Source of the DNA: Planctomycetota bacterium
Lineage (GTDB): Bacteria > Planctomycetota > UBA8742 > UBA2392
Assembly: GCA_020849795.1 (NCBI GenBank)
Contig: JADZFR010000004.1
Location: forward strand, 1-64,000
DNA length: 64,000 nt
Reading direction: 5' to 3'
A model generated the notes under the pieces. That model did no database searches. It was not told where the DNA came from and saw only the letters and a program-made list of their open reading frames with translations. Both the position numbers and the translations under genes were made by a program. This document shows, piece after piece, positions 1 through 64,000 of this stretch; the first letter of the stretch is position 1, and each line of letters begins with the position of its first letter.

Positions 1-354
1 GACCTGTTCGTCAGCGTGCACGCCAACATTGCCCCGAACAGCGACGCAGTCACCGGCTTTGAGGTTTTCTACAAGGGCGGCGCGCAGCAGTCGGCGCGGC
101 TTGCCAACGCGATTGTCAGTGCCATGGATGACGCGACCGACAGCCCCAACCGCGGCGCCAAGGTCGACCCGCGCGGCCTGCGTGTGCTCGAAAAGACCAA
201 GATGCCGGCGGTGCTGGTTGAGCTTGGGTTCATGAGCAACCCAGCCGAGGCCCGCCGCCTCGCCACCAAGTCCTACCAGGACAAGATGGCCGACGCCATG
301 TTTGCCGGAATCACCGAGTATTGCACCAAGGGCAAAGCCACCGTCAGCAAGTAA
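1..354 (+). CDS. N-acetylmuramoyl-L-alanine amidase (Amidase_3), 3' part
   Basis: This is the C-terminal part of a zinc-dependent peptidoglycan amidase that cleaves the bond between MurNAc and L-Ala of the stem peptide. The gene runs off the left edge. The first codons read DLFVSVHAN, the classic Amidase_3 strand carrying a zinc-binding His. Further on, VELGFMSNPAEA carries the catalytic Glu. The visible 117 residues end a few residues after the fold, so no SPOR or LysM domain follows. A strong intrinsic terminator lies just downstream. The N-terminal half, including any signal peptide, is outside the window, so the AmiA/B/C subtype cannot be assigned. Confidence 0.9.
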   Translation, partial: DLFVSVHANIAPNSDAVTGFEVFYKGGAQQSARLANAIVSAMDDATDSPNRGAKVDPRGLRVLEKTKMPAVLVELGFMSNPAEARRLATKSYQDKMADAMFAGITEYCTKGKATVSK

Positions 355-362
355 CCGCCGAA

Positions 363-2852
363 TCACCTGCGAACAGCCGCGGCTTTGACCGCGGCTGTGT
401 TTTTCTGTGCACGCCGGTCATTGCGTTTCCATTCGGCGAGTATGTCTTTGGCGATCTCGGTCGCCATCGCATCGGGGTCTGTCGTCGTCCAGAGTTCGCG
501 CGCGCGGGACATTGCCCACGACATTGAGTTCGCAAGTTGGCCCCCGGCAAATGCGTTCACGGTCGACTCCACCGCGAGCGGATCGACCGCGAACGTGATG
601 CGCACGGTGAGAAGCTTCCCGCTCTCCCATGAAGTGAGAGTGAACTCGTGTGAGAACTCTCCGGTAAACGTCTTGCTGCCCATGGCGCGTGTGAGGAGGA
701 AACGTGCTACCGGGTCGGCGGCTTCCATGCCTTCGGGCATCGCGGCACGGTAAATTTCCCTGACCATGGCGGACTCTTCTTTGGCGGGTATCGACGCGGA
801 ACCTTCTGCCGTTATCCGCGCGTGACGGGCGGCCCACTCACGTACGATGCCATTGGCGGCAGCCGACGCTGTCGGCTCACGCAAAAGTTGAACCTGCTTG
901 ACGCTGCGGCGCTGGTACACGGACAGCCTGAGGTGGCAATGCACGCGCACAGGAAAGCTCCCTTCAAGCTCGAAACCGTGCTTCGTCATGGTTGCCAAGG
1001 TCAGGTCGAACGGCTCGGACACCCAGGTGACGTCGTCCTGGTTGAGGGGCAGCCGAATGAGCTTCAGTTCTTCCAATTCGCGGCGTCGCTGCTCGGCCCG
1101 CAGTTCGGCTTGTCGATCCAGTTCGGCTGCGATTTCGTTTTCTTCCTGTTCTGTGTCGAATGCCCATGTGGCCACCGCGATCAATCCCGCCAACAGCACG
1201 AGCAGCCCCGCGGCGGCGGCACCCACCCACCAGCGCTTGCGAATCAGGCGCGTCACGGACTTCGGATAGCGCAGGCCGACGCCGGCGCGTGCGCCGTCCA
1301 CCAGCGCGTGGTACTCGTGGCCCCGCCAGGTCAGCACCACGAAGTACAGCGGCAGCAGCAAGTAGCGGCAGTTGGCTCCCGTGACAAATGCAAGCCCCAA
1401 GCCGGTGTTGGGGCGCGCCAGGGCGTTGGCGTGCTCCAGTTTCGCGAGCTCGGTAGTCAATGCGGGACTCCGCGCCAAAGTGTAGGCGTGCTCCAGCTTC
1501 GCGCGCTCCGTAAACAAGGCATGCCGCAGCGCGTCGGCGGGCTGAATTGTGAAGCGCTCGCAAGCGACGGCCGCCATCTGCTCGCGGGTGAACGGCGGTG
1601 CGTTGCGCGTCTCCAGGGGCTCAATGGCTCGCAACTCGGCAGGCAGGCGGTGCAGCACCTGCGCGCTGGCGCAGACGGCCATGCCCTCGGCGATCACCAG
1701 GGACTTATCGGCGATGATGTTGAAGGCCCAGAACGGTACATATCGCGCTTCGACGGCCTTGACTTGCAGTTCGCGCTCGAAGGCGGCATCCACGTCAGGG
1801 CGCGTCTTCAGCCAGTTGCGCAGCAACTTGACTGCCCCGTCGGCGTCACAGGCAAAGCGCGGCATGCCATGCGGCTCGAAGGCATCGTCGAACTGTTCGT
1901 CCTGCGCAAACGCCTCGCTGCTGCAATAGGCGCAGCGCACGGTCATCTGCTCCGTCGTGGTCATCACACCCGCGCCGCACTCGTTGCATTGGAAGCTTCG
2001 GCAGCCCTGCAACTCCTTGAGCTCATCGCGGGCGGCAGAAACGGCGACATCCAGATCGACGACGCCAACATGCCGGCGGGCGGGTGCTGCGAGTTCGCGT
2101 TCGTGCTTGCAGTAACCGCAAACGAGTTTGTTCACGCCGCCCTCGCGAATGCGCTGTGTCATGCCGCCGCCGCACTGTTCACACTCGAACAGTTCAGCGG
2201 CCAGTTCCATTTCTTCGTGCTGCGCATCCACGATGGGGTTTTGGGGCCCGGCCGGGATCGGGGAAAGTTTCGGCAGCCGTTTGCGGCGGCGAGCGGGCAC
2301 CCCCGGCTGTACGCGACGGCTCCGGCGCTGAAGGCAGTCCTGACGGTGGGCCTCAAGCGAGTTGTTTACAGCGCCAAGTGCCTCTTGGGCGACAAAGGCC
2401 GGCCCGAATTCGCCCAGGGTGGTCATCACGTCCGTGACAAGCGCGCTGATCGTGTCTTCCTGCCACGCGAGTTCGCGCCAGGTCTGGGCATTCTGCCGGT
2501 CCGTGTCCATGCGTGCGCGTATGGCGTCGATCGATTTGCGCAAGTCCAGCACGCGGGTCAGAAGCGCACGCCAGGCTTCGCCGTAGGCTTCAACCAGCGC
2601 CTTTGCCGGCGGCAAGCCCAGTATCCGGCCGGCACGGCGCACCGTGTGGACAGACAACCCCGACAGCTCCAAAGCCAGCAAACGTAACTCGCGCAGCGGC
2701 GCCATCGCGGCCAGTCGGCTGGCCGAATCGTGTTGGCCGGCGGAATATTCGAGAAACCACTGATCGGGGCGCAACGCGGTGACCTTCGCGCCGATCTGGC
2801 GGACGCGCGAAAGGTGCGTGGTGAGGACCAACTCTTCGACGCTGCTTGGCAC
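363..2852 (-). CDS. Membrane protein with two cytoplasmic zinc ribbons
   Basis: I do not recognise this family. The protein of about 829 residues has a helical N-terminal half. Two zinc-ribbon-like clusters follow: CEQCGGGM with a later CGYC, and CNECGAGV with a later CAYC. There is one clear transmembrane helix (WWVGAAAAGLLVLLAGLIA) and then a charged helix (EQEENEIAAELDRQAELR). The C-terminal domain has no motif I can name. The GTG at 2852 is chosen because GGAGGG lies about 14 nt upstream; an upstream GTG at 2909 would add 19 residues that look like non-coding translation. Its end is convergent with the amidase and holds that gene's terminator. Paired CxxC ribbons followed by a membrane helix suggest a membrane-bound scaffold or sensor, but this is a guess. 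Confidence 0.7.
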   Translation of the reverse strand: MPSSVEELVLTTHLSRVRQIGAKVTALRPDQWFLEYSAGQHDSASRLAAMAPLRELRLLALELSGLSVHTVRRAGRILGLPPAKALVEAYGEAWRALLTRVLDLRKSIDAIRARMDTDRQNAQTWRELAWQEDTISALVTDVMTTLGEFGPAFVAQEALGAVNNSLEAHRQDCLQRRSRRVQPGVPARRRKRLPKLSPIPAGPQNPIVDAQHEEMELAAELFECEQCGGGMTQRIREGGVNKLVCGYCKHERELAAPARRHVGVVDLDVAVSAARDELKELQGCRSFQCNECGAGVMTTTEQMTVRCAYCSSEAFAQDEQFDDAFEPHGMPRFACDADGAVKLLRNWLKTRPDVDAAFERELQVKAVEARYVPFWAFNIIADKSLVIAEGMAVCASAQVLHRLPAELRAIEPLETRNAPPFTREQMAAVACERFTIQPADALRHALFTERAKLEHAYTLARSPALTTELAKLEHANALARPNTGLGLAFVTGANCRYLLLPLYFVVLTWRGHEYHALVDGARAGVGLRYPKSVTRLIRKRWWVGAAAAGLLVLLAGLIAVATWAFDTEQEENEIAAELDRQAELRAEQRRRELEELKLIRLPLNQDDVTWVSEPFDLTLATMTKHGFELEGSFPVRVHCHLRLSVYQRRSVKQVQLLREPTASAAANGIVREWAARHARITAEGSASIPAKEESAMVREIYRAAMPEGMEAADPVARFLLTRAMGSKTFTGEFSHEFTLTSWESGKLLTVRITFAVDPLAVESTVNAFAGGQLANSMSWAMSRARELWTTTDPDAMATEIAKDILAEWKRNDRRAQKNTAAVKAAAVRR
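373..405 (+). terminator. Rho-independent terminator of the amidase gene
   Basis: There is a perfect 10-bp stem, ACAGCCGCGG pairing with CCGCGGCTGT, around the 6-nt loop CTTTGA. It is followed by a GTTTTT tract on the plus strand. It starts 19 nt after the amidase stop and lies inside the last codons of the convergent minus-strand gene that ends at 363. Confidence 0.85.
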
Positions 2853-2950
2853 GGGCCGGCATTCTGCCCTCCGGGGGCAACTGCCGCGAGGCCGCAGGGC
2901 AAAATACACGCGATGCTGAGCCCGTTACGATTATGAAACTGCGGCAAAGT

Positions 2951-3025
2951 TCAACCGGCCATCAGGATCACGAAGGCGGTCATCCCCACCAGCAGCAGAA
3001 TCAGTGCAATCGTCTCGCTGATCAT
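2951..3025 (-). CDS. Possible 24-residue single-span membrane peptide
   Basis: This small ORF encodes MISETIALILLLVGMTAFVI plus four residues (LMAG), which is essentially one transmembrane helix with a short acidic N-terminus. An AAAGGA Shine-Dalgarno sequence lies 7 nt upstream of the ATG at 3025, which is stronger than for many large genes here. It sits between the zinc-ribbon gene (same strand, about 100 nt downstream) and the divergent HTH regulator. It could be a small regulatory subunit of a membrane complex. It could also be a chance ORF; the support is the ribosome site and the composition only. Confidence 0.45.
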   Translation of the reverse strand: MISETIALILLLVGMTAFVILMAG

Positions 3026-3069
3026 GTCGTCGTCCTTTCGGCCCCTGCGTGTCGGCATTCACAGGAGTA

Positions 3070-3088
3070 CACCGCGAGTACAGCGGTG
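3070..3088. promoter_or_regulatory. Inverted repeat upstream of the first HTH gene
   Basis: CACCGC and GCGGTG form perfect 6-bp arms around a 7-nt spacer, 54 nt before the TTG start at 3142. The same stretch also holds an 11-bp near-direct repeat (GAGTACACCGC / GAGTACAGCGG). The position suits an operator, perhaps autoregulatory; this is inference. Confidence 0.4.
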
Positions 3089-3141
3089 CGCAATCGACAG
3101 TCGCAGCAGCGGTTTTAGAATTGAAACCGGAGGGTACCCGG

Positions 3142-4605
3142 TTGCAAAAACAGAACGACCTGCGGCAGCGCCTGCGGCGCCTTGCCGACCGCTTTTCACA
3201 GGCAGAGCTTGCACGCCGCACCGGTGTCAGCAAAGCCAACGTGCATCGCTACCTGCGTGCCGGGCGCGTGCCCGCCGAGTTTCTGCAGGCCCTGGTTGCG
3301 CAGCTTCACGTGCGGCCTGACTGGCTGCTGGAGGGCCGCGGCGCCATGCTGCGCAGCGAAGTCAGCGACCATGCCGCGGACGAATCAGCGAAGCTGCTGG
3401 AGCTGGTGGTGAACCTGAACGCCGTGAGCCATGAACGCTTGGGCGCATTGTCCCAGGACAGCACGCGGCAGGTGCGCGAACTGGCCGACGCGCTGGCCCG
3501 CAACGAAGAGCTGCGCGCCCGCTTGAACCAGCGCGTCACCCCCGCCTTCAGCAAGCTCATCCGCCGCCAGCAGCAGCACCTGAACGCCGCCGAGTATGAG
3601 CAAGCCGACGAACTCGCGCCGGCGCTGGCCCAACTGGTGCGCCTGTGCGACCACACAGAACTGCGCGTGCGGCATGACATGCTGGACGCCGTGCGCCTGT
3701 GGTGGAAAGGAGACCTGCACCGACAGTCCGAGTTGCACCGCAGGGTGCTGGGGCAGCTGATGGCGGCCGGCAAACTGCGCGACCGCCAGTTTCTGCGCGT
3801 GACCTATAACCTCTGCGCGGGGCTGTACGCCGCCGGCAGACTGGCCGAGGCTGCGCGCATCGCCGATGCCGTGCAGATGCTGGCCTGCCCTGCCGAGGCC
3901 GAGTGGGACGAAGACCTGCTGATTCGCATGCCGCGCGCGATCTTTGATGCTGCCGAGGGTCGCATCGCGTCAGCGATGCCCGCATTCATACTGGTCGATG
4001 CCGGGGTCAGCGCCGCGTTGCGGCCCTTTGCGCGCGATGCCGTGCTGCACGCATGCTACCAGGCAGGCTTGCGCGACTTCGCCGAAGTGCTGTCGCAATG
4101 GTCCCGCGGCAGGGGCAACGATGCCATGCTGCTGCTGCTTGCACTGTGGGAGGATACCCTGCCGGCCTTGGCCGACGCCCTCAGGTTGTGCTCGCCGGAT
4201 CAGCCGCCCGTCGTGGCTGCCATGCAGGAAGCTGCACAGGCCATCGCGGCGGGCACTCTGCCGCCGGACATCGAGGACGAAACATTACGCGGGATTGAGC
4301 GAGCGATTCTTCGCGCCGAGGCCGCCCGCCGCCGGCAGCGCAAGGATGCCACACGCCTCTGGAAACAAGCCCAGGCAAGCATCGCACGCCAATCCGACAT
4401 CACGCCGCCGCTGCTGCTGCTGGCCATGCACCACCGGCACGCGCTGGAACTTGGTGCAGCTCGTACTGGCGACGCTGCGCAGCATCAGGCAGTAAGGGCG
4501 ATGCGTGCCTGGCTGGCGCAAGGCAACGGCGCGCTGCGCAAGGTATGCGAGGCGCACGGGATTGGAGTGGTGACAGCGGCGGCCAAAACAGCGGCCAATC
4601 CATGA
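3142..4605 (+). CDS. HTH (Xre-like) regulator with long helical C-terminal domain
   Basis: The N-terminal 60 or so residues form a helix-turn-helix (FSQAELARRTGVSKANVHRY) followed by the PDWLLEGRGAML segment typical of CI/Xre-type DNA-binding domains. The remaining 420 or so residues are almost all helical, rich in Ala, Leu, Arg and Glu, and look like degenerate TPR-type repeats. I chose the TTG at 3142 because a GGAGGG sits 7 nt upstream; an upstream GTG at 3049 would add 31 unlikely residues. The gene is paralogous over its length to 41742-43265: both show the same order of HTH, WLL-G-G hinge, a LGAL segment and an RLCD motif. It is probably a repressor or activator that senses something through the helical domain. 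The ligand is unknown. Confidence 0.8.
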   Translation: MQKQNDLRQRLRRLADRFSQAELARRTGVSKANVHRYLRAGRVPAEFLQALVAQLHVRPDWLLEGRGAMLRSEVSDHAADESAKLLELVVNLNAVSHERLGALSQDSTRQVRELADALARNEELRARLNQRVTPAFSKLIRRQQQHLNAAEYEQADELAPALAQLVRLCDHTELRVRHDMLDAVRLWWKGDLHRQSELHRRVLGQLMAAGKLRDRQFLRVTYNLCAGLYAAGRLAEAARIADAVQMLACPAEAEWDEDLLIRMPRAIFDAAEGRIASAMPAFILVDAGVSAALRPFARDAVLHACYQAGLRDFAEVLSQWSRGRGNDAMLLLLALWEDTLPALADALRLCSPDQPPVVAAMQEAAQAIAAGTLPPDIEDETLRGIERAILRAEAARRRQRKDATRLWKQAQASIARQSDITPPLLLLAMHHRHALELGAARTGDAAQHQAVRAMRAWLAQGNGALRKVCEAHGIGVVTAAAKTAANP

Positions 4606-4728
4606 ATTCGTTCCGGGGTCGCAATGGTCAGCCGTGGCTCGCCGCAATCCTTGTGGCGCTAATATGTTACAGCCGCTGCTGTCGCGCGAGTCAATGCCAG
4701 ATCCAGGTAACTGACACTCATAAACAGA

Positions 4729-4756
4729 CTGGCAGTGTCGCGTGGCCCGTTATAGT
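4729..4756 (+). promoter_or_regulatory. Candidate ssb promoter
   Basis: A -35-like CTGGCA (4729-4734), a 16-nt spacer and a -10 TATAGT (4751-4756) lie about 80 nt before the ssb start. A short inverted repeat (GACACT / AGTGTC, 4713-4739) overlaps the -35. No LexA-type box was recognised. Confidence 0.4.
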
Positions 4757-4834
4757 TCATGGCGGGCGCTGGGAGCGTCCGAGGGATCCGGGACCTTGCA
4801 TGTTTCATTGAACCCGACCGGAGGGAGAACAGTC

Positions 4835-5362
4835 ATGGCAAGCTTCAACAAAGTCATCATCATGGGCAACCTGACCCGCACGCCCGAACTGCGCAGCACG
4901 CCCGGCGGCGCCCAGCTTTGCGACCTGACGCTGGCAGTCAACGAGAGTTTCAAAGACAAGTCCGGCAACATGCAGGAATCCACCCACTTCATTGAAGTGA
5001 CGTTCTGGGGCAAGCAAGCCGAGACCATCTGCCGTTGGAAGAAGCAGGGCGACCCGCTGCTGGTTGAGGGCTCGCTCAAGCAGGACAAGTGGGTCGACAA
5101 GGAAACCGGCAAGAACCGCAGCAAGCTGAAAGTCCACGGCGTAAGCTGCACCTTCCTCAATCGCGGCCAGGGCGGCGGCGAAGGCGGCGGCGGCAACCGC
5201 AACCAGGGCGGCGGCAACCGCGGCAACCAGGGCCGTCCGCAGGCCGCGGGCCAGGGCAACCAGGCTCAGGAGCCGCAGGGCAGCGGTGACGACTATGACG
5301 GCGGTTACGACGGCTATGCCACAAGCCTGCCGGGCAACAGTGGCGAAGAGCCGCCGTTCTAA
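4835..5362 (+). CDS. ssb: Single-stranded DNA-binding protein SSB
   Basis: SSB coats single-stranded DNA in replication, repair and recombination. Residues 1-110 are a standard OB-fold: MASFNKVIIMGNLTRTPEL at the start, then the ESTHFIEVTFWGKQAE strand and LLVEGSLKQDKW. A Gly/Asn/Gln-rich disordered linker follows (GGG-N-RNQGGGN repeats). The tip is GEEPPF, a variant of the DDDIPF peptide that recruits partner proteins. At 175 residues the length is normal. A GGAGGGAGA ribosome site 6-14 nt upstream decides the start. The next gene follows after 8 nt and may be co-transcribed. Confidence 0.96.
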   Translation: MASFNKVIIMGNLTRTPELRSTPGGAQLCDLTLAVNESFKDKSGNMQESTHFIEVTFWGKQAETICRWKKQGDPLLVEGSLKQDKWVDKETGKNRSKLKVHGVSCTFLNRGQGGGEGGGGNRNQGGGNRGNQGRPQAAGQGNQAQEPQGSGDDYDGGYDGYATSLPGNSGEEPPF

Positions 5363-5370
5363 ACCATCCT

Positions 5371-5652
5371 ATGCCCGTCTACGTCATCACGATCGAGTAC
5401 ACCAAGCCGATGCCCGAGGTCGAAGCCGCGACAGCCGGGCATCGCGCCTATTTGAAAGAGTTGTTTGAACAGGGCCGCATCATCGCCAGCGGGCCCTTTG
5501 TGCCGCGCACGGGCGGCATGCTGCTGCTGCGCGCCGCCGATGCCGCCGAAGTGACGGCTGTGATTGAAGCCGACCCGTTTCACCGGCAACAGGTCGCCCG
5601 CTACGACGTACGCGAGTGGTCGCCGACGTTCGGTGCAGAACGGCTGGGGTAG
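5371..5652 (+). CDS. YciI-family protein
   Basis: A 93-residue alpha-beta ferredoxin-like protein of the YciI family. It has the N-terminal strand MPVYVITIEYTKP, the conserved His in AGHRAYLKELFEQG, then IIASGPFVPRTGG and an ADPFHRQQVARYDV segment with the second conserved His and Asp-Pro. Members are small dimeric proteins of mostly unknown function, some thought to have hydrolase or lyase activity. It starts 8 nt after ssb and probably shares its transcript; no functional link is evident. Confidence 0.85.
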   Translation: MPVYVITIEYTKPMPEVEAATAGHRAYLKELFEQGRIIASGPFVPRTGGMLLLRAADAAEVTAVIEADPFHRQQVARYDVREWSPTFGAERLG

Positions 5653-5699
5653 GCCGCCGGTGTTCAGCGCCGGCCGCGCGTGGTTGAATCGCCGCCCGC

Positions 5700-6269
5700 A
5701 TGCTGTTGCTGATCGACAATTACGATTCGTTCACGTTCAACCTCGCCCACTACTTCTCAGAGCTTGGCGAGGACGTGCGTGTCATTCGCAACGACGCAGC
5801 CACATTGGACGAGCTGGCTGCCCTGAACCCGGCGCGAATCTGCATCTCTCCCGGGCCCGGTCGGCCTGCGGGTTCGGGCGTGACACCGGCGCTGTTCGCG
5901 CGCTTCAAGGTGCCGATCCTTGGCGTGTGTCTTGGCATGCAGGCGCTGGCCGAGCATTTTGGCGCGCGGCTTGTGCATGCGCCGACACTGATGCACGGCA
6001 AGACCAGCCTGATCGCGCATGGGGGCGCGGGCATGTTCCATGGCTTGCCATCGCCGTTTGCAGCGTGCCGCTATCACAGTTTGTGTGTGGACCCGTCAAG
6101 CGTGCCGACGTGCCTTGAGGTCACGGCCCGCAGCGACGACGACGTGATTATGGGCCTGCGCCACCGCGAACTGCCGGTAGAGGGCGTGCAGTTTCACCCC
6201 GAGGCCATCCTCACCGAGCACGGCCACACCCTGCTGCGCAACTGGCTGACGGATGCAGGTGCGGCTTAA
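5700..6269 (+). CDS. trpG: Anthranilate/4-amino-4-deoxychorismate synthase glutamine amidotransferase subunit
   Basis: A class I glutamine amidotransferase of 189 residues that releases ammonia from glutamine for a TrpE- or PabB-type partner acting on chorismate. It starts [13 protein letters not shown], the signature of TrpG/PabA. The nucleophile Cys is in GVCLGMQAL and the catalytic His-Glu pair in [16 protein letters not shown] forms the oxyanion region. The partner synthase is not in the window, so TrpG and PabA cannot be separated; one protein may serve both. Its TAA stop lies within a TTAA that is also the stop of pstB on the other strand, so the two genes overlap convergently by 4 nt. 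Confidence 0.92.
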
Positions 6270-7141
6270 CCGAAGCGGCCGGTGAGGTAGTCTTCGGTCT
6301 GTTTCTTGCGCGGCTTGATGAACATTTCGCTGGTGGCGCCGTACTCGACGATTTCGCCCAGGTACATGAAAGCCGTGAAGTCAGCCACGCGCGCGGCTTG
6401 CTGCATGTTGTGCGTGACGATGATGACCGTGAAGTTCTTGCGCAGGTCCAGGATCAGCTCTTCGATTTTCTGGGTGCTGACCGGGTCGAGCGCGCTGCAG
6501 GGCTCGTCCATGAGCAGGACGTCGGGCTGGTTGGCGATGGCGCGGGCGATGCACAGGCGCTGTTGCTGGCCGCCCGAGAGCATGCTGCCGTTTTCATTCA
6601 TTCGGTTGCTGATCTCGCCCCAGAGGGCCGTGCGCTTGAGGCAGTACTCGACGATCTCATCCAGCTTCTTGCGGTCGCGCTCGCCGGCGATGCGGTTGGC
6701 GTAGATGACGTTCTCGTAGATCGTTTTGGGAAACGGGTTGCTCTTCTGGAACACCATGCCGCAGCGCTTGCGCAGCTCAATCGTGTCCTGGTTGCGGTCA
6801 AAGATGTCGTCGTCGCCCAGGTACACCTTGCCCGTGGTGCGCACGCCATCAATCAGGTCATTCATGCGGTTGATGCTGCGCAGCAGCGTGGACTTGCCGC
6901 AGCCGCTGGGACCGATCAGGGCCGTTACCCGGTTCTTGGGAAAGCGCAGGTCCACGTTCTTGAGTGCATGCGCCTTGCCGTACCACAGGTTGAAGTTTTC
7001 CACACGCACCGCAGGCTCAAGGGCAAGCGGATCTTCCGACTCGCCGAAGCTGCTGGTGTCCGTCGTGATCGTCGGCGTGGTGCGCGTTGAGACGGTGCGT
7101 TTCAGTTCTTCGGTGCTCATGACCGCCTGTTCCCGGGGCAT
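6266..7141 (-). CDS. pstB: Phosphate ABC transporter ATP-binding protein PstB
   Basis: The ATPase of the high-affinity phosphate importer. The nucleotide-binding domain is complete: Walker [11 protein letters not shown]-loop [11 protein letters not shown], signature LSGGQQQR, Walker [13 protein letters not shown] and the switch His in [11 protein letters not shown]. About 45 extra residues, Ser/Thr-rich, precede the domain. The start at 7141 has AGGGAAGG just upstream; an in-frame ATG at 7120 is the alternative. It is last in a minus-strand pstSCAB operon, 32 nt after pstA. No phoU follows, which is unusual for a pst operon. Confidence 0.97.
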
Positions 7142-7173
7142 GACCTTCCCTTTTCGACAGTAGCAGTTTCCGC

Positions 7174-9813
7174 CTAGACGTGGCTGGTTGCCAGCTTCTT
7201 TCGCAGCTTGTTGCGTAAAGATATTGCAAAGATGTTCAGCGCGGCGACCAGTGCAATCAGCACCAGCGACGTCGCGAATACCAGCGGCTTGGTGTTGTCC
7301 ACGTTCGGGCTCTGGAAGCCCACGTCGTACACGTGAAAGCCCAGGTGCATGAATTTGCGCTCAAGGTGCACAAAGGGCGGAATGCTGTCGGCGGGCGGGT
7401 AGGGCGCGTACTTCACGGCACCCACCAGCATCAACGGCGCGACTTCACCGGCGCCGCGCGCCATGGCCAGAATCGTGCCCGTCAGCACGCCGGGCATCGC
7501 CTGCGGCAGGATCACGCGCCAGATTGTCTGGAACTTGCTGGCCCCGCACGCCAGGCTGGCTTCGCGCTGGCTGGAGGGCACCGCGGAAAGCGACTCTTCG
7601 GTAGACACGATCACGACCGGCACGGTCAGCAGCGCCAGCGTCAACGCCGCCCACATCACGCCGCCGCCGCCGAACATGGGTGCCGGCTGCAACTCTGGAA
7701 ACAACAGGTCGTCGATGCTGCCGCCGACCATCACGCAGAAGAAGCCCAGGCCGAAAATGCCGAACACGATACTCGGCACGCCGGCCAGGTTGTTGACCGA
7801 GATGCGGACGGCGCTGACCAGGGTGCCCTGCTTGGCGTACTCTCGCAGGTAAAGCGCCGAAATGACGCCAAACGGCACGACGACCACGCACATCAGCAGC
7901 GTCATCACCAGCGTCCCGAGGATCACGGGCCAGATGCCGCCCTCGGTGTTGGATTCACGCGGGTCGTCACTCAGGTACTCCCAGACGCGGCTGGCATACA
8001 CGCCCAGTTTGCCGAACAAGCCGAGTTCGTTGGGCCGAAAGGCGCGCACCACTTCAGCCAGCGGCAGCGTCGCCACGCGGCCGTCACTGGTCATGAAGTC
8101 GTAGGTCGCCAGTTCCTCAAGATGGCGAAGGCGCACCACCTCGTGCCGCAGCTTGCTGAAGTCCTGTGCCTGGACCGTGGCGCGCTTCAGCGTCAGTTCG
8201 CGGGCGTCACGAAGCGCGTCAAGCTCGGCCGGGGCGGGCGACAGCGCGTCGGCTGCCTTGATCCAGTCCTTCAGCATGGGCTCAAGCGCGGTCAGCCATT
8301 GGTCGCTGAGGGCCTGAAAGTCTTCGGGCGAGACGGCGGGGTCCGGCAGCGGCTCTTGCGACTGCCACTGGGCGTACACGTCAACCAGTTGCTCCATCCA
8401 TGCCGCGACGATGTGGGAGTCGCGATGGTCGTAGCGCACTTGCTTGACGGCGTCTTCGAGGTCTTTGAGTTCGAAGTTTACGCGGCCGATGTCGTACTTT
8501 TCGAGATCGTAGCGCTTGAGATACTCGCTGCGCATGCGCGACTGTTCGCGCTGAAACACATCCCAGACTTGCTCGCGCCCGTCGCGCTCCACATCAGCCA
8601 GCACTTCGCCGTCTACGGTCACACGTGTCACAAAGCCGGCCAGCACGCCCTTCTCCAGGCGTTCAATCAGGATGGCATGGGGCAGCGCAACTCGCTCAAG
8701 CACCACTTCGTTGTAGGTGCTGAAGCGGTGGTGCTTCATGGCCTCGTTGTCGGGCAGCTCGGTGCGCACCCAGCGAAAGTATGCGCCGTCGCCATACAGC
8801 GTCTCACCCTGGTTGCCCTGGCGCACGAGGATCTCGGTGGGCGTTTCATCCAATTGGTATGGCTTGACGGGCGTGCCGTCAGCGTTGGGCGGCAATTCAC
8901 GGATGTCCATGGCCCGTTCACCGCGCGGTGTGCCCACGAGAACCTTGTGGTCACGCCAGCGATCGTCGCCGGTCAACTGCTCGATCGGCACGCGCTTGCC
9001 TGCCTCGTCGAAATGGCGCCACGGCGACGGAAAGTTCGCCGGCTCGGCCAGGTAGCGCGCAGCCGTGACCGGCTTGCCCGCCTCATCCTGCACAACCTGG
9101 CCGTTGCCATGGTCGAGCAGCCAGTTCGCGCCGCTGAACAACCCGGGATGCTCGCGATAGTCTGCAATTGTGGCCGGGCGCGGCGGGTCAAAGTCGAAGG
9201 GTACGGCATGTCCCGAGAGGTCGCGCCACTGCACTTTGACCAGCAACATGTCGGCCTGTTCGGGCATCCACAGTTCGCCGCGGCGGCTGTCTACCACGAA
9301 CAGCCGCGACTCAAAGTCCGAATTGCCGCGCTCTTTGATGGGCCGGTACTCTTCTGGGTCGGCCATGAACTGCTGCGGCGAAACTTCGCGACCCTGGCGG
9401 TCGAGCACCAGTTGCTCGCGCGCATTGCGCAGTCGCCACTGCCTGCCGGCATAGCGGTCGAACAGGTCCTGGCGCGCGCGAAAGTCGGCCATGGTCACGC
9501 GCTGACTGCCGGCCCGCTCGGCGGACGACGCGCCGTCCACCTGGCGCCAGGCAAGGTCGGCGCCGGGCAGCAAGAGTTGTTTGTCGTCGCGGCTGATCCA
9601 TACCGGCCCATGCTGCTCGTGGCGCAACAGGTAGCGCGCCTCGCCCATGACAAACGCGTCGATGTCGTGGGGCCAGAAGGCAACGGTGCCCTCGACAATG
9701 ATCAGTGCCAGCATGCCGACGATCATCACGACGCCGGTGGCCACGGCGCCGCCGCTGAGCCAGACCCACGGCTCACCTTTCACGCGCCTGCGAGGTTGTG
9801 TTTTCCTGGGCAT
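7174..9813 (-). CDS. pstA: Oversized phosphate ABC transporter permease PstA
   Basis: A permease subunit of the phosphate importer with 879 residues, against about 290 for classical PstA. One membrane helix lies near residues 15-45. Some 570 residues that should face the periplasm follow, including a charged coiled-coil-like stretch around residues 410-470. The ordinary permease domain starts near residue 622 and carries the EAA-type loop ([20 protein letters not shown]) that docks PstB. The ATG at 9813 overlaps the pstC stop (TGATG), so translation is probably coupled; a GTG one codon earlier is also possible. Long PstA/PstC forms are known in some other bacteria. The role of the extra domain is unknown. 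Confidence 0.92.
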
Positions 9814-12800
9814 CACATCCTCGACAACCTGCGGCGCAGCCGCATGCGCACGACTTCGGCCATCGTGTTGATCACGAATGCCATCAAGAACAGCACCAGC
9901 CCGCCCAGGAACAGCGTGCGGTACAGCGTGCCCCCATGGGGGGCTTCCGGCATTTCAATGGCGATGGCGGCGCTGAGGCTGCGGAACCCGTTCAGCGGCT
10001 GCATGTCCATGACGGGTGTTCCGCCGGCGGCCATTACGACGATCATGGTTTCGCCCAGCGCGCGGCCCAGGCCGATCACGATCGCGCTGAAGATGCCGCT
10101 GGCCGCGGTAGGCAGCACGATGCGCATTGTGGTCTGCCAGCGCGACGCGCCGCACGCCAGGCTGGCCGCGCGCAACTGGTTGGGCACGGTGGTCAGGGCG
10201 TCTTCGCTGATGGTGTAGATCAACGGGATCACTGCAAAGCCCATCGCGAAACCGACCACCAGCGAGTTCGATTGCTCGAACTTCCAGCCTTGTTCACCCG
10301 TAATCCAGCGCCGGAAGTCGGCGACGCTGCCCGCCGTGGGGTGGTTGTAGCTGAAGAACATCCCTTCGATCAGGGGCGCAACCAGGTACGAAAGGCCGAA
10401 CCCCGCCAGCAGCAGCAGCGACCCGAACACAAGCGAAATGCCGATGTCTACAGCCAGGGCCCGCGCGCCGCTGTGCTGCGGCCCCTCCAGGCGCTCACGC
10501 AGCCGTTCACCCGGCGTGCGACCATGCGTGTCGCGCAGCCGCCGGGCCAGCACCTTCGAACCCCACCCCAGCAGCAACACCAGTGGCAGCGCAAGCAGGG
10601 CAACCAGCAGGTTGTGCCCGCCGGGGACCCACCAACCCTTGGGCAGCATGCTGGCGCCGACTTCCTGGTCGCGCTGCAGCGGTTGACCGCCGCCGGGCCA
10701 GGTGCGGAAGTCGCCGGCAGCCAGCGCGTCGGCTGCCTGCTCGTTGATGGGCTGAAAGCTGACCGGGTCAAGCAGCGCCGGGTTGGCGCCTTCAACGGCC
10801 GGGAACAGGTACACCTCGGCGCGGGGCCCGACCAAAGACGCCAGCCAGACGCCGAACGCCAGCAGGACAAACAGCAGGGCCGTGCTGCGCCAATAGCCGA
10901 ATTTCCCGACCAGGCTGGGCGGGCAGCGCTGCCAGACCCACCCGAACACCATGAACACAAGCGGCACGATTACGAAGGCGCAGATCGCTGTCGGCATGAT
11001 CGGGCCGGCCTTGGGCGCGAAGTACAGCGCGGCCAGGAAACCAAGCACCACCGAGGGCAGGCTGGCCATGACTTCCATGGTTGGCTTGAGAATGCTGCGC
11101 ATGTTGCGATGCATGAACTCGCTTGTGTAAATCGCCGCCAGCACAGCCAGCGGCACCGCGAACAGCAATGCATACAGGGCCCCCTTGATGGTGCCCATGA
11201 TAAGCGGAATCAGGCTGAGCTTGGGCTCAACGTCGTCGGTTCCGCCGGTGCTCTGCCACTCGTACTTGGGCTCGGGATAGCTCTCGTACCAGACCGCACC
11301 GAACAATGACTTGAAGCTGACTTCGCTGTGTGGCGCGTCGACCCACCAGTGAGAAAGTCGGCCGGCGTCGCTGATGGCGAGAATGCCGTCGCCTTTGCGG
11401 TTGAAGATCGCCAACTTGACGGGTTCAGTGCTGACGCGTGCGTAGACGCGCTCGGCTGTGTTATTGATCGCGCGAATCTCGCCGGATTCGTCTGTGACGA
11501 CGACGGCCTTGGTGATCGGGGACGGCGAAATCGAGACAATGGCCTTCTCTGCGGCTGGCAGCGCGCGTACGCGGGCATAGCGCTTCCACACGCGGCCGGC
11601 GGCGAAGTCTTCCTCCATCAGCGTCAGCCACGACTGCAGGCCGCCGTTGCTGTCGCCGAACAGGATGGTGTCATCGCCAAGCAGGTACGAGACGGCAGTC
11701 AGGCGCGGGCGCGCCGACCGGGGCTCGAAGCTTTTCTCCTCGCGAAGCTCGTTGTTGATGTCGTGCCAGGTGCGTCCCAACCCGATGTCGGCCTGCGCAC
11801 CAAATACGCTGACCGCGGGGTAGGGCAACACAAAGCCCTTGCCGTCTGTGCTGCGCTGGTAGTGGTGCAGGAAGCCGTCCGGGGTAACCAGGATGATTGC
11901 ATCCTGCAACTCGTTGACCATTGCCCAGCCGGGCACGCCGGTCAGTTCACGGGTCAGTTCAACGGTGTCGGCGGACGCCTCAAGTTCCTCGGACATTGCG
12001 TTGACTTCAACTTCCTCAATCACCAGGCGTGTGCGGCCGTCCTGCGTCACCACGATCGTGTTCGCAGTACGCGAGTCCTCTTCGCTGCCCAGTGAAATCT
12101 GGCCCGCGACCAATGTGACGGCTTTGCCACCCGTGTTCACTTCAACCTCGCGGTCAACCGTGACGGAAGCGCGGATGCCGCGGTAAAGGCCAAACGAGGG
12201 CAGGTGCTCGATCACCTGGCCGTCCCGGACGACAACCCTGGGGCTGTATTCGGGCTGTTTGAATGCGCCTTCGTCGGGGACTGGCAGGCTGGCCAGGTCA
12301 GCCGGCTCTTCGTTGATCTTGTAGCGCATGAACTCGGTCAGGTACGCCAGCTCGCCGACGAGGACGCGACCATCGCTGGTGCCCAGCAGCAGGTGGTGGT
12401 GGGGCACATCGAGTGTGCTGCCGACTTTGCGTTTGGTGCGGGGGCGCAGGGTCAAGTGGGCTGCGGTGATGGTGGCGCCGCCAAGCAGCGGGGGTTTGAA
12501 GCTGCCAAGCGCCTCACCGCTGGGCACCGAGAATGTGTCAATGCCGGCAGGCGTCACACGCACACCGATGCGCCGGTACTCATCGGTGTGCAGCACCAGT
12601 GTTTCGGCGCCGCCCAGATCGTGTGGTTCCGCGGCCGGCCCGATGTCCGCGGACAGGAACAGCGGAAAGACCTGCACCGCAATGAACGTGATCAGGCCCA
12701 GGACGGCAAGAATCACGCCCAGGCCGCCCACGGTGATGCCGACGTTGGCTGCGCGGTCCACCAGCTTGACGCGCAGCGTCGTCTTGCGGTTGTAACGCGG

Positions 12801-12839
12801 CAACGGAGTGGGTTCCACGATGTCTCTCTTGACGGCCAC
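9813..12839 (-). CDS. pstC: Oversized phosphate ABC transporter permease PstC
   Basis: The partner permease of PstA, 1008 residues against about 300 for classical PstC. A first helix (residues 30-60) is followed by about 480 exported residues rich in beta strands with VLVGELAYLTEF-type blades, suggestive of a beta-propeller. The permease region begins near residue 546, is interrupted by a second soluble insertion (about 650-820), and ends with the EAA loop [20 protein letters not shown] near residue 890. It resembles the large uncharacterised permeases grouped as COG4590. The assigned GTG at 12839 lacks a clear ribosome site; a GTG at 12818 after AAGAGAGA is an alternative. A stable hairpin separates it from pstS. 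Confidence 0.92.
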   Translation of the reverse strand: MAVKRDIVEPTPLPRYNRKTTLRVKLVDRAANVGITVGGLGVILAVLGLITFIAVQVFPLFLSADIGPAAEPHDLGGAETLVLHTDEYRRIGVRVTPAGIDTFSVPSGEALGSFKPPLLGGATITAAHLTLRPRTKRKVGSTLDVPHHHLLLGTSDGRVLVGELAYLTEFMRYKINEEPADLASLPVPDEGAFKQPEYSPRVVVRDGQVIEHLPSFGLYRGIRASVTVDREVEVNTGGKAVTLVAGQISLGSEEDSRTANTIVVTQDGRTRLVIEEVEVNAMSEELEASADTVELTRELTGVPGWAMVNELQDAIILVTPDGFLHHYQRSTDGKGFVLPYPAVSVFGAQADIGLGRTWHDINNELREEKSFEPRSARPRLTAVSYLLGDDTILFGDSNGGLQSWLTLMEEDFAAGRVWKRYARVRALPAAEKAIVSISPSPITKAVVVTDESGEIRAINNTAERVYARVSTEPVKLAIFNRKGDGILAISDAGRLSHWWVDAPHSEVSFKSLFGAVWYESYPEPKYEWQSTGGTDDVEPKLSLIPLIMGTIKGALYALLFAVPLAVLAAIYTSEFMHRNMRSILKPTMEVMASLPSVVLGFLAALYFAPKAGPIMPTAICAFVIVPLVFMVFGWVWQRCPPSLVGKFGYWRSTALLFVLLAFGVWLASLVGPRAEVYLFPAVEGANPALLDPVSFQPINEQAADALAAGDFRTWPGGGQPLQRDQEVGASMLPKGWWVPGGHNLLVALLALPLVLLLGWGSKVLARRLRDTHGRTPGERLRERLEGPQHSGARALAVDIGISLVFGSLLLLAGFGLSYLVAPLIEGMFFSYNHPTAGSVADFRRWITGEQGWKFEQSNSLVVGFAMGFAVIPLIYTISEDALTTVPNQLRAASLACGASRWQTTMRIVLPTAASGIFSAIVIGLGRALGETMIVVMAAGGTPVMDMQPLNGFRSLSAAIAIEMPEAPHGGTLYRTLFLGGLVLFLMAFVINTMAEVVRMRLRRRLSRM

Positions 12840-12848
12840 GGCGGCTGA

Positions 12849-12887
12849 CGCAAGAGACGGGACGCCTTGCAGGCGCCCCGTCTTGCG
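12849..12887 (-). promoter_or_regulatory. Stable hairpin between pstS and pstC
   Basis: A long inverted repeat, about 16 bp per arm with one bulge and one mismatch around a 5-nt loop, fills most of the 58-nt gap between pstS and pstC. No T-tract follows on the minus strand. This suits an mRNA-stabilising or partial-termination element that keeps the binding protein more abundant than the permeases. Confidence 0.5.
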
Positions 12888-12897
12888 AGTGTTTCAG

Positions 12898-13902
12898 TTA
12901 CTTGTCTGCGTATTGGTCCGCAAACTTGTCGGCAATCTTCTTCGTCAGGGGCACGTAGCCGTCTTTCACCACGACCTCCTGGCCTTCCTTGCTGTGGATG
13001 AACCGGAAGAATTCGCGCACCACGGGTGTCGCACTCTTGCCCGGGGCTCGGTTGAAGTAGATGTACAGGTAGCGGGCCAGCGGAAACTTGCCGCTGTAGC
13101 AGTTCTCGTCCGTCGCTTCGTACGCCTCGTCGCCCGCCTTTTTGCTAAGCGGCACTGCGCGCACACCGGCTGTCTTGTATCCAATGCCGCTGTATCCGAT
13201 GCCGTTGCGGTCTACGCTGATGCTCTGGACGACGGCGGCACTGCCCGGTTGTTCCTTGACCGAGGCCTTGAAGTCGCCCTTGAACAGCGCTTTTTCCTTG
13301 AAGTAGCCGTAGGTGCCGCTGGCGCTGTTGCGGCCGTACAGCACGATGTCGCCGTTCTGCCAGTCACCCTTGAGGCCGACCTGGCCCCACTTGGTGACGT
13401 CTTCGCTGTGACCGCCCTTGCGCGTCTGGCTGAAGATCGCGTCGACCTCAGCAAGGCTCAGCTTCTCGATCGGGTTGTCCTTGTGGACGTACACAGCCAG
13501 GGCGTCGATGGCGACGGCTACATACGAAGGTTTGTAGCCGAACTTCTTCTCGAACTTGTCGATCTCTTCGTCTTTCATGGCGCGCGACATTGGCCCCAGG
13601 TCGGCGGTGCCGTCAATCAGTGCCGGGGGGGCGGTGGTGCTGCCCTTGCCTTCGACGGCAAACTTGACGTTCGGGTAGGACTTGCGAAAGCCTTCGGCCC
13701 ACAGGGTCATCAGGTTGTTCAGCGTGTCGGAACCGACACTGCTGATGTTGCCGCTGATGCCCGCAACGGCCGTGTACGACTCGAGGTTTGCATCGACAGT
13801 TGCGGTGCCGCCCTCGGCTTGCGTCGGGGTGGCGCCGGTTGCCGCAAACGAGGCAACGATTGCGCCCAGTGCTACGGCTGCCATTCCAAGCTTGGTTCGC
13901 AT
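12898..13902 (-). CDS. pstS: Phosphate-binding protein PstS
   Basis: The periplasmic receptor that delivers phosphate to PstCA. A Sec signal peptide (MRTKLGMAAVALGAIVASFA) ends at an alanine-type cleavage site near TPTQA; there is no lipobox, so the protein is probably soluble in the periplasm. Phosphate-contact motifs are visible: SVGSDTL, GKGSTTAPPALIDGTADLG and GRNSASGTYGYF. Its 334 residues are a normal length. GGAG 8 nt upstream supports the ATG. It is first in the operon. I looked for a Pho box in the 120 nt upstream and found no convincing one. Confidence 0.95.
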   Translation of the reverse strand: MRTKLGMAAVALGAIVASFAATGATPTQAEGGTATVDANLESYTAVAGISGNISSVGSDTLNNLMTLWAEGFRKSYPNVKFAVEGKGSTTAPPALIDGTADLGPMSRAMKDEEIDKFEKKFGYKPSYVAVAIDALAVYVHKDNPIEKLSLAEVDAIFSQTRKGGHSEDVTKWGQVGLKGDWQNGDIVLYGRNSASGTYGYFKEKALFKGDFKASVKEQPGSAAVVQSISVDRNGIGYSGIGYKTAGVRAVPLSKKAGDEAYEATDENCYSGKFPLARYLYIYFNRAPGKSATPVVREFFRFIHSKEGQEVVVKDGYVPLTKKIADKFADQYADK

Positions 13903-14024
13903 TCAGTATCTCCAGGTCAGAAGGATTGGTCTCTTCAACTGGAGACAGCGTAGAAATGTGCGATGAGCCGATTGTGCGGACTGCGTGAAGATTGGATTAA
14001 TCGGCGCGCGACCGGCCGCTGTGA

Positions 14025-14564
14025 TCAGCGCCGGACGGCACCCCGCACGCAGCGCAGCGCCAGCGTGCCCAGGGCCAGCACAGCCAGCAGCCACCAGCGC
14101 GACGTGCCGCCGGTGCCCGTCGAACAGTCGTCGGGCCGGCTGCCGGACGCCTTCTTCTTCGACGGCGCCACAGCGTTGCCCTCGAAGCTGAACGTGTAGG
14201 GGTTCTTGACCGGGTCGTTCGTGGCAATGCTCACGTCGAAGCTGAAGGTTGTGGCTGCAATCGGTGAGACTTGCAGGCGAAAGGTGGTTGTCGCGCCCAT
14301 GGCCACGGGGGTGACGGGGTCCTGCAGTACAATCACGGTGCAGTTGGTTTCGCCGGACAGGGCAACCGGCGGCATGCTGGTAAGGTCAAGGTCGGTGGTG
14401 CCGTCGTTGCGAATGGTGTACGTGAGATTGAACGGCGAGGCGCCGGTGTTCTGCAACGAATCGGTCGCACCCACGGCAATAACGGCGGTGCCGCGCAACA
14501 CGACCATGTCAGACTGTGCGCACAGGGGCGCGGCGAACACGAGAAGTAGAAGCAGCAGTCGCAT
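14025..14564 (-). CDS. Exported choice-of-anchor D-like protein with Cys-type C-terminal tag
   Basis: A 179-residue exported protein. It has a signal peptide (MRLLLLLLVFAAPLCAQ) and one beta-sandwich of the choice-of-anchor D / HYDIN-like type (FNLTYTIRNDGTTDLDLT, ATNDPVKNPYTFSFEG). A KKKASGSRPDDCSTGTGG linker leads into a hydrophobic helix and an Arg-rich end. This tail matches five other proteins in the window and looks like a sorting signal with an invariant Cys. The domain is usually a structural or adhesive module. The gene is on the same strand as pstS but 122 nt upstream of it, so it is probably a separate unit. Confidence 0.8.
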   Translation of the reverse strand: MRLLLLLLVFAAPLCAQSDMVVLRGTAVIAVGATDSLQNTGASPFNLTYTIRNDGTTDLDLTSMPPVALSGETNCTVIVLQDPVTPVAMGATTTFRLQVSPIAATTFSFDVSIATNDPVKNPYTFSFEGNAVAPSKKKASGSRPDDCSTGTGGTSRWWLLAVLALGTLALRCVRGAVRR

Positions 14565-14650
14565 GGTCAGGGATTATGAAAGCGCCCGGCCCGAATGCAC
14601 CCCGCGAGTGAAGAAATTCCGCGCATGCTTCGCGCCTGCCCAAACGTACT

Positions 14651-16195
14651 TCAGTCGCCTTTGGGTGTGCCTTCCGGCGTGTCCTTGGGCGCCTCTTTTG
14701 AAGGGTCTTTGGGTTCTTCCTTGGGCGGGTCTTCCTCGAAGCCTTCCTTGTACCAGCGCTGGAGCCTTACGCTGCCGTCCGTGGCGTACTCGCGGTACCA
14801 GCCGTCCAGCCAGCCCTGCTTGAACGTCCCGACGGCCTGGGGTTTGCCTTCGCGACTGAACCACTCCCACAGGCCCATGCGGGCGCCGTTGTCGTCGTAG
14901 TGGCACGTAAGTTGTTTGTTGCCGTTGTCCCACCAGAACTGCCACTTGCCCCGACGCTCGTAGTCCCAGTGGCCGTGGCTCTCGAGCGAGCCGTTGCGGT
15001 ACCATGTCTGCCAGAGGCCCTTGCGGTCGCCGTCGTACGTGCCTTCCTCAGACTTTTCGCCGTTGTCGTGCCAGAAGGTCCAGACACCCTTGCGTGAACC
15101 CTGGTTGTACTTGCCCTGCGCGGCCTTCTTTCCATTGGCGTGATAGCGCACCCAGTCGTTCTCGAGTTCGCCGCCCTGGTAGAAGCACTCAACCAGCTTC
15201 TCGCCGCTGACATGCCACAGCGCCCAGGCGCCGCTGCGTTCACCGCGCACATAAACGCCTTCGGCTCCTTTCTGGCTGTTGTCGTGCCAGAATGACCACT
15301 TGCCGGTGCGCTGGCCGGATTCTTTGTCGTACTCGCCTTCTTCTTTGCGGCTGGTGTTTTCGTGCCACCAGGTCCAGACGCCGTAGCGATTGCCGCGGTC
15401 GTAGGTGCCGGACGACTCTTTTACGCCGTCTTCGTAATAGTAGGTCCAGCGGCCGTGTTGCAGCAACTCCAGGTTTTCGCCCTCTGACTTCAGGTTGCCG
15501 TTTTCGTACCACCGCTTCCAGGGACCCGGCTTGGCGCCTTTGTACTCAATCTGTTCACTGGTGACGCCGTTAGCATACCAGCTGTCCCAGCGGCCTTCCT
15601 TCACGCCCAGCGTGTAGCGCCCGCTCTGCTGTAACTGGCCGGTGTCGTACCACCACTCCCACTTGCCGTCTTCCTTGTCGGCTTTCCAGTTGCCTTGCAG
15701 CGTGCGCGTTGCATTTCTGGCCCAGCTCACGGTGCGGCCGTCCTTGAGGCCGTCTTTGTAGTAGAGCTCGGCGCTTTTCTTGCCGTCGTTGTACCACCAC
15801 TCCCACTTGCCATCGCGTTTGCCGTCCTTGAACTTGCCCGCGCTTTCTTTCTTGCCCGTGGTGTGCCAGCGCGTCCATTCGCCCTGTTGCACGTCGGCGA
15901 TGTAGACGCCCAGTTGCAGGCGCTCACCGTTTTCGTGCCACCAGGTCCAGGTGCCGTCTTTCTTGCCCGACTTGTACTCGCCTGCGGTGCGGGTCTTGCC
16001 CGATTCATAGAACTCTTTGTATTCGCCCCAGCGCGTCTCGGCGCCCTTGTCGTCTACCTGCACCGCAAATCGCTCGCGCAGTTTGCCCGACTCGAACTTG
16101 GTTTCGCGCCATTCAACCTTCACCTTGGGGGCAGCCGGCAGCGCCGCAGCAAGCAGCGTGCAGACCAGCGCGAACATGAGACAGCGTGTCAGCAT
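14651..16195 (-). CDS. Exported MORN-type repeat protein
   Basis: A signal peptide (MLTRCLMFALVCTLLAAALP) is followed by about 18-20 tandem repeats of 20-25 residues with the core G-W-WW-NG-K (for example GKWEWWYNDGKKSAELYYKD). These are MORN_2/YwqK-type beta-hairpin repeats. They fill residues 35 to 480 and a Pro/Lys/Glu-rich tail (PPKEEPKDPSKEAPKDTPEG) ends the protein. The ATG at 16195 is supported by AGGAA 7 nt upstream. Such proteins are common in Bacteroidetes and the PVC group; the YwqK label refers to an antitoxin fold, but no toxin gene is adjacent. A structural or binding role at the cell surface is more likely than an antitoxin role, given the signal peptide. Confidence 0.8.
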   Translation of the reverse strand: MLTRCLMFALVCTLLAAALPAAPKVKVEWRETKFESGKLRERFAVQVDDKGAETRWGEYKEFYESGKTRTAGEYKSGKKDGTWTWWHENGERLQLGVYIADVQQGEWTRWHTTGKKESAGKFKDGKRDGKWEWWYNDGKKSAELYYKDGLKDGRTVSWARNATRTLQGNWKADKEDGKWEWWYDTGQLQQSGRYTLGVKEGRWDSWYANGVTSEQIEYKGAKPGPWKRWYENGNLKSEGENLELLQHGRWTYYYEDGVKESSGTYDRGNRYGVWTWWHENTSRKEEGEYDKESGQRTGKWSFWHDNSQKGAEGVYVRGERSGAWALWHVSGEKLVECFYQGGELENDWVRYHANGKKAAQGKYNQGSRKGVWTFWHDNGEKSEEGTYDGDRKGLWQTWYRNGSLESHGHWDYERRGKWQFWWDNGNKQLTCHYDDNGARMGLWEWFSREGKPQAVGTFKQGWLDGWYREYATDGSVRLQRWYKEGFEEDPPKEEPKDPSKEAPKDTPEGTPKGD

Positions 16196-16332
16196 GGAGA
16201 GTTCCTGGTACGGGCAGCGCGATTGTAGCTTGGGCCGTGACCAACTTTGGATTCCTGATTGCGGATTTTGCGTCAATCCGCGACTTTCGGGCCGCCCGCG
16301 TTTGCCAATTCGTCAGCATCCTTAAAGCAGCA

Positions 16333-16357
16333 GGGGATGGGCCCCACACCCATCCCC
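16333..16357 (-). terminator. Hairpin downstream of the small TPR gene
   Basis: GGGGATGGG and CCCATCCCC form perfect 9-bp arms around a 7-nt loop, about 30 nt past the stop of the minus-strand gene ending at 16387. The minus strand then reads CTGCTGCTTTAAGG, a weak T-tract. The rest of 16196-16386 shows no gene. Confidence 0.55.
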
Positions 16358-16386
16358 CTCGGACAACCGTGCCGTTGGTAGCGCGG

Positions 16387-17076
16387 TTATCCGCAAAGCC
16401 GCATGATCTCGCGGCAGCGTGCCACGAGGTTGTCGAGCATGTGCTCTTCGGCCTGTGCCAGAACCGGCTGGACTAGCGCCCGTGCCTCAGTGGCCAGGCC
16501 CATGCGCGCCAGTGCCATGCCTTTGTAGAGCTGGGCAACGCCATGCAGCACGCGGTCGTCCACGTTGCGGCAGTACTCAAGGCAACCGTCGGCTTCGCTG
16601 GACAGGTAGTTCCATGCGCCGGATTCTTCGGCCCACGCAAGCAGGTTATTCCAGCACTGGTGCATGCGGGCGGTGTCGCCGAGCTGGTCGGCGGCGATAT
16701 GCATGGCGCGGCAGAAGGCGTCGTCCATGGGCTGCAGGTCGCCCAGATTGCCGAGGACGTTGGCGTAGGAAAACCAGTACTCGTACAGCGTTTCGGTGTC
16801 GAACTGCCCCAGGCAGGCTTGCAGCACTTCGTCTTCCAGCACGGCGCGGGCCTGCTTGTGGCCGCGCAGGTCCATCATGACCCAGGCTTTGCGCATCATG
16901 GCTTGACCCAGAAAGTCGCCCGTGCTGATGCGGCGCTCGCGCTTTTCTGCCTCAGTCGGATTCAGAAGTCGCTCCCACGCCACAAGCGACTCCTCAAACA
17001 TGCCCTGCCGGGCAAGGGACGCGGCATGGTTGAACTGCTCAATGAGTTGCGGAGAGATGTGTAGGGCGGTCGTCAT
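16387..17076 (-). CDS. Cytoplasmic TPR-like helical protein
   Basis: A 229-residue protein with no signal peptide, built of helix pairs of TPR type (LIEQFNHAASLARQGMFEES, then FSYANVLGNLGDLQPM and VAQLYKGMALARMGLATEA). I do not recognise a specific family. The ATG at 17076 has a near-ideal AAGGAGG ribosome site 5 nt upstream. It is transcribed divergently from the ArsR-type regulator at 17247. Its own promoter is one of the best sigma-70 matches in the window and is surrounded by palindromes, so it is probably tightly regulated, perhaps by that neighbour. Confidence 0.75.
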   Translation of the reverse strand: MTTALHISPQLIEQFNHAASLARQGMFEESLVAWERLLNPTEAEKRERRISTGDFLGQAMMRKAWVMMDLRGHKQARAVLEDEVLQACLGQFDTETLYEYWFSYANVLGNLGDLQPMDDAFCRAMHIAADQLGDTARMHQCWNNLLAWAEESGAWNYLSSEADGCLEYCRNVDDRVLHGVAQLYKGMALARMGLATEARALVQPVLAQAEEHMLDNLVARCREIMRLCG

Positions 17077-17118
17077 AGGAGCCTCCTTGTCGGAGGGGGA
17101 CACCAGCATCCTCTTTGA

Positions 17119-17173
17119 ACTATACACCATGAAAGAAACATGGTCAATATTACTGTAATGCACAGTAATATTG
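17119..17173 (-). promoter_or_regulatory. Promoter and palindromes of the small TPR gene
   Basis: On the minus strand a -35 TTGACC (17142-17147) and a -10 TATAGT (17119-17124) are separated by exactly 17 nt. Between them lies CCATG-7-CATGG (17127-17143). Overlapping the upstream side of the -35 is a perfect 12-bp inverted repeat, CAATATTACTGT and ACAGTAATATTG with a 5-nt spacer (17145-17173). The region is much more AT-rich than its surroundings. Confidence 0.7.
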
Positions 17174-17188
17174 GCAGCCAGAATCGCC

Positions 17189-17221
17189 TTGACACGGCCT
17201 AGTCAATAAAGTATTTATTGA
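17189..17221 (+). promoter_or_regulatory. Promoter and operator of the ArsR-type gene
   Basis: A perfect -35 TTGACA (17189-17194) is followed 17 nt later by TATTTA (17212-17217) as a possible -10. The palindrome TCAATAAA-GTA-TTTATTGA (17203-17221) covers the -10 region. AT-rich palindromes over the promoter are typical of ArsR/SmtB operators, so autoregulation is likely. Confidence 0.6.
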
Positions 17222-17246
17222 TACACGTTTTATCGATGAGGACGAC

Positions 17247-17813
17247 ATGCCCACACAAATCGACCACAATGAGCGCGTCCGCACCTGGTTTCACCCGGTC
17301 CGCATCAAGATCGTTGAGCTGCTGCGCGCCCGCGGCCCCATGACCCAGACAGAGCTTGCCCGCGCCATCGACGCCAACACCGCCAGTGCCCGCTATCACC
17401 TGCTGCGGCTTGTGCGGGCCGGGTTCGTAGAGCATGCAGGCACGAGGCCGGGTCCCAAAGCCATCACAGAAAAACTGTTTCGACACATTCAACAGGAGCC
17501 GACAATGGAACCACTGACCTTTGCCACGAAACACGGCAGCGCCAAAGACCTCGAGATGCGCAAGCTGAGCCTGGACAGCGTAGCCGAGATTCACCGCGTC
17601 GGCGCGCGCATCATTGAGCGCGAACCCGAACGCTTCTTCGGCATCCACACGCAGGAGATCACCGCCACACCCGAAGCACTGCGTGCCCTGCGCGATGCGC
17701 TGAAAGCCACGCTGGCGGGATTCATGGCAGGATTGGCAGAACCCCGCGAGGGCGAGAAAGTCGAGCGCGCTACCGTCTGCATCAACTTCTACCCGCACTC
17801 GGCACCGGCATAG
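17247..17813 (+). CDS. ArsR-type winged-helix transcriptional regulator
   Basis: A 188-residue regulator. Residues 8-75 form a winged helix: TWFHPVRIKIVELLRARGPM, then TQTELARAIDANTASARYHL as recognition helix, then the wing (VEHAGTRPGPKAI). The second half is helical with no metal-binding Cys cluster (no ELCVCDL-type motif), so a metal sensor is unlikely. Similar HTH_20-type proteins carry a helical dimerisation or ligand domain. GAGGA upstream supports the ATG at 17247. It is divergent from the TPR-like gene and followed 14 nt later by the NYN-domain gene, so it may head a three-gene unit. Confidence 0.8.
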   Translation: MPTQIDHNERVRTWFHPVRIKIVELLRARGPMTQTELARAIDANTASARYHLLRLVRAGFVEHAGTRPGPKAITEKLFRHIQQEPTMEPLTFATKHGSAKDLEMRKLSLDSVAEIHRVGARIIEREPERFFGIHTQEITATPEALRALRDALKATLAGFMAGLAEPREGEKVERATVCINFYPHSAPA

Positions 17814-17827
17814 TCTAGACTGCCCGT

Positions 17828-18349
17828 GTGTACGTGATCGACGGCTACAACCTGCTGCACACGCTGGCGCGCCACCCCGGCGCATTGCCCGGCGACGATG
17901 ACCGCGCGCGCGCGCGGCTGGTCGAATTGCTGTCGGCACTGGCGGTGCGCGAATCCACCACGGCCCGCGTGTTCTTTGACGGCACGGGCGGCAATGTGTC
18001 GGCCGGCGACCTGGCAGCGCCGAAGGTTCGCGTCACCTTCTGTGGACCTGCGACCGGTAGCGCCGACGACGCCATCGTGGACTTTGTCGAGGCCCACAAC
18101 CACCCGCGCCAGTTGAAAGTGGTCAGCGCCGACCGCGAGGTCACGAATGCGTGCAAGCTGGCCGGCGCCCGCATCGTCCACAGCAATGACATGAGTGAAA
18201 CGCTGGCGCGTATGGTGCCCGCGCAGGTCGAGCGGTCTGAGCCGGAGAAGCCCACCCGGGGCGCGGTTGGCAAGCTTGAGCAGGAGATGCTGGACGAGAT
18301 CGGCGAGTTCGGCAAGTTTGAGCGAGAGGTTGAGGACGAACTGGGATGA
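17828..18349 (+). CDS. NYN-domain (YacP-like) ribonuclease
   Basis: A 173-residue PIN-like NYN-domain protein. It begins YVIDGYNLLHTL, with the first acidic residue of the active site. ARVFFDGTGG, SADDAIVDFVEAH and VVSADREVTNAC supply the other expected acidic residues. Family members such as Rae1/YacP are endoribonucleases linked to ribosomes. The tail (GKLEQEMLDEIGEFGKFERE) is an acidic helix. The GTG at 17828 is the only start keeping the first strand. Its stop overlaps the next start by 4 nt (ATGA), so the two are translationally coupled. Confidence 0.85.
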   Translation: MYVIDGYNLLHTLARHPGALPGDDDRARARLVELLSALAVRESTTARVFFDGTGGNVSAGDLAAPKVRVTFCGPATGSADDAIVDFVEAHNHPRQLKVVSADREVTNACKLAGARIVHSNDMSETLARMVPAQVERSEPEKPTRGAVGKLEQEMLDEIGEFGKFEREVEDELG

Positions 18350-19275
18350 ACCGGTCCGCGCATCCCCGACACCGAAACTGGCTCACGCGCGGCCTGTCGT
18401 TGTGCCTGCTTGCGGTGCTGGGCGCATGCACGGCGCAGCAGTCGCGCCATGTTGTTGCGGGCGAGCCGCTGGCACACGGTGGCGACAGTGCGCCGGGCCG
18501 GGTGCTCGATGACTTTGAAGCCGACGATGCGGCGTCTCGCTGGGCACTTTACGGCATCGAAGGCTCGGTGAACCCGCTGGCACACGCGCGCCAAGACGGT
18601 GCGCTGCAATTGACCAGTGACAGCAGTGCCGGCCTGGTTTGGCGGCAGGTCGGGTTTGACCCGGGCGCTGAGCCGTTGCTGGCGTGGCGCTGGAAAGTCT
18701 CGCGCACATACGACAGTTCCAGCCCGCTGTCGCCCGAGCTCGACAACTTTCCCGCGCGCCTGCTGGTGGGGTTCGATCACAGCTGGGCCGGCGCCAACCC
18801 CGCGGCGCTTTCGTGGCGCCGGAAAGTCGAAGAGTACACCGGTGTAAGGCCGCCCGCGCGGGCCATCTGCTACACCTTCGGCGGTGAATTGCCCAGCAGC
18901 GAAGCCGTAGACGCCACCTTCGGCGACGGCCGCATTGCCGTAATCAACCTGCGCACGCCGCGCAGCGCGGTCGGCGAGTGGCTGCATGAGGTGCGGGATG
19001 TGGCCGCCGACTACCGGGCAGTGTTCAATGAGACAGCGCCGCCGGTGAGTGCGTTGGCGCTGGGCTGCGACAGCCACCGACTGAAGCTGCGGGCGCAGGC
19101 GTGGTTCGATGACATCATGGTGTACGGTCCCGACGCGTACGCCCAGTTTCGGAAAGAGCTGACGCTGCCGCCGGACCGGACCACGCCTCTGCTGACCTGG
19201 CTGATCATCGCCGGCGCGTCACTTGTGGCCACGGCAACTGCGGGCGTGTGGTTCTGGACGCGTCGCAAGGCTTGA
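18346..19275 (+). CDS. DUF3047 lipoprotein with C-terminal membrane helix
   Basis: A 309-residue protein. A lipoprotein signal with lipobox LGAC (Cys near residue 28) leads to a DUF3047 domain of beta-sandwich type (VLDDFEADDAASRWALYGIE, LAWRWKVSRTYD, RAICYTF, WFDDIMVYGPDA). A C-terminal hydrophobic helix and a WTRRKA end suggest a second membrane anchor. DUF3047 has no assigned biochemical role. The tail lacks the Cys found in the tagged proteins of this window. It is coupled to the NYN gene by an ATGA overlap, and its stop is 5 nt from the convergent DUF445 gene. Confidence 0.82.
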   Translation: MNRSAHPRHRNWLTRGLSLCLLAVLGACTAQQSRHVVAGEPLAHGGDSAPGRVLDDFEADDAASRWALYGIEGSVNPLAHARQDGALQLTSDSSAGLVWRQVGFDPGAEPLLAWRWKVSRTYDSSSPLSPELDNFPARLLVGFDHSWAGANPAALSWRRKVEEYTGVRPPARAICYTFGGELPSSEAVDATFGDGRIAVINLRTPRSAVGEWLHEVRDVAADYRAVFNETAPPVSALALGCDSHRLKLRAQAWFDDIMVYGPDAYAQFRKELTLPPDRTTPLLTWLIIAGASLVATATAGVWFWTRRKA

Positions 19276-19280
19276 AGCAG

Positions 19281-20450
19281 TCACTCGCCTGCTGCCACGG
19301 ATTCCACTTCTTCCACTTCGGCGCGTGCCGGGACAGGTTCCGGCTCGGCAACCGGTTTGCGGTCGGCGACGGCTGCGAGTTCACTGCGATTGGCGGCGTG
19401 CTTGCGCTCGGCCAGTCGCGCGATCACGACCATGATGCCGAACGCGCCGCCGATCGGGATCAACAACCATTCCCAGACCAGTGCCAGGCCCGCGATCATC
19501 CCCAGCCCGCCACCGGCGACCTGGATGAAGCTCAGCTCGTTGGCAGCGACGCGGTCGATCAGGGCCTCGAGTTCGCCCTCGTCGCGCGCCAGCAGCTCGC
19601 CCTCGATCAATCCGGCGACGTCCACGGCCGTGACCAGCTCTTCGGCCATGCCGCCGATCAGCTCGCGCAGTTTCAGGCGCACCTTGTCGTTGCGCAGCAC
19701 TTCTTCGGTGCGCTCGGGCAACGTGGCGACAAAGCGCTTGCCCACGGCTTTGAGGCTTTCGTGCTGCATCAGGTCGTCGGCCAGCTTGTCCACGACCTTG
19801 TCGATCACAGGGTCCATCAGCCCGACCTTCATGCCGCCCGCGGTCAAGCCGCCTGCCAGAGCCGCGGCCAGCGGGCCAAGCTTGGCGAACATGGTTGCGG
19901 CGCCGCCGCCCGCCAGCGCGGCGTTGACCGTGCTGCGGGCGCTGGCCTTAAGCGACGACTTGGACGCTGTGATCACGTCCTGCATGGTGGAATGGATGGT
20001 GCGGTCGACTTCGGCCTCGACCAGTTTGCGGGCGTCGGCGTCGCCGAGTAGCCCCGGGATGTGGGTCGAGATGCGGTCAATCGCCTGGTCGACGGCGCCT
20101 GAATCCATCAGCAGCTTGTGCATGCGGTCGCCGGAGATCAGGTGTTCTTCCAGCGTCTCGCCGACACTACGCGCCAGTTCTTTGCGGCGCTTGGGCACGA
20201 CGCCCTGAACCCCAAAGACTCGCACCCGCGGGTGAAACAACATTTTGATCGCGACCCAGTTGGTCGCAAACCCGACCAACCCGCCGATCGACACGGCAAA
20301 GAAGACGCGCGTCCAAAGTTCCTCGGGCCAGTACCAGCGCAGGGCCGCGCCCGCAATCGTGAGCGCCGTGAGCGAAAAACCCGTGACCCCAAGTACCGGG
20401 AAGCCGCGCTTGGCGGGCAGCGGTGATGCAGTGTCGGCGGGGGTGGGCAT
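19281..20450 (-). CDS. DUF445 membrane protein
   Basis: A 389-residue inner-membrane protein of the DUF445 family. Two N-terminal helices are followed by the family signature GFATNWVAIKMLFHPRVRVF near residues 60-80. Long amphipathic helical regions follow, then a glycine-rich hairpin (AGGLTAGGMKVG) and a C-terminal helix (LGMIAGLALVWEWLLIPIGG). The tail is Glu/Val/Pro-rich. The function of the family is unknown. The neighbours give no link. Confidence 0.85.
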   Translation of the reverse strand: MPTPADTASPLPAKRGFPVLGVTGFSLTALTIAGAALRWYWPEELWTRVFFAVSIGGLVGFATNWVAIKMLFHPRVRVFGVQGVVPKRRKELARSVGETLEEHLISGDRMHKLLMDSGAVDQAIDRISTHIPGLLGDADARKLVEAEVDRTIHSTMQDVITASKSSLKASARSTVNAALAGGGAATMFAKLGPLAAALAGGLTAGGMKVGLMDPVIDKVVDKLADDLMQHESLKAVGKRFVATLPERTEEVLRNDKVRLKLRELIGGMAEELVTAVDVAGLIEGELLARDEGELEALIDRVAANELSFIQVAGGGLGMIAGLALVWEWLLIPIGGAFGIMVVIARLAERKHAANRSELAAVADRKPVAEPEPVPARAEVEEVESVAAGE

Positions 20451-20573
20451 GGGTTGGCCGGGCGCGCACAGGCAATCAAATCAGAAGTGTTGCAGCGGCG
20501 TCGGTTCGACCCGCCGGTCGCCAGATGATTGTTCGGCCTGCACCGCTACAAGTTTCCGTTTCGTCGCGGTCGA

Positions 20574-22292
20574 TTACTCCAGAACCAGCGTTTCGCGCAA
20601 GACCTCGTCCACCGTGGTGCCGCAGTCATAAATCGCCAGCAGGCCCGACTCGCGCAGCGTGCGCATGCCGTGTCTGCGGCCGGCTTCACGCAACGAGGCC
20701 ACGTTGGAGCCGTCCATGATCATCTGCTTGACTTCATCGTTGACCCTGAACATTTCATACAGCGCCATGCGGCCCTTGTAGCCGGTGTTGTTGCAGCGCG
20801 AGCAGCCCTTGCCGAAGGCAAACTTTTTGCCGCGAATGGCTTCCTGGCGAATGCCGAGTTCCATGCAGTGTTCGGCTTCGGGCTCAAAGTACTCCTTGCA
20901 CGACACGCAGATCTTGCGCACGAGCCGCTGGGCGATAATCGCTTCCATCGTGGCGGCAATCAGGAACGCCTCGAGGCCAAGGTCGAGCATACGCGTGGTG
21001 GCGCTGGGCGCGTCGTTGGTGTGCAGGGTGCTGAGCACCAGGTGGCCCGTGAGCGCCGCTTCAACGGCGATGCCGCCGGTTTCACGGTCGCGGATTTCGC
21101 CCACCAGGATCATGTCCGGGTCCTGGCGCAGAATGCTGCGCAGCGCCGCCCCGTAGGTCAGGCCGACTTCCTCGTTCACCTGGCACTGCATCACGCCCGG
21201 CAGGTCGTACTCGACCGGGTCTTCGGTCGTGATGATTTTCAGGTCCGGCGTGTTCATGAAGTTCAGGCAGCTGTACAGAGTGGTGGTCTTGCCGCTGCCC
21301 GTGGGGCCGGTGACCAGCACAATGCCGTTGGGCTTGGCGATCAGGGCCTTCATCATCTCGTTGTCCTCGGGGCGCATGCCGAGGTTGTCGAGGTCAAGGC
21401 TGACGTTGCTGCGGTCGAGAATACGCATCACGCAGCTTTCGCCGAACATCGTGGGCAGCGTGCTGACGCGCAAGTCCACGCTGCGGCCCTCGATGGTCAG
21501 CTCAATGCGACCGTCCTGGGGCATGCGCGTCTCGGCGATGTCGAGCTTGCTGAGCACCTTGATGCGGCTGATCAGAGAGGGCGCAAGTTCCTTGGGCGGG
21601 TTTTCCATGGCCAGCAGCGCCCCGTCCACGCGGTAGCGCACCTGGAAACGCTCTTCAAACGGCTCAAGGTGAATGTCGCTGCTGCGGTCCTTGATCGCTG
21701 TGGACAGCAGGAAGTTCAGCAGCTTGACGACTTGCGGCGCGTCCGGGTCGTCGGAGTCAACGGCAATCGCGTTCTTGCCGATCACGCCTTCTTCAATGAA
21801 CTCGGCCAGGTCGCCGCCCAGGCCCTTCTTGGCGCCGCCTTCGCCATAGAAGTTCTCGAGTGCCGCGTCGATGTCTTCCTGGCTGGCCAGCGCGCCCTGG
21901 ATGCGGATGCCGGGGATGCGGCTTTGCAGCGAAAACTGCAGCTCATCGAACACCACGATCTTCGTGGGGTCGTCCATGGCGATGGTGAACATCTTGCTTT
22001 CGGCGTCATACTCAAGGGGCACAACGCGGTACGTGTGGGCCTGCGCCTCGGTCACCAGGTCCAGCAGCTCGATCGGGATGTCCAGCCCGGCCAGGTCCAC
22101 GAAATTCATGTCGTTCTGGGCCGCCAGCGCCATGGTGATGTCGCCGTCGCTGCACGTGCCCATTTCACACAGGATTTTGCCGATCAGCCCGCCTTGCTTC
22201 TTCTGGCGCGCCAGCGCCTCCTGGATATCACCCTCGGTGACCAGCTCGATTTCCTTCAGGATTTGTCCCAACAGCTTGCGGCGCTTGGCCAT
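20574..22292 (-). CDS. pilB: Type IV pilus/type II secretion assembly ATPase (PilB/GspE)
   Basis: A 572-residue ATPase that powers polymerisation of pilin or pseudopilin. The N-terminal MshEN-type domain (residues 1-150) is followed by the ATPase core: Walker A GPTGSGKTTTLYS near 325, Asp box ITTEDPVEYDL, Walker B ILRQDPDMILVGEIRD and His box GHLVLSTLHTND. A tetra-Cys zinc motif, CVSCKEY near 462 and CSRCNNTGYKGR near 496, is typical of PilB/GspE and absent from PilT. GGAG 9 nt upstream supports the start. It lies 63 nt after pilT on the same strand. The other pilus genes are not in the window. Confidence 0.93.
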   Translation of the reverse strand: MAKRRKLLGQILKEIELVTEGDIQEALARQKKQGGLIGKILCEMGTCSDGDITMALAAQNDMNFVDLAGLDIPIELLDLVTEAQAHTYRVVPLEYDAESKMFTIAMDDPTKIVVFDELQFSLQSRIPGIRIQGALASQEDIDAALENFYGEGGAKKGLGGDLAEFIEEGVIGKNAIAVDSDDPDAPQVVKLLNFLLSTAIKDRSSDIHLEPFEERFQVRYRVDGALLAMENPPKELAPSLISRIKVLSKLDIAETRMPQDGRIELTIEGRSVDLRVSTLPTMFGESCVMRILDRSNVSLDLDNLGMRPEDNEMMKALIAKPNGIVLVTGPTGSGKTTTLYSCLNFMNTPDLKIITTEDPVEYDLPGVMQCQVNEEVGLTYGAALRSILRQDPDMILVGEIRDRETGGIAVEAALTGHLVLSTLHTNDAPSATTRMLDLGLEAFLIAATMEAIIAQRLVRKICVSCKEYFEPEAEHCMELGIRQEAIRGKKFAFGKGCSRCNNTGYKGRMALYEMFRVNDEVKQMIMDGSNVASLREAGRRHGMRTLRESGLLAIYDCGTTVDEVLRETLVLE

Positions 22293-22355
22293 GGGTGAGT
22301 CTCCGGCATCAGGATGCGGCGGGGGCGCAGCACACAGCGTCCCCGCACCCGTATT

Positions 22356-23534
22356 CTACTTCTTCACTTGCCGCGTCGAGAGGGCGGCAGCAGCGGCAGC
22401 AGCCGGCGGCGGCGCGGCATGGCCTTCTTCCTCGGCCACAAGCTGGTCGTCCCACAGCCTGCCCTTGCCCTTGCGGAAGGTCTCGAACTTCTCGCGCATT
22501 TCTTTCTGGTTGCTGCATTTGCGAAACATGTCCATGCGGTTGATCTTCTGCGCGTTGTAGAGATCAAACAGGTAGTCATCGAGCAGGATCATGCCCTCTT
22601 TCTTGCCCGTCTGGATCACCGAGTTGAGCTGGTAGGTCTTGGCTTCGCGAATCAGGTTTTCGACAGCGCTCGTGCTGACCATGATCTCGAAAGCGGCAAC
22701 CAGGCCGCCGCCCACCTTGGGCATGATCGCCTGGCTGATGATGGCAATGATCGAGACGGCAAGCTGCGCGCGCACCTGCTCTTGCTGGTTGGTCGGGAAT
22801 GCGTCGATAATGCGGTCTACCGTGCGCGTGGCGCCCGTGGTGTGCAGTGTGCCGAACACCAAGTGGCCGGTTTCGGCGGCGGTGATCGCGCTGCCAATGG
22901 TTTCCAGGTCGCGCATTTCGCCTACCAGGATCACGTCCGGGTCCTGGCGCAGCGCGCGGCGCAGGCCTTCGCTGAAAGTCGGCACGTCGTTGTGCAGCTC
23001 GCGCTGCGTGACGATGCACTTCTTGTGCGGGTGGTAATACTCGATCGGGTCTTCGATCGTGATGATGTGGTGGTCCATGTTGGTGTTGATGTAGTCAATC
23101 ATCGTTGCCAACGTGGTGGTCTTGCCGCTGCCGGTCGGGCCCGTGACCAGAAACAGGCCGCGCGGACGGTCCAGCAGGCGCTTTACGTTTTCGGGCAGGC
23201 CGATTTGTTCAAACGAAAGCAGCTTGTTCGGGATCTGGCGCATGACCATGCCGACCACGTTCTTCTGCTTGAATGCCGCGCAGCGAAAGCGTGCTTTGTC
23301 GCCGAACGCATAGCCCCAGTCTGTGCTGCCCGCTTCCTGCAGCTCTCTCAGGTTCTTTTCCGGGATGATCTCTTTGGCCAACCGGATGGTGTCCGCCGCG
23401 GTCAACTCCGGCGCGTTTACGTCTTTCAGGTGGCCCGACTTGCGGATCGTGGGCTTGCGGCCCACCGAAAGGTGAAGGTCCGACGCGCCCTGCGAAACCA
23501 TGAACTCCAGAAGCTGCTGCATGCCAACGGACAT
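22356..23534 (-). CDS. pilT: Twitching motility retraction ATPase PilT
   Basis: A 392-residue hexameric ATPase that retracts type IV pili. It has the PAS-like N-terminal domain (MQQLLEFMVSQGASDLHLSV), Walker A GPTGSGKTTTLATM, Asp box ITIEDPIEYYH, Walker B RQDPDVILVGEMRD and His box GHLVFGTLHTTGA. AIRNLIRE, the PilT hallmark, appears as VENLIREAKTYQL. A longer than usual C-terminal tail is Ala/Pro-rich. No zinc Cys motif, as expected. GGAGAG just upstream supports the ATG at 23534. It is followed by pilB, giving an assembly/retraction pair in one unit. Confidence 0.94.
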   Translation of the reverse strand: MSVGMQQLLEFMVSQGASDLHLSVGRKPTIRKSGHLKDVNAPELTAADTIRLAKEIIPEKNLRELQEAGSTDWGYAFGDKARFRCAAFKQKNVVGMVMRQIPNKLLSFEQIGLPENVKRLLDRPRGLFLVTGPTGSGKTTTLATMIDYINTNMDHHIITIEDPIEYYHPHKKCIVTQRELHNDVPTFSEGLRRALRQDPDVILVGEMRDLETIGSAITAAETGHLVFGTLHTTGATRTVDRIIDAFPTNQQEQVRAQLAVSIIAIISQAIMPKVGGGLVAAFEIMVSTSAVENLIREAKTYQLNSVIQTGKKEGMILLDDYLFDLYNAQKINRMDMFRKCSNQKEMREKFETFRKGKGRLWDDQLVAEEEGHAAPPPAAAAAAALSTRQVKK

Positions 23535-23679
23535 GGATCTCTCCGGAACAAGCGAGTACGGCCTTCAAGCCGATCAGCCATTGAGGGGGCAATCATTATG
23601 CGAATGAGGCCTGCAACGGCAAGCGCACGCCCGGACGTTGGTTACGTCACGTTTGCCGCGCAACGTGACCGGCGCCGTC

Positions 23680-24270
23680 TCACTGCACTGGCAGCTTCAA
23701 CAGCTTGCCCACGGCCCTGGCCAGTTCGGGATAGTCGATCGGCTTGGTAAAGAAGCCATCCACCCCGATGCGCTTGACCTTGCGCACCAGCTCGCTGTCG
23801 GCGCCCAGGCCCGACACTGCCACGATAAACGTGTTGCGCGTATCGTTGTTGGCGCGCAGGCGGCGGCACACTTCGGCGCCATCCAGCCTTGCGATCCCCA
23901 AGTCCAGGACAATCGCGTGCGGTTTCAAACCGCCGATCTTGAGCAGCGCGTCGTAGCCGTCGCCGCATTCTTCCACCAATACGCCGGAAAGGTGCTGGCC
24001 AAGGGCCTCGGTGGCTCGCTCCAGGATCTCGGGGTCATCGTCCACGATCAGGACTCGGCGCTCTTTGCCTGGTGCCAAGTCCTCAGGCACGGGAAAGCGG
24101 TTCTTTTCCAGAAACTTCAGGAACTCGTCCACGTCCATCCGGTACTGGCCGCCGGGTGTGGTGTACACCTCAAGCTTGTGGGCTTTGATCCAGTTGACCA
24201 CGGTGGCCGGCGTGACCTGGCAGTAGCGGGCGATGTCGCCGGTTGACAAAGATTTTCTACGAATCGGCAT
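23680..24270 (-). CDS. Response regulator with N-terminal excisionase-type HTH
   Basis: A 196-residue two-domain protein. Residues 5-60 are a BldC/excisionase-type HTH (LSTGDIARYCQVTPATVVNW, then the wing YTTPGGQYRMDVDEF). Residues 72-190 are a receiver domain: RRVLIVDDDPEI, phospho-acceptor Asp123 in AIVLDLGI, and the conserved Lys in FFTKPIDY. The DNA-binding domain is in front of the receiver, the reverse of the usual order. It is 145 nt upstream of pilT on the same strand and may regulate or be co-regulated with pilT-pilB. No partner kinase is adjacent. No clear ribosome site precedes the ATG. Confidence 0.88.
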   Translation of the reverse strand: MPIRRKSLSTGDIARYCQVTPATVVNWIKAHKLEVYTTPGGQYRMDVDEFLKFLEKNRFPVPEDLAPGKERRVLIVDDDPEILERATEALGQHLSGVLVEECGDGYDALLKIGGLKPHAIVLDLGIARLDGAEVCRRLRANNDTRNTFIVAVSGLGADSELVRKVKRIGVDGFFTKPIDYPELARAVGKLLKLPVQ

Positions 24271-24543
24271 GTGTGCAAAAAAAGCAAACCTTTCCTGACA
24301 AGCCTACAATATCGCATCCGTCAAATCTCTTTAGTCACGCGCTTTCCACAAAATGCTCAAATAGGAATCACGCACCTGCCCGCGCTTGACTTTCGGCGCA
24401 GAATGCCCACAGTCCCCACCCCAACCGCTTCTTCCCATTGCGGCGCGAGGGGTTACGCTTAATAAGGGCCGCAGTTCCGCAAAGGCCAGATGCTGCTGCT
24501 TGCTTGGGGCGGGGCGGATTGTGCAGGCGGGAGTCTGACATCC

Positions 24544-27105
24544 ATGGAAGACGACCTCATTACCCCGTCAGATTTCTTCCATCGCGGGCTCGAATCTCTT
24601 GAGAACGGGCGCTACTCCGAAGCCGTCAAGTTCTTTGAGCAAGCCGTCAAGAACGACTACTACGACGCCGACATCCATCTGCCGATGGGCGAGGCGCTGT
24701 TCGAGGTCGGCCGCTACCAGGACGCCCTGGACCACTTTGAACTCGCCCAGAAGAAGGGCGGCATCAGCCCCAACGAAGTCCTGCTCTGGCGCGGCTCGTG
24801 CTACCTTGAACTCAAGAAGGTCCGGCGCGCGCTTTCGGCGTTCAATCGCGTCATTGAAGCCGACCCGAACCACGCTGAGGCCCACTTCAAGCGCGGCTTG
24901 GCACTGTGCGAAATCCAGTCCTTCGACCGTGCCCTCGAGGCGTTTGAAAGCGCCGAGCGGCTGCTGCGCCGCATTACCGGCACCGACGACGGGCCGCACC
25001 AGGAGGCCCTGGCCGAAGTGCTGATGTGGAAGGGGCGCACGCTGTGCCGGCTTGGCCGCCGGGCCGACGCGATGGCGCTGCTGCTGGAGGCCTGGGAAAT
25101 GGCGCCCGACCACCCCGGGCCCTACAACGAGCTTGCCGACAGCTTTCGTTTCACGGGCGACCTGGGCAGCGCCGAGGAGTGGTACAAAAAGGGCCTGGAG
25201 CGCCTGCCCGACGACCCCAGCCTGCACAACGACTACGGCAACCTGCTGCGCGAGCTGGGTCGCCTGCGCGAAAGTGTGCAGCACCTGACCACCGCGATTG
25301 AGCAGGACGCCAACCGCGCCGTGGCCTACTACAACCGCGCACTGACGCTTGAACGACTTGAGCTGTTCGATGAGGCGCTCAAAGATTACGACTCGGTGAT
25401 CGACGCCAACCCCGGTGACCTTGACGCCAAGCTGCGCAAGCTTGACCTGCTGGGGCAGATGGGGCTGTTCACCGAAGCCGAAGAGCTGCTGCGCAGCCTG
25501 GGCGAAACCGAACTCACGTCGAACGAAACCCGTGAAGCGCGCGCGCGACTTGCCAACCGGCGCGCCCAGAAGGCCGAGGTTGAGAACGACCTGCACCACG
25601 CCCTGATGTTCCATGGTGCGGCGCTTTCGCTGCACCCGGACTTTCTCGACGTCGAGTCGCCGGCGCCCGACGACGACCGCGCCGAAGACCGCATCAAGCG
25701 CCTGCTCAAGCTGGTGTCCAGGGTGCCAGCCGAGTCGCCCGAAGCCGGCTTGGCCGCGCTGCTTGAGGGCGCGGCGCGCTTTGTAAAGCTGCGCCTGAGA
25801 CGCAACGAAAACACGCGCCGCGGCGTAAAGGCCGAACGCGAAAAAGTGCGCGCACTGCTGACCCGTGCCGTCGATGCGGGCGCCGCCCCGGCTGCGGCCC
25901 ACAAACTCCTGGCAGAGCTGGCGTTCTACGAGTTCAAGGATGACGATCTGGCGCTCAAGCACGCCGACGCCGCGCTGAACGAGCACCCGGACTTCGTGGG
26001 CGCGCTCTGGATCAAGGCCGTGACGCTGGGTGAAGGCAAGCTGCGGCCCGACCTGGCTGTCGAGTGCTATCGCCGCATGCTTGAGATTACGCCCAACAAC
26101 CCCAGCGTGCTGCTGAACCTGGGCGACCTGTACTTCGACCACGGCCAGCCGCACCGGGCGCTCAGCTACTACCGCCGCGTACTTGAAGACCGCCCCGGCG
26201 ACGTTTCAGTGCACCGCGACGTGGGACACTGCTACCTGGCACTGCAGCGCTACGGCGATGCGATTGCCGTGTTTGCGCGGCTTGAAGCCGAAGGCGCGCT
26301 TGCCCTGGAACTCAAGTTGGACCTGGCCGAGGCGCACCTGGCGGTCGGCGAAAGGGTCGAAGCCGAAAAACAGGTCGAGCAGGTGCAACTCGAAAACGAG
26401 CAGCTCGACCCGCAAGTGGACGCGCGGGCATTTGAGCTGGCGGCGGCTGTCGCGCTTTCGCGCCGCAACGCCAAGCAGGCGCGCAAACTTCTGGCGGGCG
26501 TCGAGCACAGCCGCCTGACCACGTACGGCCTGCTGCAACTGGCGCGCGCCGACATCCAGCTTGAGAACCTGTCGGCCGCCGAAAAGCAGTTGAAAGAGAT
26601 CACGGAATCGCTTGATCCCCACGCCGCAGACGCCGTGGAGGCACGCTATCACCTGGCGCGTATCGCGTTCGCGCGCGCAGACCACGAGCGCGCCAACGAA
26701 CTGCTGGACGAGTTGCTGGCGGCAGCGCCGTTGGACGAGCGCGCCTACCGCATGAAGGCGTGGATTTTCATGCTGAATGGCGAACTCGAACAGGCCGACG
26801 ACGTGAAAGAAGCCGCCCGCTTTGCGGTGCAGATTGCCAAGGTCCACCGCCTGCTGCAGTACGAAGAGTACGGAGACGCGATTACGCAGGCCGAGGCGCT
26901 GGCGCAAGACTACCCGTCACGCATCGAGCCGCTGTATTACCGCGCCTGTGCGCTGGCCCAGCAGGGCGAAGATGACGCGTCGCTCGAAATCGTGAAGGCG
27001 CTGCTCAAGCGCGCCCCCGACCTGAAGCCGCGCGTGCTGGAAGAGTTTTATCTAGAGCCGCTAAGGCTTGCCGACCGCATCGAGTTTCGCTCAACGCCGA
27101 TGTAG
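24544..27105 (+). CDS. Large cytoplasmic TPR scaffold protein
   Basis: An 853-residue protein without a signal peptide, made of about 20 tetratricopeptide repeats along its full length (first copy FHRGLESLENGRYSEAVKFF; later EYGDAITQAEALAQDYPSRI). Such proteins are protein-protein interaction scaffolds. I chose the ATG at 24544 because the first TPR begins soon after and GGGAG lies about 10 nt upstream; an ATG at 24490 adds 18 unlikely residues. The 273-nt region before it is AT-richer and holds the divergent response-regulator start. No partner can be named from context. Confidence 0.85.
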   Translation: MEDDLITPSDFFHRGLESLENGRYSEAVKFFEQAVKNDYYDADIHLPMGEALFEVGRYQDALDHFELAQKKGGISPNEVLLWRGSCYLELKKVRRALSAFNRVIEADPNHAEAHFKRGLALCEIQSFDRALEAFESAERLLRRITGTDDGPHQEALAEVLMWKGRTLCRLGRRADAMALLLEAWEMAPDHPGPYNELADSFRFTGDLGSAEEWYKKGLERLPDDPSLHNDYGNLLRELGRLRESVQHLTTAIEQDANRAVAYYNRALTLERLELFDEALKDYDSVIDANPGDLDAKLRKLDLLGQMGLFTEAEELLRSLGETELTSNETREARARLANRRAQKAEVENDLHHALMFHGAALSLHPDFLDVESPAPDDDRAEDRIKRLLKLVSRVPAESPEAGLAALLEGAARFVKLRLRRNENTRRGVKAEREKVRALLTRAVDAGAAPAAAHKLLAELAFYEFKDDDLALKHADAALNEHPDFVGALWIKAVTLGEGKLRPDLAVECYRRMLEITPNNPSVLLNLGDLYFDHGQPHRALSYYRRVLEDRPGDVSVHRDVGHCYLALQRYGDAIAVFARLEAEGALALELKLDLAEAHLAVGERVEAEKQVEQVQLENEQLDPQVDARAFELAAAVALSRRNAKQARKLLAGVEHSRLTTYGLLQLARADIQLENLSAAEKQLKEITESLDPHAADAVEARYHLARIAFARADHERANELLDELLAAAPLDERAYRMKAWIFMLNGELEQADDVKEAARFAVQIAKVHRLLQYEEYGDAITQAEALAQDYPSRIEPLYYRACALAQQGEDDASLEIVKALLKRAPDLKPRVLEEFYLEPLRLADRIEFRSTPM

Positions 27106-27117
27106 GTTGTGCGCAAC

Positions 27118-28041
27118 TCAGTAGCCCGTGCTTTCCTGCTGGTTCCAGGTTTCGCGCAGGATCGTCAGGTAGCGCTGGTAGCGCCCCTGGTTCAGTTCAT
27201 GGCTTTCAACGGCGGATTTCACGCCGCAGTGCGGCTCGTGGCGGTGCGTGCAGGTGGCGAACTTGCATTGCTCGCGCGCCAGCTTCCAATCCGGGTAGTA
27301 CAGCGAGATCTCGTGCAGCTCCAGGTTCCAGAACCCGAAGTCGCGCACACCCGGCGTGTCAATCACATAGCCGCCCGCCATCGGCAGCAGGCTGGCATGC
27401 GTGGTGGTGTGCTTGCCTTCGCCCTCGCGGTCTACCACGCCGACGCGCAGGCCAAGGCCCGGCTGCAGGGCATTCATCAGGCTGCTCTTGCCCACGCCGC
27501 TCTGGCCGGCGAACACGCTTGTCTTGCCGTGAAAGCGCGCGGGCAGGTCGCCAAGATCGCCGGTTTCTGCGCTGGTGTAGAATACTTCGCAATGTGAGTA
27601 CGCGGCCATCTCGGCTTGCACTTCTGCCAGCGGGCGCAAGTCCAGCTTGTTCACCACGATCACGGGCGTCAGGCCCTGGCTGTAGGCGCTGATCAGCAGG
27701 CGATCGACGGTAAGCAACTGTTCGTCGATGCGTTCGGCGCCGATGACAATCACCAGCAGGTCAATGTTCGCGGCCAGCACCTGGCGCTGGCGCGGAAAGC
27801 GCGGGTGAGCGCGGTACAGCTCGGTGCGGCGCTCACCAATCTCGCTGATCTGGCCTTCCGGCTGATCGCCGGCCTGGATCAACGTGAACGAGACTTCGTC
27901 GCCGACGGCAATCGGGCTGCGCTGTTTGCGCTTGCCCTGCTTGAACTTGCCGCGCACGGGGCACATGTGCTCAACCTCGCCGACCTTGACCCAGGCGTGG
28001 TGCCCGTGAAGGCGTACTACTGTGCCGTGCAGTGTGGTCAT
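27118..28041 (-). CDS. rsgA: Ribosome small subunit-dependent GTPase RsgA
   Basis: A circularly permuted GTPase that helps the last steps of 30S maturation. An N-terminal OB-fold (HGTVVRLHGHHAWVKVGEVE) is followed by the permuted G motifs: G4 VVNKLDLRP, then G1 GQSGVGKSSLMN, then G3 VIDTPGVRDFG. The C-terminal zinc knuckle is visible as CKFATCTHRHEPHCGV. I chose the ATG at 28041 because the OB-fold starts there; an earlier start would add 48 residues with no domain. At 307 residues the length is normal. It is divergent from the histidine kinase and convergent with the TPR scaffold. Confidence 0.95.
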   Translation of the reverse strand: MTTLHGTVVRLHGHHAWVKVGEVEHMCPVRGKFKQGKRKQRSPIAVGDEVSFTLIQAGDQPEGQISEIGERRTELYRAHPRFPRQRQVLAANIDLLVIVIGAERIDEQLLTVDRLLISAYSQGLTPVIVVNKLDLRPLAEVQAEMAAYSHCEVFYTSAETGDLGDLPARFHGKTSVFAGQSGVGKSSLMNALQPGLGLRVGVVDREGEGKHTTTHASLLPMAGGYVIDTPGVRDFGFWNLELHEISLYYPDWKLAREQCKFATCTHRHEPHCGVKSAVESHELNQGRYQRYLTILRETWNQQESTGY

Positions 28042-28141
28042 CGCTTCGCGGTCTCCGCCCCGAGTGTGCACGCTTCTGCGCCGATTACCAGTTGCCGGTG
28101 CCACTCGCCGACACCGCCGGCATGCGCTACCATGCGTGGCA

Positions 28142-29713
28142 ATGTCGCTTCGCATGAAACTTGCGCTCGGTGTTCTTCTGGCCACGGTCTTTCTTGGCCT
28201 GATGCTTGGCTATCTGACGTATGAGGCCAGCCGCACACTCGACCAGACCGCCGAGAACCAGACCGCCGAGAACAAACGCATTTTCGAAGAACTCAGCCGC
28301 AGCTACCAGGCGCAGACACAGCGTGCCGTTGAGCGCATCGTGATCGCGCAGCTTCAACCCCTGCTGGCCAGCCCCGCCACCGAGATCGCAAACGGCCTGC
28401 GCGACGACCTGAACGGCATTGACGAAACTGCCATCATCGAACTGGATGAACGCGGCAACCCGCGCATGACCGTGATCAAGCCGCAGGGCAGCATGGCCGA
28501 GCCCACGGCCGAGGAAGTCGTCGTGATCAAGCGCGTCTTCGAGACCCGGCGCCACGAGCTGCTGGGCGACGTGCTGTTTCACCCGTACCAGCCGGACCCG
28601 AACCGCGCAGCGCTGCAATACGTGCTGCGCCTGAAAGTGAAGCTGCCGCCGATCCGCTTTGAAGAACCGCCCAAGGTAAAAAGCGCCGAGTTGGGTCCGC
28701 TGGTGGTTGCCGCGTTCACGACACTGGGCCTGGCGATGCTGGCGGTGTTCGTGCTGCTGATGTTCGCGCTGCGGCGATTTGTGCTGGCGCCCCTGGGCAA
28801 CGTGCTGGAAGACAGCAAGCGCATTGTGAAGGGCGCCGAGGGCCTTGAGATCAAAGGCTTCAAAGGCGGCGGCGGTGACATCGAAACGCTGGTGACCGCC
28901 TTCAACGCCATGTTCACCGAACTCAAGGCCTACCAGGGCGACCTCGAAGGCAAGGTCAAAGACGCCACCCGCACCATCCAGAAGCAGCAGCAGAGCCTGG
29001 TGATTGCGCAGCGGCTTGCGGCCACGGGCACGCTGGCTGCCGGCCTGGCGCACGAGGTGAACAACCCGCTTTCGGGCATGCTGAACGCCGCGCGCCGCCT
29101 GCGCAAACGCGAGGGGCTGGATGAGCGCAGCAGCGACTACCTGGGCCTGATCGAGGAAGGCCTGCAGCGCATTGAGCACCTGATGAAGCAGATTCTCGAT
29201 TTCTCGCGCCGGCGCGACATGAAGCCCGAGCGCTTTGACGCTGAGTCGGCCTTTCGGCGCGCGCTGCCGCTGGTCAAGCATCGCCTGGACCAGAAAGAGA
29301 TCCGGCTTGAAGAAGATATCCGCCAGGACCTGCCGCCGCTGTACGGCAACGAAGAAGAAATCGGCCAGGTGCTGATGAACCTGCTGATCAACGCGGCCGA
29401 CGCCTGCCCCGACGGCGGCGCGGTGCGTGTGACGATCGGGCCGTCAGACAAGCGCGGCGTGTTTTTCAGCATCGAGGACAGCGGCACCGGCGTGCCCGAA
29501 GACATGCGCGAGCGCATTTTCGACCCGTTCTTCACCACCAAAGAACCGGGCAAGGGCACGGGCCTGGGTTTGGCCATCGTGCACACGATCATCGACAACC
29601 ATGGCGGCAGCATCCGCGTCGAAGATGGCGTAACGCTTGGCGGCGCGCGCTTCACGGTGGAGCTGCCGCCGGCCGAGGTGCTTGAGTCCAAGCGCCGCCG
29701 CGAAGTGGTCTAG
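28142..29713 (+). CDS. Membrane sensor histidine kinase
   Basis: A 523-residue sensor kinase. The first helix (KLALGVLLATVFLGLMLGYL) and a second (VVAAFTTLGLAMLAVFVLLM) flank an extracytoplasmic domain of about 150 residues with no family I can name. A HAMP linker follows. The H-box GLAHEVNNPLSGMLN carries His304; this HEVNNPL form is typical of NtrB-like kinases. The N-box LMNLLINAADA, G1 EDSGTGVPE, F-box DPFFTTK and G2 GKGTGLGLAIVH are complete. There is no receiver domain or adjacent response regulator, so it is an orphan. The start has no strong ribosome site; Met at 28154 is an alternative. Confidence 0.92.
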   Translation: MSLRMKLALGVLLATVFLGLMLGYLTYEASRTLDQTAENQTAENKRIFEELSRSYQAQTQRAVERIVIAQLQPLLASPATEIANGLRDDLNGIDETAIIELDERGNPRMTVIKPQGSMAEPTAEEVVVIKRVFETRRHELLGDVLFHPYQPDPNRAALQYVLRLKVKLPPIRFEEPPKVKSAELGPLVVAAFTTLGLAMLAVFVLLMFALRRFVLAPLGNVLEDSKRIVKGAEGLEIKGFKGGGGDIETLVTAFNAMFTELKAYQGDLEGKVKDATRTIQKQQQSLVIAQRLAATGTLAAGLAHEVNNPLSGMLNAARRLRKREGLDERSSDYLGLIEEGLQRIEHLMKQILDFSRRRDMKPERFDAESAFRRALPLVKHRLDQKEIRLEEDIRQDLPPLYGNEEEIGQVLMNLLINAADACPDGGAVRVTIGPSDKRGVFFSIEDSGTGVPEDMRERIFDPFFTTKEPGKGTGLGLAIVHTIIDNHGGSIRVEDGVTLGGARFTVELPPAEVLESKRRREVV

Positions 29714-29733
29714 GTGCGCGCAATCTACGAAAG

Positions 29734-29758
29734 CGGGCGCCCCGTGGGGCGCCCGTTT
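29734..29758. terminator. Bidirectional terminator hairpin
   Basis: CGGGCGCCCC and GGGGCGCCCG pair around a 2-nt centre and are followed by GTTTCT on the plus strand and by GCTTTCG on the minus strand. It sits between the convergent kinase and HEAT-protein genes and probably ends both. Confidence 0.7.
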
Positions 29759-29779
29759 CTGGGTGAGGCAAGGCAAACT

Positions 29780-32362
29780 CTATCCGCCGCCGGCGGTGCG
29801 TGCCGGCGGGTGCGGGTTGTGCGGGTTGACAGCCTGCTCGCGCTTGATGATCGAGCGCTGCTGGGCTGTGGTCGGTGAACGGCCAAGTGCTTCGCCGGCT
29901 GCGTTGCGGGCGTCAAACACTTCGAGAATCAGCTTGGTGCGCTGCGCCTCGTCGTCCGTTTCCGCCAGGTTGTACTCAAGGCGCACGAGGCCCTTGAGGC
30001 CGTTGAAGCCATCCTCGTCCCACGCGCCACGGTGGGTGCCGTAAGTGGCGCCGAGCGCGCGGGCCGCGCTGGCCTTCACGCGCGGGCGGTCCACTGCCTC
30101 GGTGCTGTTGACGGTGTCCAGCAGGTTCGGAATCAGGTTGGCACGTACCCATGCGGCGCCGGTGCGCTTGCCGTCGGCCACGAGCACCTCGATGGCTTTG
30201 CAGATGGCTTCACGGGCAGCCCATGAGCGGCCGTCCAGGCGCAGGCCGCCCGACAGTGCCTCCAGCAGGCTCTGCACGTTGTACTTGGTGGTCGCCGGGT
30301 TCAGCAGCGAGATCGCCCAGGCCATCGACACCACCGTGTCGTTGGTCTTGCCCTTGGCGTTCTCGACGTTTTCTTCGGCGCCCCATGCGGCGTCAAGCGA
30401 CTGGCCCAAGCCGCTGGTGTTGACGGTGTACTCGGCTTCGGCCTTGTAGGTCACATAGCGGGTGTCATCCAGGCCAAGCGCGGCGAGGTCGCCCTTGCGG
30501 CTGTCGAGCTCTGACTCAGGCACCGCAACCAGCACCGGCACCCCCTGCGTGCGGATATCGTTGGCGAGCAGGTGGTAAATCGGCTCGGCCTTTTCCGCGC
30601 GGTTGGCTGCACCGGCGATGTTGGGCATCTCGAACACAAACACCGCGCCCATGGCGAGGTTGCCCTCAAGGATGATCGCGTCCCAGGGCGTGCCCTGTGT
30701 GGCAAGGTCCGCGCCTTCTTCCAGCGTGCGGGCGCCGACTGCGGCATAGCCCAGGCTGGTAAGCTCGGACAGGAAGCGGTTGCGCAGCGCCTCGTCTTCC
30801 ATGATCACGAGCACGGTGCGGGCGGCAACTTCCTGCAGGTTCTTGCGCGCTTCCGCCTCGACCAATGCGTTGTTGCCGAAGTCTTTCTCGGCGCCAAGGC
30901 GGATCAGGCTGCGCGCTGCGGCATAACGAATGTTCTTGTCGGGGTCAGCCAGCGCGCGCACCAGCGGTGCGGCGGCGTTGGTGCCGATGGCCGACTTGTC
31001 GTTCAGGTCCGCGATGGCGTCGCACAGAGCGATGGCCACGTGCGGGTAACCGTCGGCCAGGCTGCGCTCCAGCGCGCGGTACAGCACCGCGCTACCTGCC
31101 GAGGCACTGAGGCCAAAGCCGTGCAGGTTGGGCACAAATCCGCGCTCGCCCAGCAACTCGGTGATGAACGCGCGCTCGGCGTCGTCACCCAGGAAGTAGC
31201 GGCCGCGCCCTTCGGTGTACATGTGCATGTGAATGCAGGCGAGCAGCGCTTCTGCGTCGCGCACCCAGTTGTTGGTGTTGGCGTCGCCACCGGCATACTT
31301 GATGCCAAGGTCAATCGCTTCCAGTGCGGCTTCTTCAGCAACGACATCGGCAAACGCCCACAGCGGCACATCCTGCGGGGTCAGCATGCTGTCATCTTCG
31401 CCCGCCAGTTCTTTGCCGGGGATCCACTTCCATGCCGTGTAGCGGCGGTCGTGGCTGTACAGCGCGACGGGCAGGTTGCCCTGGTAGGTGCTGCCGACCA
31501 GGCGGTTGCGCCAGAAGCGGCCGGCGGCGTTGTTGCGGTAGTAGCCTTCGGCTTGCAGGAAATACAGGTCCTTGGCGTCGTTGACTTTGGTGTCTTTCTC
31601 GGGCGATGCGGCGCGAATCCACTCAATGGCAGCGCGGCATGCTTCGCGCACTTCGTTGTCTTCGTCCTTGGCCTGGAAATGTTTGGCAAGCACAGGCAGC
31701 GCGCGCGCGTCGCCGATGTCGCCAAGTGCCAGCGCGGCGGTCTGGCGGTCGTACTTCTCGGCGCTGTACATCACCTGGATCAGCGCGTTCACGGCCTGCG
31801 CGCCCACGGTGCGCAGCAGCGTGCGCGCCTCATAGCGCGAGTCGGCGCTTTCGTTGTGCATATAGCGCGCCTGAAGGTACGGCACGACAAAGTCGCCGTA
31901 GCTGTCGCGAATGCTTTGTCCGCGCAGCAGCTTGCGGGCAACGTCGCGGTCCGACATGTACGCGTCTACGTACTGCTTGATCGCCTCAACGTCGTTGCTG
32001 CGGCCCTGCGGGTCGGTCTGCGCGCGGCCGGCCAGCAGCCACTTGCCGAAACGACTGTAGCGCCCGGTCAGGCTGGCGTCTTTGAAGTTGGCGTCGATGA
32101 AGTCGCGGGCGAGCTCAAGGCCCACTTCGTCGCGAATCTTGCGCGCCTCTTCGTCGGTGGGTCGGCCCGCGAGTGCCTTGTCGAACTCACGGATTGCCTT
32201 TTCCCAGTTCCCGCGCTTGTACTCGCGAATGCCGTCTTTGACGGTGCCGACAGCGTCCTGCGCGGCGACGGTGCTCTGCACCGGGCCAAGCTGGCTGTAG
32301 CTGAGGCTCAACACGAAAGCCAACGCGATAGCGAAAGACGCACGCACAATGCGTAGCAGCAT
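29780..32362 (-). CDS. Exported HEAT-repeat protein with receiver-like domain
   Basis: An 860-residue exported protein of unknown function. The signal peptide (IVRASFAIALAFVLSLSYSQ) is followed by a TPR pair (YKRGNWEKAIREFDKALAG) and several HEAT repeats (DRQTAALALGDIGDARALPV; DPDKNIRYAAARSLIRLGAE). Residues 514-650 resemble a response-regulator receiver: TVLVIMEDEALRNRFLSEL, then WDAIILEGN, then GVPVLVAVPES. The acidic pocket is partly kept, but the phospho-acceptor position is Glu, not Asp. HEAT-like repeats resume to the C-terminus. AAGGAG 9 nt upstream decides the ATG at 32362. A receiver fold in an exported protein is unusual. It is probably a degenerate fold used for binding. Confidence 0.8.
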   Translation of the reverse strand: MLLRIVRASFAIALAFVLSLSYSQLGPVQSTVAAQDAVGTVKDGIREYKRGNWEKAIREFDKALAGRPTDEEARKIRDEVGLELARDFIDANFKDASLTGRYSRFGKWLLAGRAQTDPQGRSNDVEAIKQYVDAYMSDRDVARKLLRGQSIRDSYGDFVVPYLQARYMHNESADSRYEARTLLRTVGAQAVNALIQVMYSAEKYDRQTAALALGDIGDARALPVLAKHFQAKDEDNEVREACRAAIEWIRAASPEKDTKVNDAKDLYFLQAEGYYRNNAAGRFWRNRLVGSTYQGNLPVALYSHDRRYTAWKWIPGKELAGEDDSMLTPQDVPLWAFADVVAEEAALEAIDLGIKYAGGDANTNNWVRDAEALLACIHMHMYTEGRGRYFLGDDAERAFITELLGERGFVPNLHGFGLSASAGSAVLYRALERSLADGYPHVAIALCDAIADLNDKSAIGTNAAAPLVRALADPDKNIRYAAARSLIRLGAEKDFGNNALVEAEARKNLQEVAARTVLVIMEDEALRNRFLSELTSLGYAAVGARTLEEGADLATQGTPWDAIILEGNLAMGAVFVFEMPNIAGAANRAEKAEPIYHLLANDIRTQGVPVLVAVPESELDSRKGDLAALGLDDTRYVTYKAEAEYTVNTSGLGQSLDAAWGAEENVENAKGKTNDTVVSMAWAISLLNPATTKYNVQSLLEALSGGLRLDGRSWAAREAICKAIEVLVADGKRTGAAWVRANLIPNLLDTVNSTEAVDRPRVKASAARALGATYGTHRGAWDEDGFNGLKGLVRLEYNLAETDDEAQRTKLILEVFDARNAAGEALGRSPTTAQQRSIIKREQAVNPHNPHPPARTAGGG

Positions 32363-32401
32363 CTTGTGAAACTCCTTCAGGGGGGTGCTTGAAGACAAGC
32401 C

Positions 32402-32449
32402 AATCTAGCGGGGCGCAAATGCCTGTCAACCTTTGCACAAGGTTTGCAC
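32402..32449 (-). promoter_or_regulatory. Promoter of the exported HEAT-repeat gene with direct repeats
   Basis: On the minus strand the -35 is TTGACA (32424-32429), then a 16-nt spacer and the -10 TAGATT (32402-32407), placing the RNA start about 35 nt before the ATG. Directly upstream of the -35 are two TTTGCAC words on the plus strand (32432-32438 and 32443-32449), 11 bp apart centre to centre, suitable for an activator dimer on one DNA face. Confidence 0.55.
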
Positions 32450-32560
32450 GGGCCATGACTTGGGCGTGACCGCGGGCATGGCGTGGAAAACGAGCCGGCG
32501 TGAACAGACCAGGGCAGAGACTGCATAAGCTATTGCTCATCAACGCTTTGCACGATGGCG

Positions 32561-35500
32561 CTAGTCTTCATCCGGAGTTTCGGGTACGGCCAGTTCTTTC
32601 TCTACTAATGCGGCCCTGAAGCCGGCCGGATAACGCATTTTGCCATCGCCGCTGAACGACACCCACTCGCGGTGGGCCAACTTCCCCTCAGAGTCATAGA
32701 CGCCGACTTCATGTGTGCCGGGCAAGCCACCAACAAATGGCAACGCGCAGCCTTCAACCAGTGACAAGTATCGAATGTCGAGCCATTGCCACTCTTCGTG
32801 CATTTCGACGGCTTTCTTCCACTCCACGGTTACCGTCTCGCCGTCCTGCTGCACGCGCAGGCGAATCGGTTTCATGATCAGGCTTCGTTCGTCTTCTCCT
32901 TCATAGCGCGTGAAGTACCCCACCAGGCAGACATCAACGCCCTTGGGCACCCCGTGCACCAGCAAGCCGTTCGGCACAAAGCGCCACTCAAGCGTGTCGC
33001 CCTGGTCCGCGAATTTTGTCGACATGCGAAAATGCTCCGGGTCAGTCAGCGGCAGCAGTTGCAGCTCCATGTATACGTTCGGCCTATCCGCAAACTCCAT
33101 CGGGAAGCTCAGGCGCACGTCCACGAACTCGGTGTTCAGGGCCGGCAGCACGACGACACGATCACCGCCCACGGTCAGGTCAAGGTCAGATGCTCCGGCT
33201 GGGCCAGCCGCGGCTGGCGGCAACATGCGGTAGCGCGCGGGGGGCAGAAGTTTGATTTCCGGTCCCCAGACCGTGTCGTACTGTTCGGGTTCGAGCGTGC
33301 CATCGTCGCGGTACTTGAACATGCGAAGCCGCGGATAGTCTTGTGTGTTGCTCACTCCCTCGGCGTTCACGAATTCAACGCGCACCTGGCCAAGTTCTAC
33401 CTCGACGCGGGTGACCTCCCCGCGCCGGACTTGCACTTCCTGGATGTGCCTGACAGTCTGCAGCGTCACCTCAAGCGAGGCCTTGCCCGGCGGAAACCAC
33501 AGGCTTACGGCGCCCGTGCTGGTGCTGCCGGCGCATTGTGAAGAGCCATTCGCACCATCGCTCTGGCCCCACACCGAGGCCCGGAAGTTTGTCACGTCGA
33601 CGCCCCGGCGCTTGACCCGCACTTCAATACGCGTCGGCAACTCGATCGACAATTTTGCCGCAGGCGCCTCTGCGGTTGGCGGGGAGATCTGCACCGCGAT
33701 CTTCTGGTCGCCATCCAGCAAGTGCGCGGGCAATGCGCCGCACTCGATGTTCGTGTCGTCGGTGTAGCTGGCGCGGCCGAATTCACGGCCATCCGGGTGC
33801 AGAAACGCAGCCGAAACTTCAACCGGTTGCTCGCCCACGCGTACCCTGCACTGCAGGTGGTCGGCGCGGACTGCCCACGGCGGCGGCCCGATCAGCGGCA
33901 TCTCCACGACCGTGTACTCGCCCTCGATCACGGTTGCGGTGACCGGCCCGCAGATGTCTGACGGATAGCCCCAGTCGCACCCGCCGGTCAAGTGCACGAT
34001 CGCGTTGCCCGGCCGGGTCTCGATCTGTAGTTCTCCCGCCTCATCAACCAGCAGGTTGATCCAGTGGTCCGAGTCGCCGACATCTCCCCGGATCCAGAGG
34101 CGCAGTTGAAACACACCATCCGTCGGCACACCCTTGGGTCGTTTCGGCAGCCTGACCTTGATGCCGGTGTCCGGCACCAACTTCGCGGTCAATTGCAGGA
34201 CAAGCTCCGTGTCGCCGGGCTTGGTCTCGCCAGTGGTGTTTTCGAAGCCCTCCAGCATGGCGGTGCACGAGGTCGGGCTGCTGGATACGACGGGCACGCT
34301 GGCCAGCGGCCCCTCGGACCGGCCCGAGTACCCGTTGTCGTCCGGAAGGCTGAAGGACCAAATCACGAACGAGTCTTTGGCCGGCGTGCCGTCGGGCATG
34401 AGCACTCTTACAGGCACAGTGGCGGCAGCTTTCAGGCTGACCTTCAGCTCAGTGACGACGTTGTCGGGGACATCCAGCACGCCGCCGGCTGGCAGGTAGA
34501 CTCGGTCGCCGTTCTGGGAATTGACGGTCCAGTGATAGCGGCCCTCGGGCACCAGCATGGTGACTTTGTGCGGCGCCGGCGGAATGCCTTCATAGAAGTA
34601 CAGGTTGCCGCTGCTGAGTACAAGGCTGGCCATTTCGCCGTGGTAGTAGCCGCCCTCGTCAATCGCCAACGTGCCGTCATGGCGCAGGTTGATCTTTGGC
34701 GACGGGTCCATTTCGACGGTGACATCCAGCAATGAACCCTTCAGCGAGATGTCGCCAAAGTCGATGTGCCGGCCCACAGACCGCGGTGTCGGAAGGCGGA
34801 GCGAGTTGCCGGGACCATCCCGGTCCACGTTGATCAGAAGGCTCCAGCGTAACGATGCCACGTTCGGGACAACCTCTGTTGCATACTCCGGCAACAAGGT
34901 CATGAATCGACCCTGGCCGTCTGTGCCGAAATAGATCCAGTCGTCGAACTCACTCTCTGGCTCACTCAGGCTCAATGCGTGGTTGCCGGTGTGGCACAGC
35001 GTACGTCCCGACGTGTGCACCAGGCGCCCCGTGACCACGAACTCTTCCGGGAACATCGACTCCAGCGTCAGCAGCACCTCGCCAAAGTCGAGCGTGCGGC
35101 CGCTGGCTTTCGGAAAAACCCGCAGGCAGCCCTTGGGCTCCTGCCAGTCGCGGCGCTCGTCTGCGTCCTCCGCGGGTGCAAACCCCCCGCCCCCGGTGGG
35201 CTCAAAGTCCACGTACCAGTAGAGCACCTCCGGGGACTCGTTCGCTTCCAGCCAAAGGTCGTCCTGCGTGACTTCGCCCTCAAAGGACCAGTCGCTGCCC
35301 ATCGACGCTTCAAACTCACTGTAGTTCTGCGGCGCCGACGGGCCCCGATAGGCCCGCACGCTTACCGACAAGTCCTCGGGCAACAGGTGCGCCAGCGGGT
35401 TTGCGCCCGCCGAAGGGTCCATCTTCACGCGGCCACGCACGGTCCAGTCGGTTGACGTTGCCTCCGGCTCGGTTTCCGGCGACTTGGGTGTTCTGCGTCC

Positions 35501-35710
35501 TTCAAGATTATGGGCCGGCTGGCTGTCGCCGCTGCAGCCCGGCTGTCGGCGGGCAGGCGACCCGGGCTGGTCAGGCTCGTTCCGGCTTGCCAGTGCCGAA
35601 TTCTCGATGTTCGGGCCGGCTTGGCCGTCCGGCTGCAGGATCAGCCAGATCACGGCCCCGGCCAGCGAGAGAATGAACACGAGCAGCAGGACAAGCTGAT
35701 GCGGGCGCAT
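32561..35710 (-). CDS. Large exported, N-terminally anchored protein of unknown function
   Basis: A protein of about 1049 residues. An N-terminal hydrophobic helix (QLVLLLVFILSLAGAVIWLI) probably serves as an uncleaved anchor. A disordered Pro/Ser/Glu-rich stretch follows to about residue 90. The rest is predicted beta-rich, with repeating segments that look like carboxypeptidase-regulatory or other Ig-like modules (ARYRMLPPAAAGPAG, VPEGRYHWTVNSQNGDRVYL, EGEYTVVEMP). I see no catalytic motif. I chose the ATG at 35710; a TTG at 35722 would add four residues. Neither has a good ribosome site. The tail lacks a membrane helix or sorting tag. It is probably a surface-exposed structural or binding protein. 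Confidence 0.65.
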   Translation of the reverse strand: MRPHQLVLLLVFILSLAGAVIWLILQPDGQAGPNIENSALASRNEPDQPGSPARRQPGCSGDSQPAHNLEGRRTPKSPETEPEATSTDWTVRGRVKMDPSAGANPLAHLLPEDLSVSVRAYRGPSAPQNYSEFEASMGSDWSFEGEVTQDDLWLEANESPEVLYWYVDFEPTGGGGFAPAEDADERRDWQEPKGCLRVFPKASGRTLDFGEVLLTLESMFPEEFVVTGRLVHTSGRTLCHTGNHALSLSEPESEFDDWIYFGTDGQGRFMTLLPEYATEVVPNVASLRWSLLINVDRDGPGNSLRLPTPRSVGRHIDFGDISLKGSLLDVTVEMDPSPKINLRHDGTLAIDEGGYYHGEMASLVLSSGNLYFYEGIPPAPHKVTMLVPEGRYHWTVNSQNGDRVYLPAGGVLDVPDNVVTELKVSLKAAATVPVRVLMPDGTPAKDSFVIWSFSLPDDNGYSGRSEGPLASVPVVSSSPTSCTAMLEGFENTTGETKPGDTELVLQLTAKLVPDTGIKVRLPKRPKGVPTDGVFQLRLWIRGDVGDSDHWINLLVDEAGELQIETRPGNAIVHLTGGCDWGYPSDICGPVTATVIEGEYTVVEMPLIGPPPWAVRADHLQCRVRVGEQPVEVSAAFLHPDGREFGRASYTDDTNIECGALPAHLLDGDQKIAVQISPPTAEAPAAKLSIELPTRIEVRVKRRGVDVTNFRASVWGQSDGANGSSQCAGSTSTGAVSLWFPPGKASLEVTLQTVRHIQEVQVRRGEVTRVEVELGQVRVEFVNAEGVSNTQDYPRLRMFKYRDDGTLEPEQYDTVWGPEIKLLPPARYRMLPPAAAGPAGASDLDLTVGGDRVVVLPALNTEFVDVRLSFPMEFADRPNVYMELQLLPLTDPEHFRMSTKFADQGDTLEWRFVPNGLLVHGVPKGVDVCLVGYFTRYEGEDERSLIMKPIRLRVQQDGETVTVEWKKAVEMHEEWQWLDIRYLSLVEGCALPFVGGLPGTHEVGVYDSEGKLAHREWVSFSGDGKMRYPAGFRAALVEKELAVPETPDED

Positions 35711-35832
35711 GGAAAAGTCCAAGCCAGGGCAGGGGTCTACGCGCGGTCAGTATACGACGCGCGACGGCGGGGCGGCGCGGGCAAACTCGGGCGGATTGGC
35801 GGATCGGCAAGGGCTGCGGGAGGGATTGCGGC

Positions 35833-38025
35833 TCACGCATTCTGGATCGCGTCGAGGCGGGTAAACCACTCGCCGTGCCAGGGCTCATAGTTGCGCCAGC
35901 GTTCGACGCTGCGCTTGTACAGTGGCTCGCGCACCTGCGTCACGCTGGCGGTGCGCACCGTGCGCTCGGTCTTGTGGAACTGCAGGCATCGGTCGTCCCA
36001 CTCGACGTTCACAAATTCAAGCAGCTTGCGGGCGTGGGGCTCAAGGTCGTCGACCATGTCTTCGTAGCGCACCTCGTGAAAGCGGCCGGGCAGCACGTTG
36101 CGCCAGTGCTGCATCACGCGCCAATAGTTAGCGAAGTGGCTTGCGATGTTCGCCTGCGTGTTCGCCCAGCGAATCTGGCCGAAGTGCGTGTTCCAGCAGC
36201 TTGTCGCCACGTCGCGCAGGTCGCGCCGCAGATGAATGATCTTGGCGTTCTGGAACAGTGTCAGGATCATGCCGATGTGCAGGTAGTTCTCGGGCATCTT
36301 GTCGCTGATGCGGTCGGCCGTCGGGGCATACGCGAGCAGCCGCTTCAGGTGCGCGTCGGCCACGGCCTGCACATGGTCTCGGTTCAGCGCGGCCACGGCT
36401 TCCCAGCGGCTCGCGGCCCCCGTGACTGCCGGCAGCGACTCGAACGAGTCGCGGGCAAGCCGCAACTCGTCGGCGCCGAACACCCGGGGGTGGCTTGCCA
36501 GCACCTGCTCGACCAGCGTGGTACCCGAGCGCGGCAGCCCGAGGATGAACACCGGCACCTCGCTGGCGTTGCCCCAGCCGGCGGTGCGCTTGAAGTGCGC
36601 GGCATCAAACACGCGCACCATCTCGTTCACGTACATCGTGTGTTCGTCGGCACTGTAGGCCAGGCCGCGGCGTTGCCAGCTTTGCTCTTGCAACTCGTTG
36701 GCCAGCGCAAGCTGCGGGGCCGCGGTCGCGTAGTCCTTGGTCGCGTCGGCGTACACGCCCATCGCAAAGTGCAGGCTTTGCATGCCGTTGCTGCGCTTTG
36801 AGGTCGGCGCCTGCAACGCGGCACGCAGGCCCGCCAGGTCCGCCGCCGGCATCTTGGCCTTCAGCAGGCCGGCCAGCGACTCCCAGGCACCGGGGCAGCC
36901 CGGGTCAAGCTGCAGCGCGCGGCGCAGGTTCTTCTCGGCGTCATCAAAGCGCCCCAAGTGGTTCAGCACGCCGCTGCGCCCCACATACAGGGCGGGCAGG
37001 CGCGGGTTCGCCTGCTCGGCACGGTCGTAGTGCGCCAATGCGGGCGCGGTGTCGCCCCTGCGCTGCGCGACTGCGCCTAGCCCGATGTGGGCCTCGGCAC
37101 ATCCGGGGTCCATCTTTGCGGCTTGCACGTACAGCCGCTCGGCCTCAAGGATGCGGTCGAGCTCGGCCAGCACACTGGCGTAGTTGCACACGGTCTTGGC
37201 GGCGCGCGGGTCAAGCTTGAGTGATTGCTCGTACCAGCGCATCGCCTCGGCATAGTTGCCGCGCTCCTGGTTCAACTGGCCGATGTTGTTGTGCGTGATG
37301 GCCAGTTGCGGGTTCTGCTTCAGCGCCTCGTTGTACTGGGCTTCGGCTTCGTCAAGGCGGCCGGCTTCGCGCAGGGCGTTGCCGTAGTTGTTGCGGGCGG
37401 CGGATAGCCGCGGGTTCAGTTTTACGGCGTTGGCCAGGCGCTGCAGCGCCTCTTCGGTGTCGCCGTCCTCAAGCAGCATCTGTCCCAGGTTGCTGAGAAA
37501 CTCGGCGTTGGTGGGTTCAAGCTGGCAGGCCTTGCGGGCGGCGGCCAGGGCTTCGTCTACGCGCTTGAGCACGCGCAGCACGTTGCCCAGGTTGTTCCAG
37601 GCCAGCGCGTTGGCCGGTTGGGCATCGAGCACGCGGCGCAGTTCTTTCTCGGCGTCGGGCAAGTTGCCCTGCGAAGCCAGCGCCAGCGCCAGGTTGACAC
37701 GGCATGCGTGATAGCCGGCGTCGAGGTTCAACGCCGCGCGGCAGTGGGCGACTGCGTCGTTGAGCTTGCCGGCGCTGCGGTAGGCCTCAGCCAGGTTCGA
37801 GTGCATTGCGGGCACGTCGGGCCGGGTCTGGACAGCGCGGGTAATCAGGTTGATCGCGCCCTGCGCGTCGCCTTTCTGCAGGGCGATCACGCCGGTCAGG
37901 TGCAGCGCGTCGACGAACTCAGGCGCATCCATCGGGACGGTGGCGTAGGCCTTCTCGGCTTCAGGCAGGCGCCCGGCGCGGTGCAGACCCATGGCCTGTT
38001 GCAGAATCTCGGCGGGTGTCGGCAT
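35833..38025 (-). CDS. TPR-sulfotransferase fusion
   Basis: A 730-residue protein with two parts. Residues 1-440 hold about 11 TPRs (for example LAWNNLGNVLRVLKRVDEAL). Residues 480-720 form a PAPS-dependent sulfotransferase: the 5'-phosphosulfate loop is FILGLPRSGTTLVEQVLASH and the 3'-phosphate motif is IIHLRRDLRDVATSCW. This fold transfers sulfate from PAPS to carbohydrate or protein. TPR-sulfotransferases are frequent in planctomycetes and some proteobacteria and are thought to act on proteins or glycans. A catalytic His is expected in DKMPENYLHIG. A terminator lies only 16 nt upstream and there is no ribosome site, so translation may be leaderless. Confidence 0.9.
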   Translation of the reverse strand: MPTPAEILQQAMGLHRAGRLPEAEKAYATVPMDAPEFVDALHLTGVIALQKGDAQGAINLITRAVQTRPDVPAMHSNLAEAYRSAGKLNDAVAHCRAALNLDAGYHACRVNLALALASQGNLPDAEKELRRVLDAQPANALAWNNLGNVLRVLKRVDEALAAARKACQLEPTNAEFLSNLGQMLLEDGDTEEALQRLANAVKLNPRLSAARNNYGNALREAGRLDEAEAQYNEALKQNPQLAITHNNIGQLNQERGNYAEAMRWYEQSLKLDPRAAKTVCNYASVLAELDRILEAERLYVQAAKMDPGCAEAHIGLGAVAQRRGDTAPALAHYDRAEQANPRLPALYVGRSGVLNHLGRFDDAEKNLRRALQLDPGCPGAWESLAGLLKAKMPAADLAGLRAALQAPTSKRSNGMQSLHFAMGVYADATKDYATAAPQLALANELQEQSWQRRGLAYSADEHTMYVNEMVRVFDAAHFKRTAGWGNASEVPVFILGLPRSGTTLVEQVLASHPRVFGADELRLARDSFESLPAVTGAASRWEAVAALNRDHVQAVADAHLKRLLAYAPTADRISDKMPENYLHIGMILTLFQNAKIIHLRRDLRDVATSCWNTHFGQIRWANTQANIASHFANYWRVMQHWRNVLPGRFHEVRYEDMVDDLEPHARKLLEFVNVEWDDRCLQFHKTERTVRTASVTQVREPLYKRSVERWRNYEPWHGEWFTRLDAIQNA

Positions 38026-38040
38026 GGAACTGTGATAGGA

Positions 38041-38072
38041 AAAGAAAGGGGGCGCCGCAACCGGCGCCCCCC
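38041..38072 (-). terminator. Intrinsic terminator of the 1151-residue surface-protein gene
   Basis: GGGGGCGCCG and CGGCGCCCCC form perfect 10-bp arms around CAAC. On the minus strand the stem is followed by CTTTCTTTTCC. It lies just past the stop at 38086 and only 16 nt before the start of the next gene on the same strand. Confidence 0.8.
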
Positions 38073-38085
38073 GAATCTGTGGCGT

Positions 38086-41000
38086 TTACGCCGAGCGGCG
38101 CCGGCGGCGCAGGAACGCTACCGCGCCGACGAACATGGCGCCGACCAGTGCCAGCGGGCCACGGTTGCTGCTGCTTTCACAACCGCCGCCGCTGCTCCCG
38201 CCGCCGCCGCCACCACCGCCGCTGACTGGCGGCACCTGAGTGATGGTAGGCACGTCTGTGGGCAGTGATTCGCTGATGCCGTCAAAGGCCGCCGCCAGGA
38301 AGTTGTTGTCCGAGTTGGCGGTCAACGGTGTCGGTACTGTGAAAGCGGTCGCACCGCCCGAGAGCTGCACAAAGGCCACCTGTGAGTCGCCGAGATTCAC
38401 AAAGCCGTCGTTGTTCAGGTCCGAGTAGATGCGAACCATCGCGTCGGCCTGCGCGGTGCCCGAAATGTTGAAGACGCCGCTGGATGTTGTGACGGACGTG
38501 GACGGCGTGGCAACCACCGGCGAGGCCACCGCGGGCGCGGTCGTCTCAGTGATGGTGGGGACATCTTCTGGTGCTGACTCGTTACCCGCGGCGTCCGTCG
38601 CCGTGACAAGGAAGTTGTTGGTCGTGCTTTGCGTGATCGGCGTGCTGACATTGAACGCCGTGGCGCCGCCGGTCAGTTGCTGGCTGCCGACCACCGAGTC
38701 GCCGGTATCAATCACGCCGTTGTTGTTGAAGTCGCTGTAGACCTGCACCAGACTGTCGGCTTCAGCGGTGCCGATAATGTTGAAGTTTGTGCCGGTGACG
38801 CTGACCGCCGTGGCCGGTGTAGTGACTACCGGCGTGGCCGGTGCGGTGCTGTCCTGGGTCACGGTCGGCACATCTGTTGCTGCCGACTCGCCGCTGCCGT
38901 CGTCGGCGGTGACGAGGAAGTTGTTGTCGCTGTCCGCGATCAGGGGAACGGCAACGCTGTAGTTGGTCGAGCCGCCCATCAGTTGCATCGACCCCGCGAC
39001 CGAGTCGCCGGTCGTGTCGCCATCGTTGTTGGTGTCGCGATACACACGCACCAGCGAATTGGCCGGCGCCGTCCCCTGGATCACGATGCTGGCGCCGTTC
39101 GTCACCACCGTTGCAGAGGGGCTGGTGACCGTCGGCGGCGTCAAGCCGGAACCGGCCTGGTACTCCAGGGCCCCGATGTCCGCGCCATTGCCGTCGTCGC
39201 GAAGGTAGCCGGCACCGCGCTGGTCGGTGGTCAGGCTGTTTGCGAGACCGGCATTGCGCGCCGGGCTGCCGGACGCAATGGCCCGCGTCTGGGTCGGGCC
39301 GCCGTTCTGGCCCAGGGGCGCCAGTTGCGGGTCCTGGCCGGTGATGTTGTTGCTGCCGGTCAGGGTCGCGCCGCCGGTGTCTTCGACGAGGCAGTTGGTT
39401 CCTGTCACGGCGCCCGAGACGTCGTTTGCCTGCGTGGCAGTGTTATCGGCGATGATTGTGCTGGACGCGGTGACTGTGCCGCCGGCTCGGACCAACCCGC
39501 CGCCAGACGGTGTGAGAGTGCCGCCTGCAAGGCCCGCCGCGCCCGTGGATGCGCCATTTCCGCCGTTGCCGCCTGTACCCGGCGAAGCGTTGTTGCCGGC
39601 CGAGTTGCCGGCCACGGTTGCGTTGTTCAACTGGGTTGTGCCGTTCAGGTTGTACACGCCGCCGCCGGATGCGAGGCCGGTGTTGCCGCCCGCGCCGCCA
39701 TTGCCGCCGTTGCCGCCGCCGCTGGCCCAGCCGCCATTGGCGCCGTCGCCGCCGCTGCCGGGCAACACGTTGTTGTCCGCAACCGTCGAGTTGATGACCA
39801 CCAGCGTCTGCGTGCCGCCCGCGCGGAACAGGCCGCCGCCCACGCCGTCGCCGCCTGCGCCGCCCGCACCGGCGTGCCCGCCGCGGCCGCCGCTGGTGCC
39901 GTCGCCGCCATCGCCGCCGGTGGCCCCGTTGCCGCCCTGGCACAGGTTGCCGGAGATGTTGGAGCGCTCAACGCGCACGATCACGCCGGCCTGCCCGACG
40001 TACACTCCGCCGCCGCGCGCCGCGCCGCCATCGCCCGAATCGCCGGCGTCGCCGCCGCGATTCGACCAGCCGGTGCCACCGTCGCCACCGTTGTTGAGGC
40101 CGGGGTCAATCGCCCAGCCGCCGTTGCATTCGTTGGCGGTGATCTCGCACTCGGTCAGTGTGGTGTTGCCAAGGCGCGCGTAGACCGCACCGCCTTCGGC
40201 TGCGCCGCCATCACCGCCGTCGCCACCATCACCACCCGAGTTCGAGTACGAGCTGCCTGCGCCGCCCGCGCCGCTGTTGCCGCCGTCGGCCACGTTCTGG
40301 CTCAGCTCGGCCTGGCTGACGACCACAGTGCCGCTGTCCACATAGATGGCTCCGCCCTGCGCCGCGCCGCCGGCGCCGCCCGCGCCGCCCGGGTGCGCGC
40401 CACCCGCCGGCCCGGCAGTGCCTGAGCCGGCGGTGCCGGCCCAGCCGCCCTGGGCATTGTTGGTCGCAAAGGCGCTTCCGTTCTGGATGTTGACGCTGCC
40501 GCCGGCGACATAGATCGCGCCGCCTTGGCCGGCCCCGCCGTCGCCGCCGTTTCCGCCCCCGAGATTGCCCGAACTTGAGCCGCTGGCGCCATACCCGCCC
40601 CAGCCGCCCCACGCGCGATTGCCGCCGAAGTCTGCGTTGTCGATCGTGACCGTGCCCGCCGCCACGAACAGTGCGCCGCCCGCGCCGATTGCGCCGTCGC
40701 CACCATTACCGCCGGCGCTGCCGGTGCCGCCGGTGCCGCCGTAGGCGTAGTTTTCGCCGAAGTCTGAGTTGGTGACTTGGAGCGTGCCGCCTGCCAGGTA
40801 GATTGCGCCGCCCTCGCCGACCCCGCCGGCCCCGCCGTTTAGCGGGCCGGCCGAGTCGCCGGATGCGCCCGTGCCGCCCCATGCCCGGTTGTTGGTGACA
40901 ATGCACGAGTTGATGTTCAGCGTGCCGCCTGCGCTGTAAATCGCGCCGCCGCGCGCTTCCTGGCCCGGCGTGCCCGGCAACGCCCCGGACGCGCCCCATG

Positions 41001-41541
41001 CCGCGCAGCCGTCAATGATCAGGTTGTTCAGCACCAGGTTGGTGTTGGTCGCGCCGCTGGTGGTCTTCTTGTTCAGGATTGCGCCGCCCCGGGCTTCATT
41101 GAGAGGGGCACTGGTCGAGCCGTCGTCGTCGACGTCGCAGTTGCGAATTGTCATGTCCTCGATCGTGATCGTGATCGCGGCGCCGCTGACAATGTGAATC
41201 GCTCGGTCGTCGGTGGCTTCAAGGAATGTGTTTGCCCGGCCGGCACCCTTGATGGTCAGGTTGCCCGCGCTCTTGGTGATGTCGAGGTCACCCGACACGT
41301 TGGCGTTGTCGTGCTTGCCGCTGCCCAGCGCGTAGGTGCCTGCCGCGAGGATGATTGTGTCGTTGGATGTCGAGTTGTTCACGGCGGTAATTGCCGTGCG
41401 CAGCCCGGCCGCGGTCGAGACATTGTGCGTCACCTGCGCCGACACGCCCTGGCTTGCGGCGGCTGCCAGCCAGAACGGCGCCGACGCCAGCAGTGCGCGC
41501 TTGAGGTCAAGATTGCGATAGAAGGAAGGGCGACGGGCCAT
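38086..41541 (-). CDS. Pmp-like glycine-rich beta-helix surface protein with Cys-type tag
   Basis: A 1151-residue exported protein. After the signal peptide, residues 35-720 are parallel beta-helix coils, each with a GGAIY-type turn, a strand, an N-x-A or S-x-N motif and a glycine-rich loop (GGxGGxGG). The GGA[I/L/V] plus xxxN pattern resembles chlamydial Pmp proteins; the loops resemble mycobacterial PGRS. A choice-of-anchor Q type segment (TTDQRGAGYLRDDGNGADIG) closes the helix. Three Ig-like modules of about 98 residues with calcium-type loops (YSDLNNDGFVNLGD) follow, then a Gly linker, GGGCESSS, a hydrophobic helix and RRRRRSA. It is probably a cell-surface adhesin. AAAGGTGG upstream supports the start. 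Confidence 0.85.
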   Translation of the reverse strand: MARRPSFYRNLDLKRALLASAPFWLAAAASQGVSAQVTHNVSTAAGLRTAITAVNNSTSNDTIILAAGTYALGSGKHDNANVSGDLDITKSAGNLTIKGAGRANTFLEATDDRAIHIVSGAAITITIEDMTIRNCDVDDDGSTSAPLNEARGGAILNKKTTSGATNTNLVLNNLIIDGCAAWGASGALPGTPGQEARGGAIYSAGGTLNINSCIVTNNRAWGGTGASGDSAGPLNGGAGGVGEGGAIYLAGGTLQVTNSDFGENYAYGGTGGTGSAGGNGGDGAIGAGGALFVAAGTVTIDNADFGGNRAWGGWGGYGASGSSSGNLGGGNGGDGGAGQGGAIYVAGGSVNIQNGSAFATNNAQGGWAGTAGSGTAGPAGGAHPGGAGGAGGAAQGGAIYVDSGTVVVSQAELSQNVADGGNSGAGGAGSSYSNSGGDGGDGGDGGAAEGGAVYARLGNTTLTECEITANECNGGWAIDPGLNNGGDGGTGWSNRGGDAGDSGDGGAARGGGVYVGQAGVIVRVERSNISGNLCQGGNGATGGDGGDGTSGGRGGHAGAGGAGGDGVGGGLFRAGGTQTLVVINSTVADNNVLPGSGGDGANGGWASGGGNGGNGGAGGNTGLASGGGVYNLNGTTQLNNATVAGNSAGNNASPGTGGNGGNGASTGAAGLAGGTLTPSGGGLVRAGGTVTASSTIIADNTATQANDVSGAVTGTNCLVEDTGGATLTGSNNITGQDPQLAPLGQNGGPTQTRAIASGSPARNAGLANSLTTDQRGAGYLRDDGNGADIGALEYQAGSGLTPPTVTSPSATVVTNGASIVIQGTAPANSLVRVYRDTNNDGDTTGDSVAGSMQLMGGSTNYSVAVPLIADSDNNFLVTADDGSGESAATDVPTVTQDSTAPATPVVTTPATAVSVTGTNFNIIGTAEADSLVQVYSDFNNNGVIDTGDSVVGSQQLTGGATAFNVSTPITQSTTNNFLVTATDAAGNESAPEDVPTITETTAPAVASPVVATPSTSVTTSSGVFNISGTAQADAMVRIYSDLNNDGFVNLGDSQVAFVQLSGGATAFTVPTPLTANSDNNFLAAAFDGISESLPTDVPTITQVPPVSGGGGGGGGSSGGGCESSSNRGPLALVGAMFVGAVAFLRRRRRSA

Positions 41542-41638
41542 GTTCCACCTTTGTTCTGGGCGAGCGTGCGGCGCCTCCCCCGGGCGCGCTGCGATCGCTT
41601 TGAATTGTGATTGAGGTGGGAGTGTAACTATTTAGCAA

Positions 41639-41708
41639 TTGACAGAGTCTAAGATTGCAAAGTAGTGTTACCGAACGGAATCTCTTTGTGAGTGCTGCTA
41701 CAGTTCGG
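41639..41708 (+). promoter_or_regulatory. Possible promoter region of the second HTH gene
   Basis: A -35 TTGACA (41639-41644), an 18-nt spacer and a weak -10 TAGTGT (41663-41668) lie in the AT-rich divergent region. CCGAAC (41671-41676) and GTTCGG (41703-41708) are inverted arms downstream and could be operator half-sites. Support is modest. Confidence 0.3.
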
Positions 41709-41741
41709 AAGCAGTTTAGATTTCAAGGGTTTGGGCCACCC

Positions 41742-43265
41742 ATGACCACCGACACCACCTCATCGGACGACCTCGACAGCGGAATCCGCGCCCGCATGCA
41801 GGAAATCTGCGACCGGCACACACAAGCCGAAGTCGCCCGTGTCTGCGGCATTTCGCGCGCCAACGTCAGTCGATACCTGTCGGGCAATCGCATCCCCGCG
41901 TCGGTGTGCGGCGCCCTGGTCAAGGGCCTGGGCGTGAACCCGTCGTGGCTGCTGACGGGAGAGGGGTCGCCCTTTCTGGCCGATATTCACGCCGGCCACG
42001 GCCAAATGGCCACGGACTTGCTGGAAGTCGTGGACGCCATGAACGCCGTGGCAAAGATGCGGCTGGGTGCACTCGCCGGCAAACAGCACCTCAAGGCCCT
42101 GCGCGAGCTGGACGACGCCCTGCGCACCTATGAGACCCTGCGCGAGCGCCTGAACGTGCACAGCCGCCCGATCCTGAAGCAGTTGCTGGACGACTGGGAC
42201 AAGGCCTTCCAGGTGCAGCGCCCCGAGCGTTCGCGCCAACTGCGGCGCGCAGCCGACCAGGTCATGCGCCTTTGCGACGACGATGACCTTGAACTGCGCC
42301 TGATGCAGGCGCGCGCCATGGACGACATGCTGCACCAGGAAAAGGAAAGCGCGCTCGCCAACCAGCGTCGCGCGGCCCTGGGCCGAATCGTCAACACCGG
42401 CAACTGGGACGATCAAGCACTGCTGGCGGTGCAGCGTGTGGTCTTTCTGCTTGAGGGCATTGGGCGGCTGGAAGAGTCCACGGCGCTGTGCCGGGCGGTG
42501 CAGATTCTGGCGCAGTTCTATGGCGGCTCGCGGTCGCTGATCGCGCGGCTGGACGCCCAGATCGGCGACGTGATGACCGAAACGGGGCGGATCACGGAGG
42601 GGCTGCCGCTGTTGCAGCGGGCGATTTCGACGATCCAGGACTCGTCGCGCCCGACGTGGCAGGCGCTGTGGGCCTACGCGCAGTACATGGCCGGCACAGT
42701 CGAGTTTGAGCAGATCGCGATTGAGCCCGAGGGTCCGGGCAACCAGATGCTGGGCGAGATCCTGTCGCGTATCAGCACCTGGACCGAGAACCCAAAGCAC
42801 ATTGAGCGCGCCCAGCACATCTACGCGATCCTGCGCGGCGAATCGACGAACGAGCCTGTAGCCGAGGCCATCGTGTGCCGCTGGATAGTCCGCGCGACGC
42901 AAGCCCCGACGGCCGAGACGCTCGCGGGCGCATTGGCCGAGCTTGAGCCCCAGGTCCGCGAAGTCGAACGCCACCCTCACAGGCTGGTGCAGTTGCGCGC
43001 CCACGAAGCGCAGCTTGCTCAGCTCTGCGGGCAAACCGACGCCGCCCGCGAGGCGCTGGACGCCGCGGCAGACCTGCTGCATTCGCTGCCCGAAGGCGTC
43101 GCGCCTTACATGATCGGGCCGTCTGTGCTGTATCGGCTGGCGCTGCGCCTTCACGAGAACGCAACCGCGCCGCGCCATCGCCGGCTGTATGCAGAGGCGC
43201 GGGCCTGGTTTGTGCAACACTATGAAAAGGGCTACGGGCGCTTCCGCGACCTGGCCTCAGACTGA
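41742..43265 (+). CDS. HTH (Xre-like) regulator, paralogue of 3142-4605
   Basis: A 507-residue regulator. Residues 12-75 form an Xre-type HTH (HTQAEVARVCGISRANVSRY) ending in the CI-like hinge LGVNPSWLLTGEGSPF. The remaining 430 residues are helical repeats (RLCDDDDLELRLMQARAMDD; VVFLLEGIGRLEESTALCRA). The layout and several motifs match the gene at 3142-4605 over the full length. The ATG at 41742 places the HTH at the expected distance from the N-terminus. It is divergent from the 1151-residue beta-helix gene, sharing a 200-nt intergenic region, which makes control of that gene plausible. The signal sensed is unknown. Confidence 0.82.
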   Translation: MTTDTTSSDDLDSGIRARMQEICDRHTQAEVARVCGISRANVSRYLSGNRIPASVCGALVKGLGVNPSWLLTGEGSPFLADIHAGHGQMATDLLEVVDAMNAVAKMRLGALAGKQHLKALRELDDALRTYETLRERLNVHSRPILKQLLDDWDKAFQVQRPERSRQLRRAADQVMRLCDDDDLELRLMQARAMDDMLHQEKESALANQRRAALGRIVNTGNWDDQALLAVQRVVFLLEGIGRLEESTALCRAVQILAQFYGGSRSLIARLDAQIGDVMTETGRITEGLPLLQRAISTIQDSSRPTWQALWAYAQYMAGTVEFEQIAIEPEGPGNQMLGEILSRISTWTENPKHIERAQHIYAILRGESTNEPVAEAIVCRWIVRATQAPTAETLAGALAELEPQVREVERHPHRLVQLRAHEAQLAQLCGQTDAAREALDAAADLLHSLPEGVAPYMIGPSVLYRLALRLHENATAPRHRRLYAEARAWFVQHYEKGYGRFRDLASD

Positions 43266-43347
43266 AGGCGCGCCCCGCGAAACTCAGTGCGGCAATCGGC
43301 GTTGCCAGTCGCTAGTATCCCGCGCGCAGTTTCAACCAGAGACCGCG

Positions 43348-43941
43348 ATGGACGAACTCTTTGTCGGTGTGAATCTGTTTCTCGTGTGCCTGGCGCTCGC
43401 GCTGGTCGAAGTGCACATCGAAGGGCCCCACGGCTGGGCTGCCAAGTTGCCCACCTGGCGCATCGACAAACCGTGGATCCGGCGCCTGACCAACGGCAAG
43501 CCGATTACGGGCTATCACGTCTATATCAACCTGGTGATCCTGGCGTTTCTTCATTACCCGGTGATCGTCTCGAAGTGGACGCTGGCCGGCGAGTTGCGCG
43601 TGTTGTCGCAGTACATGCTGATCGCGGTGTGGTGGGACTTTCTGTGGTTCGTGACCAACCCGTACTTCGGCCTGCGCCGCTTCAAGTCGGCGAACATCTG
43701 GTGGCACAAGAAGTGGGTGCTGGGCATGCCCGCGGACTACCCGACCGGCATGATCGTGTCGGCGGCCCTGTGGTTCGGCGCTGACATGCTGCAGCGCGCG
43801 CCGCGCACCACGATGGGCGAGTGGGCGACACTGGTGGGTGTGATCGTGGGGCTGACCCTGTTGACCGCCGCGGCGGCGTCACGCTTGCCGCGACGCGCGG
43901 CGGATGAAGTCGCGGAAGAAACCGTGGACAGCGACCGCTAA
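43348..43941 (+). CDS. Multi-span membrane protein of unknown family
   Basis: A 197-residue inner-membrane protein with about four helices: LFVGVNLFLVCLALALVEVH, YINLVILAFLHYPVIV, YMLIAVWWDFLWFV and a C-terminal ATLVGVIVGLTLLTAAAA. A conserved-looking Trp/His-rich segment lies in the middle (WDFLWFVTNPYFGLRRF; NIWWHKKWVLGMPADYP). I do not recognise the family. I checked for CPBP-type protease motifs (EExxxR) and rhomboid GxSx motifs and see none, so I do not call it the sorting protease for the tagged neighbours. It is the only plus-strand gene with the HTH paralogue inside the island and is 82 nt downstream of it, probably in the same transcript. Confidence 0.75.
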   Translation: MDELFVGVNLFLVCLALALVEVHIEGPHGWAAKLPTWRIDKPWIRRLTNGKPITGYHVYINLVILAFLHYPVIVSKWTLAGELRVLSQYMLIAVWWDFLWFVTNPYFGLRRFKSANIWWHKKWVLGMPADYPTGMIVSAALWFGADMLQRAPRTTMGEWATLVGVIVGLTLLTAAAASRLPRRAADEVAEETVDSDR

Positions 43942-44010
43942 ACAGTGCCATCGGCATCCTGCCGAGCGAGTCCCAGGGGCTAACAGGCGCTGGAAGCCAA
44001 TGCCACGACG

Positions 44011-47000
44011 TCAGGCGCGCGCCCGCCTGCGCAGCCACACGATCGGCAATGCAAGCAGCGCCAGAAGGCCCCAGCCTGCGCCCGTGCGCGCGGCACAACC
44101 GCCGCCGCCTCCGCCGCTTCCCGAGCCGCCGCCCTGGCTGATGCCGATGGAGTCGGTAATCGTCGGGACGTTGGTGGGCAGGGACTCGTTGGCGCCGTCA
44201 AACGCCGTGGCCAGGAAGTTGTTGGCTGCGCCCTGTGTGAGCGTCGTGCTGACCGAGAAGCTGGTGTTGCCGCCCGTGAGCTGTTCACTCGCGACCATGG
44301 CATCGGCGCCGTTCACAAAGCCGTCGTTGTTCAAGTCGCTGTAGATGCGCACCAGCGCATTGGCCTGCGCCGTGCCCTGGATGTTGAACGCCGGCAGGTC
44401 CACGGTGATCGGCGTGGCCGGGTTCGTGACCACCGGCGGGTTGATGGCAGCCGGTGTGTTTTCAGTAATCGTGGGCACGTTCGCGGGCGCGGACTCGTTG
44501 GCAGCGCCGTCGGTGGCTGTGACCAGGAAGTCGTTGGCTGTGCTGACGGTGATGCCGGTCAGGATGCTGAAGTTGCTGTTGCCGGTCGTGAGCTGCTGGC
44601 TGCTGACGACGACATCACTGCCCGAATCAATGATCCCGTTGTTGTTGTAGTCGCGGTAGACCTGCACCAGCGACCCCGCCTCGGCGGTGCCCTGAATCGT
44701 GTACGTCGTGCCGCTGACCGACACCGCAGACGCGGGCGCCGTGACGACGGGCAGCGCGGGCGGCAACGAGTCTTCGGTAATCGTGGGCACGTTCACCGGG
44801 TTTGACTCGGTGTTCGTGGGGTCGTCGGCAGTCGCCAGAAAGTTGTTCGCGGCGTTCTGGGCCAGGGTCACGGTGATGCTGAAGCCAGTGGCCGCGCCGC
44901 CGAGTTGCTGGCTGTTCACGACCGCGTCGGCGCCGTCGATCACACCGTTGTCGTTGGCGTCGCTGTAGATGCGCACCAGGCTGCCTGCCGGCGCGGTGCC
45001 CTGGATGTCGTAGTTCGCGGCATTCAGCGTCACGGGCGCAGCCGGCGCTGAAACCACCGGCGGCTGTGTCTGGCCGACCGGCGGCGTTGAGCCGTCCTCG
45101 AACGAACCGATGTCCACGCCGTTGCCGTCGTTGCGGGCATTGCCTCGCTGGTCGGTGGCCAGGGCGCGCGAGTTGCTGCCGGTGTTGCGCGCGATGCTGG
45201 TGCCGGAAATCGCGTGCGTGTTGGTCGGGCCGCCGTTGTTGGCCAGCGCCGAAAGCGCGGGGTCGCCATTGATGAACCCGCTGCCCGGCGCGCCGGTGCC
45301 GGCGGGCGTCGTCTCAATCAGGCTGGACGTCAGTGTCCCGGCACCGAAAAAGTCGGCCCCGGTGCTGGCCGTGTTATCGGCGAAGATCGTGCTTTCGGCG
45401 GTCAGGGTGCCGCCGCCATTGTGGGCGCCGCCGCCCTGGGGCTGGATCACGTTGCCGGCCGGGCCGACGGACCCGGGGTTGCTGCCGCCGATGCCGGCTT
45501 GCCCGCCTGCGCCGGCGACGCCTGCCACGCCGCTGTTCGAGGCCACGGTCGAGTTGTCGACGTCCAGTGTGCCGCCCGCGGCGTACATGCCGCCGCCCTG
45601 GGCCTGGCCACTGTTGCCGCCCTGGCCGCCGTCGCCGGGGCTGATTCCGCCCGAAGCTGCCCACGCGACTTCGCCGCCATTGCCGCCCGTGCCTCCGTCG
45701 CCGGCGCGGGCGAAATTGCCCGAGACCGTCGAGTTCACCACGTCCAGCGTGCCGGTCTGGATGTACAGCGCGCCACCGCGGCTGTTGCCGCCGACGCCGC
45801 CGGTTTCGCCGGTGCCGCCGACATAGATCGAACTGCCGCCCAAGCCGCCGACGCCGCCATCTCCGGCATTGGCCGCGTTGCCGTTGGCAGTGCTGCGCTC
45901 CATCGTGGCAGTGCCGCCCTCAACGCAGATTGCGCCGCCGTATGCGTCGCCGCCCGCGGCGCCGTCGGTGCCGACACCCTTGGCCAGCAGGCCCAGCCCC
46001 GCCGAGCCGCCGTTGCCGCCCTTGCCGCCGTTCGCGCCGTTGGAAAGCAGCGTTGTTTCCGTCACGGTCACCGATCCCGCCTGCACAAACAATCCGCCGC
46101 CGCGACCTGAACCTGCCGCGCCCGGCGAGCCGCCGTTGCCGGGCGTAAAGAACGCCGTGCCGGCGCCGGTGCCGCCGCGGCCGCCATCGCCGGCAAAGGT
46201 CGCGTTCTGGCTTAGCGTCGAGCCGTTCAGTGCGATGCTGCCGGCTTGCAGGAATACGCCGCCGCCATAGGCCAATCCGCCCGCGCCGCCGTTGCCGCCA
46301 TTGCCGAAGCTTGAGCCGAAGGTCGTTGCCGCCGCGCCGCCACGGCCGCCGTTGCCGCCGTCGCCCGCCTGCACAGTGTTCAATGTGATTGTCGTGCTGG
46401 TCAGCTGGATGCTCCCGCTGACCACGTAAAGACCGCCGCCGCGCGCCGGCAGGCCGGTGCCGCCGTTGCCGCCGTTCTGGCCTACGCCGCCATTGGCCCC
46501 GTTGGCGCCGTCGGCGCCGCGGGCGATGTTGCTGCCCACGCGCACGCCGTTCAGTGTCAGGGCGCCGGCGCCTTCTTTCAGGATGCCGCCGCCGCGCGCT
46601 TCTGTGCTGGCTGTGCCGTTGTCGGTGGCGCGGCCGTTGCTGATTGCCAGGTCGCGAATCGTGACCGGCGCGTTGGCGCCGTTGTTGATGTGAAACACGC
46701 GGTCAAGCGCCTGCCCGTCAATGATGACGTTGGCAGCGCCAGTGCCCACGATCTCAAGCGTGCCGGCGGCTTTGGTGATGTCGAGGTCGCCGCTGGCATT
46801 GCTGTTGTCGCCATTGCCGCTGATGCTGTAGGTGCCGGCTGCCAGCGTGATGATGTAGTTGCCGGTGTTGCCGTTGGCTGTGGTGATGGCGCCGCGCAGG
46901 CCGGCCATGTCGGTGACCGGGATGGTGGTCTGTGCATCCAGACCCTGCGACGCCAGTGCCGCGGCGATGAAGGGCGACGACATCAGGCAGTACCAGCGAA

Positions 47001-47037
47001 AGTCGCGCGGCGCTGCGGGCGGCTTTTTGCGCGTCAT
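44011..47037 (-). CDS. Pmp-like glycine-rich beta-helix surface protein with Cys-type tag
   Basis: A 1008-residue exported protein with the same plan as 38086-41541: signal sequence (LMSSPFIAAALASQGLDAQ), beta-helix coils with GGG[I/L/V]Y turns and GGxGGxGG loops, a choice-of-anchor Q-like end (ALATDQRGNARNDGNGVDIG), three calcium-loop Ig-like modules (IYSDANDNGVIDGADAV) and the tail GGGGCAARTG plus helix plus RRRARA. The last module is very close to the last module of 38086-41541, whereas the N-terminus is closest to 47203-49056. A GGAG 5 nt before the ATG at 47037 decides the start. It is probably an adhesin or surface-layer component. Confidence 0.84.
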   Translation of the reverse strand: MTRKKPPAAPRDFRWYCLMSSPFIAAALASQGLDAQTTIPVTDMAGLRGAITTANGNTGNYIITLAAGTYSISGNGDNSNASGDLDITKAAGTLEIVGTGAANVIIDGQALDRVFHINNGANAPVTIRDLAISNGRATDNGTASTEARGGGILKEGAGALTLNGVRVGSNIARGADGANGANGGVGQNGGNGGTGLPARGGGLYVVSGSIQLTSTTITLNTVQAGDGGNGGRGGAAATTFGSSFGNGGNGGAGGLAYGGGVFLQAGSIALNGSTLSQNATFAGDGGRGGTGAGTAFFTPGNGGSPGAAGSGRGGGLFVQAGSVTVTETTLLSNGANGGKGGNGGSAGLGLLAKGVGTDGAAGGDAYGGAICVEGGTATMERSTANGNAANAGDGGVGGLGGSSIYVGGTGETGGVGGNSRGGALYIQTGTLDVVNSTVSGNFARAGDGGTGGNGGEVAWAASGGISPGDGGQGGNSGQAQGGGMYAAGGTLDVDNSTVASNSGVAGVAGAGGQAGIGGSNPGSVGPAGNVIQPQGGGAHNGGGTLTAESTIFADNTASTGADFFGAGTLTSSLIETTPAGTGAPGSGFINGDPALSALANNGGPTNTHAISGTSIARNTGSNSRALATDQRGNARNDGNGVDIGSFEDGSTPPVGQTQPPVVSAPAAPVTLNAANYDIQGTAPAGSLVRIYSDANDNGVIDGADAVVNSQQLGGAATGFSITVTLAQNAANNFLATADDPTNTESNPVNVPTITEDSLPPALPVVTAPASAVSVSGTTYTIQGTAEAGSLVQVYRDYNNNGIIDSGSDVVVSSQQLTTGNSNFSILTGITVSTANDFLVTATDGAANESAPANVPTITENTPAAINPPVVTNPATPITVDLPAFNIQGTAQANALVRIYSDLNNDGFVNGADAMVASEQLTGGNTSFSVSTTLTQGAANNFLATAFDGANESLPTNVPTITDSIGISQGGGSGSGGGGGGCAARTGAGWGLLALLALPIVWLRRRARA

Positions 47038-47093
47038 GGTCACTCCGTGACTCAGAAAGTGATTTTTCTAATTGTGAGAAGTGTAGCCTCAGG

Positions 47094-47127
47094 CCCAGAT
47101 GCGCGCAACAAAGCGCGCGGGTCTGGG
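47094..47127 (-). terminator. Hairpin between two tandem beta-helix genes
   Basis: CCCAGA-GCGCGC pairs with GCGCGC-TCTGGG around a 6-nt loop with a small internal loop. It lies about 75 nt past the stop of 47203-49056 and upstream of the 47037 start. No T-tract follows directly, so termination may be partial. Confidence 0.4.
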
Positions 47128-47202
47128 CAGGCGCGGGTCAGTGCAATATGGAAAAGACATAATCCCGCTGCGCCGAGGCGTCGCGCTGCAAACTGGCATC
47201 GC

Positions 47203-49056
47203 TCAGCGGGCGAAGCGCCGCCATGCGCCCCGCAGCGCAAGCAGCAGCGCGCCAAGCATTGTGCCGAACAGCAGCGGGCTGCCACCGCCGGAATCGCCGG
47301 TGCTGCAGCCTTCTTCCTTCTTTTTCTTCTTGCTGGCGCCGCCCCCGCCGGACCCGGTCTGCACTTCGAATGCCCCGATGTCGGTAAAGCCGTCGCGCGT
47401 GCGGGCGAAACCGCTGCCACGCTGGTCGGATGTCTCGCCCAAAGAGTTGCTGCCGGTATTGAACGCCGGGCTGGTCGTGGCGATTGCATGGTTGCGTGTC
47501 GCGCCGCCGTTGAGAGCAAGCGGTGCCAGACCCGGGTCCACATTCAGCACGTTCGGCAAGCCGGGGTTAAGAATGGTTACGCCCGTGTCGCTCTCAAACA
47601 GGCTGGCATTGGCGGTCAACGAGCCGCCGGCCTGGGGCCCGTTGGCCGACGCGTTGTCGGCCAGAATTGTGCTTTCCAGGGTTACCGTTGCGCCCGCGGC
47701 GTAGATGCCCCCGCCCGTGGTCATGCCCGCGCTGCCCGGGGCCCCGGGTGTTCCGGAGCCAAACGAACCGCCCCCGGGTGCTCCACCGCTGCCCTGGGTC
47801 CCCGGTGTGCCGGTGTTGCCGGCAATGGTTGAGCTGTAAATGGTCAGTGTGCCGCCGACAGCGCTGATGCCTGCGCCCCAGGTGTTGCCTCCGTCTCCGC
47901 CGTTACCGCCGTCACCGCCTGCGCCTGAAGAGCCCGCATTGCCGCCGTTTCCGCCGTTGCCGGCGTTGGCGCCGGTTGCAACATTTGCCGACACGGTCGA
48001 GTTGTTGACGACTACGGTACCGCCGGCCACGTACATCCCCGCGCCCTCTGTTTCGCCCGCGTCGCCGCCTTGTCCACCGTTACCCCCGCTGAAGCCGAGA
48101 GCGCCGTTGCCGCCACCGCCGCCGTTGCCCGCAGCAGCGGTGTTCGACTCAAGCGTGCTGCGCACGATGCTCAGCGTCGCACCTGCTGCATAAACCGCGC
48201 CGCCTGCGGCTCGGCCACCCTGGCCGCCACTGCCGCCGGCGCTGGAGAACGACCCGTTGGCGCCGAAGCCGCCATTTCCGCCCGAGGCCACATTGGCGCT
48301 GCATGTCGTCTGACGGATGGTGACGTTGCCGGTACTCGAAACATAAATGCCGGCGCCCTCGGCTGCGCCACCCGCGAACCCGCTCTGGCCCGAGAACGAG
48401 CCGCTTGCCCCCGACCCGCCCTGGGCGAGGTTGCTGTCGATGACGCAATTCTCGACCAATACCGTGCCGCCGTCGCTGTAAACACCGCCGCCGCGCGCGA
48501 CCCCGCCCGTGCCAGCCGTGGAAAAGCCGGATGCACCCGAGGCGCCGCAGCTCGCGACGATCACGCGCGTAAGCGTAAGGTTGGAGCCGCCGTCGTTGTG
48601 AATGCCGCCGCCGAACGCATCGCCGGCGCTGGCGCCGTCGTCGGTCGCGAAACCATTGACAATGCTAAGGTCGCGCAGGATTACACTCACGCCCGAGCCG
48701 CTGAGGATGTGCAGCACCCGGTCGGCACCGGCGCCGTCGAGAATCGTGCCCGCCTGTCCCGACCCCTGCAATGTCAGGCTGCCACCCGGCTTGGTCACGT
48801 CGAGGTCGCCGCCGGCGTTCGTGTTGTCGCCATTGCCGGTGATGCCGTAAGTGCCGTTCGCCAGAGTGATGATGTAGTCGTTGCTGTTGCCGTTGGCTGT
48901 GCTGATGGCTGCGCGCAAGCCGGCCATGTCGGTGACAGGAATGGTGGTCTGCGCATCCAGCCCTTGAGAAGCGACGGCCAGCGCAATGAACGGCGAGGAC
49001 ATCAGCAGGCAACGGGGACGGCTCAAGTTCCGGTAGATCGAGTTGCGTGCCGACAT
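47203..49056 (-). CDS. Short Pmp-like beta-helix surface protein with Cys-type tag
   Basis: A 617-residue relative of the two larger proteins. It has the signal sequence (LMSSPFIALAVASQGLDAQ), an identical TTIPVTDMAGLR start, beta-helix coils with GGGVY/GGAVY turns and GGxGG loops, and a choice-of-anchor Q-like end (LGETSDQRGSGFARTRDGFT). The calcium-loop Ig modules are missing. Instead a KKKKKEEGCSTGDSGGG linker leads directly to the hydrophobic helix and an Arg-rich end. GAGGA 7 nt upstream supports the ATG at 49056. It is tandem with 44011-47037 and divergent from the amidase. Confidence 0.83.
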   Translation of the reverse strand: MSARNSIYRNLSRPRCLLMSSPFIALAVASQGLDAQTTIPVTDMAGLRAAISTANGNSNDYIITLANGTYGITGNGDNTNAGGDLDVTKPGGSLTLQGSGQAGTILDGAGADRVLHILSGSGVSVILRDLSIVNGFATDDGASAGDAFGGGIHNDGGSNLTLTRVIVASCGASGASGFSTAGTGGVARGGGVYSDGGTVLVENCVIDSNLAQGGSGASGSFSGQSGFAGGAAEGAGIYVSSTGNVTIRQTTCSANVASGGNGGFGANGSFSSAGGSGGQGGRAAGGAVYAAGATLSIVRSTLESNTAAAGNGGGGGNGALGFSGGNGGQGGDAGETEGAGMYVAGGTVVVNNSTVSANVATGANAGNGGNGGNAGSSGAGGDGGNGGDGGNTWGAGISAVGGTLTIYSSTIAGNTGTPGTQGSGGAPGGGSFGSGTPGAPGSAGMTTGGGIYAAGATVTLESTILADNASANGPQAGGSLTANASLFESDTGVTILNPGLPNVLNVDPGLAPLALNGGATRNHAIATTSPAFNTGSNSLGETSDQRGSGFARTRDGFTDIGAFEVQTGSGGGGASKKKKKEEGCSTGDSGGGSPLLFGTMLGALLLALRGAWRRFAR

Positions 49057-49242
49057 AGTTCAATCCTCAAGTGTTCCTGAATGGTCAGAAGCATGCGCCC
49101 AATCATGCGGAAGTCCATGCAAAAGTTGGAAAGCGCACACGCGAAGCCATTTGGTCCGTATGTACGCCTGAAATCACATTGCATTCGTCGCCCCGTATGC
49201 TTAGAAACCCAACGGCTGGGCACACTTTGTGGGAGTCACGTG

Positions 49243-50997
49243 ATGCGTGGAATCAGCATTCTGCTGGGCGTGCTGCTATTTGCTGCCGCACTGAACTGCC
49301 AGCCGAACCAGCCTGCAATCGTGTGGGACCCCAGCCCGAACTATACGGCGGGCCGCACCGTGTCGATCGACAGCATCGTGATCCACACCACGGAGGGCAG
49401 CTACGCCGGCGCGGTGAGCTGGCTGAAGAACCCGTCTGCGGGCGCCAGCGCGCACTACGTCATCAAGGAAGACGGCACCCAGATCAAGCAACTCGTCGCC
49501 GACAGCAACCGTGCATGGCACGCGACGTACTACAACAACCGCAGCATCGGCATTGAGTGCGCCGGGTTCGCGGGCCAGGCCAGCACCTGGACCCAGGGTA
49601 TTCTGCCCGCGCTGTATGATCTGGTCGCGTGGCTTTGCTACACCCACGGCGTATCGGCGGTCCACCCGCCGGGGCAGGCGACTTCACAGTCGCAACAGGA
49701 CTTCAACAGCACTGGCCTGGTCGGGCACTATCAGGTCCAGCCCTGGAACCGTACCGACCCCGGCCCGTACTTCGACTGGAACGCGCTGGTCACGCAGGTC
49801 AACGCGCGGCTTGGCAGCGGCGGCAGCAACGACCGCATTGTCGACAATGTTGACCCGGGCTTCAGCGTGCTCAGCGGTTCGTGGTCGTCGGGCACGTCTG
49901 CAACCGGCAAGTATGGCGCCGACTACCGCTTTGCCGGCACCGCGGCCAGCGCAACCGCCGGTTGCGAGTGGCGCCCGAACCTGCCCGAAGGCGGCGACTA
50001 CGCCGTTGAAGTCTGGTACCCGCAGGGCACAAACCGCGCGCCCGACGCGCCGTTTACCGTGCATCACGCCAACGGCAGCAACACCGTGGCTGTCAACCAG
50101 CAGGTCAACGGCGGCGCATGGTTCACGCTGGGCACATACCCGTTCTTCACCGGTACCAGCGGCCACGTGCGCCTGGCAAACAATGCCAGCACCGGGTTTG
50201 TCGTGCTGGCCGACGCGGTGCGCTTTCGGCAGGTGACCTCCGCGCCCGCGGCACCCGCCCCGACAGGCCTGGCGGCAACAGCCGTCAACAGCACCGACAT
50301 CGACTTTGACTGGAACTGGTCGGCTTACGCCGACGGCTACTGGGTCGACATCGCCGAAAGCGCCGCCGACCTCACGGGCGCCACCGGCACGTTCCAGAAC
50401 ACGTTTGTCGGGCGCGTGAACACCTGGCTGTGGCAGGGCCTGACCCCCGGCACGACTTACTACTGGCGCGTGTGGGCCTACAACGTGGCGGGCGGCAACC
50501 ACGGCTACCCGACGCCCAGCACGATCACGCTGCCCGCGGGCACACCGCCCGGGGCGCCGATGGCGCTGTCGGCGACAATCTTGGGCGACACGTCGGTACA
50601 GTTCGCCTGGACGCCGGGCGCCAACACCGACGGCGTGTGGCTGGATATCGCCGAGACCAGCGCCGACCTGCTGGCCGGGCCGGGCGCACCCAGCTTTCAG
50701 GCCGTGAACCTTTCCGGCGCAACCACCAGCCATGACTGGACCGGCCTGAATGCAGGCACGACTTACTACTGGCGCGTGTTTGCCTACAACACCAACGGCG
50801 GCGTGCACAGCTACCCGACACCCGCAAGCGTGACCACAACCGGCGGCGGCGGCGGACACACTATTGTCCCCGGCGGCGGCGGTGGCGGCGGCGGTGATGA
50901 CGGCGGGTGCTCAACCGGTGATGGCTCGGCGTTCTGGTGGCTGGCATTACTGGCCTTGCTGCCTGCGTGGGTCTGGCTGCGCCAGGAGCGGGCATGA
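49243..50997 (+). CDS. Tagged Amidase_2 protein with golvesin-like and Fn3 domains
   Basis: An exported 584-residue protein. The signal peptide (MRGISILLGVLLFAAALN) is followed by an Amidase_2 (T7 lysozyme-like) domain with zinc-site residues in IDSIVIHTTEGSYAG and LVGHYQVQPWNRTDPGPYF. A golvesin C-terminal-like domain follows (KYGADYRFAG, AVEVWYPQGTNR, VVLADAVRF), then two Fn3-like domains (GTTYYWRVWAYNVAGG; GTTYYWRVFAYNTNGG), a Gly linker, DDGGCSTGDG and the hydrophobic helix with Arg end. It should cleave peptidoglycan amide bonds while tethered at the envelope. GGGAG 7 nt upstream decides the start. Its stop overlaps the next start (ATGA). Confidence 0.9.
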   Translation: MRGISILLGVLLFAAALNCQPNQPAIVWDPSPNYTAGRTVSIDSIVIHTTEGSYAGAVSWLKNPSAGASAHYVIKEDGTQIKQLVADSNRAWHATYYNNRSIGIECAGFAGQASTWTQGILPALYDLVAWLCYTHGVSAVHPPGQATSQSQQDFNSTGLVGHYQVQPWNRTDPGPYFDWNALVTQVNARLGSGGSNDRIVDNVDPGFSVLSGSWSSGTSATGKYGADYRFAGTAASATAGCEWRPNLPEGGDYAVEVWYPQGTNRAPDAPFTVHHANGSNTVAVNQQVNGGAWFTLGTYPFFTGTSGHVRLANNASTGFVVLADAVRFRQVTSAPAAPAPTGLAATAVNSTDIDFDWNWSAYADGYWVDIAESAADLTGATGTFQNTFVGRVNTWLWQGLTPGTTYYWRVWAYNVAGGNHGYPTPSTITLPAGTPPGAPMALSATILGDTSVQFAWTPGANTDGVWLDIAETSADLLAGPGAPSFQAVNLSGATTSHDWTGLNAGTTYYWRVFAYNTNGGVHSYPTPASVTTTGGGGGHTIVPGGGGGGGGDDGGCSTGDGSAFWWLALLALLPAWVWLRQERA

Positions 50998-53246
50998 TGC
51001 GGCGCGTCTGCCTGCTGGGCTGCCTGCTGGCGCTGGCGTGGCCGCTTTCAGCACAAGTGATCGTCGACAACGGCGGCGCGGGCTACAGCGAGCCCTCGGG
51101 CGCTTGGACGACAGGCACCAGCGCGCCCGACAAGTACGGCGCGGATTATCGCTTCGCATCAACCGTTGGCACCGCCGGCCCGGCAAGCGCCGTGGCCGAG
51201 TTTCGGCCCACACTGGGCGCGGCGGGCCAGTACGTTGTCGCGGCCTGGTACCCGCAGGGCACCAACCGCGCCAACAACGCGCCGTACACGGTGGTTCACG
51301 CTACCGGCAGCACGACCGTGCGCGTCAACCAGACCAGCGGCGGCGGCGCGTGGGTCACGCTGGGTACGTTTGACTTCAACGCGGGCACAGCCGGCCACGT
51401 GACGCTGTCCAACGATGCCGAGCCCGCCAAGGTCGTGCTGACCGACGCGGTGCGCTTCACAGCAGCGAGCACGCCGCCCCAGGGCACCCCCGAGTTTCGC
51501 GGCGTATGGGTCAGCCGTTTCGAGTGGCCGAGCACCACCCCGGCCACCTGGAAAAGCAATCTCAACACGATCATGGCCAACGCCAAGGCCGGCAACTTCA
51601 ACGCTGTCGTGCTGCAAATGCGCGGCACCACCGACACGCTGTACCCGTCGCCCAACGAGCCGCTTTCGCCGCTGATCGCCAACGGGCCCGGCGACGACGC
51701 GCTGGCCTACGCGATCAACGCCGCCCACGCGCAGGGTTTAAAGCTGCACTGCTATTTCAACACCCACGTCTGCACCAGCGCGTTCGCGTCGGCCAATCCC
51801 GGCTGGGTGATTGCGGATTCCGGCGGCGTCACGCAAAGCGCGCCCGTGGACGGCTACTACTGGCTGGCGCCCGGGCACCCCGACGTGCAGGCGTACCTGC
51901 GCGCGCAAGTCATGCACATTGTGAACACCTATCCGCAACTCGACGGCATTCACTTCGACCGCATTCGTATGCCCGAAGCCGGCTACAGCTACGACACCAC
52001 CAGCAACGCCCGGCGCAGCGGCCGCGGCAACCCGGATTCGCTGGCGTTCGGCGCATGGACCGCAGACCAGATCACGCGCTGGCTGCGCGACGTTTACGCG
52101 CAGGTGCACAGCGTGAACCCGCTGCTGCAACTCAGCGCGGCACCGCTGGGCCTGTACCACTGGACCGCCTATGCCGGCTACCCGACGGGCTATTACTACG
52201 GCTTGCCGCGCCACCAGGACGCCAAGGCCTGGATGGCGCAGGGCGCGCTGGACTGGATTGCGCCGCAGGTCTACTGGCCCGACGGCGGCGGCAACCCGGA
52301 CTTTTCTGACCTCGTGCCCGACTGGCAGGCCGCAGCCAACGGCCGCCACATCTATCCCGGCATGAGCGTCACCGGCGACGCCAACGCCGGCGAAACCATC
52401 AGCGAAATCAACGCCGCGCGCAACTTCGGGTGCGCGGGCACGACCGTCTGGAGTTACGGCGCAGCCAACGGCCTCAACTTCTGGAGCACGCTGACCGCGG
52501 CCGGCGCGCCCTATGAGCTGGCAGCGCCGTCGCCGACACTTGGCTGGTTGACCAACCCGACCACGGCCATCGTCTATGGCTACGTCAGCAACAGCGCCGG
52601 CGCGCCCGTCGCCGACGCGTGGGTCAACGTCAACGGGCAGGCCTATACCGGCGTCAGCGGTGCCGACGGCTTCTGGTGCTGGCTGGAGCTGGCGCCCGGC
52701 ACCTATGCGTTCAGCGCTGACGACCCGACCGCGGGCAGCGCCAACCTGCTGGTACAGAATTTGGCCGCGGGCGAAGTGCGGCGCGTCGATTTGCGGCTCG
52801 GCAGCGCCGGCACGGCGGTGCGCCTGGAAGCCGACCCGCCGGCCACGGCGCCGGGTGTGAACGCGAGCTTTGACATCACAGTGCGTGTGACCGACGCGCA
52901 GGGCGGCACAGTGGCAGCGGGTGCATACACGGTGGATCTCACGTACACGGGCGCCGGCGCGCTGGCCGGGCCGACACAGAAGGTGACCGCAAGCGGCGTG
53001 GCGACTTTTACGCTGTCGCACGACACAGCCGGCACGCTGATGCTGACGTTCACCGAAGCTGGCGGCGCACTGACGCAAACAACTATCCCGGTCACGATCA
53101 ACACGACGGGCAGCCCCGGCGGCGGTGGCGGGGGCGGGGGCGGCAACAGCGAAGGCGGCGGTTGCACAGTGGGGGCCGGCAAGCCATGGCGGCTGCTTCT
53201 GCCGTTGGCGCCACTAGCAATCTGGTTCAGAAAACGCCGCGCGTGA
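50994..53246 (+). CDS. Tagged glycosyl hydrolase-like family 10 (YngK/FenI) protein
   Basis: A 750-residue exported protein translated from an ATG overlapping the amidase stop. The signal peptide (VCLLGCLLALAWPLSAQ) is followed by a golvesin-like domain paralogous to that of the amidase (DKYGADYRFAS, AAWYPQGTNR, VVLTDAVRF). A GHL10/DUF187 TIM-barrel follows (EFRGVWVSRFEWPS, FNAVVLQMRGTTDTLYPS, LDGIHFDRIRMPE, DWIAPQVYWPDGGG). A carboxypeptidase-regulatory domain, an Ig-like domain, a Gly linker with EGGGCTVGAG and the hydrophobic/Arg tail end it. GHL10 proteins act on glycans, possibly peptidoglycan, so the coupled pair may work on the same wall. Confidence 0.9.
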   Translation: MMRRVCLLGCLLALAWPLSAQVIVDNGGAGYSEPSGAWTTGTSAPDKYGADYRFASTVGTAGPASAVAEFRPTLGAAGQYVVAAWYPQGTNRANNAPYTVVHATGSTTVRVNQTSGGGAWVTLGTFDFNAGTAGHVTLSNDAEPAKVVLTDAVRFTAASTPPQGTPEFRGVWVSRFEWPSTTPATWKSNLNTIMANAKAGNFNAVVLQMRGTTDTLYPSPNEPLSPLIANGPGDDALAYAINAAHAQGLKLHCYFNTHVCTSAFASANPGWVIADSGGVTQSAPVDGYYWLAPGHPDVQAYLRAQVMHIVNTYPQLDGIHFDRIRMPEAGYSYDTTSNARRSGRGNPDSLAFGAWTADQITRWLRDVYAQVHSVNPLLQLSAAPLGLYHWTAYAGYPTGYYYGLPRHQDAKAWMAQGALDWIAPQVYWPDGGGNPDFSDLVPDWQAAANGRHIYPGMSVTGDANAGETISEINAARNFGCAGTTVWSYGAANGLNFWSTLTAAGAPYELAAPSPTLGWLTNPTTAIVYGYVSNSAGAPVADAWVNVNGQAYTGVSGADGFWCWLELAPGTYAFSADDPTAGSANLLVQNLAAGEVRRVDLRLGSAGTAVRLEADPPATAPGVNASFDITVRVTDAQGGTVAAGAYTVDLTYTGAGALAGPTQKVTASGVATFTLSHDTAGTLMLTFTEAGGALTQTTIPVTINTTGSPGGGGGGGGGNSEGGGCTVGAGKPWRLLLPLAPLAIWFRKRRA

Positions 53247-53309
53247 CCACAGTGGCAATGGCTTCCAGCCAATGTCGTTGCAGGCGCTTCCAGCCTTCGC
53301 TGAAGCTGC

Positions 53310-53335
53310 GGCCGGCAGGCCAGCGCCTGTCGGCC
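53310..53335. terminator. Weak terminator hairpin between convergent genes
   Basis: GGCCGGCAGG pairs with CCTGTCGGCC with one mismatch around a 6-nt loop, in the 114-nt gap between the GHL10 gene and the ECF sigma gene. There is no T-tract on either side. Confidence 0.35.
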
Positions 53336-53360
53336 ACTGGCGTCGCGCCTGCAGGGCGCG

Positions 53361-54314
53361 CTACGAGTAGCGGTAGCCGTTGTCGACCAGCGGCAGGTGC
53401 AGAAGCTGGCACACTTCGGCCAGTGTTTCCGGGCAGAAGTAGTAATAGCGCAGGCTGCTCAGGCTTGCGCCATCCTGGGTAAAGCGCAGCACGTCGCGCA
53501 CTACCCGGCGCGTCTTTCCGCCCTCTTCCACGTCGTACCACAGCACGATCACCGGCTCGCCCATGAACTCTCGCCGCTCGGCTTGCGGGTTGCCCTGCTC
53601 GGTCACCGTGTGCGCGAGGCTGCCCTTTTCCATCTGCTCGCGCCCGAACTCGTAGACCATGCCGACCACGTCTGCCGTTGCGTCCTCAAGCATCAGCGAA
53701 GTCAGCGCCTTCATGTCGCGCGCGTTGAACGCCGCGCACCACCGGTCCAGCAACTGCGCTTCCGGCGCCGATTCGTCGCGCGTGGCTGCGCGTGTCGCGG
53801 CGCCCGCCGGGTTCTGCGTCAGCTTTTCGCGCGCGCGGTGCAGGGCGGCTTTGACCGCGCCGGTGGTGGTCTGCAGGTATGCGGCAGTTTCTTCGAGGCT
53901 GAAGTCGAACACGTCTTTGAGCAACAATGCCGCGCGTTCGCGGGGCGGCAGTGCCAGTGCCAGCGCGCGGATGGCTTCGCGCGTCTCGGCGGGCAGGGGT
54001 GCGGGGTTGCCCGCGGGCGGGTCAAAGTGTTCAGGCATTTCCGATTCCCCGTGTTTGCGCGTGCGGTCGATCCACAGGTTGGTGGCGATGCGAAACAGGT
54101 AGGCGCGCGGCTGATCCATGTTCCAGTGCACGTCGGCGAGTTTGGCAAACGCCTTGAGCAGCGTGTCCTGCACCAGGTCTTCGGCATCCCAGACGTTGCG
54201 CGCCAGGTGCCGGCAATAGCGGTAAAGCTCGGGTCGCAGCGGATCGACGATTTCGAAATAGCGCACGCGCAGCATGCGCACTTCGCGCGTCAGGTCTTTG
54301 CTCAGTTCCGCCAC
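53361..54314 (-). CDS. ECF sigma factor with C-terminal SnoaL-like domain
   Basis: A 317-residue extracytoplasmic-function sigma factor. Region 2 is in residues 20-85 (LYRYCRHLARNVWDAEDLVQ, RAYLFRIATNLWIDRTRK). Region 4 is in residues 115-165 (LALPPRERAALLLKDVFDFS, TAAYLQTTTGAVKAALHRAR). A SnoaL-like alpha-beta barrel follows (LDRWCAAFNARDMKALTSLM). Such C-terminal domains are known to regulate the sigma factor in place of a separate anti-sigma protein; no anti-sigma gene is adjacent here. AGAGGAG 6 nt upstream supports the GTG start at 54314. Target promoters are unknown. Confidence 0.92.
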   Translation of the reverse strand: MAELSKDLTREVRMLRVRYFEIVDPLRPELYRYCRHLARNVWDAEDLVQDTLLKAFAKLADVHWNMDQPRAYLFRIATNLWIDRTRKHGESEMPEHFDPPAGNPAPLPAETREAIRALALALPPRERAALLLKDVFDFSLEETAAYLQTTTGAVKAALHRAREKLTQNPAGAATRAATRDESAPEAQLLDRWCAAFNARDMKALTSLMLEDATADVVGMVYEFGREQMEKGSLAHTVTEQGNPQAERREFMGEPVIVLWYDVEEGGKTRRVVRDVLRFTQDGASLSSLRYYYFCPETLAEVCQLLHLPLVDNGYRYS

Positions 54315-54384
54315 GGGCGACTCCTCTGCCGTACTTCAACAATGACGGATATGGAGGAATGCAGGATACGCGCAATCGCCGCAG

Positions 54385-55512
54385 CTACTTCCAGCGGCCC
54401 TGCGTGATGCGCCACGCGCACACAAACACCGCCAGCAACGCCGCGCCCGGCGCCAGCAGCGCCGCAGCCAGTGGCGACAGCGTCGCCTTTTCCGCCAAGG
54501 TCGCAGAAGCCGTCATCAGCGGGTAGTAGCCCACCGCGGCAGGGATTACGCCCGCGCCGATCGCCAGCAGCCGGTTGGGATGATTCACCATCGCGGCCAG
54601 CAGTGCCCCCAGCAAGGGCAGCAGCAGGCCCGCCAGTGTCAGCCCGGCACGGCGCACCAGCTCGGCGGCTGCGCTGCGCCCACCGCGCGGGCCTGACAGT
54701 TCTTCGCGCACCTTGCCGACCAGCTGGCCCGAGTTCAGCGCCTTGCTGCTTTCGGGGCCGGCTTCGCTGCCGAAACTGAATGGCACGCGCAGTTCATCGA
54801 CGCGGTCAGCCACCAGCGGCGTGCCGGACGGGCGGCCGGTGGAGGGCATGTACTGGATCAGCCGTGGCTCAAAGCAGCGCGTCAGGCTGAGCATGCTGTC
54901 GTGGCGGCGGTATTCAATGCGCGCGCTGGCGGCGTGCAGTGACGCGACGAGGCCTTCTTCGTTGTACACGAACACGGTCAGGTCGCGGTACACACCCTCA
55001 TCGACGGCGGCGTAGCTGATGTCGATGCTGGGCGTCAGGCCACCCGAGCCGGGGAAGCGCAGTTCGCGCGGGCCCTGTGGCGGGTGGTCCAGAAAGTCGG
55101 CCAGCGCCTTGCGCTGCAGCGAGTGGCGCTGCGCGTAGGCCTCAGGCCCGAACTCGCTGACGCCGAACCAGGCGACAAAGGCCACGACGATCCCGATCGG
55201 GATCAGCCCCAGAAACGGCCGCCACGGCGAAATGCCCGACGCCGACACCAGCAAGAGTTCGCGCTCGGCGCGCATGCGCCCGAACACCATTGCGCCCGCA
55301 AACAGCGCCGAGATCGGCATCGTCAGCGGCAGCAGCGAGACGGCAAGGCTGGGCGCGAACGACAGCAGCGTCGAAAAGTGCGGGGTAACCTCGAAGCGGT
55401 TCACAATCTGGTACAGGCCCAGCACGCTGAACAAAAACGTCAGCCCCAGCGAACACACCAGCGTCAGCAGCGCCAGTTCGCGTGTCAGCACTTTGTGCAG
55501 GCGCCAGATCAT
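54385..55512 (-). CDS. LptF/LptG-family permease
   Basis: A 375-residue permease of the YjgP/YjgQ family. With LptB it extracts lipopolysaccharide from the inner membrane. The six-helix pattern is visible: three N-terminal helices with the coupling segment FAGAMVFGRMRAERELLLVSASGISPWR, cut here as FGRMRAERELLLVSASG, a periplasmic beta-jellyroll (residues 130-260) and three C-terminal helices. LptF and LptG cannot be separated from one copy. Presence supports an outer membrane with LPS-like lipid. Its ATG overlaps the aroC stop, so it is coupled to aroC. Confidence 0.9.
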   Translation of the reverse strand: MIWRLHKVLTRELALLTLVCSLGLTFLFSVLGLYQIVNRFEVTPHFSTLLSFAPSLAVSLLPLTMPISALFAGAMVFGRMRAERELLLVSASGISPWRPFLGLIPIGIVVAFVAWFGVSEFGPEAYAQRHSLQRKALADFLDHPPQGPRELRFPGSGGLTPSIDISYAAVDEGVYRDLTVFVYNEEGLVASLHAASARIEYRRHDSMLSLTRCFEPRLIQYMPSTGRPSGTPLVADRVDELRVPFSFGSEAGPESSKALNSGQLVGKVREELSGPRGGRSAAAELVRRAGLTLAGLLLPLLGALLAAMVNHPNRLLAIGAGVIPAAVGYYPLMTASATLAEKATLSPLAAALLAPGAALLAVFVCAWRITQGRWK

Positions 55513-56681
55513 TGCGGCCTGAACTGTTTGAGCGACGCGAGATACGCGTCAAAGTTGCGCCTGGCTTCGACCATGCTGTCGCCGCCGGTCTTTTCCAGCA
55601 GCGCTTGCGCCAGCACAATCGCCACGGCGCACTCGGCGACAATTGCGGCGGCCGGCACGGCGCAGGTGTCACTGCGCTCGGTGCTGGCCTGCGTGGCCTG
55701 GCCTGTTGACACGTCAACGGTCGGCAGCGGGTTCATCAGCGTGCTGATCGGTTTCATGTGCACGCGGCACACCAGTGGCTCACCGTTGCTTACGCCGCCC
55801 TCAAGGCCGCCGGCGTTGTTGCTGCCGCGCGTGTAGGGGCTGCGGCCCAAGCCGGGTGGCATCGGCAGCACCGGGTCGTGCACCTGGCTGCCGTGCCGCA
55901 TGGCCGCTTCCGCCCCCAGGCCGATCTCGACTGCCTTCATCGCCTGGATGCTCATCAGCGCCTGTCCAAGCCGCCCGTCGAGTTTGCTGTCCCAGTGGTT
56001 GTGGCTGCCCAGGCCCGGCGGCAGGTTCAGCGCGACGACCTCAATCACGCCGCCAAGCGTGTCGCCGGCGGCCTTGGCGCTGTCGATGGCGGCCTTAAGC
56101 GCGGCATCGTGGGCGCGGTCCAGCGTGCCGAACTCGCCGGCGTCGCGGGCCGCGCGCGCGGCGTCGGGCCCCCGAAAGATGCTGGTGTAGCCTTTGCCCA
56201 TCGCCTGGTCGGCGACCACTTCGCCAATGCTCAACACGCGCGCCACGACCTCGATGCCGAATTCGCGCAGCAGGCCCTGGCACGCGGCACCCGCCATCAC
56301 GCGCGCCGCGGTTTCACGGGCCGATGCCCGCTCAAGCACATCACGCGCATTGCGCGAACCGATTTTCAGCACACCCGCCAGATCCACGTGGCCCGGCCGC
56401 ACGTTGGACAGGTCGGGCGCCTTGTCCAGCCGCGAATCCTTGTTGTAAATCAAGAGCGTCAACGGGCTGCCGATCGTCACGCCGCGCCGCAGGCCGCTGA
56501 GCACCGTGACTTCGTCGCGCTCGACGTTCTGGCGCCCGCCGCGCCCGTAGCCGCCCTGGCGGCGCTTCAGCTGCGCGTTGATCCAGTCAACGTCCAGCGC
56601 GTGCCCGAAGGGCAAACCAGACAGCGTGGCAATCACGGCTGGGCCGTGCGATTCGCCTGCGGTAGAAAACGAAAGTGCCAT
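55509..56681 (-). CDS. aroC: Chorismate synthase
   Basis: AroC converts EPSP to chorismate, the last step of the shikimate pathway, with reduced FMN as cofactor. The 390-residue protein begins MALSFSTAGESHGPAVIATL, containing the GESHG signature. Other motifs are RRQGGYGRGGRQ, SRNARDVLERASARETAAR and RHGSQVHDPVL. The length is normal. I chose the ATG at 56681 because the FMN-binding fold starts there; 21 upstream codons are unlike coding sequence. No ribosome site is visible. The product feeds the TrpG/PabA-dependent pathways represented at 5700-6269. Confidence 0.96.
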   Translation of the reverse strand: MALSFSTAGESHGPAVIATLSGLPFGHALDVDWINAQLKRRQGGYGRGGRQNVERDEVTVLSGLRRGVTIGSPLTLLIYNKDSRLDKAPDLSNVRPGHVDLAGVLKIGSRNARDVLERASARETAARVMAGAACQGLLREFGIEVVARVLSIGEVVADQAMGKGYTSIFRGPDAARAARDAGEFGTLDRAHDAALKAAIDSAKAAGDTLGGVIEVVALNLPPGLGSHNHWDSKLDGRLGQALMSIQAMKAVEIGLGAEAAMRHGSQVHDPVLPMPPGLGRSPYTRGSNNAGGLEGGVSNGEPLVCRVHMKPISTLMNPLPTVDVSTGQATQASTERSDTCAVPAAAIVAECAVAIVLAQALLEKTGGDSMVEARRNFDAYLASLKQFRPQ

Positions 56682-56720
56682 ATGCGCGCCCGTTGAACAG
56701 CAAGTTACCAATAACCAATC

Positions 56721-56766
56721 ACCCGTCACCCATGCAACCGGCACGCACGGGCTGCGGGTGATGGGT
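56721..56766. repeat. Imperfect inverted repeat upstream of aroC
   Basis: ACCCGTCACCC (56721-56731) and GGGTGATGGGT (56756-56766) pair over 11 positions with one mismatch around a 24-nt loop, in the gap between aroC and the nitroreductase gene. It may be a terminator of the upstream gene or a repetitive-element remnant. An adjacent TTACCAATAACCAATCACC word suggests simple-sequence origin. Confidence 0.4.
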
Positions 56767-56784
56767 CAATCGCTGATCGCCAAC

Positions 56785-57411
56785 TCAGGGTTCAAACGGC
56801 AACTGTGCCTTGAAAGGCGCCAGCCGGCCTTCTCCGTCCACGACGTGGACTTTCGCCGCCGGGCCAAGCCGCGGGCGCGGCTTCAACTGTTCGTTGGGCA
56901 GGCCGTGGCCGACGGGCAGCACGGCCTGGCAACTCCAGGCTTCGTCCACGCCGAGCAGCTTGTTGAACTCTTTGCCGACGCTGGGCGTGTAGGTCAACGA
57001 GTGCAGGCCCTCGTACTCGAGCGCCGTGATGAAGTTGGCGATGCTGAGCCACACGCTTTGCAGCCAGAACGGCTTGTCGCGCCGCCCGAACACCGCCACC
57101 AGCAGCGGCGCGACATCGGCGAACTCTTTGACCGGCGTGATTTCGTGGTCGGCAAAAAACTGCCGCAGCCACTCGGGGCTGCGTTCATGAAACTCGCGGT
57201 CGGCGCGTTCGCACAGCTCGCGCACGGCGTGGCGCACCGACCCGCGCTCGATCAGCACGTATTCCCACGGCTGGGCGTTGGCGCCTGAGGGGGCGCGCAT
57301 GGCGGCTTGCAGCGCGCGTTCCAGGGCGGCCGGGTCAATCGGCGCGTCGGTAAACGTGCGACGCGAGCGCCGCCGGCGCAGCACAGCATGAAAGTCTGCC
57401 GGGTCCGGCAT
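56785..57411 (-). CDS. Nitroreductase-family FMN protein
   Basis: A 208-residue flavoprotein that should reduce substrates with NAD(P)H through bound FMN. The family N-terminus is clear: LRRRRSRRTFTDAPIDPAAL binds the FMN phosphate, and APSGANAQPWEYVLI and a GLPNEQ segment close the cofactor site. The physiological substrate cannot be predicted; nitroreductase, dehalogenase and other activities share this fold. It starts 3 nt after the OmpH-like gene and is probably co-transcribed with it. Confidence 0.9.
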   Translation of the reverse strand: MPDPADFHAVLRRRRSRRTFTDAPIDPAALERALQAAMRAPSGANAQPWEYVLIERGSVRHAVRELCERADREFHERSPEWLRQFFADHEITPVKEFADVAPLLVAVFGRRDKPFWLQSVWLSIANFITALEYEGLHSLTYTPSVGKEFNKLLGVDEAWSCQAVLPVGHGLPNEQLKPRPRLGPAAKVHVVDGEGRLAPFKAQLPFEP

Positions 57412-57414
57412 CGG

Positions 57415-58065
57415 CTATTTCACCAGCTGAATGATGGCTTCGGTGATGTCGATGACGTACGGGTTGTTCTTGGTCACGGTGCCGGGCGCGAACAGCACAG
57501 GCTTGTTGATCAGGGTCTGCGCGTAGGCACCGCCGGCAAAGAAGTCGCTGTCGCCGGCATCCACGGTGTAGTCCTGGACCACGACGTCATACTTCTGCAG
57601 CTTGGCGAAGTTTTCGATCACCACCATCACCTCGACTAGCACCGCCTTCTGGTACTGCGCCAGCAGCGAGCTCAGGTAGACTTCCTGCTGCTTCTTCATG
57701 ATGTCGAGCACTTCTTTCAGCGTCTGCTGCTCAACCTGCAGCGGGGTGATTTCTTCCTGGCCGCGGTTTTCAAGGCGCGCGCGCTGCACTTCCATGGCCT
57801 TGTTGCGATAGGCGGACTCGGCCTTGCTGCGCTCAACTTCAAGTTCGCGCTGCACTTCGTCCCAGTTGCCTTTCAACTCGCGGAACTTCTTGGATTGACG
57901 TGAAGCCTCTTCCAGGTTCACCAGCGCGATCCGAATGCCGTCCGGCGCGCGCGCGACCTGTGCCGATACCGGCTGCGGCTGCGACTGTTGAAACAGGAAG
58001 GCGCCGCCAAAACCGGCACCGACGGCGCTGGCAAGCAGCACCGCGAACACGATCAACTTGTGCAT
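57415..58065 (-). CDS. OmpH/Skp-like periplasmic protein
   Basis: A 216-residue exported protein with a signal sequence or anchor (LIVFAVLLASAVGAGFGGAF), a strand IRIALVNLEEASRQSKKF typical of OmpH/Skp, and a long coiled coil (residues 60-140, ELKGNWDEVQRELEVERSKA). The C-terminal strand region includes YDVVVQDYTVDA. Skp holds unfolded outer-membrane proteins in the periplasm as a trimer. At 216 residues this is longer than E. coli Skp. It is followed by the nitroreductase with a 3-nt gap. It supports a diderm envelope. Confidence 0.87.
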   Translation of the reverse strand: MHKLIVFAVLLASAVGAGFGGAFLFQQSQPQPVSAQVARAPDGIRIALVNLEEASRQSKKFRELKGNWDEVQRELEVERSKAESAYRNKAMEVQRARLENRGQEEITPLQVEQQTLKEVLDIMKKQQEVYLSSLLAQYQKAVLVEVMVVIENFAKLQKYDVVVQDYTVDAGDSDFFAGGAYAQTLINKPVLFAPGTVTKNNPYVIDITEAIIQLVK

Positions 58066-58180
58066 GAATAGTCCTCAAGGGTCAAATGCAGGCCCGGGAC
58101 CATCAAACCGCAAATGCACTTGGCGTCAAGCCCGCATTTGGCGCGGTTTGCTAGTGGACACTATGCCGGGGCGCAGACCG

Positions 58181-58558
58181 CTACTCGGATTCGGGCTTCA
58201 GTTCGGCGACCTGCTTGTACGCGTAGCCGGCATTCTTCACGGCTTTGGCAACCACGTTCTTCACCAGCAACTGGTCCGGCTTCACGGCCAGAAACAGCAC
58301 GCCCTTCTTGTCGGCCTTGACGGTTACGCCGGTTACGCCATCCAGCTTCTTCAGTTCGGCACTCAACGCCTTGACCGCCTCGTCCCAGTCGTTGTCGCCC
58401 AGCTCAATCGTGACCTGCCAGGTCTTGTCGGCTTTCTTTTCGATCTCGGGGCCGGTGACACGCACCGGCGGGTTGCGCGGGCCTCAGAACTCTCAGGCAA
58501 AGCCGGGCTGGGCTGCAATCGCAGCCAGGATAAGCAGGGCAGGAAGAATGCGACGCAT
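58181..58558 (-). pseudogene. Disrupted small secreted protein with HMA-like fold
   Basis: The ATG at 58558, with GGAG 6 nt upstream, begins a clean signal peptide (MRRILPALLILAAIAAQPGF-A) that stops at TGA; a second TGA follows three codons later. From codon 32 the same frame is open for 94 more residues: TWQVTIELGDNDWDEAVKAL, VTGVTVKADKKGVLFLAVKP and VVAKAVKNAGYAYKQV. This is a beta-alpha-beta-beta-alpha-beta pattern like heavy-metal-associated domains, without the CxxC. Between the two parts the next frame reads ESSEARA, so two compensating indels about 25 nt apart explain the break. Sequencing error is possible. If not real, a GTG at 58465 would give a cytoplasmic 94-residue protein. Confidence 0.6.
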
Positions 58559-58708
58559 GGGCGGCTCCGGTTTACTGACAGGATTGTGACGCATTTCGGC
58601 ATAGAACGGTTCCCGCACGTTGCGCCTTTGCTCTCAAAATGCCTAGAATCCAGTCTGACTGCTGTTTCTGATCGCGCGCGCTAAGCCAGACGAAAGCCGA
58701 TACAACGC

Positions 58709-60811
58709 ATGGCATCGGATGTGACGGCCGAATCATTCTCCAGCCGCAAGGTGTGCCTTGCCCGCGCCCGCGAGCATTTGGGCAACCGGGCCTACAAGTC
58801 GGCCCGCAACACGCTTTCGCGCGGCGTGCGCCAGTGGCCCGACCTGGATGCTGACTCGGACTACCGCACCATCCTGGGCCAGGTGGCCTGGCGCTGCCAC
58901 TGCCTGCGCGAAGCCAAGCGCCACCTGACCATCGCCACCCGCGACCCGGACAGCCACGTGGAAGCCAGGTTTCTGCTGGGGCGCGTGCTGCTGGACATGG
59001 GGTACGTCGAGCGCTCGATTGAAGTGCTGGGTGCCATCCTGCGCGACCCGGACCAGCTTGTGCCCTATCGCGTGCACGCGGGCGGGGCGCTCAGCGTCGC
59101 GTACTCGGCGCTGGGCCTGAACAAGAGCAGCCAGGACGCGCTGGAAGAGGCGGCAAAGTTCGGTTTGATCAGCGCGCAACTTCTGGCCGACGAGGGCTTC
59201 CGGCTGTTGCGCATCGGGGCGTACCCCGAGGCCGAGGTGCAGCTTGCCAAGGGCCTGCAGGTCGACAGCACGTGCGAGGATGCCTTCTACCGGCTGAGTA
59301 ATGCGCTGTTCATCCAAAGCAAGACCGAGCCTGCGATGGAAGTGCTTGCCTATGGCATTGAGCAATCGCCCGAGTTTCCGCCGTTCTATCGCCTGATGAG
59401 CGAAATCTACACCTCGCGCGACCAGCACAAAGAGGCGGCGGCTTTCCTCAAGCGCGCGCTCGAGATTTCGCCCGAGGCCGACGACGCCGACATGCTGCAG
59501 TTCATGCTCGCAAACGCCCTGCAACGCGCGGGCCGCGCCGAAGGTACGCTGATGACCTTTCGCGACCTGCTTGAGCAACACCCGCGCACGCGCCTCAAGC
59601 GCACGGTGCTGACGCGCGTCAAGTCGCTGGAAAAGCGCGGCACTGCCAAGCCGGTTCGCCTGAAAGGGTTCCCGCGCAAGCTTCAAAAACGCAGTTATTG
59701 CGCGCCCAACACGCTGGCCAACGTGCTGTCGCATTGCGGCGTGGCGACCACACAAGATGAAGTCGCCGCCCGCGTGATGCGCGGCGCCGGCTCGCGCTGG
59801 CCCGAGATGTTCGATTACCTGAAAGAGATTGACGGCGTGGCGGCCCGCGGCTTCTTCGGCAGCATTGAGCTGATCAAGCGCTGCGTTGACAGCAAGCTGC
59901 CCGTGATCACGACCGAGTACTACGGCATGTCGGGGCACGCCATCGCCATCATCGGCTATGACGACGCCGCCGAGCTGCTGATCGCGCAGGACCCGCGCTT
60001 CTTTGAGCCTGTGGAAATCCCGTACGCCGAGTTTGAAATGTCGTCGCTGCACGACGATGGCCTTTGCATCGCCGTGGCTGCCGCGGCCGACAAGAAGCGC
60101 CTGCCAAGCCAGAGCGGCGACGAAGAACGCGTGCTGCGCAGCTACCTTGACCTGCTGCGAAAGCGCGCCGACGGCGACGATGAGGGTGCCATGCGGGCCG
60201 CGCTGGAGCTGTCCAACGAGGCGCCGGAAAAACAGGCGCCAGTGCGCATCATGGCCGAGATCGCGCTGGAACGCCGCGCGACCAAAGAACTCAAGCGGCT
60301 GTGCGACGAAACGCTGCGCAAGTGGCCCGACTGCTTCTGGGCCCTGCGCCTGCGCGGCGATGCCCTGTGGATGGACGGCAACACCGCGTCAGCCCTGGAG
60401 CAATACCGCGCCGCGCGCCGCGTGGACCGGCGCGACGAAAGCCTGTCGTACGCGCTGGGCGAACTGCTGATCAGTACCGGCCGGCGCCGCCCCGGCCGCG
60501 CGCTGCTGTTGCAGGCCTTGGGCGAAAACCCGCGCTTTCACCGCGCGCGACTGCGCCTGGCCGAGAACCTGGCCGAAAGTGCCGAGCGCGAAGCCGCCAC
60601 CTTTCACGCCCGGCTGCTGGTCGAGTACGACCCCGACCACGGCGCGGCGCGCGAGTTGCTCTCCAAGCTGGCGGGCAACACCGCGGTGCGCACGTTGTCA
60701 GAGGGCGCCAAGCGGGTGGCCGAAGAAGTGGCCCAGCGTCAGTCGAAAGCCGCAGAGCCGGATGACGACCCGATCGGCGACGGCATCGAAGTAGACCTCG
60801 ACGACCTTTAG
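58709..60811 (+). CDS. C39-like cysteine peptidase domain between two TPR arrays
   Basis: A 700-residue cytoplasmic protein. Residues 20-310 are TPR-like helices (YLRTILGQVAWRCHC-type; HKEAAAFLKRALEISPEADD). Residues 320-470 form a papain-like C39_2 domain with Cys331 in KRSYCAPNTLANVLSH, His410 in MSGHAIAIIGYDD and Asp428 in IAQDPRFF, a complete catalytic set. TPRs resume (residues 490-650). The tail is acidic (DPIGDGIEVDLDDL). C39 domains usually cut bacteriocin leaders at double-Gly sites within ABC exporters; this one has no membrane or ABC domain. Its substrate is probably held by the TPRs. Confidence 0.87.
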   Translation: MASDVTAESFSSRKVCLARAREHLGNRAYKSARNTLSRGVRQWPDLDADSDYRTILGQVAWRCHCLREAKRHLTIATRDPDSHVEARFLLGRVLLDMGYVERSIEVLGAILRDPDQLVPYRVHAGGALSVAYSALGLNKSSQDALEEAAKFGLISAQLLADEGFRLLRIGAYPEAEVQLAKGLQVDSTCEDAFYRLSNALFIQSKTEPAMEVLAYGIEQSPEFPPFYRLMSEIYTSRDQHKEAAAFLKRALEISPEADDADMLQFMLANALQRAGRAEGTLMTFRDLLEQHPRTRLKRTVLTRVKSLEKRGTAKPVRLKGFPRKLQKRSYCAPNTLANVLSHCGVATTQDEVAARVMRGAGSRWPEMFDYLKEIDGVAARGFFGSIELIKRCVDSKLPVITTEYYGMSGHAIAIIGYDDAAELLIAQDPRFFEPVEIPYAEFEMSSLHDDGLCIAVAAAADKKRLPSQSGDEERVLRSYLDLLRKRADGDDEGAMRAALELSNEAPEKQAPVRIMAEIALERRATKELKRLCDETLRKWPDCFWALRLRGDALWMDGNTASALEQYRAARRVDRRDESLSYALGELLISTGRRRPGRALLLQALGENPRFHRARLRLAENLAESAEREAATFHARLLVEYDPDHGAARELLSKLAGNTAVRTLSEGAKRVAEEVAQRQSKAAEPDDDPIGDGIEVDLDDL

Positions 60812-60902
60812 CGGCCTTGCCGTGTACCAACACACCCCGCGGGCGAATTCTTGTCGCACGTGCTTGTACGCTCTTCGTGTGGCTTCACTACAGGAGAGTG
60901 TC

Positions 60903-61529
60903 ATGAGCAAACGTGTGAAAGTTCGAAAGCTGCCAGCCGGCGTAAAGCTGGGGCATGTGCACATTGACCCGCACCACGCGCCCGCTGAAAGCGCCCACGG
61001 CCGCCTGGCTGCGGGCATCGCCGACATGCAGGAGCGCCAGCGCTACTTCAATGACTGCATGGAAAGCTTCGCCGAGTTCTACGGGCTGGCCGAGATCACC
61101 ATGGTCATTCACACCTATATGCGTCAGCTTGACGCGTACCAGCGCGAACTGGAACGGCGAGAACGGCTTGCCGACATGATGCAGCCGGTGAGCGAGCGCT
61201 GGGACATTTCGCCCAACGTGGCGCTACGCGCCGCGCGCGCCCTTGAGCAGGCGATTGCCCAGCGGGTTCGCATCAAGGTCGAATGTCGCGACGCGGCGTT
61301 GCGCGCCGTGCGCATCAAGTTCGACGCGCCGAAAACCCATGATACGGCGGTGACAGAAGAGTTCGTGCTGAAGGTTCCGCCCCGCATTGAGGACGACCCG
61401 CTGCCCAGGTCAACCAAGCCGGTGGCCCAGCCCGAGCCGCTGCTGACGCCCGAGGAAATGGCCGAAGTCTGCGAGATGTTGAAACCGCAGGTCGCCGCCA
61501 ACGAGCGAGTACCTGCGGCGGCAACCTAG
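60903..61529 (+). CDS. Uncharacterised 208-residue helical protein
   Basis: I do not recognise this protein. It has no signal peptide and begins SKRVKVRKLPAGVKLGHVHI. The middle is helical (AEITMVIHTYMRQLDAYQRELERRERLADM) in two segments: AEITMVIHTYMRQLDAYQRE and ELERRERLADMMQPVSE. Residues 140-170 look like a short beta hairpin (VRIKFDAPKTHDTAVTEE). A Pro-rich linker and a C-terminal helix (TPEEMAEVCEMLKPQVAAN) end it. AGGAG 7 nt upstream decides the ATG at 60903. It follows the TPR-C39 gene on the same strand by 91 nt, so they may be co-transcribed, and it could be a partner or substrate. Confidence 0.7.
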   Translation: MSKRVKVRKLPAGVKLGHVHIDPHHAPAESAHGRLAAGIADMQERQRYFNDCMESFAEFYGLAEITMVIHTYMRQLDAYQRELERRERLADMMQPVSERWDISPNVALRAARALEQAIAQRVRIKVECRDAALRAVRIKFDAPKTHDTAVTEEFVLKVPPRIEDDPLPRSTKPVAQPEPLLTPEEMAEVCEMLKPQVAANERVPAAAT

Positions 61530-61537
61530 GCGCCTAG
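61526..61537. other. Palindrome carrying both convergent stop codons
   Basis: The perfect 12-bp palindrome CTAGGCGCCTAG contains the TAG stop of the plus-strand gene (61527-61529) and, on the other strand, the TAG stop of the esterase gene (61534-61536). Confidence 0.8.
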
Positions 61538-63207
61538 AACTCGTCTTCTTCTTCGCCGGGTTTGGGCTTGGTGGGTGCCTTTACGCCCAGCGCCGCGGCG
61601 ACGTCGATTTCGAGCTCGCAGATGAAGGGCCGAGTACGGTCGCCGCTTTCTTCATACTGGCGCAGGATGAACTCGCTGCTGGGTGCCAGGTCTGCAAAGG
61701 CCAGCTCTTTCACGCCGGTACTGCCGGCCAGTGACACGATCAGCTTGCCATTGAGCAGCATGTCGGGATGAATCTTGAGGGTCAGCTTTTTGGCATTGCG
61801 GACCTTGATGCTGATCTTGCCCGGCTCGTAGCTGGCGATGACTCGCGCCGCCAGCACGTCGGGCTTTTCTTCCTGCTGCTGGGCCTTGGGAAACGCGCCC
61901 TTGAGCGTGAGTTCTTCTTTGCCGCGCTTGATGACGATGCTGACTTCGTCGCCCGGGGCCTTTTCGCCCAGTGCAGCCAGCAGGTCGTCAAACGTCTTGA
62001 TCTCGGTGTTGTCGAGCTTGGTGATCGCGTCGCCTTCTTTCAGGCCCAGTTGCTCGGCGGTGCTGCCCTTGACGATCATCTCGACCTTCGGCGGCGACGA
62101 GTCCGGCACCAGTTGCACGCCAAGCCTCACCCGCGCGCCGGGCATCTTGATTTCCGCGTTCGGGATGTCCGCGCCGGCCTTGCCGAAGTTGCTGATTTCG
62201 GTGATCCACAGCCACGCGCGGCGGCCGCGGTCGGTGCTGGTTGTGGTCCAGTCAATCGACTTGGGCAGCAGGTCGCGTTTCCAGTGCGGCCACAGTTCGT
62301 CAGCGAACAGTTTCAGTTCGTTCTTGATCACGGGGCTCACGGTGTGGCCGAGGTCGGGGTGTTCCGTGAAGCGGATGCTGGCGCCGGCGCTGTTGGCCTG
62401 TTCGTACAGCGGCTTGGTGATGCGCGTTGGGTACAGCGGGTCTTTGCCGCCGTTGAAAGCATAGATGTTGCTGCCCTTCAGGTTTTCGAGAAACACCGGC
62501 TGGCCGTCGGCGGTCGGCACCAGCGGGTGGCCGATCATCGGGAAGTAGCCGGCAAAGGTGTCCGGCATACGGTAGGCAAACCCGAAGCTGCCGCTGCCGC
62601 CATCGGACAAGCCGCTGACCAGCACCTTGTTCTCGTCGATGTTCACGCGGCGTTTGACCTCGTGCACGAAGTGCAGCACGTTGCGCTGGCCGTCGGTCCA
62701 CCACCATGCGGCGGCTTCGTGTGTTTCGGGCACTCCGGCCGAGGCGCCGACAATCACGGTCTGGTCGCGCAGGGCCACGGGCAGCGACTCGACAAACAGG
62801 CTGGCCATGGATTCGCCGGGCGAGCCGTCCTCGGCTTCGAGCGGGGTGCCGGTGACGCCGCCGTGCAGGGCGACGATCAGGTTGTACGACTTGGCGGGAT
62901 CGTACGTTTCCGGCAGCCAGACCCAGTAGGGGCGGTTGTAGCCATCGGGGCATATGGTGGTCATGCGCAGCATGCCGGTGCGGGCGGGTTTTTCGAACTT
63001 GAGCCCGGCAATGGCAGCTTGCAGGTCGGCGGGCGGCTGCTGCACAAGCTGCGCGCGCAGCTTGACCCTGGCGTCGACATCAGCCTTGAGGTAGCGGGCG
63101 AGCAGGTCGGCAGTGTCAACTTTTCTGGCATCCGGTGGAACGTCCTGTGCCACATTGGCACACGCGACGAAGGCAAGCAGAAGCAGGGCGGGGAGTGTCG
63201 TCTTCAT
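61534..63207 (-). CDS. Esterase-PDZ lipoprotein
   Basis: A 557-residue exported protein. The leader ends in FVAC-AN, a plausible lipobox. Residues 80-300 are an alpha/beta-hydrolase of the poly(3-hydroxybutyrate) depolymerase/feruloyl-esterase type: the oxyanion region LIVALHGGVTG, the nucleophile Ser in KVLVSGLSDGGSGSFG, and a His in HPDLGHTVSP. A PDZ domain follows near residues 370-440 (GSTAEQLGLKEGDAITKLDN, TFDDLLAALG). A C-terminal beta segment and an acidic PKPGEEEDEF end it. PDZ domains usually bind C-terminal peptides, so the enzyme may be docked to a partner. GGAG 8 nt upstream decides the ATG at 63207. Confidence 0.86.
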   Translation of the reverse strand: MKTTLPALLLLAFVACANVAQDVPPDARKVDTADLLARYLKADVDARVKLRAQLVQQPPADLQAAIAGLKFEKPARTGMLRMTTICPDGYNRPYWVWLPETYDPAKSYNLIVALHGGVTGTPLEAEDGSPGESMASLFVESLPVALRDQTVIVGASAGVPETHEAAAWWWTDGQRNVLHFVHEVKRRVNIDENKVLVSGLSDGGSGSFGFAYRMPDTFAGYFPMIGHPLVPTADGQPVFLENLKGSNIYAFNGGKDPLYPTRITKPLYEQANSAGASIRFTEHPDLGHTVSPVIKNELKLFADELWPHWKRDLLPKSIDWTTTSTDRGRRAWLWITEISNFGKAGADIPNAEIKMPGARVRLGVQLVPDSSPPKVEMIVKGSTAEQLGLKEGDAITKLDNTEIKTFDDLLAALGEKAPGDEVSIVIKRGKEELTLKGAFPKAQQQEEKPDVLAARVIASYEPGKISIKVRNAKKLTLKIHPDMLLNGKLIVSLAGSTGVKELAFADLAPSSEFILRQYEESGDRTRPFICELEIDVAAALGVKAPTKPKPGEEEDEF

Positions 63208-63280
63208 TTCCAGAACTCCAGTTTCGAAGCGGTGAGGCTGAATGTCGCCCGCAAAGCGGGTTTGCATGGTGCGGCAAGTG

Positions 63281-63347
63281 TTGGCGCGGCGACTGCTCTT
63301 GTCGCGTCAAGAGTTTGGCACGGCGATTGCTCTTGCCACGTCAAGAG
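63281..63347. repeat. Two tandem 33-bp repeats, each with a small hairpin
   Basis: 63281-63313 and 63315-63347 match at 29 of 33 positions with a period of 34. Each holds CTCTTG and CAAGAG as 6-bp arms around a 6-nt loop. Two of the four differences fall in the loop, so both stems are intact. The 371-nt region 63208-63578 between the esterase and sigma genes holds nothing else that I recognise, apart from a possible GAAACTTT word about 50 nt before the sigma start. Confidence 0.7.
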
Positions 63348-63578
63348 TGACAACCGGTATGTCAGAAACCGGGGGTGGCGAGGCCAAGCGGTCTCGCCTG
63401 CTTTATCAGACGCTCAGTCTGCCCCGGACAGGCAGAAAATAAAGCGCCGAAAGTCGCTCGTAAACAGGTTTGCAGCCAAGAGATACATGCAATTCGGGAT
63501 TCCCGCACCCGAACAATGTCTGCGGGGACTGAAACTTTGGAGGACGGGCTAACCGTTGATCTCTGATTGGGGGGCGTC

Positions 63579-64000
63579 ATGCGCCAGGCAGACATCGAAA
63601 TCCTTTTCGCCGAGCACGCGGCAGCCGTTCATGCGGCTGTGTACCGCCTGACGCTCGACGCCGCGGCCGCGGAAGACGCGACGCAGGAGGCTTTCGTGCG
63701 CCTGCTGACGCGTCCGCCGCGCGACGACAGCAACCTCGCGGCATGGCTCAAGCGCGTGGCAGTGAACTTCGCGATCGACACGCTGCGTCGCACGAACCGC
63801 ATCAAGCAGCTTGGTGAGTTCGAGCACGAGGCGCTGGATCGTCCGGACGTTTCAGACACGACGCTGTCGGATGATCTGAAGGTCGCGCTGTCACGCATCA
63901 AGGCCGATCACCGCGCCGCGGTGCTGGCGGTTGACCGCGACGGCATGAGCTACACGGATGCAGCGGACCTGCTTGGTGTGCACATCAACAAGCTGAAGAC
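63579..64000 (+). CDS. ECF sigma factor, 5' part
   Basis: The N-terminal 140 residues of a sigma-70 family ECF factor, cut by the right edge. Region 2 is in IEILFAEHAAAVHAAVYRLT, AAAEDATQEAFVRLL and LAAWLKRVAVNFAIDTLRR. Region 4 begins after a short linker with HRAAVLAVDRDGMSYTDAAD and GVHINKLK. The region-4 helix has INKLK where many ECFs have VKSRL. It begins with ATG at 63579; a GG-rich stretch but no clean ribosome site precedes it. Any anti-sigma gene would be beyond the window. Confidence 0.9.
   Translation, partial: MRQADIEILFAEHAAAVHAAVYRLTLDAAAAEDATQEAFVRLLTRPPRDDSNLAAWLKRVAVNFAIDTLRRTNRIKQLGEFEHEALDRPDVSDTTLSDDLKVALSRIKADHRAAVLAVDRDGMSYTDAADLLGVHINKLK

Follow-up and report, generated by a model that had tools for sequence, protein, structure and literature searches.

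A predicted exported TPR/HEAT-repeat protein of Planctomycetota contains a receiver-derived domain without the phosphorylation residues

Receiver domains depend on a phosphodonor for their chemistry and are therefore generally regarded as cytoplasmic. The pseudo-receivers of KaiA, CikA and FimX are all cytoplasmic and are joined to clock, kinase or c-di-GMP domains, and the second receiver of PleD is an adaptor receiver. The KaiA, CikA and FimX domains have lost the phosphorylation residues and have been proposed to act as phosphorylation-independent binding modules (PMC1974792). The FrzS pseudo-receiver of Myxococcus xanthus is without the acceptor Asp, has an incomplete acidic pair and no Thr, binds neither Mg2+ nor BeF3-, and functions as a phosphorylation-independent protein-recognition module (PMC1974792).

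We compared these systems with an 860-aa protein encoded in the window (the whole 64,000-nucleotide stretch of Planctomycetota DNA that was analysed), which contains a domain that fits the pseudo-receiver description, namely a receiver fold without phosphorylation residues. Like the domains of KaiA, CikA and FimX, that of the protein family keeps the receiver fold with the phosphorylation residues lost, and like FrzS, which the family profile matched, it is a receiver fold without the acceptor Asp. However, FrzS is cytoplasmic and uses its alpha4-beta5-alpha5 output face, whereas the family is predicted to be exported, is built of HEAT repeats and leaves that face unconserved. PleD was the best PDB match by sequence, with both of its tandem receivers aligned, and its second receiver shares an R-T-x-x-P-V segment before beta4; yet PleD is a cytoplasmic protein that is phosphorylated on its first receiver and signals through a diguanylate cyclase, whereas the family has no catalytic domain. 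Other exported HEAT/TPR repeat proteins likewise combine a signal peptide with an alpha-solenoid, to which this family adds a receiver between HEAT blocks. In the open-access literature searched, no exported, periplasmic or extracytoplasmic receiver was described and nothing on point was found for HEAT/receiver proteins.

The gene lies on the reverse strand, with its ATG at position 32362 just downstream of a Shine-Dalgarno sequence (GAAGGAG), and its frame closes at 29780 (Table 1). Relatives in the same taxonomic family are 47-97% identical to the 860-aa protein across nearly its full length. HEAT repeats were recognised by Pfam (PF13646, 4e-15; PF02985, 9.5e-6) and form a solenoid in the AlphaFold2 model, with helices on either side of the receiver, as the first-pass annotation had proposed.

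Table 1. Coordinates in the window of the 860-aa gene, its parts and the adjoining kinase gene.
Feature	Position	Strand	Basis
Membrane histidine kinase (HAMP, HisKA, HATPase_c)	28022..29713	+	Pfam; convergent with the 860-aa gene
Gene, predicted exported TPR/HEAT-pseudo-receiver protein	29780..32362	-	860 aa + stop; ORF, Shine-Dalgarno
Predicted signal peptide, residues 1 to ~36, AxA-Q type site near 33-36	32255..32362	-	Hydrophobic core + AxA in 77/80 relatives
TPR-like helices, residues 37-110	32033..32254	-	Weak Pfam TPR at 44-77; model helix pairs
First HEAT block, residues 124-280	31523..31993	-	Pfam HEAT_2 E=4e-15 at 162-246
Second HEAT block, residues 334-510, into conserved junction with E511	30833..31363	-	Pfam HEAT 466-489; model helices 334-509
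Pseudo-receiver domain, residues 514-660	30383..30823	-	AlphaFold2, Foldseek, PDB-receiver profile match, landmark counts
Third HEAT block, residues 661-846	29825..30382	-	Model helices 661-843; weak HEAT_EZ at 714-771

The AlphaFold2 model of the full protein, built with the family alignment, had a pLDDT of 84.7 overall and of about 90 over most of the receiver domain. It runs from a signal helix through the TPR/HEAT solenoid into a (beta-alpha)5 domain (residues 516-660) and on into more HEAT helices. The elements of the domain are b1 516-520, a1 524-536, b2 540-544, a2 547-556, b3 562-566, a3 595-601, b4 610-615, a4 616-625, b5 636-640 and a5 649-659, and a hairpin insertion at 573-594 was modelled at lower confidence. 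Because the full-length Foldseek search was dominated by HEAT solenoids, the domain was also modelled alone (pLDDT 85.3); its best PDB matches were receivers, with TM scores, normalised by single-domain targets, mostly of 0.6-0.8, and a search of a viral fold library returned mostly weaker receiver matches. On the 860-aa sequence alone, neither Pfam nor NCBIfam reported a receiver above threshold, NCBIfam giving only a weak VirA-type kinase match over 506-567. A profile of 50 relatives, searched against the PDB, matched PleD (E=2e-21) and PhoB (2e-14), and also CheY and FrzS; the Pfam Response_reg model was matched by 34 of the 50 family members, and the family profile detected canonical receivers of the same genome at E values down to 3.5e-16. 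Given these three results, the family domain is homologous to receivers, beyond mere fold likeness. The first-pass annotation had picked out a receiver-like domain by eye from the segments VLVIMEDE (517-524), WDAIILEGN (560-568) and GVPVLVAVPE (607-616), all of which are present. This was a good call for a single sequence that falls below Pfam significance; modelling, Foldseek and profile searches all bear it out, and the segment does not adopt a different alpha-beta fold.

The residues needed for phosphotransfer have not been kept as a set. The five landmark positions are occupied in the 860-aa protein by M521/E522 (acidic pair), E566 (acceptor), V614 (Thr/Ser position) and Y639 (Lys position, with K640 adjacent and an alignment uncertain by one residue), so that the Glu read earlier at the acceptor Asp position is indeed there. 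Among 93 family receivers, the acceptor Asp was kept in 17 (members such as L019 and L021) and the landmark Lys in 10, and many members are acidic at one or both positions of the pair; the acidic pair and acceptor Asp occurred together in none of the 93, nor did the full set of five catalytic residues (misaligned residues in the most divergent rows could change individual counts). The same alignment procedure found the acceptor Asp in 15/15 canonical receivers of the same genome. The five catalytic columns carried 0.74-1.73 bits in the family, against a domain mean of 1.57, and 3.1-4.3 bits in the canonical receivers. One of these, a fusion of HTH_17 with a canonical receiver at 23683-24270 (-), retains all five active-site residues (D, D, D, S, K) and served as a control. 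With catalytic constraint lost across the 93 members and no relative found with the full set, the early description of the domain as inserted and inactive stands. The family domain, though descended from a true response-regulator receiver, has apparently given up phosphotransfer; single lineages that keep the Asp or the acidic pair may retain weak phosphorylation or metal binding. Of the features of a two-component response regulator, the 860-aa protein has no known output domain (Pfam) and a predicted signal peptide instead of a cytoplasmic form.

Export was assessed heuristically from the N-termini of 80 relatives, which were examined for a basic n-region, a hydrophobic h-region and an AxA site. 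In 77 of the 80, an AxA-like site follows a strongly hydrophobic segment, and 79 have a basic residue within the hydrophobic segment or immediately ahead of it. Two of the three exceptions (L022 and L042) resemble signal peptides with another cleavage motif, and the third (L045) was apparently misjudged, its ORF carrying a long upstream extension. No comparable hydrophobic segment was found ahead of the canonical receivers of the same genome. In the signal-peptide region dN/dS was relaxed (1.33 and 0.41), against a constrained remainder. This signal-peptide call supports the prediction that the 860-aa protein is Sec-exported. A signal peptide had been noted at first reading, and the ribosome-binding site and ATG directly in front of it, together with its recurrence among the relatives, argue against a mis-called start of a cytoplasmic protein.

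Conservation within the domain fell away from the catalytic columns. The conserved columns include D561 (3.93 bits), P609 (3.47), R604 (3.22) and D602 (3.16), together with G550, T605, the strands and a Pro in the alpha2-beta3 loop (column of residue 558); E511 and R515 at the HEAT junction were also conserved. For R604, T605, D602 and the loop Pro, conservation exceeded that in this genome's canonical receivers. These four positions lie in loops that lead from a helix into a strand, on the far end of the sheet from the phosphorylation site. The conserved edge comprises D561, D602-x-R604-T605 and P609; the canonical output elements were poorly conserved (alpha4 1.17 bits, alpha5 1.28 bits). 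We infer that the conserved edge may dock on the solenoid; folding may instead explain why the alpha2-beta3 and alpha3-beta4 edge is conserved. Receiver-domain dN/dS was 0.014 against the nearest relative (L002) and 0.21 against the next (L003), so the domain is under purifying selection, and the lower value indicates that it is functional.

The searches centred on genomes of Planctomycetota, and the records of the collection were Planctomycetota MAGs. The 860-aa protein matched 84 of 99 related genomes, the weakest matches possibly reflecting generic HEAT similarity. With a profile of 61 relatives, 293 of 294 sampled Planctomycetota genomes were matched at E<=1e-10; about 56 of the 294 (a hand count that includes the sampled f46 members) had weak, probably generic HEAT matches or none, leaving a strong family match in about four fifths. 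No match was found in the plasmid sequences searched. Homologues without a detectable receiver domain, the search for which had been suggested at the outset, exist in four lineages (L127, L130, L131 and L132, of families f74, f79, f89 and f32), probably through lineage-specific loss or extreme divergence, and the receiver is therefore not essential to the scaffold everywhere. Members of f44 are without the first strand-helix region of the receiver, and the f36 proteins (L121, L137 and L142) exceed 1000 aa and have a receiver match split in two, as if something had been inserted.

The gene neighbourhood differed between lineages, and the idea of one two-component operon fixed throughout the phylum was rejected for that reason. 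The histidine kinase gene of Table 1 is a neighbour and at most a candidate partner of the 860-aa protein; a similar kinase neighbours the gene in L078 and L079 and is kept beside it in some members of the same taxonomic family. Of 28 families, 7 had AnmK within the 5 kb that precede the family gene, against a chance expectation of 0.08 families for a single-copy gene (shared ancestry makes the p-value merely indicative). AnmK was on the same strand and upstream in L096:7058-8215, L113:11053-12267, L097:7963-9138 and L099:12434-13591, and directly adjacent in the first three. A NagZ-like GH3 gene occurred within 5 kb of the family gene in 4 of 28 families. Several of these loci also have a divergent NtrC-type regulator, and others have FHA or Ser/Thr kinase genes near the family gene. 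Together these neighbours hint at a possible role in cell-wall turnover or signalling.

Upstream of the 860-aa gene, the window also encodes a 1050-aa protein with no Pfam match and an N-terminal hydrophobic segment (32564-35713, -) and a glycine-rich, repetitive 1151-aa protein, likewise without a Pfam match (38089-41541, -). TPR repeats fused to a sulfotransferase domain are encoded at 35836-38025 (-), an N-acetylmuramoyl-L-alanine amidase (Amidase_2) with golvesin C-terminal and fn3 domains at 49081-50994 (+), and a MORN-repeat-variant protein (MORN_2) at 14651-16276 (-).

The computations support the export signal, the fold, the ancestry, the loss of the catalytic set, purifying selection and phylum-wide conservation. 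We consider it likely that the protein is an exported pseudo-receiver locked into a TPR/HEAT scaffold and kept for binding or shape, not phosphotransfer. A Sec-type signal peptide would send the 860-aa protein across the inner membrane, and the mature protein would be a TPR/HEAT alpha-solenoid with a receiver-fold domain between two HEAT blocks. The acidic pair (Mg-binding), acceptor Asp, Thr/Ser and Lys are kept together in none of the members examined, and phosphotransfer would be lost. Selection retains the hydrophobic core, the edge facing away from the former active site and the HEAT helix that runs into the domain. Docked rigidly on the solenoid through this edge, the pseudo-receiver could, with its variable faces and the solenoid, offer a binding surface to a periplasmic protein partner. 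The docking geometry, the partner and the link to peptidoglycan turnover are what we infer from these patterns, as is the role of a binding module.

A purely structural role is also conceivable, in which the pseudo-receiver would be a spacer or fold stabiliser in the solenoid without a binding role of its own. Such a role fits the location of the conserved residues (the core, the HEAT junction and the edge on the far side from the former active site), the low conservation of alpha4 and alpha5, and the absence of the domain from some lineages. However, a separate globular domain would be an expensive spacer, this one is kept across most of the phylum with a very low dN/dS between close relatives, and a variable binding face could look unconserved between distant relatives; we regard the spacer as unlikely. 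The adjoining histidine kinase, a membrane protein with a cytoplasmic kinase part, and the signalling genes nearby in several lineages would suit a protein that is cytoplasmic, or anchored facing the cytoplasm, with an N-terminus that is an uncleaved anchor or a wrong start. This is very improbable, given the Shine-Dalgarno sequence and ATG directly in front of the signal, the recurrence of the basic-hydrophobic-AxA arrangement in 77 of 80 relatives, and the contrast between a rapidly evolving signal region and the constrained body after it. That the receiver works outside the cytoplasm as an active phosphorelay or metal-switched module appears hardly credible. The acceptor Asp in 17 of 93 receivers, the acidic residues at one or both pair positions in many, and the frequent proximity of signalling genes (histidine kinase, NtrC-type regulators, FHA protein, Ser/Thr kinase) point towards it, but none of the 93 combines the acidic pair with the acceptor Asp or has all five residues, and we know of no ATP-dependent phosphodonor to be expected in the periplasm.

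On the preferred reading of a pseudo-receiver kept for binding or shape, a bolder scenario, which we offer as speculative and rather doubtful, is that a receiver-derived module was fixed in an exported scaffold early in Planctomycetota and, together with cell-wall recycling enzymes encoded nearby such as AnmK and NagZ, makes up an extracytoplasmic device that senses or organises envelope turnover across the phylum through recognition independent of phosphorylation. If a receiver is indeed exported across most of the phylum, this would demonstrate that binding or shape by itself is enough for the fold to be retained beyond the cell interior. The family represents an envelope protein that is widely conserved in Planctomycetota and apparently uncharacterised, in a phylum whose envelope biology is poorly understood, and it is a concrete target for knock-out and pull-down work.
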